Shown here piece after piece: positions 1 to 64,000 of a stretch of 64,000 nucleotides of DNA. This stretch comes from Astropecten irregularis (lineage: Eukaryota > Echinodermata > Asteroidea > Paxillosida > Astropectinidae). The notes under the pieces were generated by a model. It ran no database searches, had not been told where the DNA came from, and worked only from the letters and a program-made list of their open reading frames with translations. The stretch spans positions 14,694,001 through 14,758,000 of the forward strand of contig OZ020244.1 in assembly GCA_963971285.1 (NCBI GenBank). Reading direction: 5' to 3'. A program made the position numbers and the translations under genes. The stretch's first letter is position 1, and each line of letters opens with the position of its first letter.

Positions 1-171
1 CACGAGAATTTGCTTAAGCGCAAGCGTATTTTACCACCGACTTTTGACGGCTGCTATGCTTAGCGCGTGAAATACGTGCGCGCGCAGTACAAAACGTCAA
101 ATCGTCTGCTTTTTGGGGAAATTTTGCACGTCGTCTGCGCCCGGTAATTTCACATCGAAGACTTTTCCATT

Positions 172-362
172 ATGACCTCCGAAATTGACGCAGTAGGTCC
201 CCAAAAGAGGAAATCCGTCCCGTTCAACACCAAAATGGACGCTGCACTTGCTTCGGCATACCGAGAGGAGAAGGCAACAATTGAAGGGGCATTCCGGGGG
301 ACGAAATTAACAAATAAACACAAGTTGGAAGCATGGGGTCGGATAAGAGATTGTGTTAACTC
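172..362 (+). CDS. Myb/SANT-like DNA-binding protein of Harbinger, first exon
   Basis: The 64-residue reading frame starts at 172 and runs into a good splice donor (GTGAGT at 363). It contains the pattern KMDAALASAYREEK followed by FRGTKLTNKHKLEAW, which resembles the start of Myb/SANT-like proteins encoded by Harbinger elements. These proteins bind the element ends and help bring the transposase to the nucleus (family knowledge). I did not find the following exon on the + strand; the DNA beyond is occupied by the tail of the transposase gene on - and by a later insertion. It is probably a truncated gene. The short length makes the family call moderate. Confidence 0.55.
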
Positions 363-729
363 GTGAGTTGGCCTAACGTTACACACTAAAATTCAGTCCA
401 TTGTTTTTGTTTATGCGTTTGACTATTGTGTTGTTTAATGTTACTAAAAAAAATGACAATTATTTGATAATTTGATTACACTTCTTCTCTGTGGTGTCTG
501 TTGCGGTGGATAGATGCAGCAATTTGGTCTCGAAGTGCTTTGCCAAGTGCTGCCATTTTCTCTGTGGTTGAAGCGTTGGTCACTTGCAGGATTATTTTCA
601 TTATTCTGTGGTTCCTCTGGCATGAGGTCTCCTGAATGAGAAATATTTTAAAATGTGTTTAACATCAATATTTAAATTCAATATCTTTGTATTTTACCCA
701 ACTACCAAAGTTTTCAATACACGTATGTA

Positions 730-2032
730 CACTGCAAAAAATATTGGTAATATTTTGACCAACATTTTGACCAACGTTAGGTCTAATATGAACACACTAA
801 ACTGTTGGTCAAAATAATTACCGATTAAGTTGGGTAAACATTTTAACCAACATATCGGTCTAATATGTTGGTCATTTTGTTGGGTGAATAGTTATTTAAC
901 TTTGTTGGTCACTTTATTTTAACCAATTGTTGGGTAAAGTTTCAGTTCTGTTGGGCATTATTGCTTAATATTAATTGACCAATTGTTGGGGACTTTTATC
1001 ATACAGTGTTGGTCAAAATGCATTATCATAACCCAATAAATGGTTAAAAATTAACTAAATGTTGGGGTTGTTTCTTCTATTTTTTGACCAACTAATGGTT
1101 AGTTTTTCTATTTTTATGGAGTTTTGTTTTCTGGTTTAGTTGATAGTACTATTTGCAAGTAACATCGTGATACTGGCATTAATCATTTAGAGCGTAGGAG
1201 TAGTGGTGGGTGCTGCAACGTTTCACCAAATTCAGCTCAGTATTGTTTTAAAACCATGAGGAACAAGAAATTAGAAGGCTCTCTGTTAGTCTATAGCACT
1301 ATTACTTTTCGGGATGCCGTAACGCTATGGGCATAACAGATGAATTTTTGATGAAATGTTACAGCATGTAGGGCCTAGGCCTATCTTAGTCTGCATAGAC
1401 ATAGGCTACTCCACAGCTCTAAATAATTCATATCAGTATCACGATGTAACTTGCAATTACTATCACAAATGTCACAACTAAACCAGAAAACAAAACTTCA
1501 CATAAACAGAAAAACTAACCTTCAAATTTGTCTGTGACCCTTGAGCAACCCTATTCTGTAAGCAGAGACGCTACGGTTACGACCTCGCCACCACCACCAC
1601 TCGCCATCTTGAAAATGACCCAATTTAATATTATACGCGTACGAGATGCAAAGCAAAATTATACATTCTACATCACGCGCGCGTGCGCGGGAACTTTGCC
1701 CAATGGTTGGTCAATTTTGTATCTTTGCCCAAATGTTGGCAATTATTTTACCAACAAGTGCGATAAATTCATAGTACGAAAAGATTGCCCAATTTATGTG
1801 GAATATGCAACCTTGATCTGACCAACAATTGGGATGAATTCAGATAACAACATATTTACCCAACATTTTGACCAACATTTGTTTCACTTGTATGAACAAG
1901 TTGAGTGGCAGTACAAAATAATGCCCAACAACAGGAAATATCACTTTTGTTGGGCAACTCTCGACCAACAATTGAGGAAATTACTTTGCCCAACAAAGTG
2001 TGGCGAAAGAATTGACCAACGTTTTTGCAGTG
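730..2032. mobile_element. Non-autonomous CACTA-like element with subterminal repeats, TA target duplication
   Basis: The ends are inverted copies, CACTGCAAAAA at 730 and TTTTTGCAGTG ending at 2032, and each side is flanked by TA (728-729 and 2033-2034). The outer 350 bases on each side hold many degenerate copies of words such as TGTTGGTCAAAAT and TGTTGGGTAAA in both orientations. This resembles the subterminal repeats to which the second protein binds in CACTA elements. There is no transposase gene. It sits in intron 5 of the Harbinger transposase, so it is younger than that element. Confidence 0.7.
1096..1520. repeat. Nested inverted-repeat element inside the 730-2032 element
   Basis: Arms of about 46 bases, beginning GGTTAGTTTTTCT and ending GGTTTAGTTG, face each other at 1096-1142 and 1476-1520. 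The core holds GTGCTGCAACGTTTCAC and GATGCCGTAACGCTATGGG, which recur in related form at 62030-62150. Both copies therefore look like members of one small dispersed family. No target duplication was clear. Confidence 0.5.
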
Positions 2033-3158
2033 TATGAGTACAAATCTTTCATTAGATAAACTGTAGTATGTCTAGATCAAAGAACCTTTGGATGTAAATT
2101 TCATGTTTGATATTTACCTTCATCGATACCAAAATTGTGAAGCAGGCAGCATGCCAAGATTTCTCTGGCAGCTTTGCCCATGCTCCGGACCCTTGTGCCT
2201 GTTTTCATTACGGCAAATCTCCTCTTTGCTATGCCGAAGCTCTGTTCTATCAGTGTCCTGCAATATAAGAAAATGTACATATTCTCTTAGTTTTATGTAA
2301 ATTAGGCCAACATTTGGTGGCTGTGGTAAAGTCCTGTGATTTTTGTATCATACTTCTCACAAGGCGCTCTTGATTGATCCTTTCTTTCACATAACCATTA
2401 AAGGTTCACTTTGCAAGGGATCACAGGGTTCACATACTTTTCTTATAAAGAGCACCTCTGAGGGCAATACTTTGACACTTTTGGAAAGTATATAGGCCTA
2501 GTGCATTCATACCGTGTAACAGCATGCACTGTGTTGTAATCTGCTTGCACTTCATCATCAGGATTCAGATATGGGGTCATCATAAAGATTCTCTGATAGT
2601 ATGCCGTGTCACCAAGGATGAAGCAGTCTGGCAACCTGTCTGCAGTTGTGTAAATAGTGAAATTTCAAGACATGAATTACCTTGTTGTATGAGAGGTTCA
2701 TGAACCAGTGTTACAAATACAAACTAATTGGGTAACACACAAGGGCTGCCATCAAAGCATTGTCCAGTAGAATTAGGATTGCAGTGAATTTGAGTATGTT
2801 TTAATCTGCTGACTTTAGTCAATAGATCTATTTCAAAGGAGGCACAAAGGAGAAATTGAAAGAAGTTTGTAAAATTTACTTCTTTCCATAGCTCTTCCTA
2901 GAGAGCTTTCCCTCCATATCCGGCTGTCATGTGCTGATCCTGGGAATTTGATGACGACATCCAGGAATCTCTTTCTGTAGTCACATACCATCTGTCAATG
3001 GAAGATGAAAAATTAGCAATACATCACTTAGACTCTTTTTTTCCCCAAAACCTTTTCAGAAATGTCATTCTCTTTGCATTTGTGAGAAGTATGAACCAGA
3101 CAATATTCAGTTGGTTTATTTATAATACATGTAGTATACAAAGTGCAATATACAAATT

Positions 3159-3321
3159 AGGCTTGTCCTTCACCGCCCTCCATACTCTGTGCTTGTTGAG
3201 TGTACATGAAAAAACAAAACAAGAGCTTGCTTAGGTGGGATTCAAACCCATGCACCTCACGTGCACTCAACAAGCATTTAGTATATATGCAGTGCTTATC
3301 TAGGTTGGTGGAGGGCAAGCA
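3159..3321. repeat. Inverted-repeat element of the AGGCTTGCCCTTCACC family
   Basis: The ends AGGCTTGTCCTTCACCG and, inverted, GCTTGCCCTCCACC match the perfect hairpin at 54169-54280. The interior contains a second inverted pair around CTTGTTGAGTG. Its GGGATTCAAACCC stretch looks like a tRNA B box, but the surrounding sequence is not tRNA-like. It lies in intron 2 of the Harbinger transposase. Confidence 0.55.
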
Positions 3322-3978
3322 TAATTATTTTTATCTCCCCAGCAAAAAATTACTAATATTCATAGAACATGCACTTGTCATATTGCGTAAACCATTGAAA
3401 ATGTCAAGACACAGCTGTCTGACTTTTGAAAATGTACTTTAAATTGCCAGCATGTTTGTAAGACTGTAAGTAAGCAGTTGCTTTTTTGTCCAGATATGGA
3501 TGTACATGTAGTTGTTTCAACTTGTGTTTCTTGCCCTGTGCATTTTTAATAAAAATGTGAATTTACTGGTTTAATCGTTAACATTATATTATTGTACCTG
3601 GCAGTTGAGGGATGGATATCCCTTTCTGTTGATGTAATTGTTTCTTGTCTCAGCTGGGGCTCTACTCGAACATGTGTTCCATCTACAATGCCTATGACAT
3701 TGGGGAACCCTGTAATGGTTGACGTGGGATGATATAAGCCAGATTGAAAAATAAAACACTAAATTGTAGCTATTCATTACATAATATATTTTAATAATAT
3801 GAAAGATAATTCTATTAATTTATGAAAATTATATTCATTATATTATTCCTACTGTTTGGTATATAATAAAACCGAATATTTCCATTTACATTCGGTAATA
3901 CTTTGCTGTTTATTGTGTCTTATTTTCAGGTTATTTGCATCCGGGAATGTACAAAGATAATTATGGTCTTGGTCGTTA

Positions 3979-4359
3979 GGGCGCCCCTTTTTATAACTTT
4001 GGTTCTCATTTCTTGTTCACCTTGAGGGAGGGTCGGTCGGTCGAAGAAAAAGAAACGTTTGGTGGAAAAAATACCTGGCTGAATACACAAAAACCTAAAG
4101 AAAATGATGTTCATTGTATTCACTGTAATCGCGTTTGAATATTTTTGTATTATTTCACAGTGATAAAAAGTAAAAAAATTGGTGGTCTATTCCCAGAATT
4201 TTTGGAGACAAATTTTGTCTACAGAAATTCTGGGAATTCTTTTTTTTTTTATTATGCCTTTCTGACAGGGTCGGCGGCAAAAAGTTTGTTTTTCTTCGGT
4301 CCTAGCCCAAAATATGGGTCGGTCGGAAATGAGAACCACAGAATTAAAAGGGGGCGCCC
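3979..4359. mobile_element. Harbinger-type MITE with TTA target duplication
   Basis: Inverted ends GGGCGCCCCTTTTTATAAC and GGGCGCCCCCTTTTAATTC (read inward from each side) continue into GGTTCTCATTTC on both sides. TTA flanks both ends (3976-3978 and 4360-4362). A three-base TWA duplication fits Harbinger targets. There is no coding capacity. It lies in intron 1 of the Harbinger transposase. Confidence 0.7.
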
Positions 4360-6594
4360 TTATGAGAGTTTGTTTTGGTGCCAAAATGATACATTGTATT
4401 ACATTAAAAATGGGTCAATCATTCATAGGGCCTACATTGTATTATATTATAATACATAGTGCGCGTGTGCGCCAATGACCACTCTATATTCACTGCAATT
4501 AATTCACTCGGTGATGTAGTTGTGTGTTGGACTAGTCTGTTTTGATTCTGTATGCATTGACAGGCGTTTGATCGTATGAAATAACCAGATAACTGGATTT
4601 GATAAATGGACCTTGTGACATAAACATAGGAATTATCTTCAAGTGGGACTAGGCCTACGTATACGTAGTCAGTTTAAGTAACGGTAAGTCCGGGCGAGTA
4701 CGTTACTGGCCCAAGCCTAGGCTATGTTTCGCATGATGACGTGTGTCGGTGTGATGTTTAATACATGTCACTGATGTAGGTGGCATTATACTACGTTCTA
4801 CTGAGGCTCTATCGTGTTAATACGACATGTAACACTACTAATACTAGTACTTTAGTACTGGGCCTATTAAGGGAAAATTAATTACCGGCCACTCTGAAGA
4901 AGCCTCGTTTTAGCCTTACGAGGGCTTGTTCATCTTGGGGATCAGGGAATTTTATGTACTGCCGCTGGTCTCCCAGAACTCCGATGATTGCATAAACCAC
5001 CCTGGAAATTGCTCTCCATGCAGTGGGTGGGCTCACCCTTGGAACTGTGTCCCCCACCACAACTGCGAAGGTACCCGATGAAAGATATCTTAACGCCAGG
5101 CACACTTGCAGCAGTGGTGGGAGAGCGTGGTTGCGCTCGGTAGTGTGCTGCAGATGTACTGACAGTATTCCTGCCAGAAACACAATTGTCGGTGGCCGAA
5201 ACCTATACCTTTGCCAAACTTGGGCTTCACTGTACATTTCGAGCGGATTTTCTCTGTCCCGAAAGACCCTCCGCTGACGTTCGACCGGATAATTTCGGCG
5301 ACGCCGTCTGAATCGACGCACAACCATTTTTTATCTGTGTTTGCGTGACGATTTTTAAAAATGGCGGCTCTTCCTTAGCACAAAAACGGCCGGTTAGCAT
5401 ACCATTTGGCATGCTAAGCGCTTCAAGCAGAAAACGCGTGCTTACAGTGTTTATGAAATGAGAAATCACCAAACAAGCGCTTGCTTAAGCAGAAAACGTG
5501 TGCTTAACAGTTTTATGAAATTGGCCCCTGGTTGGCAAGACAGTTGGAGCTCCATTAGGCACGTACGTACCACATGCAACGCAGAGGGCATGTAGCTTGC
5601 CAACCAGTGATGCATTTGCGCGTGCGTGCATCTAATTAACATATTTCATGGGAAAGGTCCATTACCTACGGTTAAAATGGTTCACGATTCTTAAAGGTAT
5701 TTTCATACTTTGGTTTTTGTCAAAGAAATACAGATTCCGAATGGGCAAAATTATCAAGGGGGATACAGTACACACAGAGAAAAAATTACCCAGGTTGGGT
5801 AAAATCTTACATATCTGAGATGTACCATACGTACTCGCCAGCGATTAAGTAAAATTTTACCTAACACGTGTTAAGTAAAATTTTACTTGTTAGTTTTGTA
5901 AATCATAACTTCATTGTTGTGTTATAAAATTTACCGAATAATTAAGTAAACGAAAGTTGTGTAAATTAAACATAATTATGAAGTAAAATCTTACCTAGCC
6001 CAAGATAAAATATTACCTTTGTTTTAAGTACTTATATATTTTTTTACTTATTTACTGTGTTAAAATTCTACATAAATGTTACGTAAAATGATATCACACA
6101 CATAAAAACACGTTCAGAAGCGTATTTAACATTGATATTGATTTGTTTTATTCAATCATCTTCATACCCTCATAAATGATTACAATATTAAAAGTACTTA
6201 ATTGTGGCATCCATAAATGGGTCTTTGTAATGTCCATAATTTACATGCACTACCATAATTTAACTTCATTAAAGAAACTTATGCTTCAATATCATTTGTT
6301 CCTTTGAAAGTATCACTTCTACCAGCATTTTTGCTGATCTGCAATGGCTTGTCCCTTTTTCATATAAAATCATACAATTATAACAGTAGGTGTTTACTAT
6401 AAATCACGTCAAATTTTCTGTTTAAAACACAATTTGAAATAAATAATACAAAAACTTCAAAGCTTTATAAAACAACAGCAATCACAACTTTTTTTATATA
6501 ATAATACAATCATGAGATGTTTTCATTCGTATATAAAAATATAAAATATAAGGCCTAAATCTTTTTATCCGATAAAAATAACAACTGTTGCCAC

Positions 6595-7480
6595 AGAGCC
6601 CCAATTTTTATAGTTGACATTCAGTCCACGCTTATTGTTTGAGAGACAACTTGCAAAACAAACCCCTCTTTTTATTTGGGGGGGGGGGTTCCAGTTATAG
6701 GAGACACCATAATTGGTTTATATGAATCTAGCTTTTATAAAAAAAAAAACATAGAAAATAAAACCTTTGGAGTTTTGACACAGAGAACAAGTTCAAAATT
6801 GACCTTTAGCCCACCCTTATTGTTTCAGTCACAATTACAATAAAACATATGAACCATAATAATAACAACGGCTATGAACACATTATATACAGTGTCTTAA
6901 ACAGTGTTCTCCTGGGTTGCTGGGCAATGGATCCAGTAACAAAGGCAATCACAACACTACTGGCAAGAGCAGAATGCACGGAAATCCCTTATTTTGTTGC
7001 ATTTGAGTTTGCATTTGTGTATCTCAAACACAACTGCATGCTGCCATGAATTCCCTACCACACCCCTATGCACCCCAGAAAATCCTCATTTGGGGGGATT
7101 GCAGTTACTAGGAGACACCCTAATTGTGTTAGATAAATCTTTTTATCCCAAATCATTAAAAAATACAAACTTTGACACAGATCCGAATTTTGACCTCCAG
7201 CCCACTCTAATAGTTTCAGTGAACATTTTCCCCTAAGACCCCACTTTTTCGTGGGGGGGGGGGGGCTGCAGTTACTGGAAAGAAACACTTTAATCATGTC
7301 CTCATAAAGTTTTTCACTTTCATTTGTTCCTCTTAGTTTGTTTGTCTTTCAGAAATTTTAAACAATATTTCAATACAACATATGAACCATACTAAAAACA
7401 AGTTATTAACACAACATATTTACACAGTGTTCTCCTGGGTTGCTGGGCAATGGATCCGATAACAAAGGCAATCACAACAC
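6595..7480. repeat. Tandem duplication of the 3' end of the element A SAM gene
   Basis: About 200 bases at 6850-7060 repeat the sequence at 7384-7584, which holds the last codons and 3' flank of the SAM gene. Shared words include TGCTGGGCAATGGATCC and TGCACGGAAATCCC. Around them, G-runs followed by CAGTTA..GGAGACACC (near 6690, 7095 and 7255) and the CCCA..TTATTGTTTCAGT stretch recur, so the region grew by several rounds of duplication. The outer copies have no complete exon. Confidence 0.65.
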
Positions 7481-10400
7481 TACTGGGAAGAGCAGAATGC
7501 ACGGAAATCCCTTATTTTGTTGCATTTGAGTTTGCCCTTATGTACCTCAAAGACAACTGCCGCCATGAATTCCCATACCCCTACACACTTATCTTGATAC
7601 TCGAGGTCCAATATGAAGTAGGTCTTAAAACACACATCTAATGCCTTCAGTAGAGATGACTGTGGGAGGGCCTTGCGTTCGACAATGACAAACAGCTGCT
7701 GTGGATTGAGTAAGGTGCCTCCCAAGATGAGAATGTATGGCTGTGACTTGGATGCTTGATCAATATCAGATAGGTAGTGATCCAAGCCGGTACTCTCCTG
7801 AAGGAAATAAATAATATCATTATTAGCTGTGTGTATGTGTGACCGAAACAAAGAGCGTCTTCTTGTCAGTCTTCCTAAATGTATGCTCAATATATGTAGC
7901 TCCTCTGCATAGTACAAAATAGTTGCCATGCTCAGTTCATGATTTTAAATTTGTAGCCATGCACAAAGAATACTGACAACAATAATGATTATTTACATTG
8001 TTGCTTTACAAAACTTAACAATGGAAATATACTTATTGCTGGGGAGCTTCATAAATATGAGTTCCTTACTTTTTGTGTTACAAAATTAGGTACAAAGACA
8101 AAAACTTACACACTGAAAGTCTACAAATGCTGAAGATGATTCACTGCTGGAGATTTTTCCACCTTTCACCTTCCTCCGACCAGTGAACAGAAGTGGCAAT
8201 GCGAAAACTGCCAGATTTTTTCTTTGTTCTGAAAAAAACATTAACCACAAGTGCAGCATATATAAAATGGTTGTTTTGTTTATAAGCATTACACTCTTAG
8301 TTACCTTAGCTTTATAAGAAACAAGGAAGATTTCACAATTTGTATAAAAAATTGCAGCTAGTAGAATTTTTTTAGCAGTTTGTGTAAAATTAGACAAGGA
8401 CCTTATTTTGCAACTTTCATTCAGGTTATACCACCCACCCTTCCCACCCCCCCCCCCTCCAAAAAAAGTAAAAGTACACATTTATGATAATGCAGCAACT
8501 CCAAAGTTAACAATATGTGTGATTGGTTACAGTTTTGGACTTTGGTATACGTGCCCCAAACATATCGCAAAGTAGCAGCAAAATTTCCCCTAGCCTCAAT
8601 CCTTTCTTAAAAACACAAGACCTTAGTACCTGCAGTTAACTTATCCAAGTTAGCGTGATCAGCAAGGTCCTCTGGATCAGGTATGAGCTGGGTCTCCCAA
8701 GATGGAATAACTATCTTTACGTAGCTGATGAGCTTCTCTGCAAGATTTGGCCATTTGGTGTACAGGTTCCCTTCAATGTCAGGATACAATACTTTGAAGT
8801 CTTGTTCAATCTGTGTACAAACATAATGACAAATATTATTATATTTCTACTTATTACAAAGTGAGACAGAATCCCAAAGCACAAGAAGAACCTTTGCACA
8901 AGTACAAATGAATCAAGCTTTGATTGAAAGCTAATGATTCATCATGTTGTACTCACCATTCCTGGGTCAAGTATGTGTGGAAATTCCTGAAGTATGCTAT
9001 TTACACTGCGATCTTGTCCTTCAGCCTTTATCCATTGCTGACGGTAGAGTGCTGTCTCCTCCATATACCTTGACACCTTGTCCGAGTCATCTCCAAGGAT
9101 ATTTGACTTTAGCCATTCAATCTTCTGAGTTGGTTCTTCAAGTTCTGCTTAAAAAACAACAAAGATGAAAATAGACTGTGCTTTATGATTATGAATGTTA
9201 AGATGTAATTTTCTCCTAAGAATTAAAATAAAACAATATTTCTTTAGTGCTTGAACCCTGTTTAGACTAAAGGATGATGACAAGTGTATGTTTCTACATT
9301 TGTTCAATCGCTCTGTATTTCTGTATTTGTTCAATCGCTCTGGAACAATATGGCCAATGACAACATTTAAACTGCCAATAGACAATTTATAGGATACAGG
9401 GATTATAATATTGTAGTTATTTACCAGGCTTTGACACAGTCTGTTCCGGTGATTCAATCTCACACAAGCGTCGTTTTTTGGTCTGCTTCACACTGGGCAC
9501 GGAAGTGTTGCTAATTCGTCGAAGATAGCTTAAGCGATCTTCAAGAGCACCAGTTGCAGGAACTCGCGCTGCCCCTCTACAGTAGAAGCTCTCCTGATAA
9601 TGATCAATTACAACAAGTACAATAAGTATCTTATTAATTGCTTTCAAGGAAATGTGATTTTTGTTGGTACCATGTACATGTACCATACCGTACTGTACAT
9701 CCTCACTGCATCAATGATGGTTTTGTTTTGTAACCTGCATGAAGGGAAAAAGTCTGTTTACTGCAGAAACCAACAACTCTTTAGCACTATTAAGTACTGA
9801 AGGAGGGGTGATGGCAAGATTGTACATGTGTCCTTGAACATTACAAAAAGAATACTAAAATAGAAAAGCTTAAAGATTTCAAAAACAGTTTCTTCTTTAT
9901 ATCTACTGTGTTTACACAACACAAAATTAAATAATCAATACTTACATGGCCAGTAATTCCTTGAGGATCCTTCAGGAATGGAAAGGCCTCTATAATACCC
10001 CTTGCCATTTCTGCTTTCACAAAGGAAGCTGGTCTGTAAATAGTTGAATGAACATAAAAACTGTGGCATCGTAATCATAAAAATTAATGTTTAACATGCT
10101 TCAATTCGAATTATTGGACAATATTCCCCTATTGTGAAACAAAACTACAAGTTTTGTATTAAGGTTAGCACCAAAAATATTGCCTTTTACTTATATTGAA
10201 GAAATTGAAGAAATTATATAAGAAATTGAAATTGATAATTAAAAAGGAAACTCAATCAGTAACATAAGATCATTTACCATGGAATTGTGGCTAGGCACCT
10301 TCCCAAATAATCTATACTTTAAGTTTAAGTTTACATTTTAAATTTGCTGAATATGCAACCTGCATTATGTTAAATAATACAGGCATGCAGCAATGAACCA

Positions 10401-13400
10401 CTTGAATAGTTCAATTTTGTGAGTTTGGTGGTATTGAGTGGTTAGAATGATTAATGTTCCAGCATTTTTTTTGTTGAAAACTCATGGTAATAGACCGATT
10501 GTGCGACCAATGTGAAAATGCCATCACGTGACTTATAGTGAGTATTTTTTCAACTCATTAGGCACAGAGCAGCGATGGAAACGTGCCAAGAAGACTACTG
10601 AATTGTCTATAGTCTTCTTTGCTCGTTTCCTCTGCTGTTCTGCACCAAATGAGATGAAAAAATACCCACTATATGTCACATGATGGCATGTAAACATTGG
10701 TCGCACAATCGGAATATTGTTTGAACTAACCTGTATCCATAACACTTTACCAGATGAGCACACAATATATGTACCATTTGCTTTTTGTCTGGCTTTGACA
10801 ACACCTTCAACTGCTCGATGCGTCTCACGACTCTGGCACCAGATGGGTTCCCCTGAAGGATTTTCTGTACATCCTAAAAAAAACACCAAAAAATACAATT
10901 TCTAATTATTCAGTATTGCACCTGTAGATTAATATGAAGGGTTTCCAGGTGATCTGAGAGATTACATTTACTATGATTTCCAAAAAAAAAAAATTGCCAA
11001 AACACACACAAAAAAACATGTTTTTCTAGCTAGGCTCTTTTAACACATAACCACCAAAAGAAGGCCTAGTGATCCAGAAATCAATGCAGTCTTGATTACA
11101 CAGGAAAAGTGAAAATATTCGGCTGGTTTTGTTTTGGTGGGGTGAATTGTAGCATTGACAGCAAGCTTTCCCTGATGAACGAAAATGCACATGGACAAAT
11201 GTAATCTTCATTATTAACATAAATTCAATCAACAACCAATCAAAGACTTACAAAAATGATTTCTCCTTTGGGCTGGGTGACAGAATCATCTGGCAGCAAA
11301 GAGTTACTTGTCTCAACAAAGTTGGCAGTTGAAGAACAAGAAGGCTTCTGAGATGGTGATGGTAGTTCCATGCTAGATGTTGATGCAAGACTTGTACAAG
11401 GGCTGGGGGTTTCCGGAACAAGGACGGTAGTGGAACTGTCGCTCAGAAAACTTAACTCACTCATCATGGATAAGGAGTCCTGCTTGTCAAGAAATCCCTT
11501 GTCTGAGACACATCCACTCTCAAAAGTAACTGGAAAACTGCATGAGCTTGCTGCCAATGACATTCCGAACTATATGCAGAAAATAAAAGTAAAAGACAAA
11601 GTGAATAGTTAGATTAATTAATTTCTTTTTGCCATTTACATGTAGTTAGAGCATATCTATATAAGCTTAAATACTGGTGCAAAACTTATTGCACAGCCAG
11701 ACCATAGCCACCAATGTACAGTGTATGTAAAATACAAAATTGATTAAAACATTTTTGAGAGTGTTGATGATTATGCAAGACACTATGCCAAAAAATTGCA
11801 TGTGAACAGAAAGATAAGAAGAACAAATACAGTATTTTCATATGTACCTAAAGTACTGTTCCACTGTTTCCACCAATCAGCTTAATCATCAGGCAAGTTT
11901 GAATCTAGTGATAACAAACCACACTGAATTGTGGGCGTCATAGCATTTAACAGCTTGGAGTGGCTTGTGGTCGAGCAGATCTTCTGGGGCCTTTACTTGG
12001 AAGGGATGGTCGGACTCTTTAACAGCATAAGCACTATAGTGCTGGTCAAAGTACAAAGTGACCCAAGGTTTCACAATGAGCTTGACAGAGGCATCTTTGA
12101 TCACAACATGTTCAATGTTTGCAAACTCTGGCTCTTCTTCCCACTTTGTGAGTACCATTTCGTTTGCTCGGAAGGTGTATCCACTGACACTGACAGTTGT
12201 TGCTACAGTTATGTCTTGCTCTTGTGCCATATTCAATGCAGTACATATCTGTTGACTGTTGCAAAGTGAGGAAACCTTTACTATAGCTTGGTGTCCTATT
12301 TCAGTTGTCCTACTGTCTATGTGTTGTTTCATTAGGAATTGAAATCCTTGCACCTGCTGGTGTCTGACCGATAGTGTTTTAGCAATGTTAATGAAATTGT
12401 TTGATACTTTAGCCCATTTCTTTAGCTGTTTATGTTTTGCTTCTAGTCTCATTACTGAATACTGACTTAGAGGACCCAACAATCTGATGGCACGGGGGTA
12501 GTGCAAACAGTTGTGGTGTTTTGGAGTCAGGTGTCTTTCAGGGAACAGTTCCAAGAAAAGTGCATGATGCTCTTCAATTTTTGATTTTAAGTAGACTGTT
12601 GCCAATTTGCTGATCCTAGGAGCACTGACCAACTTGAAAATTTCCAATATTAGTAGGAGTAATTCCCAGTGCTTTGAATCTTCATCTACTTTGTCTCCTA
12701 TCAGGAGGGGAAAATACAGCATTAAGCACTTCATTTGAGCAGCTTTTTGCCCACTAGCTCCAGCTGGATTGGAGATCTGGTATGTTGTTAAATTGCTTGG
12801 CCGGTTCTTCTTGTCAGAAAATCCATAATTGAAGGACTGTATTCTGCTATTTATGGAAGACAGAGTGATCTGTTCATCCTCAATTAGATGTCCAAGGACT
12901 AGTTTCATTTCAAGTGGTAGTATTCCTTCTAAGAAATCATGCATGATATCAAATACCACATTGTCACATACATGGTAGTATGGCAGGGAATTCAAAATGC
13001 TGTTAGACCGTATGCCTGTTGCAGAATAATTGTTTGTATCTAAATCCATTACAAAGTTGCCATGATTTCGCAGTAGTGCTTCATTTTCTTCACCATTTAC
13101 TCGAGCTTGGTCACGGTGCATCTTACATGTACGGCAAAAGTAGTTACTAACAAAACTTATGGCATACCCAAGCATCAAATTCAGAGCCAAATTATCCCCT
13201 GTAAGTTGGAATAATCTTGGTTTCACAGTGCCAACATATTCACCAGGTACATTAATCTGTACTCCAGTTCTTTCCAGTTCCTTGAACTCATGAACAATTG
13301 GAGAAAGGACACTGTCAATTCCATACTTGGCAACATACTGACTTTGAGCTAAAGCAACCAGCAAAATGTTTTGAAGGCTTGCTTGATATTTCAAAGGCAA

Positions 13401-15257
13401 GCATAGAAATGTAATGTATACTGCAGTTACCTTATAGATCCCTTTCCTAGAGCCAAGAGGATTGGCTGTTTCGAAGTCGTCCGAGTAGAGCAAAATAGGG
13501 ATGAATAGATCTTGACTGTTAAAGTTTTCTTTGAAGTATAAACCATCACGATATGATTGTAATACATCTTCATCATTTGACTTTTGCTCGTTTAAGATGC
13601 ATGACATCACACCTGGTTGTTGTAGAAATTTCATTACCAATTCTTTTAGTGGAATATATTGAAATGAATGGTCATGCTCTTCTTGGAAGTTCCTGCCTGT
13701 TTTTCTGTTGGTGTTAACCCTAAAAACAGAACCAAGTTTCTTTTCTACAGGCTCAATTAATGAATCTACCTCTCTCATGTGCTTGTTTTGTTTGCTTTCT
13801 GTTTCAAAATTTCTGAAAATATGTCTTGTTTCCTCCAGCATCTTTTGGGCATCAGTAACTTTTTCTTCAGTTGGAATAATACCAGTTTTCATACCAGTAA
13901 GCATTGGACTTACTTTTTGCTCTATTTGACTGACAACACTCTCTAGCAACTCCTTTGATTCATTTATTACATATTGTACAACTGATGCAGGTATAGCTGA
14001 GCTTCGTAAGCGTGCTATATATACAGCCACTGAATCCTCCAAGTCAGTATTTGCATTTGTTTTTTCATTATCTTGTCCTTGATCACCAATTTCTTCTAAA
14101 GGAGCATCTGGTATATCATGTTCCTCTAAATGTTCTGGTTCATCCCCATCACTGTGCTCATCTGGTTCTACTTCATCATTTTGCTCCATGTGTCTGAGCT
14201 CTTAATGCCGCTTATACGTTGATCCACGCCAAAAAATTTGGCGGCAGTTATGTTCCGCACAAACAAGTTTTGAGCATGTAGAAGAAAGGATTACATGAAC
14301 AAATTTCAGGTGCATGAATAGGCCACGAATTCCACCGTGTACTTTTTTTAAACATTTGCAACATGTAAATGACTGCATGATTCCAGATATTGTTGACTAA
14401 GGCACGTAGTTCATGTTACATCTGCAAAGTGGAAAATTGGAAAAATAAACCACAATTTACTTAGCCTTCATTTAGTGCAGCAGTACCTCTTTATAACAAA
14501 ACATGATTTATATGTGTATTTTTTTTTATTCACACCTAGACTGACACTGACACTCACAAAGGCCACTGACACTAAGAGCAACTACAAACAAACAAAATTA
14601 GCAAAACAAAAACCTGCAGCTTGTACTTACCTCCTGTTGATGGAACTTCATGAGTTTGAGGCGAACACCAAGTTTTGGAATGATATCTTTCACAGTTTCA
14701 CTTGTTAGCAATGGAAAAGATTGGTCATCAAATCCTTCTTCTGTGAAAATATGAATTATAAAATAAAAGGAAAGACTATGCATAAAAATAAATACAATAA
14801 TATTCCGGTATTAATACTATTGTAAAATTTAATATTCAAAATAATGTAAGAGTATTATAATGCCTGATGAGTGATGTAGCCTTAGCCCTATGGTCATTAA
14901 TAATAGTTAATACTTAATAGTTAATACAGACATTATACAATACATCATTCTTCAAGGTCAAAGGTTATACATGAACTTGTCATTGTACGTGTGATGAGGG
15001 TATACATGGTATAGTGTACACGTAATTATGCACTGATTTGTATACTACATGATTGTATTGTCATCCACATTGCAAGAGTAATCGTGGCTGAAATTGTCAA
15101 CCAACAATCTGTTCAACCTCAAAATAGTCCAGGTCTATCCTTGATTGCCAAGTAACTGAGCTAAACTAATGAAATGAATTACTTTACCTTGGAATGTCAC
15201 AATAAGATCTTCCAATCCCCAGCTTGTCAAAAGCTGTGCCGCTCGTGAGTTCTCCAT
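7480..15257 (-). CDS. SAM-domain protein (SAMD3-like), ten exons, second gene of CACTA-like element A
   Basis: Exons on - are 15257-15188, 14740-14631, 11569-11252, 10873-10731, 10033-9946, 9593-9425, 9147-8957, 8810-8630, 8228-8110 and 7797-7480. They join in phase (1,0,0,2,0,1,0,1,0) with no stop, giving 1707 bases and 568 residues. Residues 1-60 form a SAM domain (LLTSWGLEDLIVTF, then KLGVRLKLMKFH). A serine-rich linker follows (exon 3), then ILQGNPSGARVVRRIEQLK and IIEAFPFLKDPQ, which I recognise from SAMD3-like proteins. The last exon holds a globular domain starting QPYILILGG. SAM domains mediate protein association; a role in binding element ends or partnering the transposase is inference. 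Intron 2 (3.06 kb) encloses the transposase gene on the same strand. Exon 7 has a tandem AAG/CAG acceptor. Confidence 0.8.
10495..10712. repeat. Foldback element with arms of about 100 bases
   Basis: The ends are CCGATTGTGCGACC and its inverse, and the two halves pair along almost their whole length, meeting near AGACTACTGAATTGTC at 10595-10610. The arms differ at scattered positions. It lies in intron 4 of the SAM gene of element A and has no coding capacity. No target duplication was clear. Confidence 0.7.
11889..14189 (-). CDS. CACTA-like transposase of element A, N-terminally shortened
   Basis: This is a single open frame of 766 residues. The visible start is an acidic stretch (residues 1-50). 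Recognisable parts are a Cys pair in YFCRTCKMHRDQ (about 353), the acidic motif DIMHDFLEG (about 412), LTPKHHNCLHYP (about 553) and RLEAKHKQLKKW. The same order occurs in the transposase at 57643-60174. I assign both to the CACTA/EnSpm-like (Tnp2-type) transposases, which cut and join the element ends. Just upstream in the same frame (14190-14268) a zinc finger of spacing C-x4-C-x12-H-x4-H is readable but is cut by TAA at 14212-14214. The ATG used here is therefore probably a fallback. The gene is nested in intron 2 of the SAM gene. A Plavaka/KDZ relative is an alternative classification. Confidence 0.7.
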   Translation of the reverse strand: MEQNDEVEPDEHSDGDEPEHLEEHDIPDAPLEEIGDQGQDNEKTNANTDLEDSVAVYIARLRSSAIPASVVQYVINESKELLESVVSQIEQKVSPMLTGMKTGIIPTEEKVTDAQKMLEETRHIFRNFETESKQNKHMREVDSLIEPVEKKLGSVFRVNTNRKTGRNFQEEHDHSFQYIPLKELVMKFLQQPGVMSCILNEQKSNDEDVLQSYRDGLYFKENFNSQDLFIPILLYSDDFETANPLGSRKGIYKVTAVYITFLCLPLKYQASLQNILLVALAQSQYVAKYGIDSVLSPIVHEFKELERTGVQINVPGEYVGTVKPRLFQLTGDNLALNLMLGYAISFVSNYFCRTCKMHRDQARVNGEENEALLRNHGNFVMDLDTNNYSATGIRSNSILNSLPYYHVCDNVVFDIMHDFLEGILPLEMKLVLGHLIEDEQITLSSINSRIQSFNYGFSDKKNRPSNLTTYQISNPAGASGQKAAQMKCLMLYFPLLIGDKVDEDSKHWELLLLILEIFKLVSAPRISKLATVYLKSKIEEHHALFLELFPERHLTPKHHNCLHYPRAIRLLGPLSQYSVMRLEAKHKQLKKWAKVSNNFINIAKTLSVRHQQVQGFQFLMKQHIDSRTTEIGHQAIVKVSSLCNSQQICTALNMAQEQDITVATTVSVSGYTFRANEMVLTKWEEEPEFANIEHVVIKDASVKLIVKPWVTLYFDQHYSAYAVKESDHPFQVKAPEDLLDHKPLQAVKCYDAHNSVWFVITRFKLA
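14190..14268 (-). pseudogene. Interrupted N-terminal C2H2 zinc finger of the element A transposase
   Basis: Read in frame with the transposase, this piece has Cys, four residues, Cys, twelve residues, His, then a stop (TAA at 14212-14214) in the last linker, then the final His immediately before the ATG at 14189. Element B keeps the same finger with identical spacing (residues 39-62 of its transposase). One nonsense change has cut off the N-terminus in A unless a spliced start avoids it. Confidence 0.6.
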
Positions 15258-15581
15258 GATGCTGTGAGTGTACGTACGTGTAAAATGCATGTTGCATGCA
15301 ATCAGGCAGGCGCGCGTACTGCACTGACAGAATTTTACACACACAATATGCAAACTTTTCTTCATACATGTAAACTTTTACATATTAGTGACGATAAATT
15401 TTAACTATTCAGTAATTTTTATATAACATGGGTAATTCGTCCTTCTTACTTGTTTATTTGGATTTTTTTAATTTACTTTAAAATTTAGTAATATTTTTTT
15501 TCGACAACTTTTACTTAATATCGGTTTTTATTTACACAACTTTATTTACATAGCTTTTTTTTACATGTCGTTTTGAGAGTG

Positions 15582-15852
15582 TAACAGTCATCTGTGAAAC
15601 TTTCAGTCCAATGCGGTGCCCACTTTTTGAGAAAACAGTGAAAAACGGCCACAGTATTTCTTAAGTCTTTTCTTTTTCATTTTGATCTTTATTCTTTATT
15701 TAAATAAAATAACAATTTTGGTCACTGGTTTTACTCTTTGCGGATAAAAATGTTAACTGTATGTTTCTACCATCACCATCTTTACCTGTATAAAGTTACA
15801 GGCAAATCTGTGAAGATTTCTGTTTCGGTATGCTATCAAAGTATGATACTAC
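15582..15852. other. Spacer between CACTA element A and LTR element 1
   Basis: This is AT-rich sequence with no reading frame of note. It continues across LTR element 1 at 27920, as the shared four-base CTAC at the insertion point indicates. No feature is recognised. Confidence 0.5.
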
Positions 15853-17899
15853 TGTGACGAAAATGCCCCCAAAAGATGGTCATTTTAGTCATAATATTAT
15901 CTTACCTTTAGTATGAAGACTTAATTACTTCATGAATATTATCCTTAGAAGGCTGGTTATATTGATTAGGATTCAACTGTCAAACTGTAGTATTGTCCAC
16001 GCACACATAAACATGGTGACCACACACGTGTGTATTATGTCAATGCAGTCTATTTTTAGAGTTTGTATGAAATCCAAGATGGCGTCTTCCGTGACTCTCT
16101 AAACCTTGTTGTGATTGGTGGAATGTTATTAAATTATTATCTCGTTTAGAAGCTGCGAAAACAAGATTTTGTATGAGTGTAAAAATCCATTCTTTTATAC
16201 TGTGTAAATTTATAGTATTAATATATTCACTGTAACAAAACTTTCCCGACAGTGAAATTAAGTAGGACAATAGTACAATGTCGTCTGTTTTCATTTAGTA
16301 GATTGAGTCATGAATATTTAGTAGATTACATCATCACTTTCATTCATTAATGAACTTAGTTTTGTTTACGTTCGGGATTTTACTTGCCGAACGAGTGAAG
16401 TTTTAAGTAATGATTCACGTCTAGGAGCTGTTATTCCTAGAGAATATAGAGTGTGGAGTTATAAAGTATAATTAAGCTTATTTAGTTAAAGTAATTTCAC
16501 TGTATAAAGAGGTGAATTTAAGCCGTTTTCCTACCTTATATGATGTGTAATTTTGGCCGATGTTAGGTTTTGGCCAAGTTGAGCGTATTGCGGAAGAACA
16601 TTTACTAGTGCGTAAGGCGCGCAATTTAATTGGTATAAATACCGAGATTTGAGAGATTTTTGAGACACATTCGATGGTTCGTTCATCCACTCAATTAAGT
16701 CTGAAACGTAAAGGTTAAATAAAAGTCCCTTAAGAGTTTTTCAGTGCTGCTGTGCTGCTGACCTCCAACCATACTAGTCCCGGAGCAAGAATAAAATAAC
16801 ACAGAGGTAAGAGAATAATTCCCTAAACCCAAACCCTTAGTAAAACGAGAGTCCTTAGATTTTTCTGTCCTTCTAGAGAACCTTGGAGAGCCAAGGAGCC
16901 AAGTTTGGAGAGCCAGTGGAATACTTGGGGAGCCGGGGAGGATAATTTTGAGGAGCCAATCAGAAACTTAACGGATAGCTGTGGAGTCAAATTTTGAGGA
17001 GCCATTTAAACGCTGGAGTTGTAGATGCAGAGTAAAGCTTAATTATTGAGGAGCTGATTTGAGGAGCTACAGAGGCGCTTACTTGAGTTCAAAAAGCCAA
17101 GAGCGTTTTATATTTCCCAGTCCGATGAAACTATAAGACACAAGTTGCTTACTATTATCAGTGATTGTTCGTTTTAGTGTTAAGTGGATATTGTTGTTAG
17201 CTCTTAGTGAGCGCAGTATCACTTGCTTTTATTTTTTTAGATAGTTGAATATTGTTGTTAGTTCTTAGTGAGCGCAGTATCATCTATCGGCCTTTGTTTA
17301 GATAAGTGGATATTGTATTAGCTCTGGGAGCGCGGTATCACTTATTATTTTATTTTGAGACAGGTGGATATTGTTGTAAGCTCAAGGAGCGCAGTATCAC
17401 CTTTGTTACCTTTACGTTGAGATAAGTGGACATTGTTTTAGCTGAAGAAGCGCAGTGTCACTTATATTTTATTTCGATTGAAGTGTTGTTGTTAGCTCAG
17501 AGAGCGCAGTATCACTTTTATGTTTTATTTTCTATAGCATTTGCAGACTGAGGGCTAGCAGTTGCTAATTTTTTAGAATATACTTGACTGGAATATAATG
17601 AGTTTCGGTGTGCATAGCTGCTCTGAGAGTTGAATAAAAAGGTTATAAATAGTTTTCTGAATTTAAGCTACTCTGTGGTTGAGTCGAATCCTTGAGATCT
17701 CAGTTGTCTTGAATCATTCTAACACTTGGTCATATATATTGACGACGGACCCTAGTCTACCAACTCGAGACTAAACCGGTGAGGCGGAACTCCGGAGGTT
17801 TAGGCCTGTAAATTTTCCGCCTGGTGGCAGCGCTATCATCGAAGGCGAGCCGGGAGGACCCCGGGCTCGCCGACCCCCTCTTTTCCTTTTTCCGCCACA
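15853..17899 (+). repeat. 5' LTR of LTR element 1
   Basis: 2047 bases, TG...CA ends. A TATA-like TATAAATA lies at 16634-16641, and AATAAA signals lie near 16723 and 17633. The segment 16860-17060 repeats GGAGCC-rich words. The segment 17140-17520 holds tandem units of roughly 60 bases, each pairing AAGTGGATATTG with CAGTATCACTT across a short loop. The region after 17899 starts TGGTGGCAGTGG, the expected place for a primer-binding site, but I could not name the tRNA. Confidence 0.9.
16634..16641 (+). promoter_or_regulatory. TATA-like box in the 5' LTR
   Basis: TATAAATA in the context TTGGTATAAATACC, about 780 bases into the LTR, with an identical copy at 26575-26582 in the 3' LTR. The LTR must carry its own promoter, and this is the best match by eye; transcription start is not known. 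Confidence 0.45.
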
Positions 17900-18037
17900 G
17901 TGGTGGCAGTGGTGGGATAAAATAGTGTTAGAAATCTGATTTGAGAAACTTGAGTAAAACAAGGTAAATTTTATTGAGAGCAGAAAGAAGAGAAACAGTC
18001 CAAAGAGGATACGATAGAATAGGAGGACACGGATAAT

Positions 18038-19369
18038 ATGAGCATGGAGGCTCATGAGGTTGACAGATGTTTGGAGGTCAGCAACACAAACTTAAACCAG
18101 CACAGCAGCACAAACACACAAGGAACGGGACCGGAAACTTCTGACGTGGGCGGAATGGATCACCATGGAGATTCAGAGGGTAACGGTGGGAATTATCCCA
18201 ACAAAGCAGCGGAATTGAGGTTTAATTATCCGGAGCTCGGATCACATGAACGAGAGGATCACAGAGGCAACCGGAGGATTAGAAATCCGAACACATACTT
18301 GGCTCGAGGAGAATCGCCTTACCACAGAGACGATGAGTCTAATCGAGGAATGGATAGACTGTATGGGGAACCATGGAGGAATGGGAACCCAACTTTTGAT
18401 AATTATGGATATGGTAGAAACTTTGAAAGACCAGGAAACAGATCTTTCGTCAGTAGGAAGGAAGTTACCCCAGAAAGATATGACGGTCACGTAGGATGGG
18501 GAGATTACCACAGACACTTTGAAGCGTGCAAGATGGTAAATAAATGGTCAGATAAGGATGCAGCTTTCCATCTGGCCACACGACTTCATGGACCAGCCTT
18601 GAAGGTATTAGGCAACATGCCATTAAATGGTCATATGGATTACAAGGAGTTAGTGACAAAGTTGAACCAAAGGTTTGGTTCTGGCAAGCATCCCGAGAAC
18701 TATCTCTTGGAATTGAGAATGCGGAAGAGGAGACAAAATGAAACTCTTCAAGAAATAGGTCAGGAAATAAGAGATCTGACTGCAATGGCATATCAAGAGT
18801 TGCCACGTGAAGTGACGGAAAGACTCGCAAAAGGTCATTTTTTGGATGCAATGGATGACCCAGAAATAAGAGCTGGGATATTTAGGTCCAAACCAGAGAC
18901 GCTGGAGGACGCAATACGAGCAGCATCAGAAACTGAGTGTTTCCTACTTACAGAACAGAGTCGAGATAGGATGAAGCCAAGTAGATATTCAAGGAATATC
19001 ACTGGTGGAACTGGTGGAGAGTCAAACCAAATGACAAATGGTAATTTAGGACTAGATGAAATACGAGCAACACTAGCAGAGTTAACCAAAGCCATGCAAG
19101 ACATGAAGCAGATCTCGATGAACTACAATATGGAGTCAGAGATGAGAAAACCAAAGTTTCAAAACAGTCGTCAGGAAGGAAACCATCTGTGTTATGCATG
19201 TGGAGAAAACGGACATTTTGCTCGAAACTGTCCGACACAAGACCCACGTAACCAACAACACCGGATGATGCATTCAAACATTCACCGGCCAACTCCAAGG
19301 GTCGAGAGAAGGCCGGGAAACTTTGGGAAAGACCCAACAAACCAGAGGAGTACAGTTCCAAGGTATTAA
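18038..19369 (+). CDS. gag: Gag polyprotein of LTR element 1
   Basis: The open frame of 443 residues starts at ATG 18038, 139 bases after the LTR. Residues about 140-300 form the gag core typical of Gypsy elements (YDGHVGWGDYHRHFEAC, then FHLATRLHGPALKVLG). A CCHC zinc knuckle, CYACGENGHFARNC, lies near residue 385 and should bind the RNA genome. The N-terminal 120 residues are rich in Asn, Gly and His with no recognised fold. The frame is intact, unlike pol downstream. Pol starts in another frame close to the gag stop, so its expression would need frameshifting or a spliced message. Confidence 0.88.
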   Translation: MSMEAHEVDRCLEVSNTNLNQHSSTNTQGTGPETSDVGGMDHHGDSEGNGGNYPNKAAELRFNYPELGSHEREDHRGNRRIRNPNTYLARGESPYHRDDESNRGMDRLYGEPWRNGNPTFDNYGYGRNFERPGNRSFVSRKEVTPERYDGHVGWGDYHRHFEACKMVNKWSDKDAAFHLATRLHGPALKVLGNMPLNGHMDYKELVTKLNQRFGSGKHPENYLLELRMRKRRQNETLQEIGQEIRDLTAMAYQELPREVTERLAKGHFLDAMDDPEIRAGIFRSKPETLEDAIRAASETECFLLTEQSRDRMKPSRYSRNITGGTGGESNQMTNGNLGLDEIRATLAELTKAMQDMKQISMNYNMESEMRKPKFQNSRQEGNHLCYACGENGHFARNCPTQDPRNQQHRMMHSNIHRPTPRVERRPGNFGKDPTNQRSTVPRY

Positions 19370-19379
19370 AGCGTGACAA

Positions 19380-22300
19380 GATAGAAAGACAATCCGACAG
19401 GGATAAAATGCAGGCAGGACTCTTTATAAATGGGACAATTTGTGACAAGGATGTAAAATTCCTAATAGACACAGGATCGTCTCATACAGTTATTTCGAAG
19501 TCGACGTACTGGAGCATGGATGCTAACTTACGACCACAAACCAATGAAGAACAGACTTAGCCAAGCTGATGGAAATCCATTGGAAGTTGTAGGCAGTGGA
19601 TGGGTTACTGTACAAATAGGGAAGTCAAATCTTTCTTTGGAAATGATTGTAGCTGATATTTTCAATGATGGAATACTGGGAATAGATTTCCTATTAGAAA
19701 CTGGAGGAAGGTTAGACATGGACAAATTAGTGTTGGAACTCAAAGGAGAACGAATTCAATGCTTGGCTGCGGAAGACAAAGATCGACTTTTAAGAGTGGT
19801 AGTGTTAGAGACCCTATCAGTGTCCGCTGGACAAGAAGCAGTGGTAAAGGCGTCACTGTCAAAATCAGCTGAATACAAAGGATGCGGGTTGATAGAAGGA
19901 CTACCAATAAGTAATTTAAATGATAAAGGTATCTTAGTGGCTAGGACTTTGGTAGACACTGCCACAACTGTATTACCAGTTAGAGTAATGAACGTAGGAG
20001 TTCAAGATACCATAATAACAGTAGGGACTGTAATTGGATTACTTTCACCTATTGATGAAGAATATATAAATTCACCGTCGAGTATGACCCAAGAGAGTGA
20101 GAGTACTTATATTCGAACATTGAGCGATGTAGAAGCAACAATTCCGGACCATCTCCAGGATTTATGGAAGGAAAGTTGCCAGACATTTAACCAATCAGAG
20201 CAAGTTGCAGTTGCTGAGTTATTAATTAAATATCAATATGTCTTTTCAAAGGGAGAATATGATATAGGTCAGACGAGTTTAGTTAAACACAGTATTGACA
20301 CAGGAAGCTCAATACCAATCAAACAAAGACCGAGACGAGCACCAGGAACAAACAGAGACGAAATGAATAGACAAGTACAGGAACTATTGGAGAAGGAGCT
20401 TATTGAACCATCATCAAGTCCATGGGCCTCTCCAGTAATCTTGGTGTCAAAGAAGGACGGCACTAAGAGATTTTGCATTGATTACAGAAAATTAAATGAC
20501 GTGACAAGGAAAGATTCCTACCCTGTACCGAACATCGAGGATTCATTAAATGCACTCGCAGGAGCGAAATGGTTTTCTAGCCTCGATTTAGCCTCAGGGT
20601 ATTGGCAAGTCGTAAAATGAGGATGCAAAAGACAAGTCCGCATTTGTAGTTCAAGGTGGCCTATATTCCTGGAATGTAATGCCATTTGGCCTATGCAATG
20701 CACCCGCCACATTTGAACGCCTAATGGAACGAGTAATGGGAGGATTACAGTGGGAAATCCTATTATTATATAATGATGACATCCTATGTTATGGAAGGAC
20801 AGTATATGAGGCACTAACCCGATTAGAAACAGTATTCACACGACTAAGAGAGGCAAAATTGAAGCTGAAGCCCAAGAAATGCCATCTCTTGAAACAAAGT
20901 GTGCAGTATCTAGGACACATAGTTTCAGCTGATGGAATTGGAACTGATCCTGGGAAAATTGAAGCTGTGAAGAATTGGACATGTCCACAGACGGTGACTG
21001 AAGTCCGAAGTTTTCTCGGATTGGCATCGTATTATCGGCGATTCATCAAAGGATTTTCCGATATAGCAAGACCCCTTCACAAACTCACGGAGAAGAACAG
21101 ACAATTTATGTGGACGGAGGAATGTGAACAGTCATTTGCTGAATTGAAGCAAAGGCTAATATCAGCTCCGATTTAATCATATCCACTACCAGAAGACAAT
21201 TACATATTGGACACTGATGCCAGCGGGTATGCACTAGGAGCAGTACTGTCACAAATCCAAGATGGAACAGAAAGAGTAATTGGATATGCCAGCAGAAGTC
21301 TAAATAAAGCAGAGAAGAACTACTGTGTAACCAGGAGAGAATTATTAGGAGTCGTATTCGCACTGAAGCATTTCAAACCATATGTATACGGAAGAGCAAT
21401 AACCGTAAGGACCGACCATGGAGCACTGAGGTGGCTGACAAATTTTAAAGATCCGGAAGGACAACTCGCTCGATGGCTGGAGACAATAAGTCAATACAAC
21501 GTGATCCTCGTGCACAGACCAGGCAGGCAACATGGAAATGCAGACGGACTATCACGGAAATGCTCCCAATGTGGACGGGATGCATATTTTTTATTTACAC
21601 CGCGGGCTAGGGTTTTTCGCTGTGGCAGTGCAAATTCATGCTTGAAAAGAGACTACAAGTGGTCTGCTACCCAAGCTTATTACTGTAGCCTGCTGTAAGC
21701 CTGTAGCTGTAGCGTATGGTGTACAGTGTACATTTACTGTAAAGTAATTTTAGGACTACAAACATTACATCGCATACTGTGTACAAGCAATGTGCATACC
21801 TGAGTTGTACTGTATATTGCTTTGTACGTTGTGGAGGGACGGAATGAAATGGAAAAATCACGAAAAAACAGACTGTACATTACAAGTGTAAATGTGATGT
21901 ATGTACTGCGACCATTCAGTCCTCCATGGTCAGAGTAACTTGATCTATGCTTGGAGTAATTGGACCTAACAATTAACAGTACGAATGTTAGATAGGCGAA
22001 GTGCCTAGAAGTGTAATTTCTCTGACTCGTACTTTTTTTGTCGTAGGCACTCTTTTCGCGGAGTACAGTTTCTTTTCTGTGATCGTTGTCATTTTCAGCA
22101 CCTCACTGTATTCAAAACTCATTTACAAACTAGGCTGACGATTGATACATGATAATTTTAATTATCAATTTTATTCAGCAGAGGTGAAGGGCCTCGCAGT
22201 ATTTAGACGTATTTGTCAAGTTTCAATTCTTGAATTGTAACTGGCAACACTGTAGATGGGGGAATGATGCGCGCGTGGCACAACATACAGCTGTAGTCTT

Positions 22301-23961
22301 TTCTCAAGCATGAATCTACATTGCCACAGCGAAAAACCCTAGGCTGCGGTGTAAATTGCGGACGGGATGAATATGTAGACATCAATCAGGAGACCCAGGA
22401 AGAGCAACCACTCCAATCACTCGATGTAATAGAAACTGAATCTGAAAATAAAGAAGAAGAAGCAGACATGTCAGCAAGGAAGGAGTTATTAACAGTGGAT
22501 GATAACCTTAGGGATATGGAAGGACTAAGATGTAGTCAAATAAGAGTAATAACCATTGAACCACAAATCGCTTTAGATGAACTAAAGGAGGCCCAACAGG
22601 AAGATTTAATATTGGGGAAGTTACTTAGAAGAATTGAGCAAAATACTGGTAAGCCAGAATGGAAGGAAATTTCAGATCAATCTTCTGAATATAAGACCTA
22701 TGTATCTCAATGGAAACAACTGGAAGTAAAGCAAGGAATATTATGTAGGAAAAGGGAATCAGATAATGGCAGACAAGTTGACTATAAGGTAGTGTTACCT
22801 AGGAAACTACGTAAAGTGGTGTTAACTGAACTTCATGAAGCAAAGACAGCAGGACATTTAGGAGTGCGGAAAACAAAGCAAAAGGTGCAGAGTCGATATT
22901 ACTGGGTAGGATTAAGTCAGGATGTACGCTCTTTTGTGAGGTTATGTAATTTGTGTACTAGACGCAAATCCATAAAAAAGAAGAAGATGCCCACTCCAAC
23001 AATACATGGTTGGATCACCATTAGAACGAATTGCAATGGATATTTTGGGACCACTACCAATCACTGAGAGAGGAAACAAATATGTCTTAGTGGTCGGAGA
23101 TTATTTTACCAAATGGTTAGAAGCTTATCCGATACCAGACCAGACAGCTGACACTATAGCAACTAAGATAGTGGAAGAATTTATATGTCGCTTTGGTGTA
23201 CCTAGAGAAATACACAGTGACCAGGGAAGGAATTTTGAGTCCAATATTATAGCAGAATTGTGTAGACTGCTAGGTATTAAGAAAACTAGAACTACTCCAT
23301 ATAATCCAAAGTCAGATGGCTTTGTAGAACGGTTTAACAGGACACTGATGAATATAGTGGCAACCTTAGTAGATCCTCAAAGACATCAAAAAGATTGGGA
23401 TTAACAAATACCGTATGCATTATTTGCTTACAGAAGTGCTATACAGGAGTCCACTCAGGAAACCCCTTATATGATGATGTTAGGACGTAATGTAGAATTG
23501 CCTATAGACTTAACTATAGAAGTACCACAGGAACCAGAAAATGCATGTAGTGACTATGCAGAAGAGCTGAGAAATAAATTCATCACAGCACATGAAAGGG
23601 CAAGGAAATGCCTATATGGTGCAGCAATTAGACAGAAGCAGGGGTATAATCGTACAGCTATGACTGTAAAATATCAGAGGGGATGTATGTGTGGTTACAT
23701 CACCCTGTGAGAAATAAAAGGAACTGTAGCAAACTTTCCTTACATTGGGAGGGACCATATGAAGTAGTCAAACAGCTCACAGATGTAGTCTTCCGCATAA
23801 GAACGAAGAAATCTGGAGGCTTTGTGGTAGTCCATGCAGATAGGCTAAAGGTTTATGAAGGACCGCCTGTCAAAACAAAGACTAAAAGGGACAGAGAATC
23901 CAGTAAGCCAGAAAAGAGAAACCCGCCTAGAATGAGGAATAGGCCAGCAAAATATTTATAA
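19380..23961 (+). pseudogene. pol: Pol polyprotein of LTR element 1 (protease, RT, RNase H, integrase), disrupted
   Basis: The protease motif LIDTGSSHTVIS is near 19460. Reverse transcriptase spans about 20380-20800, with YNDD in place of the usual YLDD or YVDD at about 20768. RNase H starts LDTDASGYALGA near 21208. Integrase has an H2C2 zinc region (22835-22970) and catalytic residues in MDILGP, HSDQGRNFES and DGFVERFNRT (23036-23345). The C-terminal GPYEVVKQLTDVVFRI part is near 23750. Lesions seen: a one-base shift near 19550, another near 20615, TAA at 21174-21176, an inserted element at 21582-22359, a shift near 23010, TAA at 23402-23404 and a shift near 23690. The gene is non-functional as written. 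Confidence 0.88.
21582..22359. mobile_element. Mutator-like MITE inserted in pol, 9-bp target duplication
   Basis: The inserted segment has inverted ends of about 65 bases (ATTTACACCGC, then CTAGGGTTTTTCGCTGTGGC on both sides). The sequence GGACGGGAT flanks it at 21573-21581 and 22360-22368, and removing it restores a continuous pol frame. A nine-base duplication with long inverted repeats is the Mutator pattern. No transposase frame is inside. The left end has about eight extra T-rich bases compared with the right. Confidence 0.75.
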
Positions 23962-24037
23962 ATTGAAATTAAGAGATAATTTACTTTCCCTATGGTTCTT
24001 CATTTTACAGAGAGAGAGACCAATACAGAACATAAGC

Positions 24038-25632
24038 ATGACAAGGCCACTGGAGGACATCAATGATATATTACAGGAACGGCGCATCCATGAATGTGAA
24101 GTGCGTGGGTTGTGCTTTGGAAAAAGGTTCAACCTCGACCGTCACCGCAGCACCCACCTGGAATACAGAGAAAGGTTTCAATGCAGGCAGTGCCCCCTTA
24201 GTTATGGGAGAAGAGCACACCTGAAACGCCACTACGATAGTGTGCACACCAACAAAAGAAACGATGCACCACGGGTTTACCCAAGAATCGAACAAATTAA
24301 ACCCTGGATGACCAAGGGAGGGAGAAAAAGAGAAATGGAGAGAGATGCAGGAAGACAGGAAGAGGAGACAAGAAGAAGACAAGGGGAGAGAGATGCAGGA
24401 AGACAGGAAGAGGAGACAAGAAGAAGACAAGGGGAGAGAGATGCAGGAATACAGGAAGAGGAGACAAGAAGAAGACAAGGGGAGAGATGCAGGAAGACAG
24501 GAAGAGGAGGCAAGAAGAAGACAAGGGGAGAGATGCAGGAAGACAGGAAGAGGAGACAAGAAGAAGACAAGGGGAGAGAGATGCAGGAAGACAGGAAGAG
24601 GAGACAAGAAGAAGACAAGGGGAGAGAGATGCAGGAATACAGGAAGAGGAGACAAGAAGAAGACAAGGGGAGAGAGATGCAGGAAGACAGGAAGAGGAGA
24701 CAAGAAGAAGACAAGGGGAGAGATGCAGGAAGACAGGAAGAGGAGACAAGAAGAAGACAAGGGGAGAGAGATGCAGGAAGACAGGAAGAAGAGACAAGAA
24801 GAAGACAAGGGGAGAGAGATGCAGGAATACAGGAAGAGGAGACAAGAAGAAGACAAGGGGAGAGATGCAGGAAGACAGGAAGAGGAGACAAGAAGAAGAC
24901 AAGGGGAGAGAGATGCAGGAAGACAGGAAGAAGAGACAAGAAGAAGACAAGGGGAGAGAGATGCAGGAAGACAGGAAGAGGAGACAAGAAGAAGACAAGG
25001 GGAGAGAGATGCAGGAAGACAGGAAGAGGAGACAAGAAGAAGACAAGGGGAGAAAGATGCAGGAAGACAGGGAAGAAGAGACAAGAAGAAGACAGGAGAC
25101 AAGAGGAAAAGAAGGAGAGAGAAATGCAGGAAGGAAGGAAGAAGAGACAAAAGAACCACACCAAAGTGAAACACACACCGAAGAGGAAGAAATTGCAGCT
25201 GAAGAGGCAGCTATATCCCTTATGGCGTCAGACATCGAAAAAGAAATAGAAGCAGTAAAACAAGAAGACACGCAGAGGCAGTATACAAGTACTTCAGGGA
25301 AACCTAAATCAATGGAATTGAAAAGAAAGATGATGGAGGAAGGTGGAGAAGAAGAAGAAGACATTGACAGTGAGAGTGAAAGTGACAGTGAAAGTAGCCA
25401 CAGTGGAAGTAGTGATGAAGAAGGAAGCAGCAGTAGTGATGAAGAAGGAAGCAGCCAAGAAGAGGAGAGACAACCCGTAAAGCGACGAAGGTGCAAATTT
25501 GAATACATGAAATGGCAAGACATCAGCAAGGGGATAACAGCGATCACTGAAACACACTCAAAGACGACCTATGACAAAAGAGGAAGGGTGAAGAAAACAG
25601 AAGTAATAAAAAGAAAACACGGACTTATTTGA
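24038..25632 (+). CDS. Third ORF of LTR element 1: C2H2 zinc fingers, charged repeat array and acidic tail
   Basis: The ORF begins with ATG 24038, shortly after a strong splice acceptor (TTCATTTTACAG ending 24010), so it may be made from a spliced RNA as env genes are. Residues about 20-70 hold two C2H2-type fingers. The second (CRQCPLSYGRRAHLKRH) is complete; the first has Arg where the second Cys should be (TGT to CGT). Then follow about 16 units rich in Glu, Arg and Gln from the 48-base repeat. The C-terminal part has an acidic serine stretch and a basic end, and stops at 25632. Units of 46 bases shift the frame, so fingers (frame 2) and tail (frame 1) are not in one frame in this copy. 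It is not an envelope-like protein: no signal peptide or membrane segment is visible. Function unknown. Confidence 0.6.
24340..25085 (+). repeat. Coding minisatellite, 48-base unit with 46-base variants
   Basis: About 16 tandem copies start GAGAGATGCAGGAAGACAGG and end AAGACAAGGGGA. Most units are 48 bases (16 codons); some lack one GA and are 46 bases. Some copies have AATACAGG for AAGACAGG. The unit has no stop codon in any of the three + frames, nor in the - frames that give long antisense reading frames here. Confidence 0.9.
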
Positions 25633-25781
25633 AGAGCAAACATGAGAATAGACTAAACAGAAGCAAAAGTGTGAGATTTTAAATTTGGAATAGGGCCTAT
25701 TAAGTTAATTACAAAATATAATTTAGGCCTATATGTACTACCTAGGCTAGTTATTTAAATTTGCTGAGGACAGCAAAATCT

Positions 25782-25794
25782 TAGGGGAAGGCAA
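25782..25794 (+). other. Polypurine tract of LTR element 1
   Basis: AGGGGAAGGCAA directly abuts the 3' LTR start TGTGACG, the position where plus-strand DNA synthesis is primed in LTR elements. Confidence 0.6.
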
Positions 25795-27919
25795 TGTGAC
25801 GAAAATGCCTCCAAAAGATGGTAATTTTAGTCATAATATTATCTTACCTTTAGTATGAAGACTTACAGTATAGAAACATTGATGAATATTATCCTAAGAA
25901 GGCTGGTTATATTGATTAGGATTCAACTGTCAAACTGTAGTATTGTCCACGCACACATAAACATGGTGACCACACACGTGTGTATTATGTCAATGCAGTC
26001 TATTTTTAGAGTTTGTATAAAATCCAAGAGTGCGTCTTCCATGACTCTCTAAACCTTGTTGTGATTGGTGGAATTAAATTATTATCTCGTTTAGAAGCTG
26101 CGAAAACAAGATTTTGTATGAGTGTAAAAATCCTTTCTTTTATACTGTGTAAATTTATAGTATTAATATATTCACTGTAACAAAACTTTCCCGACAGTGA
26201 AACTAAGTAGGAAAATAGTACAATGTCGTCTGTTTTCATTTAGTAGATTGAGTCATGAATATTTAGTAGATTACATCATCACTTTCATTAATGAACTTAG
26301 TTTTGTTTACGTTCGGGATTTAACTTGCCGAACGAGTGAAGTTTTAAGTAATGATTCACGTCTAGGAGCTGTTATTCCTAGAGAATATAGAGTGTGGAGT
26401 TATAAAGTATAATTAAGCTTATTTAGTTAAAGTAATTTCACTGTATAAAGAGGTGAATTTAAGCCGTTTTCCGACCTTATATGATGTGTAATTTTGGCCG
26501 ATGTTAGGTTTTGGCCAAGTTGAGCGTATTGCGTAAGAACATTTACTAGTGCGTAAGGCGCGCAATTTAATTGGTATAAATACCGAGATTTGAGAGATTT
26601 TTCAGACACATTCGATGGTTCGTTCATCCACTCAATTAAGTCTGAAACGTAAAGGTTAAATAAAAGTCCCTTAAGAGTTTTTCAGTGCTGCTGTGCTGCT
26701 GACCTCCAACCATACTAGTCCCGGAGCAAGAATAAAATAACACAGAGGTAAGAGAATAATTCCCTAAACCCAAACCCTTAGTAAAACGAGAGTCCTTAGA
26801 TTTTTCTGTCCTTCTAGAGAACCTTGGAGAGCCAATTTTGGGGAGCCCTTGGAATACTTGGGGAGCTGAGGAGCCAAGTTTGGGGAGCCAGTGGAATACT
26901 TGGGGAGCCGGGGAGGATAATTTTGAGGAGCCAATCAGAAACTTAACGGATAGCTGTGGAGTCAAATTTTGAGGAAGCCATTTAAACGCTGAAGTTGTAG
27001 ATGCAGAGTAAAGCTTAATTATTGAGGAGCTGATTTGAGGAGCTACAGAGGCGCTAACTTGAGTTCAAAAAGCCAAGAGCGTTTTATATTTCCCAGTCCG
27101 ATGAAACTATAAGACACAAGTTGCTTACTATTATCAGTGATTGTTCGTTTTAGTGTTTAGTGGATATTGTTGTTAGCTCTTAGTGAGCGCAGTATCACTT
27201 GCTTTTATTTTTTTAGATAGTTGAATATTGTTGTTAGTTCTTAGTGAGCGCAGTATCATCTATCGGCCTTTGTTTAGATAAGTGGACATTGCTTTAGCTG
27301 AAAAAGCGCAGTGTCACTTATATTTTATTTCGATTGAAGTGTTAGCGCGGTATCACTTATTATTTTATTTTGAGACAGGTGGATATTGTTGTAAGCTCAA
27401 GGAGCGCAGTATCACCTTTGTTACCTTTACGTTGAGATAAGTGGACATTGCTTTAGCTGAAGAAGCGCAGTGTCACTTATATTTTATTTCGATTGAAGTG
27501 TTATTGTTGTTAGCTCAGAGAGCGCAGTATCACTTTTATGTTTTATTTTCTATAGCATTTGCAGACTGAGGGCTAGCAGTTGCTATTATTTTTTAGAATA
27601 TACTTGACTGGAATATAATGAGTTTCGGTGTGCATAGCTGCTCTGAGAGTTGAATAAAAAGGTTATAAATAGTTTTCTGAATTTAAGCTACTCTGTGGTT
27701 GAGTCGAATCCTTGAGATCTCAGTTGTCTTGAATCATTCTAACACTTGGTCATATATTTTGACGACGGACCCTAGTCTACCAACTCGAGACTAAACCGGT
27801 GAGGCGGAACTCCGGAGGTTTAGGCCTGTAAATTTTCCGCCTGGTGGCAGCGCTATCATCGAAGGCGAGCCGGGAGGATCCCGGGCTCGCCGACCCCCTC
27901 TTTTCCTTTTTCCGCCACA
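25795..27919 (+). repeat. 3' LTR of LTR element 1
   Basis: 2125 bases, same ends as the 5' LTR. It is about 78 bases longer because of extra GGAGCC-type repeat sequence near 26835-26880 and rearranged hairpin units near 27290-27350, partly offset by small deletions. It holds a TATA-like box at 26575. Confidence 0.9.
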
Positions 27920-28749
27920 CTACCTTTAATGTTTCATATAGGACGAGCGCGGTGCTCAGCTTTTTGCGGTTTTCCAACGGCGCTTCCGGCCCTCCCTTCG
28001 ACGCTTTGTTCTATGTATAACATGAAACCAATCTCAGTTTGGAAATGAAGACGACAAGGGCGTGTATTCCCAGGATAAAACCAGTACTTCACACCAGACA
28101 AAATGGCTACGCCAAGAAAACAGGTGAAGTTGGACTTGTTTCTTTAGAAGAAACTAGAGATAATAGAGAGTGAGGACATACCATCTTCCTCCAAACCTGC
28201 AGTTGTTGATGATGCAGAAGAAGAGGTAGGCTTGTTGTATACATTTTCATATATACATTATAATAAAATGAGATCAGGCAATGGAAGGTTTTAAAATAAA
28301 TCTGGTCTGTAATTAGAAGCTTTTCTATATAGCGACATGACCCACGTGTATTATTGCTGTTATCAGACAGAATATTGGATTAATAGCGGAACCTCACAAA
28401 TACGGAAAGGTTACGGACGACACTTTAATGCCTGTAATGCACAAAACTTTGCACCATCATCCTAGAAACATAATATTTTGAAGTAAAAGGTCACCGAAAT
28501 AGTTCTAAACCACTTCAACGAAAACATTTTTGTATGTACATGTAGACCCTAAGGGTAGCTAAATACACATCAAGTTATGAAAAGGCCCCGACTTTCAGTT
28601 TCCCTTGTGGTTATTTGATGATAGTAATTAAATAAGTTATAATAATTATCCATGTGGTTTTGCTTACACGGGAGTGTCACTTTCCCACACAATGGGCGAT
28701 GTTTTATATTGAACGAAACTATTGGTTTGGTTTGCTGGTTGGACAGACA

Positions 28750-31700
28750 CACTCTAAAAACAAAAGTGCTAAAGATCCGGTGCTGAGCACGTGGGAGCAC
28801 CTGACGTGTTAATGTTAACACCAGTGGTGCTAAATGTTCGCGAAATGTGTAGAAGTGCTTCAAATCGCGTGCAGAAAATGAGTGCTCAACGGTAAAGCTT
28901 CCTGAACTACACCTTAGGTGTACAAAATAGCACCTTGTGTGCTGAAATGGCAGTACTAATCAGCACTGAGCTAGTGGCTGTAGTAATACTGCTTTCTGAT
29001 TGGTCAGTTTGTGTCAGGTGATCGCGTCGCGACGCGACTTGTCTGGACTCGTTGATCTCGCCCGCCTGATCATACTGCCGCCATTATTCCATACATTGTG
29101 CTTGCTGTGTACCGTCCGGTTGAGCTATTTTCACAATACTAAGGTAAGTATCTTGTAAGTTAGAGCCTAATGTAATTGTATCATAGGCCTAGGCCGTTGT
29201 GAATGCAGGCACGGAGTGACGGAGGCCACGACTTTCGCCGTGTCGCTACACTAAAGTTAGTCTAACGTTAGTCCTTGCTCTACTATGCCTGTGGCAAATA
29301 TGCTGTGGCCTAACCAGCTAACGTTAGTAAACATCTCATTGCATGTGAGCTTAGGCCTGTGTTGCTTTAGTTTTAGGTCTAGGCAAATATATGAGTGTGA
29401 CCGAGTGTGCTATTAAGCCTATAGTCTATAGTAGTAGCAGCTTAACATTGCATTTTTCTACTGAAATGAATTTTGTTTAGGCCAACTTTAGTAGGCCCAC
29501 ATAGGCCTACGCTACAGTATATGCAGAAACCATTCACTCCATTTGTAAAGGAAAACGCAAAAGTGATTGCCTTTGTTTATGAATGGTCTATTAACAGATT
29601 GAGCAAGATTTCCAAGCCTTGCATAAAGAATCTTCTGATTGCTTATTGCGCACTTATATGGAGAAGTCACGGCAGCACGAGAGGGTTCTCGAGGTCGTCA
29701 GGGAGTATGATTCACAAATAGATGTTGAAAATGAAGGTAAGCATATTTTATAATGGTGTAATGTACATGGAACTTGTGATTCTAGCTGTGACACTTGTGC
29801 ATAATGAAGGCTTTCAGCTGTTCAACTTAAATTAACAAATAACCATCACATAACCATAAGGGAAACTAACTGGATTACTTTCAAGTCATTGAAGACATGT
29901 GAACATGCAACCTAGTCCTAGCCTGTAAAAGCTGAGCTATCCAGTCCTATATCCCAAATTGTCAACTATCTGTGTTTGTTTGTCAGACAGAAGCCATGAC
30001 ACCACTCACATACCATTATATCCCATTCCCAAGAATCATTTAAGATGCACACAACAAACATAATCATCAAAAATGTAATTAATATCAGCAATTTTGTTGT
30101 AGTGTTAACATGTTGATATTTGGGTTAAATATTGCTCTTAAACATACATTCAGTATAGAAACAAAAAAAATTCAATAATATTAAGTATATGGGCTGTGTG
30201 GTATGAAAACATCATGTTGTTATGATTTCATTTTGAAAAGTGGCATTCTCTATATATATTAAGGATCACTGAATATGTATAGTTGCTCTATAGGGAATAT
30301 GCAATCTGTTACATTGTTGAAGTTTTGGTTTTTACAGAGCTCACAGCACTGTACGGCTTCTTGGTGCTTCTTCGGTTGCTCCCGTCACACAACACTCGGG
30401 CAAAGGAACGGGTTTCTACCCAGGATATGGACAACCTACTCCTGAAATATTATGAGGTAATTTTGTTCACCAAATCCATTGCACCAAAAAATGCTAATTT
30501 CCTTGGTTTACTGAAATGGCCAAAATACAATTTCCATGAGCATAATGAGTATTTAAAAGCATAATTGTGGAACTTGGGCATGTCAGCTTGCATTCTAACA
30601 TTTGCGAGGTTCAAAATCAAACCCGAGAAACACACAATTACTCTTTCTTGGCAAAATTATTCCTCAACAATTCGTTGAGTATGCTGAGATGAAACTGATG
30701 ACCCAAACCATCTTTTAAGAATTTGTTTTGTGACTTTAAAATATGGAATGAAATTGCCAGATCTGGCCACTAATCGGATGAAAATGATCGGAATCCAAAA
30801 GGGTACCCATCTTTATGGGGCTTGATTCATAACTTCATTGGCCATTAGGAGAAGAGGCTTTGTCGTCAGGTATGGGTTTTGGTGAGTTGCAATCTGTGCA
30901 GTACATCAACAGATTGCAATACCAAAATTATATTTTTAAACTCCTATAACAGATTAGATAGGAAACTGATTTATTTCCTTTGTATTATAAATTTCCTTGT
31001 AAACAGGTCAACACTCCGCTTGATGTAGTACTGAGCAACTTGAACGAAGCGACAAATCAGCCCACTCTCGTAGCGTTCGGTGCCAGACCAAAGATAGACC
31101 AGATTATTTTGAAGATCGAGAACTATGTATTCCCTCTATCTTCCATCATCACACATTACAGCACCTGCATGTGGATATGCTTTTCAAGAGCCACTACAGC
31201 TCCACTGTCCAACTTCTTGGTGTACTTGCAAACTCAAATATATGACCTGGTTTCAGGAAAGGCACCACCAACACGAGTCACTGAAATTGCCAGAGCAATG
31301 AAGGTACATGTCATTTAAGCATTTTCGGCATACAAACTAGTGCTAAGTAAACTTTTGTAGAGAGTTTGGACTTTTGAGTATGATATGTTTCTGAAGATTC
31401 AGTTGATGTTTCCGTGTTATCCATTGTCAATCAAAACTATGATTCAGTAAAATTTCAACGTCTAGTAAAAGTACATAAATTGATTTGATGTGATTTGATG
31501 CACTGCTGTAGGCGTACAGTTTTGATACAAGACAATTTATCAATCTCTTCAAACTAATCCAGGTACAAATCACAAACTATTCTATTCATTTTGGATTTCT
31601 TTTGATAATCTCAAATTCTGTCCGCACTGATTGGCCGATCAAATAGGCATTTATTTTTGGAGTGAACTAAAGATTAGAGTGGATTTGATATCATTTAAAT

Positions 31701-32239
31701 TATTGCTGTAAAATTTGATTAAACTACATTTTATATTTCCTGAAGTAAACTAGCTATTTCTGTCATCATTTTCAATCTCAGGGGCGGATCAAGAAGTAGG
31801 GTTTGGGGTAATGTACTAAAGGAGTTTTTTCTCTTTAATACAAGTTCATGTGTTACAGCTTAACTGAAATGTTTTATTGTTTTTGATAATAAAGTTTATC
31901 AAAGTACATGTACTTTATAACCGAGTCGATTGTTTTTCATTTGTTACTTTAGTTGTTGAAAAGTTGCACCTGAAGTGCTCAGTAATTTGGCTCTCGGTAG
32001 GTGCTCCATATTTAGCACCTCTAAGCACGTGAAGTGCTTAAAATATAGCTCCTAACAGGTGTTGGACGTCGTAGCACCCAGCTCCTGAAGTGCTTGGTTT
32101 AGCACTTTTGAAGTGCTATTATTGTAGCACGCACCCCTGTGCTAAAACTGCACGGCGCGTGTAGTCACTATACGAGCACCTACAAGTGCACAGAATTAGG
32201 TCTTCAAGTGCTAATTTAGCACTTTCATTTTTTAGAGTG
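28750..32239 (+). mobile_element. CACTA-like element C, internally deleted, CA target duplication
   Basis: The ends are inverted copies: CACTCTAAAAACAAAAGTGC at 28750 and GCACTTTCATTTTTTAGAGTG ending at 32239 (19 bases of GCACTTTCATTTTTTAGAG plus TG). Both sides are flanked by CA. The outer 200-270 bases on each side repeat the words AAGTGCT and AGCACCT in both orientations. Inside are the last three exons of a SAM-type gene on + but no transposase. A CpG-rich stretch followed by AAGGTAAGTATC at 29140 looks like a promoter with an untranslated first exon. It lies in the intron of the hAT pseudogene. Confidence 0.78.
29598..31318 (+). CDS. SAMD3-like gene remnant of element C (last three exons)
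   Basis: Exons are 29598-29736, 30338-30456 and 31007-31318 with TAA at the end. Intron phases 1 and 0 equal those of the last introns in the SAM genes of elements A and B, and the middle exon is 119 bases, the same as in A. The first exon starts IEQDFQALH, compared with IEQDFKVLY in A. The second starts LTALYGFLVLLRLL, compared with LCALHVLVYLLHR in B. The third has QPTLVAFGARPK, compared with QPYILILGG in A. The exons encoding the SAM domain are absent, so this would be a C-terminal fragment unless the missing exons are too diverged to recognise. The frame is still open, so it may be a gene of a short non-autonomous derivative. Confidence 0.7.
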
Positions 32240-32643
32240 CAGACTTGTTATTGTATATTTGTTTTCATGAAGAAATGCTTTGAGCACAATTTTGAAAGAT
32301 ATCAGGTTGGACGGGATACTTTTTCATAGAAAGCCTGTTTTGTGGCACTGGTTTTGAGGTGAGGCTGGTGGGGTGCGCCCTATATGTATTCTACTGCCAA
32401 GCTTTCGGAAGATTTTCCACATCAGTGCTAGTTTCCAACAACAAACAGTTTGAAGAGTATTATTACTGCCTTTGCCTATAACTGTCAATTTATATTCAGT
32501 TTATCTGTTTACGTTTAAATAATACAATCCAACTTAGTACAACAAAATTTGTCACTGTATGCCCTACAGCGTATAAGCATCCGTATTTTTTTTAAAGTCA
32601 ATTTTACTTAAATGGACATTATTCTCCCTGTTAATATGTTTAG
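32240..32643 (+). other. Intron remainder of the hAT pseudogene
   Basis: Non-coding sequence between the right end of element C and the second exon of the hAT pseudogene. No feature recognised. Confidence 0.5.
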
Positions 32644-34539
32644 AAGCCAAATGATGCGGAAGATGCTTTGCAAGAGGAGACACAAAAGGAAAGATCAACA
32701 CCAACTGATATGAATACGTTTGATGATGGAGAACCAACTCAGCCACGGCTTGCTCACTTTCCATCTTCAAAGGTTTGATCACAGAAGCGAAGTTTAAGTG
32801 TCATCTATTACAGCAGGTACCCATTTATAGAATACTCTAAGGAGCAAGATGCTATCTTCTGGTATGCTTGCCGCATTTTTCCATCACACTCGGGCCATGC
32901 ATGTATTGAAGATATATTTACTACAAAGGGTTTTTCCAACTGGAAGAAGATAGACACCAAAGTCAAGAAGCATAGCGAGAGTAAAGGCCATATCAATGCT
33001 ATGGCGTCGTGGAGTGCATGGAAGCAAACCCAGGCATCTCAAGGAGGGCATACTGTGCTTGATGATACGAGGCTAACACAAACAACACAAAATCGAAAAG
33101 CAGTCAGTACGCTAACCAGGGTTGCCATGTTATGTGCACAGCAGACAATTGCTCTTAGGGTCACAGGGAGACTCAAGAAACTGATCAGAAACATACCACA
33201 AATCGCGGGAATTTGCTTGAAATTGTGCAGCTGTTGGAGATGGAAAGTCCTGAAATCAAACAAAACCTAAGGAGATTACCGGACAACGCAACATATCAAT
33301 CAAAGGATTTACAGAATGATCTTCTAGCAGCAGCTTTCCACGTATCACAGAAGACAATTACTGATGATGTGAAGGCAAGTGGGATGTACAGTTTGATTGC
33401 CGACGAGGCGAGAGATGTGAGCAAGACAGAACAAATGTCCATTTGTTTGAGATACGTGAAAGATTTCAACATTAACGAAAGGTTTATCATGTTTGTTGAT
33501 GTTCATAAGATGGATGCTCAGTCTCTGGCAACAACTTTGGCAGACTCTCTCACATCGCTTGGTTTTAGTCTCAAAGAATGTGTGAGCCAATGCTACGATG
33601 GTGCAAGTGTGATGTCAGGGCGACTTTCTGGAGTACAGGAAAGATTTCGACAGATGTTAGGGTCATCTTGTCCATATGTCCACTGTCATGCCCACAGGCT
33701 GAACCTTGTCTTAGTTGACACTTGCAAGTCAGTGCCTTATGCAGGTGACGTTATTGGTTTGCTTGAAGCTGTTTATCGCTTCATTACCGCTTCCACACAA
33801 GGCCACGACCTGTTTGTCAACTCCCAAAGAGCAAATAACTTGAAGAAGTTAGAGCTTCAACAACAAAGCGATACCAGGTGGGCGTGCAAATTCATAGCAA
33901 TCACCGTGTTTCTTCATCGCTTCAGAGAAATTTGTGAAACGTTAACAAAGATGACCGAATCCGATAACAGATGTAAAGCAGCTGAAGCACGGGGTCTGCT
34001 CCTCCAGCTCAGATCATTCAAGGCTATCTTCACCATCAATCTACTCTATGATGTCCTAGGAAAGTCCAACCTACTGTCACAGACTCTTCAAGACAAGACC
34101 TTGACCATGGACAAAGCATCCAAGCTAATACAGGCTACGATTTCATCCATTGAGAAGATGAGATGTGACGAGGCCTTTGAGAAAATGATGAACATTTCAA
34201 AAACCATTGCCGGAAGTGCAGGTATCGAGATGCAGAATGAAACTACAAGACAAAGAGCAAGAGCCCCATCACGACGCCTGGAAGACTTTCTGGTCACGGA
34301 ACCTGTGGGGATGACGCAAGAATTTGGTGCTCAACAGAATTCTCCACCAGTCTACCGTCGTTGTATGTATGAAATCATTGACAGGATGTCGTCAGAAATG
34401 CACCGGCGTTTTGTTCAGAACACGGATGTTATCCAAGCCTGCATTGCATGCGACCCAGCTAATCCTGAATCAGATCGCTTTCTCCGACTTGCTGACATAA
34501 TACCTATGATTGCAAAGTTTCCCAACATCAATAATATTA

Positions 34540-35738
34540 ATAAGTTAAAATTTATATAGCGTCCGTCCATGGTAAGATCGTGCTCCAGGGCGCTTTCCAT
34601 AAAAGTTGACACTGGATAAAACATTAAAAATACTTTAAACATTAAGGCTAAGTAAAACAACAGATTTAAATAATAATAATAATTAACAATTATAAAATGT
34701 CTAAAAAATGATCCAAGTTACATTTGAAACCTTACAATATATCATAACCCGGAATAGGAAATTTCGACATTTACATTAATCACATTAATATTACACTAAA
34801 AATAGTACAAAACGGAAATAGAAACTACAAGTTTAAACATCTATTACAGTTATTATAAATATTTAACAAATCGTAAATCATAAAATATTCCTTACAAAAA
34901 GTATGGAATTGGGACAATTAGACACTCAAAAATAGTACAGTACAAAGAGTAAAACAACAAATTTGGCAAAAACTCAGTGGTATCGAACAATAATAAATGT
35001 TTAAAAAATTCCCAAATATCTTGAAATATAAACCTAACAAGGGAAATTTTGACTATTATCTTAAAAACGCTTGCTTAAAAAGATGAGTTTTTAGACCAGA
35101 TTTAAATGTACTGACAGATTCAGATTCTCGAAGTGTTCTATTTAGCTTGTTCCATTCACGTGGAGCGACTACTGAAAATGCTCTGTCACCATATAAAGAC
35201 AACTTAGTCATTGGATAGTGTAACCTTGTTGGATCTTGGGACTTGCGAGTAGGTCTACGAGAAACAGATCTAGTACTAATTATAAATTCATTCAAGTAGT
35301 TTGGACACTGACCGTTAATACATTTATAAACGAGCAAGCACAGCTTATAATTAATCCGATTTTTGAATGGAAGCCAGTGAAGTTTCATGAGCACCGGTGT
35401 TATATGATCAAACTTTCTAGTCCCTGTGAGAATTCTGGCCGCACAGTTTGAACTCTCTGCAAAGAGGCTAGTGTGGTCTGGGGTAGACCACCAAACAATG
35501 CATTACAGTAGTCAATTCTGGTCATGATAAGCAAAGTGATAATCCGTTGCATGATAGGAAAACTCAGATACTTTTTTATCTTGCCGATATTATACAAATG
35601 GTACATACATTTACGAAAAACCTCTCTAATATGTGTCTGCATGTTCATATTACAGTCAATGGTGACTCCAAGGTTTTTTACTTGATTTGATGATGTGATA
35701 CAGTCTCCACCAACATTGATATTAAGAACAGAAACCTT
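34540..35738 (-). pseudogene. LINE (CR1/Jockey-like) 3' fragment with reverse transcriptase C-terminus
   Basis: On - the fragment reads from about 35738 to 34540. A first frame (VKNLGVTIDCNMNMQTHI, then RIDYCNALFGGLP) passes with a one-base shift near 35450 into a second frame (KLHWLPFKNRINYKLCLLVY, then FSVVAPREWNKLN and SGLKTHLFKQAF) ending at 35056. These motifs are the C-terminal end of the LINE reverse transcriptase ORF in CR1, L2 and Jockey relatives. About 500 bases of 3' untranslated AT-rich sequence follow to a tail at 34556 (CTATATAAATTTT). The 5' part is missing. Both flanking genes are cut at its edges. Confidence 0.78.
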
Positions 35739-36646
35739 TTTCAAATTCCATGGGAGCACTCATGATAGTGCAATCATCCATGGGAGTGTCATCGTTGACA
35801 TGCTCAATGATGGCAGGTTAGTTTGTCACCTAATCATTGAGAGAAATGAAACAACAATTACACAATGCCACCAATTGTCTTCAAGTTTTTGACTTCCAAT
35901 TTTAGAATTTCTTTATACTGTACAATTGTTTTATTTCATAAAATATCCCAAATGTCATTACCACATTCCAGGCTTCAAGGAGTGCTAATCGGCGACTCAG
36001 GGTATGCTTTTCGGCCATGGCTGATGACCCCCGTTGATGTCCCAACAACAAATGCTGAAAGAAACTACAACAGGTATTGCAATATATTATTATTAGAGGA
36101 GTTTCCCAATGTATACATGTTTTATACATAATTTTTTAAACTTTGTGCACTACTCCAAATATAAGTGCTTGCATTTAGGAAATCGTGGCCGGATGTTGCA
36201 CAACAAATTCTAACTAGGACAGCAATGTTTTTATTTTTTAAGCTGCACTAAGTTCTGTGTGCTGTGCATTCATCTTACATGCATCTTGCAGTATAGTGCA
36301 CTCCAACTACAACCCACACTCCCACCTCACAGTTTTTTTCACTTAATGTTTAATGAATATTATTTTGTCACAGGTGCCACAGAAGAACCTGGTCAAGATA
36401 GAGCAGACATTTGGCCAGTTTAAGAAGAAGTTTCCTTGTCTATCACTTGGCCTGCGGGTGTATCAAAGAAGAGCTTGTCAAATCATCAAGGCATGCTGCA
36501 TTTTATACAAACTGTCTAAGGTCTTTGGAGAGCCAGAATTTGATGACAATGGGGAATTTGAGGAGATTGAAGAGATACCATATGCAGGTCCACTCCATGA
36601 TGGCCAAGCCCACAGAGACCACATAATTAACCAGTATTTTAATTAA
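35738..36646 (+). pseudogene. Harbinger transposase fragment, C-terminal exons
   Basis: Three exons are readable: to 35816 (HGSTHDSAIIHGSV, second catalytic Asp region), 35972-36073 (GVLIGDSGYAFRPWLMTP) and 36373-36646 (IEQTFGQFKKKFPCL with the catalytic Glu, ending in an acidic tail and TAA). Splice sites are GT-AG. A one-base shift lies just after the start of the third exon. The gene begins abruptly where the LINE fragment ends, so its first half is gone. It differs clearly from the Harbinger transposase at 476-5327. Confidence 0.75.
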
Positions 36647-36659
36647 TATTATTATTTCA

Positions 36660-36870
36660 TTTTAAAGATGTACAAAGAAAAGTGACTGAAGCGGAATTTG
36701 AACATGTGACCTTCAAGTACCGTACCAGTGCCCTACCAACTAACAACTGAATAATAAAAGGAGGTCCCCGGTTTGAATCGGGCTCCAGTCAATGTTTCTT
36801 TGTTCACTTTCCAATGACTTTAAATTCAGTCAGTTTCCCTTGTAATTATTTGATGAATGTATTAATTAAA
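36660..36870. repeat. Palindromic tRNA-headed SINE-like repeat
   Basis: The left half, read on -, has a tRNA-like head (AGTTGGTAGGGCACTGG, then GTTCAAATTCC) and CTTCAGTCACTTTTC. The right half, read on +, has GGTTTGAATCGGGCTCCAG, then a shared tail CAGTCAGTTTCCCTTG. The two halves face away from a common centre, as at 55985-56165. The tail also occurs alone near 28597-28640. Confidence 0.5.
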
Positions 36871-37028
36871 AAGCCGTATCCTCTTTGAGCGATCCCCATG
36901 TACTGTTCCCAGGTTGCAGCATTGCTGCTCGTATCAGTGAAATGATCCTTGGGGTATGGCAGTATGTGCATGGTTTCATGGCTTTAATTGCCAAACGAAC
37001 AAATATAATTGACTATTGGGGTCACCAC

Positions 37029-37140
37029 CAATGTAGGGCTGGATAGCTCAGTTGGTAAAGCGCCGGTATGGTATTCAGGAGGTCGCCGGTTGAAATCCCG
37101 ATTTAGTAAATTTTTCTTTGTTCACTTTTCAATGAATAAT
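37029..37140 (+). repeat. tRNA-derived SINE-like copy
   Basis: GGCTGGATAGCTCAGTTGGT is a good A box and GGTTGAAATCCCG a slightly decayed B box, about 40 bases apart. TTTCTTTGTTCACTTTTCAA follows, the body shared with the copies at 36660 and 55985. It lacks a complete cloverleaf, so it is not a tRNA gene. A decayed second head lies at 37172-37240. Confidence 0.6.
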
Positions 37141-37171
37141 AAAAGGTTAACAATGTTGGACACAGCCATCA

Positions 37172-37240
37172 TAGGGCTGGATAGTTCAGTTGGCAGAGAA
37201 CCGACAGTATGGTAACACGGATGTAGCAGGTTCACCTTAA
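37172..37240 (+). repeat. Decayed tRNA-like head, second copy
   Basis: AGGGCTGGATAGTTCAGTTG matches the A-box end of the copy at 37029. The B-box side is reduced to GCAGGTTCACC. No body or tail follows. Confidence 0.45.
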
Positions 37241-37313
37241 TTTAGTTTCAATTTCAACTTTTTTATTTTCCACAGAATCCACGCTACCTTTGAGGTCTAT
37301 AAAATCACCACTC

Positions 37314-37628
37314 TTAAAGAGGATGTTCAACACTCACCAAACATCATTTTATTTGTTAGAACTAGGATTTGTCTCATCCCAAAGTATAGGCCTTATAGCT
37401 GACAAGATGAGGAAATGCTGTGTGCCTTCATCATACCGAAGTGTCAATTATCTCACACTGAACACAGAAAGAGTCTTTTTGGATTTTTTTTCTCTCATAA
37501 AAATCATCCAAAAAGACTCTTTCAGTGTTCAATGTGAGATAAATATTTTTTTCTCATGTCAAGTAATTCAAGGATTATAGTTCTAACACATAAAGTGAGG
37601 TTTGTTGAGTGTTGAACATCCTCTTTAA
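37314..37628. mobile_element. Foldback element bounded by TTAA
   Basis: The ends TTAAAGAGGATGTTCAACAC and their inverse pair for about 48 bases. A central pair (GAAAGAGTCTTTTTGGAT and its inverse) forms a second hairpin. TTAA at both edges suits Kolobok or piggyBac type insertion. No protein is encoded. Confidence 0.7.
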
Positions 37629-37676
37629 ACCAAGTTATTTGTATATTATGTTGTTTGATCCCATTTGCATTGCAGG

Positions 37677-38655
37677 TGTGGGAGAATGGAATTTTTGCCC
37701 CTTTAATGTAATACACTGTGCGTGTATGAGGGCTGTACGAAGCGTGTTCTGCCACGCAGTGTGTTAGTCCCTTTAATGAGCGTCTACTGTATCTGGGCAG
37801 ATGGCTCTTTGCTCATGTAAACAAGGCGTACGTCCGCCGACGTAAAGTAGTGCCATTCGTGTTATTTCTTGAGTATGACTTTAAATTACACAATGATGGC
37901 TGTTCATTCCTATGAACACCCTGTAGGGTATATTGGGATCTGTTAAGGTATAAATTGTATACTTAAATAATTTTTGAGTTGATTGTTAGAAATAACTTGT
38001 CCGCGGATTAATAGTAAACATTGTCCGGGTACTGGGCTGGCAGCGAGGCTTACACGCTCTCCGTCTTTTACTAATGCTTAAATGACATCGTATGATGATT
38101 GCTGGTTGAATTTGGCTCCAAATCTTGCCTTAAAAAGTTGATAGGTGTTTGAACCACCCACTGGAGGTAAGCTTACGGCTTTTAGCCTTAGTTTATGAAG
38201 TTTGGGTGGAGTGGAGTGATAAATTAAAAAGGTTAAAGCGGTGTATTTTTGGGCATATTTTTCGAAACTTTATGACATGTGTGTAACGTGCACGATCAAT
38301 GCTGTTATGTTCGTATACACTGTACATTGTAATTGCAGTAGCCTTGACTGAGTGGATGAAGGGAGCACGCTGGCTGGCTGGCTTGGGGGTTTTTCTGTTG
38401 TCATCTTTAATTACTACCGGACCGGGTTCCCACTTCATATGTACTATCTGACTGATGGCGGCATATTGACGTGCTGTATGAGAAGTGTGTATTAAAAGCC
38501 TACCGGCCCTGGATTGTGAAACTACCGAATAGCACCATTGTCTGTACATACTGTGACTGTGTTGTGTAATCACCTTGAGAGGTCCACACCCTCACATCCC
38601 CGAGGTGGAACTTCACCCCACCTTCCTCGACAGGAGCTGACCCGCCCCTGTTCCA
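37677..38655 (+). repeat. 5' LTR of LTR element 2
   Basis: 979 bases with TG...CA ends. A possible TATA element (GGTATAAATTG) lies near 37948. Immediately after the LTR the sequence starts TGGCAAGTGGCG, the expected primer-binding position. The 5' and 3' copies differ at only a few bases, for example GTATGAGGG and GTATAAGGG. Confidence 0.9.
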
Positions 38656-39202
38656 TGGCAAGTGGCGTCGTAGACAGGATGTTCAACACTTCGTAGCCGG
38701 TATATAGAGTTATCATTTCTAATTCTATATGCTAATTATGTAATGGTGTTATACTGTATGAAACGTTTAGTATGGAAACCCCCAGGCCATGTTAAAGAAA
38801 TTTTGTGATAGGATTACCCATGTGGTTGATTTCCTTGAATTTTGAGATTTAACTACATTTTGTGTGTTTTGGTTATTTTGTGATGTACATGTGTACATGT
38901 TATATACATAAGTGTACATGCATGTAGGCCTACATTTAAGTACATATGGCTAGGCCTAACTAGTATTTTGGTGTCACAAGTATTTTTGTTTTTTTTGCTG
39001 ACCACTCAGCTGTTTGCATTATTCCTAGTGCGTATGTTTTGGCTCTATTACTAGGATTATATGATATTATGACTTGTGAATATGCTTTGTATGCATTATC
39101 GATTCCCGAGTTCCATGGGAGTGGTGTCATTTTAAGCTATTGAATTAAGTAGTTGTCTCAAGTTGAACTAGTGATTAATACGGGCCCAGCTTTACATAAG
39201 AT

Positions 39203-40249
39203 TTGGGACTTTTCCTCATCTGTTCAAACATGGCCAAGGCTGAAGGCTTAGCGGAGGTCCTTGCCAAATCAAATGAGGCCCTTGCTGAAACACTTGCTAA
39301 GGCACTACAGGGTTTGAAGTTTTCAAGGGCACCTAAACCGAGATTGACCAAATTTTGTGGAACACCTGAGAAATCTGGTGGCCTGACTCTTGGAGAATGG
39401 GCAGAAGAACTTGATTCTTATGTTAGGCAACTCGAGTTGGCAGATGACGAACAGGTGGGGGTAGCTCTTGACCATTTGGGGGGCGTGGCTAGGGAGGAGG
39501 TGTTATGCAATCCCCCAGAAGAACGGGATACCTTGGACAAGTTGTTGACCCTATTGTTGCGGATGTTTGGGCCGGCCGAGACTATCGCTTCCTTGACTAG
39601 TGCATTTTATGCGCGCTCACAGATGGAAGGGGAGACACTTGCCGAATTCAGTCGCGCTATCGTGCGCTTACATGATCGGATGGAACGGCAAGCCAAGGGT
39701 GCAGAACTGGATGCTTTACGAGTGATGCGTAATAAGATTCTCATTGAACGTATGGTTCAGGGCGCATATGACCATGTTATTCGTCGTGAGTTGCGCCGCA
39801 TACAGGTTGAAAAACCTGGCTTGCCTTTTCACAAATTTAGGGAGCATGCCCTTAAACTACTATCTGAGTCAGAGCAGAAGTTGACTCGAAAGACTAGGGC
39901 TAGGGAAGCGATGGCTATTGAGAAGCCTGGTGAGATATTGTCTTGCGCTGCCGAGAGATTTGATGATAGTTGGCCACAGTCGATAGTGAAGTCGAATAAG
40001 TTGGTGGCAGATAGGTTAGAGAACCTTGCGCAGCAGCAAGCTGCAACGAATGCGCAATTGTCGGAACTGACCTCTGTTTTGACGAAGAAGCTTGACTCCG
40101 CCATTGCAGTTGGGTCAGCTCGCTCCCCGGTAGTATGCCATTATTGTAAGAAGAGTGGTCACATCTCCCGAAATTGTTGGAAGAAACAAGAGGAAAATCG
40201 TGATGGGGCAAAACCAAATGTGTCGGGAAACCCAAGTCCTTCACCATAG
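39203..40249 (+). CDS. gag: Gag polyprotein of LTR element 2
   Basis: The open frame has 348 residues from 39203; the second Met at residue 11 (39233) may be the real start. It has a helical N-terminus (AEVLAKSNEALAETLAKAL), a gag core (about 45-230, with FYARSQMEGETLAEFSRAI) and a CCHC knuckle CHYCKKSGHISRNC near residue 312. Gag forms the particle and packages RNA. It overlaps the start of pol by one base (stop at 40247-40249, pol at 40249), so a frame change is needed for pol. A 547-base leader separates it from the LTR. Confidence 0.88.
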   Translation: MGLFLICSNMAKAEGLAEVLAKSNEALAETLAKALQGLKFSRAPKPRLTKFCGTPEKSGGLTLGEWAEELDSYVRQLELADDEQVGVALDHLGGVAREEVLCNPPEERDTLDKLLTLLLRMFGPAETIASLTSAFYARSQMEGETLAEFSRAIVRLHDRMERQAKGAELDALRVMRNKILIERMVQGAYDHVIRRELRRIQVEKPGLPFHKFREHALKLLSESEQKLTRKTRAREAMAIEKPGEILSCAAERFDDSWPQSIVKSNKLVADRLENLAQQQAATNAQLSELTSVLTKKLDSAIAVGSARSPVVCHYCKKSGHISRNCWKKQEENRDGAKPNVSGNPSPSP

Positions 40250-43041
40250 TGGGCAAGGTGGTGGAGGTGGAAGACCTGCCCAAACCGGAACCTAACGAGT
40301 TGGCGAATGTTGAGTCTTTAGAGACAAATCAAGTTGAGACTTTGGGGATTGATCGTTCTTATACTGAAAAGCAGTTGCGAGCGAAATTGATTGCCAGTAG
40401 TCCAACAGCTGAAATTATTATGGGAGATGTGACCACTCAATGTATCTTGGACAGTGGTGCTGAAACATCCTTAATAACTTCATCATTTTATAGGAAGCAT
40501 TTGGCCAACATAGTGGGCAGTTTGAGGCCGGTTGGGAGGTTTATCAGATTGATGGGAGCCAATGATCTAGACATACCCATTAAAGGCTATCTGGAGATTC
40601 CTATAACTATTTTTGGCTTGACAATTTCTGCCTGTTTCCTGGTTCGGGACGACGGTTCGGATGTACCCAATGAACGTCGTGAGATATACCCTGTGCTCCT
40701 TGGGTGTAACATTTTGCGCACTCTTTCTAAGATGCGGGCCACCCCGTGTGGACCATCCAGAGATGAATGGATGGTCGCTTTACAGTGGTTCTGTTGCTTG
40801 AGTGAAGGGCAGGATGGTGAAGTGTGTAGGCCAGTGTTACCAACGCAAGAGGTTGTTGGTTGTGTTTGCATGGCTCGAGATGAGACCATTGCCCCGTTTT
40901 CGGCCTGTGTTTTATCCTGCGTTGTGAGTGGACCATTGTCAGTTTCTTCCCGTGGTGCAAGCGTTCTGATACAGTCATTTCCTTCCAGGGTGCGTGTTGA
41001 TGATACACTGGAGGCAGTGGCGGAGACTTTCCACGTTGTTGAGGGTGTACAAGTTTTGGAAGACTCGTCTGTGCACGTCTTGGTGTGCAATTTGGGCGAG
41101 ACTCCGGTAACTCTTCCGGAGAAGTTCAGGATTGCAACGGCTGTTGAGGCTAAACTAAGCGATGAGGTTCACCTTTGGGAGGTTGAGGATGGGTTTCGGG
41201 TGACTGTGGAGAAGGTCATAGTTGACCAAAGCTCTGATTTTTCAAGAGATCCCGAAAACAATGATGAGGATGAGACAGATGGAATGGGAGTTTCGGGTTC
41301 GCCTACTGCGAACAGAGAAACAATTGTTTTTCCTGATGGTTCCTCATATCTACTTCCTCCTGGTATCAGTCTTAGAGGGTTTGATCATGGTGAAGCTTGT
41401 CTGATCGCTGATGTGATTAGGAAATACGAGGGAGCCTTTTCAATGGGTCCCTTAGACATAGGGGAGTGTGCACTTATCCCACATGAGATAAAGCTCTCTA
41501 GTGACCAACCTAACCGACAGCCATACAGACGTATCCCTCCGCAACACATGAAGGAGGTGCAGGCATTGTTACAGGATTTGCTGGAGAAAGGGGTCATCCA
41601 ACGATCTGGTAGTCCCTATGCAAGCCCTACGGTTCTTGTTCGCAAGAAAGATGGGTCGATTCGGCTCTGTATAGATTATCGTAGGCTAAACGCCATTACA
41701 TTGAGAGATGCATTTCCTCTCCCGCGGATCGAGGAGACTTTGGAGGCATTGGGGGGCTCTCAGTATTTCACTTCGTTGGATATGGCTCATGGATATTTTC
41801 AGTTGGTCATGCATCCAGATTCTGTGGATAAGACCGCGTTTCGAGTTCCCTGGGGGCTGTTCTCATTCACTCGTATGCCCCAAGGACTTTGTAATAGTCC
41901 CAGTACTTTTCAGAGGACCGTTGAGTTGATTTTTGGGGACCTGAACATGTCCAAGCTGATTTTGTACCTTGATGACATTCTAGTGTTTTCGGCTACATTC
42001 CAAGAACATCTTGAGAAAATTGGTGTCGTGTTTGAGAGACTCATCAAGCACGGGCTGAAACTCAAGGGCAGTAAGTGCCGTTTCTTGCAAGGTGAGGTCA
42101 AGCATCTGGGTCATGTTGTTGGAAGTAGTGGGGTTGCAGTGGACCCCGATAAGGTGGAGCGGATTGAGAACTGGCCAACTCCAAGGAGTGCCGAAGAACT
42201 CCGTTCATTCCTCGGACTCGCGTCGTATTATAGACGCTTCATAAGTGGATTTTCTAAGATGGCAGCTCCGTTGCATGTAATGGTTGCTATGACCGGGTCG
42301 AAAACAGGGAAGAGCCCGGAGTTCAAGTGGTCGCCTGTAGCCGAGGGTGCTTTTCAGGAGTTGAAAAGGGCGCTGTGCACGACTCCTGTGTTGGCATACC
42401 CTAACTTCGACAAGGATTTTGTGTTGGAGGTTGATGCCTCTCTCAAGGGTCTTGGTGCCTGTTTGCTACAGGTCGGGGATGATGGAGCTTTTCATCCTAT
42501 AGCCTATGCAAGTCGTGGATTACGCGGGGCGGAGAGGAATTACTCCGATTTCTCAAGCTTTAAGCTCGAATTGTTGGCATTGAAGTGGGCCGTTGCGGAG
42601 AAATTCCGGGATTATCTGATGGGGTCCAGGTTTGTGGTTTATACCGACAATAATCCCCTCGCTCATTTGCAGAATGCTAACTTGGGAGCGACAGAGCAGC
42701 GTTGGGTTGCCCAATTGGCACCCTTCAACATGGAAGTTAGATTCCGTCCCGGAAAGGCTAACAAATGTGCGGATGCCCTTAGCCGGCGCCCAGTTGAAGT
42801 AGTCGAGGTTGTGGATGTGGTACATGATTGTACCACCGTACCGTGTGAAGTTCGCTCTGCCGGTGAAGAAGGGTGCGCTAAGGTTTTTGATGTTCCCAAA
42901 GGAGAGTCTAAACACTCAGCTGTCCTACCGTCATTCACATCATGTGAGTTAGCAGCAATGCAAAAAGTTGATGAACAGTTGGGAGCAGTTTGGAGACACT
43001 GGTCGGACAAGTGGCAGTCTGTGCAAGGGGCGACGAGTTGA
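40249..43041 (+). CDS. pol: Pol polyprotein of LTR element 2: protease, RT and RNase H
   Basis: The open frame has 930 residues. An aspartic protease motif CILDSGAETSLI is at about 65-76. Reverse transcriptase spans roughly 430-600, with the active site LILYLDDILVF near 573. RNase H follows from FVLEVDASLKGLGACLL near 725, with CADALSRRP near 845. All motifs seen are intact. The frame ends at 43041, and the next domain continues in another frame from about 42990, so a frameshift breaks the link to integrase. Between protease and RT there are about 250 residues with no recognised fold. Confidence 0.88.
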   Translation: MGKVVEVEDLPKPEPNELANVESLETNQVETLGIDRSYTEKQLRAKLIASSPTAEIIMGDVTTQCILDSGAETSLITSSFYRKHLANIVGSLRPVGRFIRLMGANDLDIPIKGYLEIPITIFGLTISACFLVRDDGSDVPNERREIYPVLLGCNILRTLSKMRATPCGPSRDEWMVALQWFCCLSEGQDGEVCRPVLPTQEVVGCVCMARDETIAPFSACVLSCVVSGPLSVSSRGASVLIQSFPSRVRVDDTLEAVAETFHVVEGVQVLEDSSVHVLVCNLGETPVTLPEKFRIATAVEAKLSDEVHLWEVEDGFRVTVEKVIVDQSSDFSRDPENNDEDETDGMGVSGSPTANRETIVFPDGSSYLLPPGISLRGFDHGEACLIADVIRKYEGAFSMGPLDIGECALIPHEIKLSSDQPNRQPYRRIPPQHMKEVQALLQDLLEKGVIQRSGSPYASPTVLVRKKDGSIRLCIDYRRLNAITLRDAFPLPRIEETLEALGGSQYFTSLDMAHGYFQLVMHPDSVDKTAFRVPWGLFSFTRMPQGLCNSPSTFQRTVELIFGDLNMSKLILYLDDILVFSATFQEHLEKIGVVFERLIKHGLKLKGSKCRFLQGEVKHLGHVVGSSGVAVDPDKVERIENWPTPRSAEELRSFLGLASYYRRFISGFSKMAAPLHVMVAMTGSKTGKSPEFKWSPVAEGAFQELKRALCTTPVLAYPNFDKDFVLEVDASLKGLGACLLQVGDDGAFHPIAYASRGLRGAERNYSDFSSFKLELLALKWAVAEKFRDYLMGSRFVVYTDNNPLAHLQNANLGATEQRWVAQLAPFNMEVRFRPGKANKCADALSRRPVEVVEVVDVVHDCTTVPCEVRSAGEEGCAKVFDVPKGESKHSAVLPSFTSCELAAMQKVDEQLGAVWRHWSDKWQSVQGATS

Positions 43042-43469
43042 ATGTTCCTGGCCTGAATGGATGGTTGAGAGAACGAAACCAGATAGTAGAGAAAAATGGC
43101 GTTCTCTATCGGAAAACAAGGGATGCTGTGCTTGGTGTTGTTTATCAGTTGCTTACGCCTAAGAAGCTTCAGAAATGGATGGTCGAGTCAGTTCACGACA
43201 ACTGGGGCCACCAAGGTGTTAACCGTACACTGTCACTTCTCCGAACACGGTGTTTCTGGCCGGGGATTGTTGGTTATGTGAGGGAGCATGTTCGTAACTG
43301 TTTCAGGTGCGTGGCGTCTAAACCACCTACGCCGACTGTGCGCACACCAATGCGGCATCTTTTGGCCTATCGACCATGTATCGTAAGAAGTTTCTCTGGG
43401 ATGGAACTTTCATTTAATTTTTTTGTGTGTGTTTTTCTTTTAAGGCCCTGCGGATTCAGAGTTCAGTGA
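42990..43469 (+). pseudogene. Integrase remnant of LTR element 2 (zinc-binding domain only)
   Basis: The frame gives the linker GVLYRKTRDAVLGVVYQL and the H2C2 zinc region: VHDNWGHQGVNRTLSLLRT, then CFRCVASKPPTP. After LLAYRP (about 43370) the usual catalytic core with its D, D and E residues is absent. The frame runs into an unrelated hydrophobic stretch and stops at 43469. A deletion of roughly the whole core and C-terminal domain explains this. The copy would need integrase supplied by a relative. Confidence 0.8.
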
Positions 43470-43633
43470 GGAGGCTGCCGCTTCAGCGGATCTGGTGTAA
43501 ACCACTCTGACCTGAACTTGGACCGAGGAAAAGTGTGGGTAGCCACATTTCAGCTACTGCTGCGTTTTAGAGACTTTTAACTGCATACAGAGTTTCAGAG
43601 TTCTTTGATAGTTATTGTTGTTCTGCTTTCGAC

Positions 43634-44213
43634 ATGTCTAATAAGCGAAATGTATATATTTACGGACATTCGTTTCCCGCTCGGTTTTTGAGGTCGGCTC
43701 GTCGGAATCGCCAGACTGTTAGTAGGTTGCTCCGCGTTGAATCGAGCAACAACGCTCATGTCGAAGGGCACTCAGGGCTTACGTATAACAAAATTTTTAG
43801 TAGTGGGGATCGGTTCTTTAAGGAACTCAAGCGCCACTCAGTGGACTTGTTGTGCATTGATCTCGGATCGAATGACTTGTGTGGGACAGGGGGTACCCCT
43901 CGCAGTTGTTGTTCAAGATACCCTCCGTTTCCTTGCGTCATTGGAAAGTCAAGAGTTACTCCCCACACATGTTGTAATCCTTTCTGTCATTAGGAGGTCC
44001 AAAATAACTCGACCTGGTCAAGTTTCGGTGACTACCTTTAACCATAGGGTCAAGAGGTATAATGCTCTTCTCAATGAGGAACTGCAGAAACACTATCCGA
44101 CTGTGAAAATGTATTGTCAAAGGAAAACGAACCATCCGCAATATATTTCAGAAGATGGTTGTCATCTTAATGACGAGGGTCTATCAAGTATGGCAAGGGT
44201 CTCCGAGAAGTAA
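43634..44213 (+). pseudogene. SGNH-hydrolase-like third ORF of LTR element 2, one frameshift
   Basis: From ATG 43634 the frame has VYIYGHSFPARF, where GHS stands at the position of the nucleophile motif GDS, then LLCIDLGSNDL, matching the G-x-N-D block. Near 43890 the frame must shift by one base. The second frame (to TAA at 44211-44213) has LLPTHVVILSVIRRSK and SEDGCHLNDEGL, matching the D-x-x-H block with the catalytic Asp and His. The order and spacing fit SGNH/GDSL esterases. Esterase ORFs are known in some CR1 LINEs and SGNH ORFs in Ngaro/DIRS-type elements; one behind Gypsy pol is unusual. Its substrate is unknown. Confidence 0.65.
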
Positions 44214-44638
44214 TTCTTGGTTGTAAGGACTAAGATATGTTATGATGGATCATACCAGTTCTTCCACGGTGTTCTGTGAAGTGTCTGCTCTTCAGTGAAG
44301 AGTGAGGGGTTCTGTCTCCCTGCACTTCCGGGACTTTTGTTTTTATTGTTAAATGTTTCAAATTTGATAAAACGTTAAGCTGTTTGTTATACATGTATAA
44401 GCATTCTCCTTGGTCGAGCTAGTCACTTATAATTGTATAAGAGGTATTGATGATACTGTTATTTCTGTTTTGTAATTTGAATGTCGACTTTTAAGTTTCT
44501 TAAATGCTGCCTTAGATTAAAAGCAATTGGGTTTAGGGGAGGACAAGATGGCTGTCCTTTGAAATCATTCATTGCATCATTGTATCAAAATTTGGATTTT
44601 AACCATTCGAGGTCGTATGGTTCGTAAAACAGGGAAGG

Positions 44639-45617
44639 TGTGGGAGAATGAAATTTTTGCCCCTTTAATGTAATACACTGTGCGTGTATAAGGGCTGTAC
44701 GAAGCGTGTTCTGCCACGCAGTGTGTTAGTCCCTTTAATGAGCGTCTACTGTATCTGGGCAGATGGCTCTTTGCTCATGTAAACAAGGCGTACGTCCGCC
44801 GACATAAAGTAGTGCCATTCGTGTTATTTCTTGAGTATGACTTTAAATTACACAATGATGGCTGTTCATTCCTATGAACACCCTGTAGGGTATATTGGGA
44901 TCTGTTAAGGTATAAATTGTATACTTAAATAATTTTTGAGTTGATTGTTAGAAATAACTTGTCCGCGGATTAATAGTAAACATTGTCCGGGTACTGGGCT
45001 GGCAGCGAGGCTTACACGCTCTCCGTCTTTTACTACTGCTTAAATGACATCGTATGATGATTGCTGGTTGAATTTGGCTCCAAATCTTGCCTTAAAAAGT
45101 TGATAGGTGTTTGAACCACCCACTGGAGGTAAGCTTACGGCTTTTAGCCTTAGTTTATGAAGTTTGGGTGGAGTGGAGTGATAAATTAAAAAGGTTAAAG
45201 CGGTGTATTTTTTGGCATATTTTTCGAAACTTTATGACATGTGTGTAACGTGCACGATCAATGCTGTTATGTTCGTATACACTGTACATTGTAATTGCAG
45301 TAGCCTTGACTGAGTGGATGAAGGGAGCACGCTGGCTGGCTGGCTTGGGGGTTTTTCTGTTGTCATCTTTAATTACTACCGGACCGGGTTCCCACTTCAT
45401 ATGTACTATCTGACTGATGGCGGCATATTGACGTGCTGTATGAGAAGTGTGTATTAAAAGCCTACCGGCCCTGGATTGTGAAACTACCGAATAGCACCAT
45501 TGTCTGTACATACTGTGACTGTGTTGTGTAATCACCTTGAGAGGTCCACACCCTCACATCCCCGAGGTGGAACTTCACCCCACCTTCCTCGACAGGAGCT
45601 GACCCGCCCCTGTTCCA
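44639..45617 (+). repeat. 3' LTR of LTR element 2
   Basis: 979 bases, equal in length to the 5' LTR and nearly identical. The polypurine tract AGGGAAGG abuts its start. Right flank TGACACATA. Confidence 0.9.
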
Positions 45618-45732
45618 TGACACATATATAAATAAATTAGTATGACAACAGAGATTGATTTTCATTTGGTTTTCGGTTATGTATTGATTAATTTCTTGGG
45701 TAACACAATACATATTTTATTCAACATTAAGA

Positions 45733-46345
45733 ACAAGTGACTTACATGTTTAAAAGTACAAACAAGTTTAAAAAAAGCACAAATAATATACACTGCCACC
45801 ACCATCCGCCATTAGGGCAATTTACATAATACATGTTGGAACATTCGACAAGAAACTAATACGTGTACAATCATGTGATGGTAATTTTTCCTTATAAGAA
45901 ATAAAGGTTCTGATTATCCTCAGCAAAGAACGGAGCTCTAGAGGTGCCGTCGGACTTGTTGAGATCCTGAGATAAATTATCTCGAGATGACCACATCCTA
46001 AAATCAAGATGATGACATCCTGATATAATTTTATCATGGGATGACAACATCCTAAAATCAAGATGACGGCTCCTGAGGGGATCTCAACAAGTCGAATTGC
46101 AGCTCTAGAGCTCCATGGGAAAGTGATGGAAGCTGTGGCTTAATTTCAGTTTGGGTTTAGTCAGGAATGAATTTAGTCAGGTTTGAATTGTGAGCCAAGT
46201 CTTCTGGCTGGTTTTGTTTGAGATGAGGTGTGTTAGTAGCACAAGTGACTTAAATAGATGTATAAAAGTACAAACAAGTAAAAAATAAATCACAAATATA
46301 TACACTGCCACCACCATCCGCCATTAGGGCAATTTATATTCCAAG
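45733..46345. repeat. Pair of direct repeats of about 105 bases around a small inverted-repeat element
   Basis: The sequence ACAAGTGACTTA..TACAAACAAG..CACTGCCACCACCATCC and CGCCATTAGGGCAATTTA occurs at 45735-45830 and again at 46238-46340. Between them lies an inverted-repeat element (45932-46114). The duplication may predate that insertion. Confidence 0.65.
45932..46114. repeat. Inverted-repeat element with GGAGCTCTAGAG ends
   Basis: GGAGCTCTAGAG at 45932 and its inverse ending at 46114 extend inward through CGACTTGTTGAGATC. The core repeats CATCCTAAAATCAAGATGA twice. Non-coding; no target duplication was clear. Confidence 0.6.
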
Positions 46346-46362
46346 AGAAAATCTAAATTAAT

Positions 46363-47638
46363 TTAGGACTCAGGGACTGCGTCTGGAACAATTGCAAGGC
46401 CGTTGTTCTGAAGGCTGTAAAAAAAGGAACAGCTGGAAAGTCTGGTTGATGCCCAAGACTCAGCCATTGATCTTGACATTTCCAACTGTTCCTTTGCTAC
46501 TTGCAATTGTTCCATCTCGACCCGTAGCCGGTCTCTCTCAATCGCGAGAATCGAGTTCTGCCGTCCACCCATCTGTTTGATGTCTGCATAAGGTGTCGGA
46601 GTTGACGTGGATGGTGATGCTGCTGCTTTTTCTTTCATGTCATCTTGAACTTCCTCTTCTGCAGTCTCATTTATCTCCTCCATGTCAACATCAATGCTGT
46701 GCTGTGAGATGGCTGCAAATACAAGATTGGGAAAAATGTTCAACTTCTCTTCATTTGCACAACCCATGTAAACCAATTGGTTTAATCCTGTGTGTTGATT
46801 ACCTTCGGCTATATCTGCCAGCACAGCATTGACATCTGGGTAGGTCTCCCCATCCTCCTTTGCCACAATGCCATATTTTGCCACTTGCAACATGGCATCG
46901 AGAACAACCTCGTATATTGGGTTTGTTGGTGGTTTTGCACCTCCTCCTGAAAACAATAATGTTGTACACATTAACGGGTTGAGTAATTATATTTATTGAA
47001 GATGATGTGATTATTATCTATGATTATGTTTATTTAAGTTATTCAATTTATTTCCGTGTTTATTTTGAATATTTCTCTGAGTTAAATAAATTACATGAAA
47101 ATGAAAATTAGTTCAGTCAACAAAATGAAGCCATAATAAACCAACTCAAATCAATTTATATCAAACTGAACCACGTTTAATAAAAGTAATAAATTGCTGC
47201 AAACTGCTCATCTACCAGAATAATGACCTGAAATTTATATGAAGAATTGAAGATCCTGCTATGATTGAAAAACGTCAGACCCTAATAACTCCAAGCATTC
47301 AGTCATTACTTGATTTAAATAAGCTTTAGGCTAATAAGTAAGTCACCATTTCTTAAAATTAATGAAATTGTCATTACCTCCCTGTGGTAGCTTCTTGCTT
47401 TACTGGACACATCCTGCCGTTTCTTCCTTATTTTGGTCCAGTCTCTATCCTTCCCCCCACAAGCCTTCAACACATCTGCTGCCTTTTGCCAAAAGGTCTT
47501 CTTCACATTGTCAACCTTTGCTGTTGCCTAACACCTGGTACCGCAGAGCTGGGCGGTATGATCTCTCACAAACTGGCTTAGAATTTTCACCTTCTCGTAT
47601 GACCAGTTGGCCGATCTCTCTTGGGCAACTTTAGCCAT
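46363..47638 (-). pseudogene. Myb/SANT-like Harbinger accessory gene, two exons, with a stop
   Basis: Exon 1 (47638-47378) gives NWSYEKVKILSQFVRDHTAQ, then FWQKAADVLKACGGKDRDWT and KIRKKRQDVSSKARSY, the Myb/SANT-like domain seen also at 62667. It has an in-frame TAG at 47528-47530. Exon 2 (to 46363) starts after TTTTCAG near 46947 and holds an acidic region, a Ser/Thr/Pro linker and a coiled-coil-like stretch (AIERDRLRVEMEQLQVAKEQ). Exon phases do not match exactly at the simplest splice sites, so a second lesion or another splice site is likely. No Harbinger transposase is adjacent. Confidence 0.65.
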
Positions 47639-48399
47639 AATTGTAACCTATTTATTGATACATTGTTTTGAAACAATCCAAACTATACTGACAATCTCAA
47701 CTTGTGTAACAGTTAATGCTGCACATTCCTTTTCTTAGACAAGTTTTTTTAATCATTAGGCGGTGCCTATTTCATTTTCTTAACATATTAAATGTCTTCC
47801 CTTCTTCTTTTGTCAGACATGCCAGATTTCTTCTTTTCTTGTACAAAGTTGTAGGCCTAGTGAATATTTTGATTCCATTACATTTGTGAAAATGTCACTC
47901 TGCCAGGATGTTGGCTTATTGACATGCTTAAAAAGGCTTGTATTTCTCAAAGACCAAAAAGTACTTAAACGACTGATGAGTAGGCCCCTAATGGATAAGC
48001 TACCTAGTTGATGGCTAGTTAGGCCATTAATTATAACCTAATAACAGCTATACTGCGTTCCCCAAAAACGTTCACTTAAATCAATTTTAAAGGGAACGGT
48101 AGGCCAAAAATATGCCTTAAACTAGTTTATGTATGCCCCCTGGGCCTAATTTAAATTTAGTTTAGACTAAATCATGAAAAAGTACTGTAGTCTGCGCCTG
48201 TGTAAGCATGGCGATTTTATTTCGAAAATTTTGTCAATTAGGCCTATGCCTCGTACATTTTTTGTACCTATTTAAACAGTGTTAAATCTGTCAAGAACAG
48301 GCTGAATGTTTTATTCAAAGCTTGGCCTAGGCCTAATCCACAGTGTTAGGCCTAAGGGGCATTAATTTAGTGTCTTTAATGCCACCCATATTTTTTTTC
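47639..48399. other. Non-coding spacer
   Basis: AT-rich sequence with several TAGGCCTA palindromes (near 47850, 48240, 48330 and 48347). No gene, inverted repeat or RNA seen. Confidence 0.5.
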
Positions 48400-48820
48400 A
48401 GTATTTATTTGGGTAAGAAACTGGGAGAACAACTCATGACAGAGATTGAAGTGATCAACCAATCCAGCTATCTATGCATGAAGGAAAGTACACAGCTGCA
48501 AATCAAGAAGGCCACACAGTCCGACTCAAATCTACACGTGTTGAAGAATGTTGTACTGGGAGGATGGCCAGAGCAGAGAGACGAAGAACCAATATGCATT
48601 CGCGAGTACTTTGCTTTCGGGGATGAAATTACTGTTCAGGATGGTGTACTCTACAAAGGCATGAGAGGGATTGTACCCAAGTCTGCACAGCATGATGCTA
48701 ACCAGAGTGCATTCGAGCCACCTAAATTGGTACAGAAGCTTGCCTACGAAGAGCCAGAGAAGTGCTGTACTGGCCAGGAATGACAAGCCAAATCAAAGAC
48801 AGAGTAAGCCAGTGCCAGCC

Positions 48821-49788
48821 TAGTCTTGGTCCAAGACTGTAATGCTTGATAACGGACCTCATCGTGCCACTGCGCCCTCTCGTGATTTCATTTGAACCAG
48901 TTGCTCGCATTACAGTCTTGGGCATTTCCTATAAACTGGGGCGTGGCCTTTGTATGCCAATTAGGTACCTTATTATGAATATTCATGATTTACGTTGAAA
49001 TGCAAAATAGGATGCCGAGCAGGTCGTGGGAGCGAGCGTCACGGTAATTGGAGCTGCTGAAATGTAAACAAACGCGAGACAGTGCGCGTCCAGACAGTCT
49101 CGGCCATAGACATTATAAAAAACTTAGATATCTATTGTCTCGGCGCGCGCGTGGTTTATCTGAGGCTGCATGGTTCCGTGCTTGTTGAATCGCAGACACA
49201 ACATGGCGGCTACATTCAAATCCATGCGATAGTGTCTCGTTAGTGGAAAGCTAGAGTTAATTACGCACCCATAATTAATGTGTGTGTTAATTAAATACCA
49301 TCAGCTTTCATGTTGTATTTACCATTTAATAGAAATAGATCGTGTGTATATTTTAACAGTTTTCAATGCTCTCATGTATCAGGCATGTCCTGCTATGCGA
49401 TGAATAGTATACTACCATGGCAACTATAGCAAGCAGTAGGCAACGCAGACAATATTTGAATGCCCCATGACAGTACCACTATTCCGATCCCACGATCGAC
49501 ACCGAAGCATAATACAGTACTAGTCATGTACGATACTGCATCAGCATGGTACACAGAGGTCATTCGTTACAGGTCATCCATATTCATTAGATACCGATTC
49601 AACTGGATTTTTGCGGGCGCTGATTGGTTCCTCCGGAAATCCGAAGGAAAAATAAAGAAAAAGTTAAAAAAAATTCATAGGAAATGCCCAAGACTGTAAT
49701 GCGAGCAACTGGGTCAAATGAAATCACGAGAGGGCGCAGTGGCACGATGGGGTCCGTTATCAAGCATTACAGTCTTGGACCAAGACTA
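48821..49788. mobile_element. Mutator-like non-autonomous element, 9-bp target duplication
   Basis: Inverted repeats of about 115 bases begin TAGTCTTGGTCCAAGACTGT at each end and differ by only a few bases. The nine bases GTGCCAGCC stand on both sides (48812-48820 and 49789-49797), and removing the insert restores integrase sequence. Length 968 bases, no transposase frame. Long inverted repeats and a nine-base duplication indicate Mutator-type mobilisation, apparently recent. Confidence 0.85.
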
Positions 49789-49852
49789 GTGCCAGCCTTG
49801 TAACAAGTTCCTGAACAAGCAACAGAAAGAGCCGATGATGTCCTATGAAATA

Positions 49853-49936
49853 CACGGGTTTACACCATGGCGGCCATCTTAGATTTTGATTGCAACTTCA
49901 AAACGAGGCAATATCACGCATGCGTAAACCCGTGTA
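49853..49936. repeat. Very short inverted-repeat insertion in integrase, TA target
   Basis: CACGGGTTTA and TAAACCCGTG bound about 84 bases, with TA at both edges. Excision restores the integrase frame around SYE and PNRAW. It may be a Tc1/mariner-type MITE. It also supplies a false ATG to the downstream frame. Confidence 0.65.
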
Positions 49937-50640
49937 TACCCAATCGAGCATGGAGAGTAGTCGGTCAAGATCTCTTTCACTACAAGCATGCTGACTACCT
50001 GATCACAGTTGACCACTACAGTGACTTCTGGGAACTAGACAAGCTGGAAGATACCAGATCAGAAACCATAGTTGAGTGCACAAAGAAGCATTTCTCACGC
50101 TATGCTATACCCAGCAAAGTAATCACTGACAATGGTCCTCAGTTCATTGCTGTGGACTACGAGGAATTCAGCAGAGAATGGAAGTTTGAAAATGTAACCT
50201 CGTCTCCCTACCACAGCCAGAGCAATGGTAAAGCCGAATCGGCAGTGAAAATTGCAAAGAACATAATCAAGAAGGTGACCAGAGCTAAACAAGATCTTCA
50301 TCCTGCAATTCTAGATTGGCGCAACACACCTGATTCAAGTGGCAGCAGCTCAGCACAGAAACATATGTCTAAGCGTGCAAGAACACTGTTGCCAACACCT
50401 GAAGCCTACTTTAAGCCAAACGTCATCAGAGGTGTGCCAGACAATATCCAACTGAGGAAACAGAAGGCCAAACGCCAATATGACAAAACTCCAAAACCAC
50501 TACCAGAATTGCAGTTTGGACAACCAGTAAGGATTCAGCCAACCAGCAGGAACACACCATGGAAAGCTGGAAAATGTGTTGCCAGTGATGGTCCCCGATC
50601 ATATCTCATCGAACTGGACAATGGTCAAGTGCTTAGATAT

Positions 50641-51489
50641 CCGTAAAACCAGAACCACACCTTACAACCCAAAACCTGATGGGTTGATTGAAAGGTTTAA
50701 TAAAACCCTAATAAAATTATGGTTTCTACCATGATAAAGCCGAATAAAAGGCAGAGAGACTGGGACGAGCAACTTCCATACGCAACTTCTATACCCACAA
50801 GAGAGTACGGGAGAGTCCCCTAATATGATGCTGGGGGGAGAAACGGCTCTACCCATAGGTCTGAAAGTAGAAACACCCCGGCAAGATTCAATTGGCGCAG
50901 ATGCCGATTATGCGGCCGAACTTCGCGAAAGAATGCAGTCTGCAGATCATGCGAGCCTGTGAGCATATTAGGGCGAAATTATCTAGTCATAGATAAGTTG
51001 TCAGACGTAATTTACCGTGTGCAACGGAAAAAAAGAAGTCAAACCCCAAGGTGCTCCAATATGAACGATTGAAATTGTACGAGGGGGAACCCATGAATTC
51101 GTGGGTACACTCTGAAAGAAGTTCTAGAGACAAAGAAGAGGGGCCGGGAGAGGCTACTCTTTGTCCTTTAGATATTGAGACAGACCCAGATGTGGGTGAA
51201 GAAAACCCACATGGTGTCGCCGATATTTGTAACGAAGTCGTCAATGAAAAACAAAAAGTAGGCCGAGACCCACGTAGAAAATATGAGAGAATGTGACTCA
51301 TCCAGTGACCCCCTAACGGTAAACAATAAAACTAAAAGCACTTGTGAGCGGAAGGAGTTCCCTCCATGTGATAGGCAGAATAAGAAGAACATGGGTGATT
51401 CATTACATAAAGATAGTAGTGCTAGGCAGCAAATGGGCGCAAATCGTCCATTAAGACAGCCAATATCCCGAAAGGGAAAAGCGGACAGT
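50641..51489 (+). pseudogene. Second Gypsy integrase fragment fused to the first
   Basis: Directly at the end of the preceding fragment the sequence changes to KTRTTPYNPKPDGLIERF, the region of the catalytic Glu in a different Gypsy lineage, closer to LTR element 1. It continues through RDWDEQLPYAT, LPIGLKVETP and KLSDVIYRVQRKK to a hydrophilic tail ending near 51489. Several frameshifts and stops. It is broken on the right by the CACTA-like terminus at 51490. Confidence 0.72.
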
Positions 51490-51716
51490 CACTCTCTAAA
51501 TTCTAAAGAGTGAAAATTCACTCTTCCGGAGTGAAGTTTCACTCTTCCACCTACTGAAATTAGGGACAAGACTTTTTGGAGTGAAAGTCACTCGAAGTTT
51601 AGATTGAAAAGTTATAGATGAAAACCACTCCGAATTTAGATTGAAATTCAATCTTTTCGATTGACCCACTCACTCTAAAAGAGTGAATCTTTTCACTCTG
51701 ATTAAAGCTTGAATTT
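51490..51716. repeat. CACTA-like terminus with subterminal repeats
   Basis: It starts CACTCTCTAAATTCTAAAG and carries about ten copies of AGAGTGAA and TTCACTC in both orientations. This layout equals the ends of the elements at 730, 5771 and 28750, but the word is its own. It interrupts the Gypsy fragment. It may be the left end of locus B (genes at 53093-60174), but I found no matching right end in the window. Confidence 0.55.
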
Positions 51717-52000
51717 TAATTCTTAGAAAAGTTGCATTTAATCAGTTATAATAACGTGTAAAGCATAAAACACAAGTATAAACACAAAAGACAAATATTT
51801 CTCGTAACATTAAGATCTCTGCAATTTATTTAAAACTCAACGCACTTCAGAATTCCAATATAACCAATTCATTTTGCACAACTTGGAGGAAAATGCACAC
51901 TGTGTGAAAATGTAATTAATCAACAAATTAATTGGACACGAATATAAATAGAATTAATATTTCTATATGTGTATGTTTAAAACTGAGGAAATGATTGCAC

Positions 52001-52351
52001 TTAAAGGTACAGTACAGGATTGGTAACATACCCAAACAGAAATGTTCACAGACTAACGTATATTTTTAGGGTATGAAGATGGTGCTGGTAAAAACATACC
52101 ATTTCCGCCTGAAATGTTGTAAAAATCCAGAAATTAGTCAAACACCGAAAACAGTTTTGATCTAGGGTAAGATCAAAACCATTCTTTATGTTTTATAAGA
52201 AAAACTGAGTTGGTTTTTCGCTTTTTTCTCGTGGCTCAGATGTCCGATTGAGCTCAAATTTTCACAGGTTTATCTTTTCATGTACATGCTGGATCAGACA
52301 AAGTGTGAGTGCTGTTCCGTGACCTTTACCAATCATGTATTATACCTTTAA
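52001..52351. mobile_element. TTAA-flanked MITE
   Basis: The ends TTAAAGGTACAGTACAGGAT and, inverted, TTAAAGGTATAATACATGAT pair imperfectly and continue into TGGTAA. TTAA at both ends suggests a Kolobok or piggyBac-type target. No coding capacity. Confidence 0.6.
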
Positions 52352-52730
52352 TTTGATTCATTCACTCACGAAAGCTTGACGGAATGACACTGAGACCGAG
52401 ACAAGCCAAGATAAACACAATAAACATGCCCATGGAAAACCAAATCTCGACAGATGACACCAACCTGAAAAAAAAAGAAACATTTAGATGTACAATGTAT
52501 ATACCCCAACCTGGCCGATGGACCACAACCAAATGACTGACCGAGCAAATAAACAATTATCATAGAGAGGCTATACCTCACAAACCGTCTATTGTATGTG
52601 CACATCTAAAATGACCTTAAATAAACAGGCCCAGAACAACGTTAACAATGCAAAGTAAGCCATACTCACAAGACATGTTTGAAGACATGCCATCATATCA
52701 TTTGACATTATTTCATAACATAGAATATTT

Positions 52731-52854
52731 GGGGCCAGTTTCACTTCACATAAGATGAGTGATCTTAAGATGAGTGACCGATCTTAACTAGCAATAGATC
52801 CAATGGGATGTTTACCCATCTTCGATTGATCTAAGTGTTTGTTAAATTGTCCCC
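52731..52854. repeat. Small Harbinger-like MITE
   Basis: The left end GGGGCCAGTTTCAC and the inverted right end GGGGACAATTTAAC resemble the outer words of the Harbinger element ending at 5530 and of the MITE at 61607. The interior repeats GATCTTAA/AGATGAGTGA. 124 bases, non-coding. Confidence 0.55.
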
Positions 52855-53092
52855 TGGTTGAACAAATAAAAACACTCAAACAGTTGCTGATTAAATGGAC
52901 AGCAAGGGTGTGTTTTTGAAAATTCAGGTTTTTAACTTCATTCAAAATTACATTTTAATTCTAAAATGTTAATTCTTTATGGTGTCTTAACACACCCAAT
53001 GTTCTCTAACAGTCTCAAGCATACATCATCAAAGGCCGGTTCGTACAGCATGCTGCAAATTTGAAATTGCTATATAGAATGCAAAATCTGAA

Positions 53093-56000
53093 TTAGTTGC
53101 ACTGGACAGTGATAGTTTTCAGTGCTGTTGAAAGTGTTCGGACAACAGGCTTGGCATCTGATGGTTTGGTGACCCCATAAACCACAGCCGCAAAAAAATC
53201 CCAAAACTGTTGAAGGGTAAGGGAGTATTCTACATCATACACGTAATGCGACTTGAACAGCATGTCAAGAGCTGTGACAAGATGCACACCAGCAGGTACT
53301 GCTGTTCTGTCTAATATAAGAAAAAACTGCACAGGATCTTTCTCTGGCCCAACAGAGAGGAGATATGGCTGAGTGTAGTTGCTGTTTTTCTCCTTTGCTG
53401 CATTACCCACGTCACATCCATCCTGTTAAATCAATGGGAAAAAATAGTTTTTACAGGATAATAAAAGAAAGGTAATGATGTTATTGGCTACAGCCCCCCT
53501 AGAACCGCGCCTGCCAATAACCAACAATTGGAAGTGCCAAGGGACTGAACAGAATCAAGAGAAAATAAATCTCACCTAGCGGGAACGTAACGCATGAGCA
53601 GCAATATTGTATTCATTTGTTTCAATACCATGCATATGACGTACAGAGTTGTATATGCACACTTTTGTCTGGTCACAATCATTCCTTTTGTCAATAAAGT
53701 GCATGTACACTCCGATTATTTGTGATGGCCCTTTCCACTAAATTTGCTCATATTTTCATATCACTTTTTGTTATGACACTGACCTTCACAGCCACAGTCA
53801 ATTTTAATATACATCTGCATGGGAGTACCGAACATGAGCAAGCTAAACTTACCGGTACATTCTGGATAACATGGAGGACAGCCTCTGGTCTTGTTGATGA
53901 AGCAGACTTGTTTCCTTTCTTCCTGCTCACAGAGCGGTGCAAAAGGTAAACAAGCACATGCAGGGCACATAGATCCTCTGTTGAGGGAACAGATTATTTG
54001 GTTAAACGTGTTCTTGTCAAACAGAAACTGTGTTTGGAATTAAAGATGCGCTCCGACCCAGATTCCACCAGTTGGGCATACAATAATAGTTACAACCATA
54101 GCTCACACTGATTAAACTCTGTTGGCCCCTTAATTTGAGACAAAACACATAAATGAACCTAGCCAAACAGGCTTGCCCTTCACCGACGTGGATGAGCACT
54201 GTATACTCAGTGCTTGTGAGAGCATGTGAGAAAAAGCACTGAGTATACAGTGCTCATCCACGTCGGTGAAGGGCAAGCCTAATTTGCATATTATCTATTT
54301 CCCGACCAAAATCATTTAATATTCATGATTTGATCAGACCAATTTTTACTTCTGATGAATTAAATGAATACAAGTTATGTCTGTGATGGATTTTTATGAC
54401 AGCAATTAAAGCCTTTACGTGTTGAGAGGAGTGAACAGTAAACATACTCACTGTTTTCATTCCCAAATGACTTGATAAGCTCACGCACAGCTACTGACTC
54501 TTGCATACCCACAGCAACAATACGATCCCTGTAGAAGCTGTCCCATGAGGTGAGAAGCCCGTCACATTTGTCTGGGAACATCATTTCAAAGTCCAAGTTG
54601 ATCTGAGAAAATTTGAAAAGGCTACATTGCTATTGGTTCAATATATGCTGAGTGAAATTGCATCAGAAGTGCAACTGTGATATCATAATTGGACTATGGT
54701 GGAAACAAATTGTAGTGCAAGAGTGATGCATATTTCATAGTTATATCATGAAGACTAAAATATTAGTGATGGGGAAGACACAGAACATCCACTTAGGACA
54801 ACATTTCTCTTGACTCTTGTTTAAACAAAGAAGCAGGATCCAAACATCCTTGGGAATGATTTGGAAAAACCAGAGCAATTTTTTTAATTTGTTCTCTATA
54901 ACAGCTCTTTTTAACAGTTTTAAATGGCAGCTGACAAATTAAAATGAAAAGTTTTGCATCAACATCTGTTTAACCTGTGGTCATGACTACAAGGATACAT
55001 TCATGCAAAACTTGTTTAGTTTAAATAAAGAAACAACATTACTTACCAGCCCTGGCATGTCCTTGAACCTTGGATATTCAGCTATGACTTCTGTTATGGT
55101 CTTCTGCATGCTAACAAAATGCCGGCGGGTTTGGAAGGTGTCCTTGAAATAATGATGGTGCTTGGCTTCATTTTGTTTGGTTGGAGGTGAATATTTCATC
55201 CATTGAACCTTAATAAGCAGCAATGAAAGTGAATACAAGGATTTAGTTGGAAATCAAGAGAGTGACATTCCTCCAAGGATTGACCTTACTTCAATACAGA
55301 ACAAAATAACCCAGTTTCGTCATGACAAATGCTAAGCAAAGGAAATAGCCCAACCTCTGCGCCATACCTGGCAAAAACCTTTCTTTATTTCCAGTTATTA
55401 GTGTTAAATTTACCTTTTCCAAGGTTTGCTGAGTTGGCTCGTCTCCAGAAAAATCTTTCCCAACAGAAAATCCATCTGTAGCGCTTTGTGATGATGAATG
55501 TGGCTGCCGTCGTTTATCCTCTGGCTTCAATGATGTACGAATCGTTTTCAGCCTGTACTCAATGAATCCATGTCCGTTGTCATAAAAATGCTCCTGCAAT
55601 TAATCATCAAATGAATTCAGTTTAATGTACTGGGAAATTTATCCCAATAAAAACTCCAATACAAGTAATACACTGCTGCGAACTGCTCATCAGGCAAAAT
55701 AATTACCTGAAATTTATAAAATGCTTGGAGTTTGGATGGCGCGTCAGCCGTCAGGCCCTCCAAACTTCAATGAAAAATTTACGATAAAGTTTTTGTGGAG
55801 CTATGCACGTTGGCATCTGTGTACATATTTACATTTCAAAGCTTTCAAATACAATTAAGTTGCATCAACGAACGAATGCTTTGGTGCATTGTAATTTATC
55901 TAAAACTAAATAGCAGAAATGCTTAATTCTTTGTAAGATTGATATCCCAAAATCTACAGAAGTAGAATGCATTTCCAAAATTAATTCACAAGAATTATTT

Positions 56001-57698
56001 TTAGTCATTGAAAAGTGAAGAAAGAAAAATTTGACTGGAGTGGGATTCGAACTGCCGACCTCCTGAATCCTTGGTTGGAATCCCGCTCCAGTCAATTTTT
56101 CTTTTTTCACTTTTCAATGACTAAAAATAATTCAGTCAGTTTCCCTTTGTGGTTATTCCATGATTATAAGAATTATTTTTATTCATTTGGACTTGCATGG
56201 CCTTCCAATCCAGGAGTGACATCGCGGGTAGAAGGAAACTCCTGCACAATTTCCTTGGCCAGAGCAGTCTTCTGTGCTGAGCTTGGGTATCTGTTGTATT
56301 CAAAGGAACAATTGTAGGTTATTATTATCTTTTATCTAAACAAATTTACAATGAAACTTCAATTCTTGGATGTGGGCTAGTGGTTAGGGCCTGTGACAGA
56401 GAAACAGCTGAAAATGCAACATGAATACAGCCTGTGCATTCATATATCCTAAGATTGGGAATGCCAAATTAAGTTGTCGTCAACCTGTCCTATAATTGTT
56501 TTTCAAAGAATGGAAAATAAGTGAATTAAGTAAATGCACAGTAGTATTTAGACACTAGCTTGCATGTTACAATGGAAAGGAAACTTTCCAAAGGGGTTAA
56601 TGCGGATATAAATATACTTACGGTCCACATTTTTTCATCAACGCTGCAACTGCAACACGAACCAGTGTCCTCCGCATCTGCATGTTTAAAATGCCACCTT
56701 GGTCCAGATAAACTTTGATGTCCTTATGGCTTTCTGAAATAACCTGTCTCAAGTTAAAAGTCTGGGAAATCCCATATAAAAATTAAATTTGAATTTTATG
56801 TGTGCAGTTGGCAAATACTAAAAACAAATATGAGCTTATGTGATTGCTAAAGCACTATGGCTTGTGTGAGTGATAGATTTGTATAGACAAGGTCCCTCTT
56901 GTTTTCTTGATCTAGTGAACTACCAGTACCATGCTTGTCATTGTTAGGCTTATGTACATAAATCCAACTTTTTTCTCATGACAGGAAAAGCCACACCCAA
57001 AATAGTTAACTAACTGAATTGGAGTCTTGTGTTGATTTGATTTTCTTTGGTGGTGAATGAGCGAAGCTCTGTTCATCGACAGGATCACAATCTGATGGAG
57101 TGGCCAAGCATGGTGTCTTCTGGAAGTAAATTATGCCCAAAATGCCTAACATTAGTGAGCACAATAAATTAATATTAATGAGCATCCACACTGAGCATAT
57201 TCTGCATAGTTCCACATACATACCTGAACTTTTTCCAGACTAGCATCATGCATCTCCTGTATTGCTAACTTGATCCTTCTGCGCATCCCAAATGACACAA
57301 CACCGATGTCTTTCAAATCTTCTTCACTAAGTGACGGCATTACATCAAGGTCAATATCATTATCTGATTATGCAGGCAAGACAAAATAAAAAATTGAAAG
57401 AATTAGCTACAATGTAGTCAGGCAATATTGCACGAGTAGACAAATATAAAGTTGCCACTTATGTTTTGCAACAGCCATGAATAATTGATTGTGTATATCC
57501 CGCATGGGCGTTTAAGTGAACATTTAAGTATGTACACTGTACAACATTAAGGCAAGTTGTTCGTTTAACAACTGGAATAGTTACACTAGAAAATGTGTTT
57601 GTCAAGTTGCATGTTTTGGTAAAATTATTGCATGTTGTACATTTACCTTGGTAATATGAGAGAATATCGCGGACATAAATAGAGAGTTGAGTCTCCAT
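53093..57698 (-). CDS. SAM-domain protein (SAMD3-like), ten exons, locus B
   Basis: Exons on - are 57698-57647, 57363-57224, 57119-57015, 56761-56622, 56290-56197, 55593-55414, 55208-55047, 54602-54452, 53977-53853 and 53422-53093. They join without a stop into 1479 bases, 492 residues, with phases 1,0,0,2,0,0,0,1,0. Only the sixth intron phase differs from the gene of element A. Exons 1-2 give a SAM domain (VMPSLSEEDLKDIGVVSFG, then RRRIKLAIQ); exon 4 has RRTLVRVAVAALMKKCG; the last exon has QPYLLSVGPEKDPVQFFLIL. The start codon lies inside the last 18 codons of the upstream transposase frame. Intron 5 uses a GC donor (GCAAGT), where element A has GTAAGT. A noncoding first exon upstream is possible. 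Confidence 0.78.
54169..54280. repeat. Perfect 46-base-pair hairpin element
   Basis: Two 46-base arms starting AGGCTTGCCCTTCACCGACG match perfectly in inverted orientation around a 20-base loop. It lies in intron 8 of the SAM gene of locus B. A diverged relative is at 3159-3321. No clear target duplication. Confidence 0.85.
55985..56165. repeat. Palindromic SINE-like dimer
   Basis: Read on -, the left half has GGTCGGCAGTTCGAATCCCA (a B box) and then CAAATTTTTCTTTCTTCAC. Read on +, the right half has GGTTGGAATCCCGCTCCAG, then CAATTTTTCTTTTTTCAC and the tail CAGTCAGTTTCCCTTTGTGG. The halves meet near 56070. The layout equals the repeat at 36660-36870. It lies in intron 5-6 space of the SAM gene. 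Confidence 0.55.
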
Positions 57699-60174
57699 AG
57701 CTCCTCACACTGGAAAGGGGCAGGTAATCAACAAGGTTGCGTAGCTGGACAATTCCATAAGCTTGTGGACATTCATTCCTCACACCATAAGCATGAAAAT
57801 GCGGGTAGAAGCCTTCTACAGTGGTCTTACAAACAACAAAATAGACGTCATCCGGTGACTGACCACAAACCAAAATGCTGCATATGTGACCAAACTCAGG
57901 ATTCTGTCCTTCATCAGATATACCTGTCACCAAATACATATTTGGTCTGTACTCAGTCCCATACATAGAAACACGACTGGCAACGAACACATGGCCTCCT
58001 TGAATTGGAAGATCTCTGAGAACTTCATGACCCACAACTGATTCAACTGGAGTGACACAACCTCCATGACATTCAAAGTCTTGTCGCATTCCATTGCCAG
58101 ACCACACTGCACATTGCAAGACTTGATGTTTACATGCAACAGACTTGCATATGTTCTTAAAATTGCAGTTAACTGAGGCCATTCTTTTGCTGAAGCCATG
58201 TTTCATCTCATATTTTAAACACTGCATAGTAGACAGGGGTCCACCCATTCGTATACAGGTAGGATAGTGAGCCATGTGATGATGTTTATTGATGAATCTT
58301 TCATAAGGGAACAATGCCTTGAAGTGCTCATGGTGATCTTGGATGAGATACTTTAAGTATTGTGTTTGCCCTTCACATAACTGGGGAGCAAATATTATAT
58401 CCATGCATTGAAGAAGCAACAGCAGTAGCTCATAGTATGCATTATTTTGTGGTATCTTGTCACCAATGATGAGAGGTAGCATCCTTGTCAAGCACCACAT
58501 CTGGCAAGCCTTCTGTCCCAGTTTATGATCAGCAAGGTTTCTGAGTCGCTCATTTACCAGAGAAGATGGCTTGTTTTTCCTGTCAGTCGGAGCATAGTTG
58601 AACAACTTAATCCGCCTATTTTGTTCAGGTAAGCTTATGAAATTATCCACAAAGACGAACTGATGAAGCAACAACTTTACCTCATAGGGGCAGACGCCCT
58701 CCAGCATGTCATGCATTATATCTAGATTAAAATTTGTCACACAATGAAAATTCCGCAAATTGTTCAAAATACATCCTTTCCTTATACCAGTCGCTGGATC
58801 CCCATTTGCCCTCTGAGAAGCAGCATCTGAACAGTCGTCATGTTCTTCAATTGTGCGCATCTCAAAATTATTCTCCAGAAAAGAAACCTGTGTATCTGCA
58901 CGTTTGGCTTTGCACAACCTGCAAAGGCTATTTGCTGAGGGACTCATAAAACCAAGCAGTTCATGTGCAGCCATTGTGTCACCACTAAATGATACTAAAG
59001 TGTCATGTATATTCACTAGTCGACCATCAATTTGCAACTGGACCCCTTCATCACTATCAAGTCTTTTCATTTCTTCAACAAATGGTTGCAGGACAGATTC
59101 AAAGCCATAGCGCTTTAGATCTGATGCATAGCAGACTGCAAGAAGGTGGATGCTATTCATACTACAATTCACTTGTTTTTGCAGATTCTGCACTGAGTAG
59201 TAAAACAGACCCAGTTTATGAATTCCAGTTTTACTTCCAATAGGATTTACAACTTCCACATCGTCATAATACAGTTGTAGACGTAAGGCATTTGGGTGTT
59301 CCACAAATATTCCACTCTGTTCATACTGCTTGCCATCTCTGAATCCCGTGTAATAGCCCTCAGGAGATTTACTCTCACTGTCAATCAGCTCCATCACTTT
59401 TTCACTGAGAATAAGTTTCAGCACATCAATGACAGGAACATACTGAAATGTTTCTGTGACCACTTTCTGCAGCATTTGTCTACTCGTTCTGTCCATGATG
59501 CGGTCAATTCTTGTCCCTAGAGCCCTTTCAATTGGAGACACTAACATTAATTTTTCAATCATGTAGTTCATTTGTTGTGTAGCAGTTTCTAAACCTTCAA
59601 AGGGATTTGATAATGCCGAGAATTTCCCAAGAAGTCCTTGCACATCAGCTTCATTAATATCTATTCCATGTGTTTGCAGAACATTTAGCACAGAAAGTTT
59701 GAGTGAAGCCATTGTGTCTTGGAACATAGCCTTAGATCCATTCATAACATTTTGTATGGCAGAAAAGGTGACTGATGATGATGATTTCAGTTGCACAAGC
59801 AGAGAAACAGCTAGCTTCTTCAGGGACTCTTGATCAAAGTTCTCCAAATATTCCGTTTCTTCTTGCCCATCATGCACTTCTTCATTATTCACATCTTCAT
59901 CTGAGTCGAGATCATCATTTGCAACATCAGCAGCATTTCCAATGGGAAATTCCTCCACATTATCAGGAATATCATGTAAAGGTCTTGGGTGTGAACGTTT
60001 AATGTGCCTTAAAAATGAATTCATTAATGTAAACATTTTCTGGCATCCATCTTGAAAACAAACCAAACGTTCTCCGGAGCCCACTACAGCATGAACTGCA
60101 CGTAAGTGAAGAGCTAAACCTTTCGTACTGTCACTAACGCCTCTTCTGCACTTGAAGCACTTATAATGAACCAT
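57643..60174 (-). CDS. CACTA-like transposase with N-terminal zinc fingers, locus B
   Basis: Single open frame of 843 residues. Two C2H2 fingers lie at residues 6-28 (C-x2-C, H-x4-H) and 39-62 (C-x4-C-x12-H-x4-H). An acidic region about 80-115 follows. A Cys pair in SLCRLCKAKR is near 416, the acidic motif DIMHDMLEGVCP near 485, FINKHHHMAHYP near 631 and YEMKHGFSKR near 660. The order matches the transposase of element A. I assign it to CACTA/EnSpm-like (Tnp2-type) transposases acting on element ends in the nucleus; a KDZ or Plavaka label is possible. The last 18 codons overlap exon 1 of the SAM gene in another frame. The frame is intact, so the copy may be active or recently active. Confidence 0.72.
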   Translation of the reverse strand: MVHYKCFKCRRGVSDSTKGLALHLRAVHAVVGSGERLVCFQDGCQKMFTLMNSFLRHIKRSHPRPLHDIPDNVEEFPIGNAADVANDDLDSDEDVNNEEVHDGQEETEYLENFDQESLKKLAVSLLVQLKSSSSVTFSAIQNVMNGSKAMFQDTMASLKLSVLNVLQTHGIDINEADVQGLLGKFSALSNPFEGLETATQQMNYMIEKLMLVSPIERALGTRIDRIMDRTSRQMLQKVVTETFQYVPVIDVLKLILSEKVMELIDSESKSPEGYYTGFRDGKQYEQSGIFVEHPNALRLQLYYDDVEVVNPIGSKTGIHKLGLFYYSVQNLQKQVNCSMNSIHLLAVCYASDLKRYGFESVLQPFVEEMKRLDSDEGVQLQIDGRLVNIHDTLVSFSGDTMAAHELLGFMSPSANSLCRLCKAKRADTQVSFLENNFEMRTIEEHDDCSDAASQRANGDPATGIRKGCILNNLRNFHCVTNFNLDIMHDMLEGVCPYEVKLLLHQFVFVDNFISLPEQNRRIKLFNYAPTDRKNKPSSLVNERLRNLADHKLGQKACQMWCLTRMLPLIIGDKIPQNNAYYELLLLLLQCMDIIFAPQLCEGQTQYLKYLIQDHHEHFKALFPYERFINKHHHMAHYPTCIRMGGPLSTMQCLKYEMKHGFSKRMASVNCNFKNICKSVACKHQVLQCAVWSGNGMRQDFECHGGCVTPVESVVGHEVLRDLPIQGGHVFVASRVSMYGTEYRPNMYLVTGISDEGQNPEFGHICSILVCGQSPDDVYFVVCKTTVEGFYPHFHAYGVRNECPQAYGIVQLRNLVDYLPLSSVRSYGDSTLYLCPRYSLILPR

Positions 60175-61606
60175 CCTTCCATGTAGCTTCCATCAAAAGG
60201 TACGTAAATCGATCCACTCAGAAGGATTTGAAGGTTGGAGACATATCTGCCGAAGAAATACCTTTTATTAACTTTGAAGACTAAAGTACTGGCAGGCTTT
60301 TTTATAAAACCCATTTCTTTAAACACTAACCTGACATATGTGTCCATGTCAAAGGGTATGCGTCAGGGTTGATAAAAACCGTGACAGTTAAAAAAAAAAT
60401 CAGATTTTACATTTGTTTTGTACAGGTATTAAAATCAGATTTAAAAAAATGGTTATTTTATTGTGTTTTTACCCTTACTAATTTTTACTCTGTAATGCAC
60501 ACATGTACAGTACATGACTATAGGCCTATGTACGTACATGTGCGAGGCAGTATTCTGAAGCAATTAATGTACACAGAGTCACATGTAAATGTACATGCAC
60601 ATGTACATGTTAATTTCCATGGTTTTGGAGTGCAGAATTGGTTTGTTTCTATATTTCCAGTTTACATGTTATACCAATGTCATACTTTTTGTGTAGTACA
60701 TATATCAGGTATATAAAATCTAACTTTTGCACTGATGCACATCTTGACCTAGCACAGTAAACAGCTGACATATCTGTAATGGGCTCTTATAGCATTATAG
60801 TGAGATGCAAATGGACCCCCTGATATACAACTTAATTACAAGGTACTGTACATGTATGACACTTCTTTCAATCTGGTCATGTCAGCTACATGGAAGCAGT
60901 ATACACACGCATGATAATGTAGTATGCCTGAAGGCAGAACATTTTCTGGGTTTGGGTGGAGGTTTGAGTGTAAAGATCTACATTCTAATGACAGAATGAC
61001 CACAATGCCCAAGCGAAAACAATTATGCAATATGGCATAAGTGGCCCCAATTAATGGGGGTGTTAAGAGCAAACGGTTTTAAAAGTAAGACATGTTATTT
61101 CGCAAAACCAATTTTAAAGTAATCAATTGAACAGAAATGTTCAGGTAATGACCTTTATTTTTTTATTGTAATTGAAATAATTTGTGAATTATTAGCGCCT
61201 TTGATCACTTGTAAGTGGAATTGTTTACGCTTTATAAATAAAATTATTATTTTTTGTGAAAAATTATATAAATTTAGATTTAAAAAATTGCTATACAGTG
61301 AATTCAAAAAAATGATTTTTATCAACCCTTCTATTTTGGCATATTACCCAGAAAAATAGCGCACCAAATTATGTTATTAAACTGGTGACATTTCAGCAAA
61401 TACATTTGCCTTCAAATAAGTATTATAGAAGGGTGGACTTTCACCACTTGAGTGAGAGAACATGACAAAATAATATTGAAACATGTGTGCTCTTAACCTT
61501 GCACCTGAGAAAAGAGTACTGGTAATGTGATCTTGTACATGTACCTTACAGTGTTTATAAACACTGCAAAGGATTCTGGAATCGGTGTATTGCTATTGTG
61601 TACCAG
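60175..61606. other. Upstream region of the locus B transposase, no gene recognised
   Basis: Near 60490-60620 the word ACATGTAC and relatives recur in a short stretch. A pair of imperfect direct repeats (AAACACTGCAAAGGATTCTGG at 61558 and AAACACTGTAAAGGATTTTGG at 61835, 20 bases compared) lies at the right side. The right end of a CACTA-like element was expected here but no copies of the 51490 words are present. Confidence 0.45.
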
Positions 61607-61753
61607 GGGCCGATTTCACTAACGCTTTGCAATCATCGTAAAGCCAAAATCCATCCCTAAACAGAAAATAGATCGCTACTTTGCGTAGCAATTTTCCGTT
61701 TAGCGATGCATTTGAGCTTTACGATGATCGCAAAGCGTTAGTTAAATCGACCC
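61607..61753. repeat. Palindromic Harbinger-like MITE
   Basis: GGGCCGATTTCACTAACGC at the left and, inverted, GGGTCGATTTAACTAACGC at the right continue through TTTGC and ATCATCGTAAAGC, giving arms of about 40 bases. The outer GGGCCGATTTCAC word is shared with the Harbinger ends in this window. Confidence 0.7.
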
Positions 61754-62666
61754 ATGAACAGTACATATGTATGTGCACGTAACGTAATCATGTAGGCCCT
61801 ACAGGACTATTACAGGTAGGGTATGCAATTTGTAAACACTGTAAAGGATTTTGGGATACCATAAAAGGAATGCTGGGAAGCAATCAAGATGGCTGAGTGA
61901 TAGTAAGCATAGAATGGTGTTCTCACAGTACGTGAGTGATGTACAGCCCGAGCGTAGGATAGGCCATATAGCCAGGCTACTTCTAGATTTAGAAGGCTTG
62001 GCTACTCCGTTAGCCTTCTAGTTCTAGCACTCTTATTTTTTGGGGTGCCGTAACGGTATGGGTTTTGAAAACAACAATTGATAGATGAAATTTTAATGAA
62101 ACATTGCAGCACCTACCGCCACTCTAGTCCTAGATCGTGAATTCCCCTGAATTATTTTTTTTCCTGATCCTCATACATCCGTTATGCTTCAGCAGCCGAT
62201 TTCACGAAACCTGGCGTAAGCTGCGCAACTTTAGAATGTGGCGTAAGGCTAACGCAATAAAAATGTTGCGTAGCTCCGCCAGAATCTTACGCACCATTTC
62301 ACGAAACTCGACTTAGCTGCGCAATTTCTATTTTCTTGATTTAGTTAAAACACTTTCGCGGACGAGGCTAAAATGCTCTGTGGAGTACAAAGGTCACTTC
62401 CGTTATTGCTGTTTGACGTTGATTTCCGTATTGTACACACAACATACAATGTACAGTGTATGTGTTTAATACGACGACCGCGCGCGCAGCCCAGCAGACG
62501 ATTTCCCTACAATAATTTTGGCGGGTACAATATTTTTGTGAAAAATGTGTCACTTTTTTCGGGCTGCCGAATCAATCGATTGGATTGGGTAAGTGAATTT
62601 ATATGTTTTACTTAACCTGTGTATAGCCGTAGGCCTAGATATTGGTTACTGAACACCACTAACAAC

Positions 62667-62968
62667 ATGTCGCAGCAAAAGTTGAAGAACGTTTGTTCGC
62701 ATTGCAGGGACGTCAATTGGTCAAATGAAGAAATAAAAATATTGGCCGAATTTGTTAGAGACCGGACTAGGGAGTTGTTCGGTAGTAGTGGAAAGGGGAG
62801 AAGGGCGCCTGCAAACGTGCAGAAAATAAAGAAAAGGCACTGGAAAGAGGCGGCACAGTTGCTTGTGGAAGCTGGTGGGCCTGTCAGAGACTGGGAGAAA
62901 GTGAGGAAGAAGTGGGGGGAGCTTGCCAGTAAAGCTCGTAAATACCTGTCGGGAGCAATGCAAGACAG
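62667..62968 (+). CDS. Myb/SANT-like DNA-binding protein, first exon
   Basis: ATG at 62667 opens about 100 codons that end at a donor (GTATTA at 62969). The domain reads VNWSNEEIKILAEFVRDRTR, then HWKEAAQLLVEAGGPVRDWE and KVRKKWGELASKARKYLSG, a Myb/SANT-like fold with the conserved Trp residues. It is the intact counterpart of exon 1 of the pseudogene at 46363-47638. In Harbinger elements this protein recognises the ends and assists the transposase. An upstream in-frame ATG at 62619 is possible, but the conserved part starts later. Further exons were not found by 64000. Confidence 0.7.
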
Positions 62969-63162
62969 GTATTACTACTAGTACTAGTTAGTACTACTAA
63001 CTTAGGCTACTAGTTTTCTAGGGGCCTGCATATGGAATGTTGACAACATTGGACAAAAAGTGAATTTTACAAGGTTTTTTCCTATAGGCCTAGGCCCCTA
63101 GGCCTACACTTCGAATGAAGTTATTGGCAGCCATTTTTTTCAAAACATCCTCTCATAGGGTT

Positions 63163-63421
63163 TGTGCATGTTGAGCGTAATTTTGATGCCTGCGGCCTGC
63201 ACAAGTTTTAAACTGGGCCATGCGCAATTTTGAATTTAACATATGTCATTCATTTGGAATTTTTCTTTAACGCAGCACATAGCCTAGCTACCTTTAATTC
63301 AGTTAGGCATAACTATAGGCTAGGTTAAAAATGTTGGACACAGCCAGTTTTCTTTAAAAAAATTCACTTCGGAAAATGGGTTAAAGATTGCACAGGTTGA
63401 AAGATTGCGCTCAACATGCAC
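63163..63421. repeat. Inverted-repeat stretch around GTGCATGTTGAGCG
   Basis: GTGCATGTTGAGCGTAATTTT at 63164 (read 20 bases) and its inverse ending at 63421 bound about 258 non-coding bases. The arms are short and imperfect, so a MITE is possible but not certain. The rest of 62969-64000 holds no recognised gene. Confidence 0.35.
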
Positions 63422-64000
63422 TAAGTGATGATCATCACAGTGAATTTCTTCTGAAAACTTTAAACAAGCCTTGGCCTGCTCGGCAGCTCGGTAAGAATTC
63501 CACACAGGTACGGATAAATAATCCCGTTAGGGGCCTACAATTTCTTCCCAATGACTGAATGGTTATTTATGAAAAAAGCATTTCAATTTTCAACAAACTT
63601 GTAACAAGATTTTTACTTTGCAAACACTAAATTTTATAAGTAACTATTGAATTCTTTTGGAACTTTTCCACAAGAATGAGTTTAATGAGTACATCCATGA
63701 ACAAAAGTACTTCCTTGCCAAATATTAGTCTAATGTTTAAAAATCAATATGCAGCTAAGTTTAATTTAATTTCATTGAATGAAATTTGAACACAAAGGCC
63801 ACCTCTGTTATTGCTGTTGGACGCTGATTTGTGCATGTTTCGTATACAGTATACAAATTTAACCCAATCGCCAAAATCACAAGACACAGCATCCAGTTTT
63901 TCAGTCAAATAGTCGGTGTGTTAATCACAGGCTATTGAAATGAATTGAATTCCTTAGTCATTCACCAGTTCACCCTGTTACTCTTTTCCTAGAATACTCT

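Follow-up and report, generated by a model that had tools for sequence, protein, structure and literature searches.

The locus analysed here raises the question of whether a multi-exon SAM-domain gene that encloses a transposase frame is a host gene invaded by a transposon, or instead the second gene of the transposon itself. We addressed it within one 64-kb stretch of Astropecten irregularis DNA (64,000 nucleotides, here called the window; G+C content 39.6%), and the evidence below comes from two copies found in it. The explanation we favour, with a probability of roughly 0.7, is that both copies, now diverged from one another, are DNA transposons with two genes from the CACTA/EnSpm-like (CMC) lineage of animals, each combining a zinc-finger transposase with a multi-exon SAM gene belonging to the element. 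This explanation draws on gene models, the linkage of the two genes in both copies, their position inside the ends proposed for copy 1, the order of catalytic residues, and inverted subterminal repeats in copy 1.

A SAM-domain gene with a transposase frame in its second intron

The sequence-only reading of this DNA had described a ten-exon, fully open SAM gene on the minus strand, and the gene model bears this out: ten exons between 15257 and 7480 join in frame to give 567 codons and a stop codon, with GT-AG borders in all nine introns. The exons of this gene (copy 1) are as follows.

15188-15257, minus strand: exon 1, start codon and first half of the SAM domain (in-frame model, profile tests)
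14631-14740, minus strand: exon 2, second half of the SAM domain (aligned with exon 2' of copy 2)
11252-11569, minus strand: exon 3, low-complexity linker (in-frame model)
10731-10873, minus strand: exon 4 (in-frame model)
9946-10033, minus strand: exon 5 (in-frame model)
9425-9593, minus strand: exon 6 (in-frame model)
8957-9144, minus strand: exon 7 (in-frame model)
8630-8810, minus strand: exon 8 (in-frame model)
8110-8228, minus strand: exon 9 (in-frame model)
7480-7797, minus strand: exon 10, stop codon included (40% identity to the last exon of copy 2)

A transposase open reading frame (14201-11889) lies within intron 2 of this gene and on the same strand, so that the nesting originally claimed, of a transposase inside the second SAM intron, holds for copy 1.

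Two transposases with the motif order of the CACTA/CMC lineage

A tblastn search of the window with the copy-1 transposase identified a second frame at 59883-57658 (32% identical, E 5e-98), which extends to a longer open frame. The transposase features of the two copies are listed here.

11889-14201, minus strand: transposase open reading frame of copy 1, 770 aa, in SAM intron 2
14202-14378, minus strand: N-terminal segment of the copy-1 transposase with two C2H2 fingers, recognised by inspection; in frame, broken by a TAA
57646-60174, minus strand: copy-2 transposase, an open frame of 843 codons followed by the stop codon at 57645-57643; a pair of C2H2 fingers at the N terminus, recognised by inspection

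Pfam family PF02992 (Transposase_21) matched the copy-1 transposase weakly, at 20.1 bits (below the cutoff of 28.6; E 3.9e-4), and gave no match to the copy-2 transposase up to an E value of 1. Both proteins share, in the same order, D241/D242, D336, C356-x2-C359, H562/H563, H567 and E587 (numbered in the copy-1 frame). As judged from these residues, the transposases show the CACTA/CMC arrangement, D-D-CxxC-H-H-E; the assignment of catalytic residues is by motif order, since the predicted structure of the transposase pair was of low confidence (pLDDT 34.5). One report gives the arrangement D-D-C(2)C-H(3-4)H-E for EnSpm, Mirage, Chapaev, Transib and RAG1 (PMC12730594), and by motif order our transposases resemble this CMC(T) clade, RAG1 included.

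The copy-1 frame had been called complete from 14189 to 11889, which proved incorrect, as its N-terminal zinc fingers are missing. In frame upstream of it, a two-zinc-finger segment begins at an ATG at 14378 and is cut off by a single in-frame TAA at 14204-14202, while copy 2 is open through the same region. Copy 1 is therefore probably damaged. The Pfam zf-C2H2 match to the copy-2 transposase was weak (E 0.39). Searches for relatives returned none for the transposase in viral and prokaryotic contig collections and none for the SAM protein in the viral collection, results with little bearing on animals; NCBIfam gave chance-level matches only, and Rfam no match at gathering scores.

A second, diverged pair of the same two genes

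Within the window one further copy carrying both genes was found; its ends were not. This second pair consists of the transposase at 60174-57646 and, downstream on the same strand, SAM exons spanning 57363-53093. Its nine exons are separated by eight introns, seven of them GT-AG and one GC-AG.

57224-57363, minus strand: exon 2', second half of the SAM domain (Pfam SAM_1, E 1.6e-5)
57015-57119, minus strand: exon 3' (gene model)
56622-56761, minus strand: exon 4' (gene model)
56197-56290, minus strand: exon 5' (gene model), GC donor
55414-55593, minus strand: exon 6' (gene model)
55047-55208, minus strand: exon 7' (gene model)
54452-54602, minus strand: exon 8' (gene model)
53853-53977, minus strand: exon 9' (gene model)
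53093-53422, minus strand: exon 10' (gene model), stop codon included

The SAM proteins of the two copies are 28% identical over 400 alignment positions (E 4e-32). Five of the eight copy-2 introns match a copy-1 intron in phase and to within two alignment columns; two others agree in phase and order but fall in the linker, which does not align, and the remaining one differs in both phase and place. The pairing of SAM gene and transposase is thus more than chance, as a SAM protein of this identity, with largely matching introns, accompanies the second transposase in the window. Divergence at the three codon positions is 0.56/0.47/0.69 for the SAM gene (440 aligned codons) and 0.55/0.43/0.66 for the transposase (742 aligned codons). 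These similar values indicate constraint on both proteins, and transposase and SAM gene have probably travelled together and stayed together over a long divergence.

These observations bear on two ways in which the SAM gene might not take part in transposition. It could be a member of an ordinary host gene family (SAMD3-like) into whose intron a transposase-only element was inserted, and both the many introns of the gene and the abundance of SAM proteins in animals would fit such an origin. However, the second, diverged transposase has a related SAM gene next to it, and divergence is of similar extent in the two genes; together with the position of the ends and the surroundings described below, this makes a host gene very improbable. 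Alternatively, the element could have captured a host SAMD3-like gene and carried it as cargo. CACTA elements are known to capture genes. In one paper, in a passage that breaks off at that point, they are said to "frequently capture" (PMC8195511). Decay would be the expected fate of a passenger, whereas the SAM gene is in frame, with protein-type constraint, in two copies that are approximately 70% diverged in protein, and we therefore regard cargo status as improbable too. We consider that the two loci are best read as a real pair, a CACTA-like transposase with a SAM-domain partner, seen twice in one element lineage. This suggests that the SAM-domain partner is a gene of the transposon itself, with a possible part in its movement.

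The arrangement of the pair is not strictly conserved. The copy-2 transposase is placed 5' of SAM exon 2, while that of copy 1 is in SAM intron 2, so that the SAM intron expected to contain the transposase is not the same in both. Exon 1 of copy 2 was not found by three upstream searches (57.4-64.0, 60.2-62.7 and 60.2-64.0 kb), and may be beyond the window, too diverged, or lost. With its transposase 5' of exon 2' and no exon 1 located by these searches, copy 2 counts as a linked pair whose nesting is at most putative. The nested layout in the style of En/Spm, as first proposed, accordingly stands for intron 2 of copy 1, with both genes on one strand; in copy 2 the two genes likewise share a strand.

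The SAM domain of the partner protein

Pfam SAM_1 was found in the copy-2 SAM protein with 25.6 bits (cutoff 23; E 1.6e-5), covering positions 29-63 of the 64 in the model, while the copy-1 domain alone had no Pfam match. A profile built from both copies matched SAM domains of solved structure, namely those of tankyrase-1 (E 4.6e-8), bicaudal C (E 8.8e-8) and caskin-1 (E 1.2e-7). The identification of the partner as a SAM-domain protein is therefore upheld by the copy-2 match and the two-copy profile, but not by copy 1 taken alone in Pfam. With copy-1 exon 1 included, the profile scored 36.2 bits against the tankyrase-1 SAM domain, compared to 22.0 bits without it and 23.1 bits in a control with exon 1 reversed; the loss of score on removal or reversal supports the assignment of the first half of the domain to this exon. 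The copy-1 SAM protein alone gave no significant match among solved structures (best E 0.027, to a CHD4 chain), and the predicted structure of the last SAM exon was of low confidence (pLDDT 41.2). SAM domains can polymerise.

The ends of copy 1

An element extending from 5771 to 15581 had been proposed on sequence alone, and we compared the following features.

5771-15581, no strand assigned: proposed element, copy 1, with CAC...GTG termini and a possible TA target-site duplication
5771-6171, plus strand: left subterminal region, repeats around GTAAA / AAGTAAAATTTTAC
15181-15581, minus strand: right subterminal region, GTAAA-type motif in inverted orientation

The motif GTAAA occurs eight times in the left region, a number reached in 0 of 2000 shuffles and the plus-strand maximum of the window, and eight times on the minus strand of the right region, reached in 2 of 2000 shuffles and the minus-strand maximum; as the motif was picked after the ends had been seen, these counts are partly post hoc. 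The 8-mer scans use no chosen motif. Among 2744 pairs of 400-base flank windows the best, at 5700/15300, shared 22 8-mers (mean 4.3, sd 3.7), and of the 86,913 inward-facing pairs 8-12 kb apart in the whole window only two reached 22. The other of these is an unrelated pair at 29701/38851, equal in score to that of copy 1. When the two end regions were read inwards, their best ungapped match scored 15, which none of 60 shuffles of the left region reached.

The termini themselves are less distinct. Between 5700-5849 and 15500-15699 there is one CAC/GTG pair with matching TA flanks, the 2-bp match being weak. The proposed ends are CACACAGAG and CACTCTCAA, which have only CAC in common; no terminal inverted repeat (TIR) is visible past CAC at 5771 and 15581, and a CACTA repeat of approximately 13 bp is absent there. 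A TIR of the CCC type was not found either, CCCAG occurring once on the plus strand of 5000-6600 (at 5789) and once on the minus strand of 15257-17600 (at 17328, inside a Gypsy LTR). A 13-base string remarked upon earlier at the left end is not enriched in the window (23 matches with up to three mismatches, 18.9 expected). The element as proposed thus has inverted subterminal clusters at 5771-6171 and 15181-15581, with both copy-1 genes between them, but the termini share no more than CAC...GTG and a possible TA.

A transposase-only element in intron 2 was considered and not supported, the best of 210 pairs of 250-base windows in an inverted 8-mer scan sharing six 8-mers (mean 2.8). A host gene with an insertion is at odds with the position of the end-like repeats of copy 1, which flank the entire SAM gene, with none right around the transposase in this smaller scan. 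It also fits poorly with the surroundings, as copy 1 sits between other transposons: a Gypsy LTR starts at 15853, and on the other side a fragment near 4.9-5.3 kb, without a Pfam match, is presumably Harbinger-like.

For copy 2, ends and subterminal repeats were not found by the 8-mer scan, in which the best pairs, tied at two or more places (52650/63000 and 52050/60300 among them), shared 17 8-mers (6392 pairs, mean 3.9, sd 2.8). This best value is about as many standard deviations above its mean as that of copy 1, and the 8-mer scan alone is therefore not decisive.

Splice signals and a possible single transcription unit

If the two genes form an element, they might be expressed together or from separate promoters, in which case the nesting seen in copy 1 would be incidental. 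Several signals bear on this. Before the transposase ATG of copy 1 there is a good candidate 3' splice site at 14422, with pyrimidines at 16 of 20 positions, which speaks against separate promoters, as does the location of both genes on the same strand in both copies. The corresponding candidate before the copy-2 transposase, at 60247, is weaker (9 of 20 pyrimidines), and this speaks for separate promoters, as does the fact that the transposase does not stand on the same side of SAM exon 2 in both copies. In neither copy does AATAAA or ATTAAA occur in the stretch from the transposase stop to the following SAM exon, which counts against separate promoters, although with 320 and 282 bases searched the stretches are short and the result is weak. 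Past the SAM stop there are one ATTAAA and two AATAAA in copy 1 and two ATTAAA in copy 2, a pattern that weakly fits a 3' end shared by both genes. Taking these together, we view a two-gene element with separate promoters as unlikely, although less so than a host gene or a cargo gene.

Direct fusions of the two proteins were also considered. In copy 1, joining SAM exon 2 to 14421 yields a single Met codon followed at once by a stop, and joining SAM exon 1 to 14421 yields a stop after three further codons; in copy 2, splicing from an AAG/GTAAAT site at the transposase end to SAM exon 2' leads to an early stop. A fusion of SAM protein and transposase is thus excluded for these three joints, two in copy 1 and one in copy 2.

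From the arrangement of the two-gene element we infer how it would be transcribed and spliced, how its SAM protein would bind and self-associate, and how it would move. A single transcription unit would be driven by one promoter upstream of SAM exon 1. If splicing skipped the transposase exon, the SAM protein would result; if it used the exon that precedes the transposase ATG, the product would be a transposase message running on into the SAM exons, like tnpD of En/Spm. The SAM protein would attach to the subterminal repeats and pair the ends, possibly self-associating via its SAM domain, and the transposase would cut and join. Such a mechanism is plausible, and in it the SAM protein may have a TNPA-like role.

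Comparison with known CACTA-like elements

In the literature, tnpA of En/Spm is described as assembled from 11 exons, and tnpD as comprising a frame in intron 1 together with those exons (PMC2613891); TNPA binds the subterminal repeats (PMC2613891, PMC8195511). As far as that description goes, the element reported here resembles maize En/Spm in its multi-exon partner gene, in the transposase frame within an intron (copy 1) and in its subterminal repeats (PMC2613891). It differs in that its partner has a SAM domain and its transposase zinc fingers, while the CACTA TIR is absent here, and the partner is likened to TNPA by description. The location of the transposase differs as well: the tnpD frame is in intron 1, that of copy 1 in intron 2, and that of copy 2 lies 5' of exon 2.

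Among animal elements the closest comparison is with the TRC elements of Schistosoma, Tribolium, Aedes and Hydra, including SmTRC1, which likewise have a CACTA-like transposase and 2-bp direct repeats (PMC1636069). SmTRC1 of Schistosoma is reported to be alternatively spliced, and a partial clone contained two tandem frames, one of them from the transposase frame; its authors detected no kin of the second gene among other TRC elements (PMC1636069). The words "sterile alpha" are absent from the portion of the TRC text at hand. Unlike the ends proposed here, which start with CAC and have no longer TIR, the TRC TIRs described there are 10-54 bp in length and start with CCC (PMC1636069). Among the matches listed in our literature searches, no title or opening of an abstract describes a SAM gene in a CACTA-like element, although Repbase or subscription papers may hold such a description.

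Possible kinship with SAMD3 and implications

The partner had also been described as SAMD3-like, and we followed this against a provisional human SAMD3 sequence rather than a database entry. Against it the two-copy profile gave an E value of 2.8e-6, compared to 0.095 for the best of 200 shuffles. The match consists of three collinear segments, of which two are significant alone (0.0014 and 0.0022) and the SAM segment is not (2.2). By BLAST against the same provisional sequence, copy 1 reached E 5.6e-4, with about 20% identity over 226 columns, and copy 2 was not significant (E 1.2). Because the human sequence was provisional, we treat the kinship of the SAM gene to SAMD3 as a lead.

Tentatively, and with rather less confidence than we place in the element itself, it is possible that SAMD3 and SAMD3-like animal genes descend, at least in part, from the end-binding second gene of a CACTA-like transposon lineage. 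Such a gene would have been domesticated without its transposase, and within the transposon SAM polymerisation would serve to draw the two ends together. If this were true, the element would be a possible source of SAMD3-like animal genes, and the annotation of such genes as host genes would need a second look.

Plant En/Spm needs two proteins for transposition, and the second gene of its animal relatives has so far been obscure. With a partner whose domain can be recognised, and which both diverged copies have kept, animal CACTA-like elements would gain a defined second component, and their splicing and end-binding would become testable.

Inverted repeats and palindromes

When 400-base windows lying 8–12 kb apart were compared, only one pair other than the ends of copy 1, the proposed CACTA-like element, reached 22 8-mers in common in inverted orientation (29701–30100 and 38851–39250), a count equal to that of the copy 1 ends themselves.

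The 3' end of the SAM-domain gene of copy 1 is duplicated, 6834–7059 matching 7367–7579 at 85% identity over the end of the last exon and a stretch downstream, and intron 4 of this gene harbours a MITE-like palindromic insertion (10489–10718). Palindromes resembling this insertion occur within introns of copy 2, the diverged transposase and SAM gene pair (54169–54280 and 55992–56133), and at 61604–61756.

Neighbouring elements and open frames

Upstream of copy 2, an open frame on the plus strand (62616–62978) matches PF13873, a DNA-binding domain of Myb/SANT-like type, at E 5e-10. Elsewhere, an open frame at 33159–34556 encodes DUF4371 (E 4e-17), a domain frequent in hAT-like transposases.

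Beside copy 1 lies a full LTR element of Ty3/Gypsy type, with TG...CA termini, CTAC flanking both sides, and a reverse transcriptase and zinc knuckle between its LTRs:

15853–27919, full element
15853–17899 and 25795–27919, LTR direct repeats, 94% identical to each other

A long tandem array at 24323–25094 (unit of 48 bases, ~16 copies, 95% matches) has several reading frames open. A second LTR retroelement (37674–45622) contains a reverse transcriptase/RNase H frame enclosed by direct repeats of 987 bp, which are nearly identical (99.4%), and it was therefore probably inserted recently.
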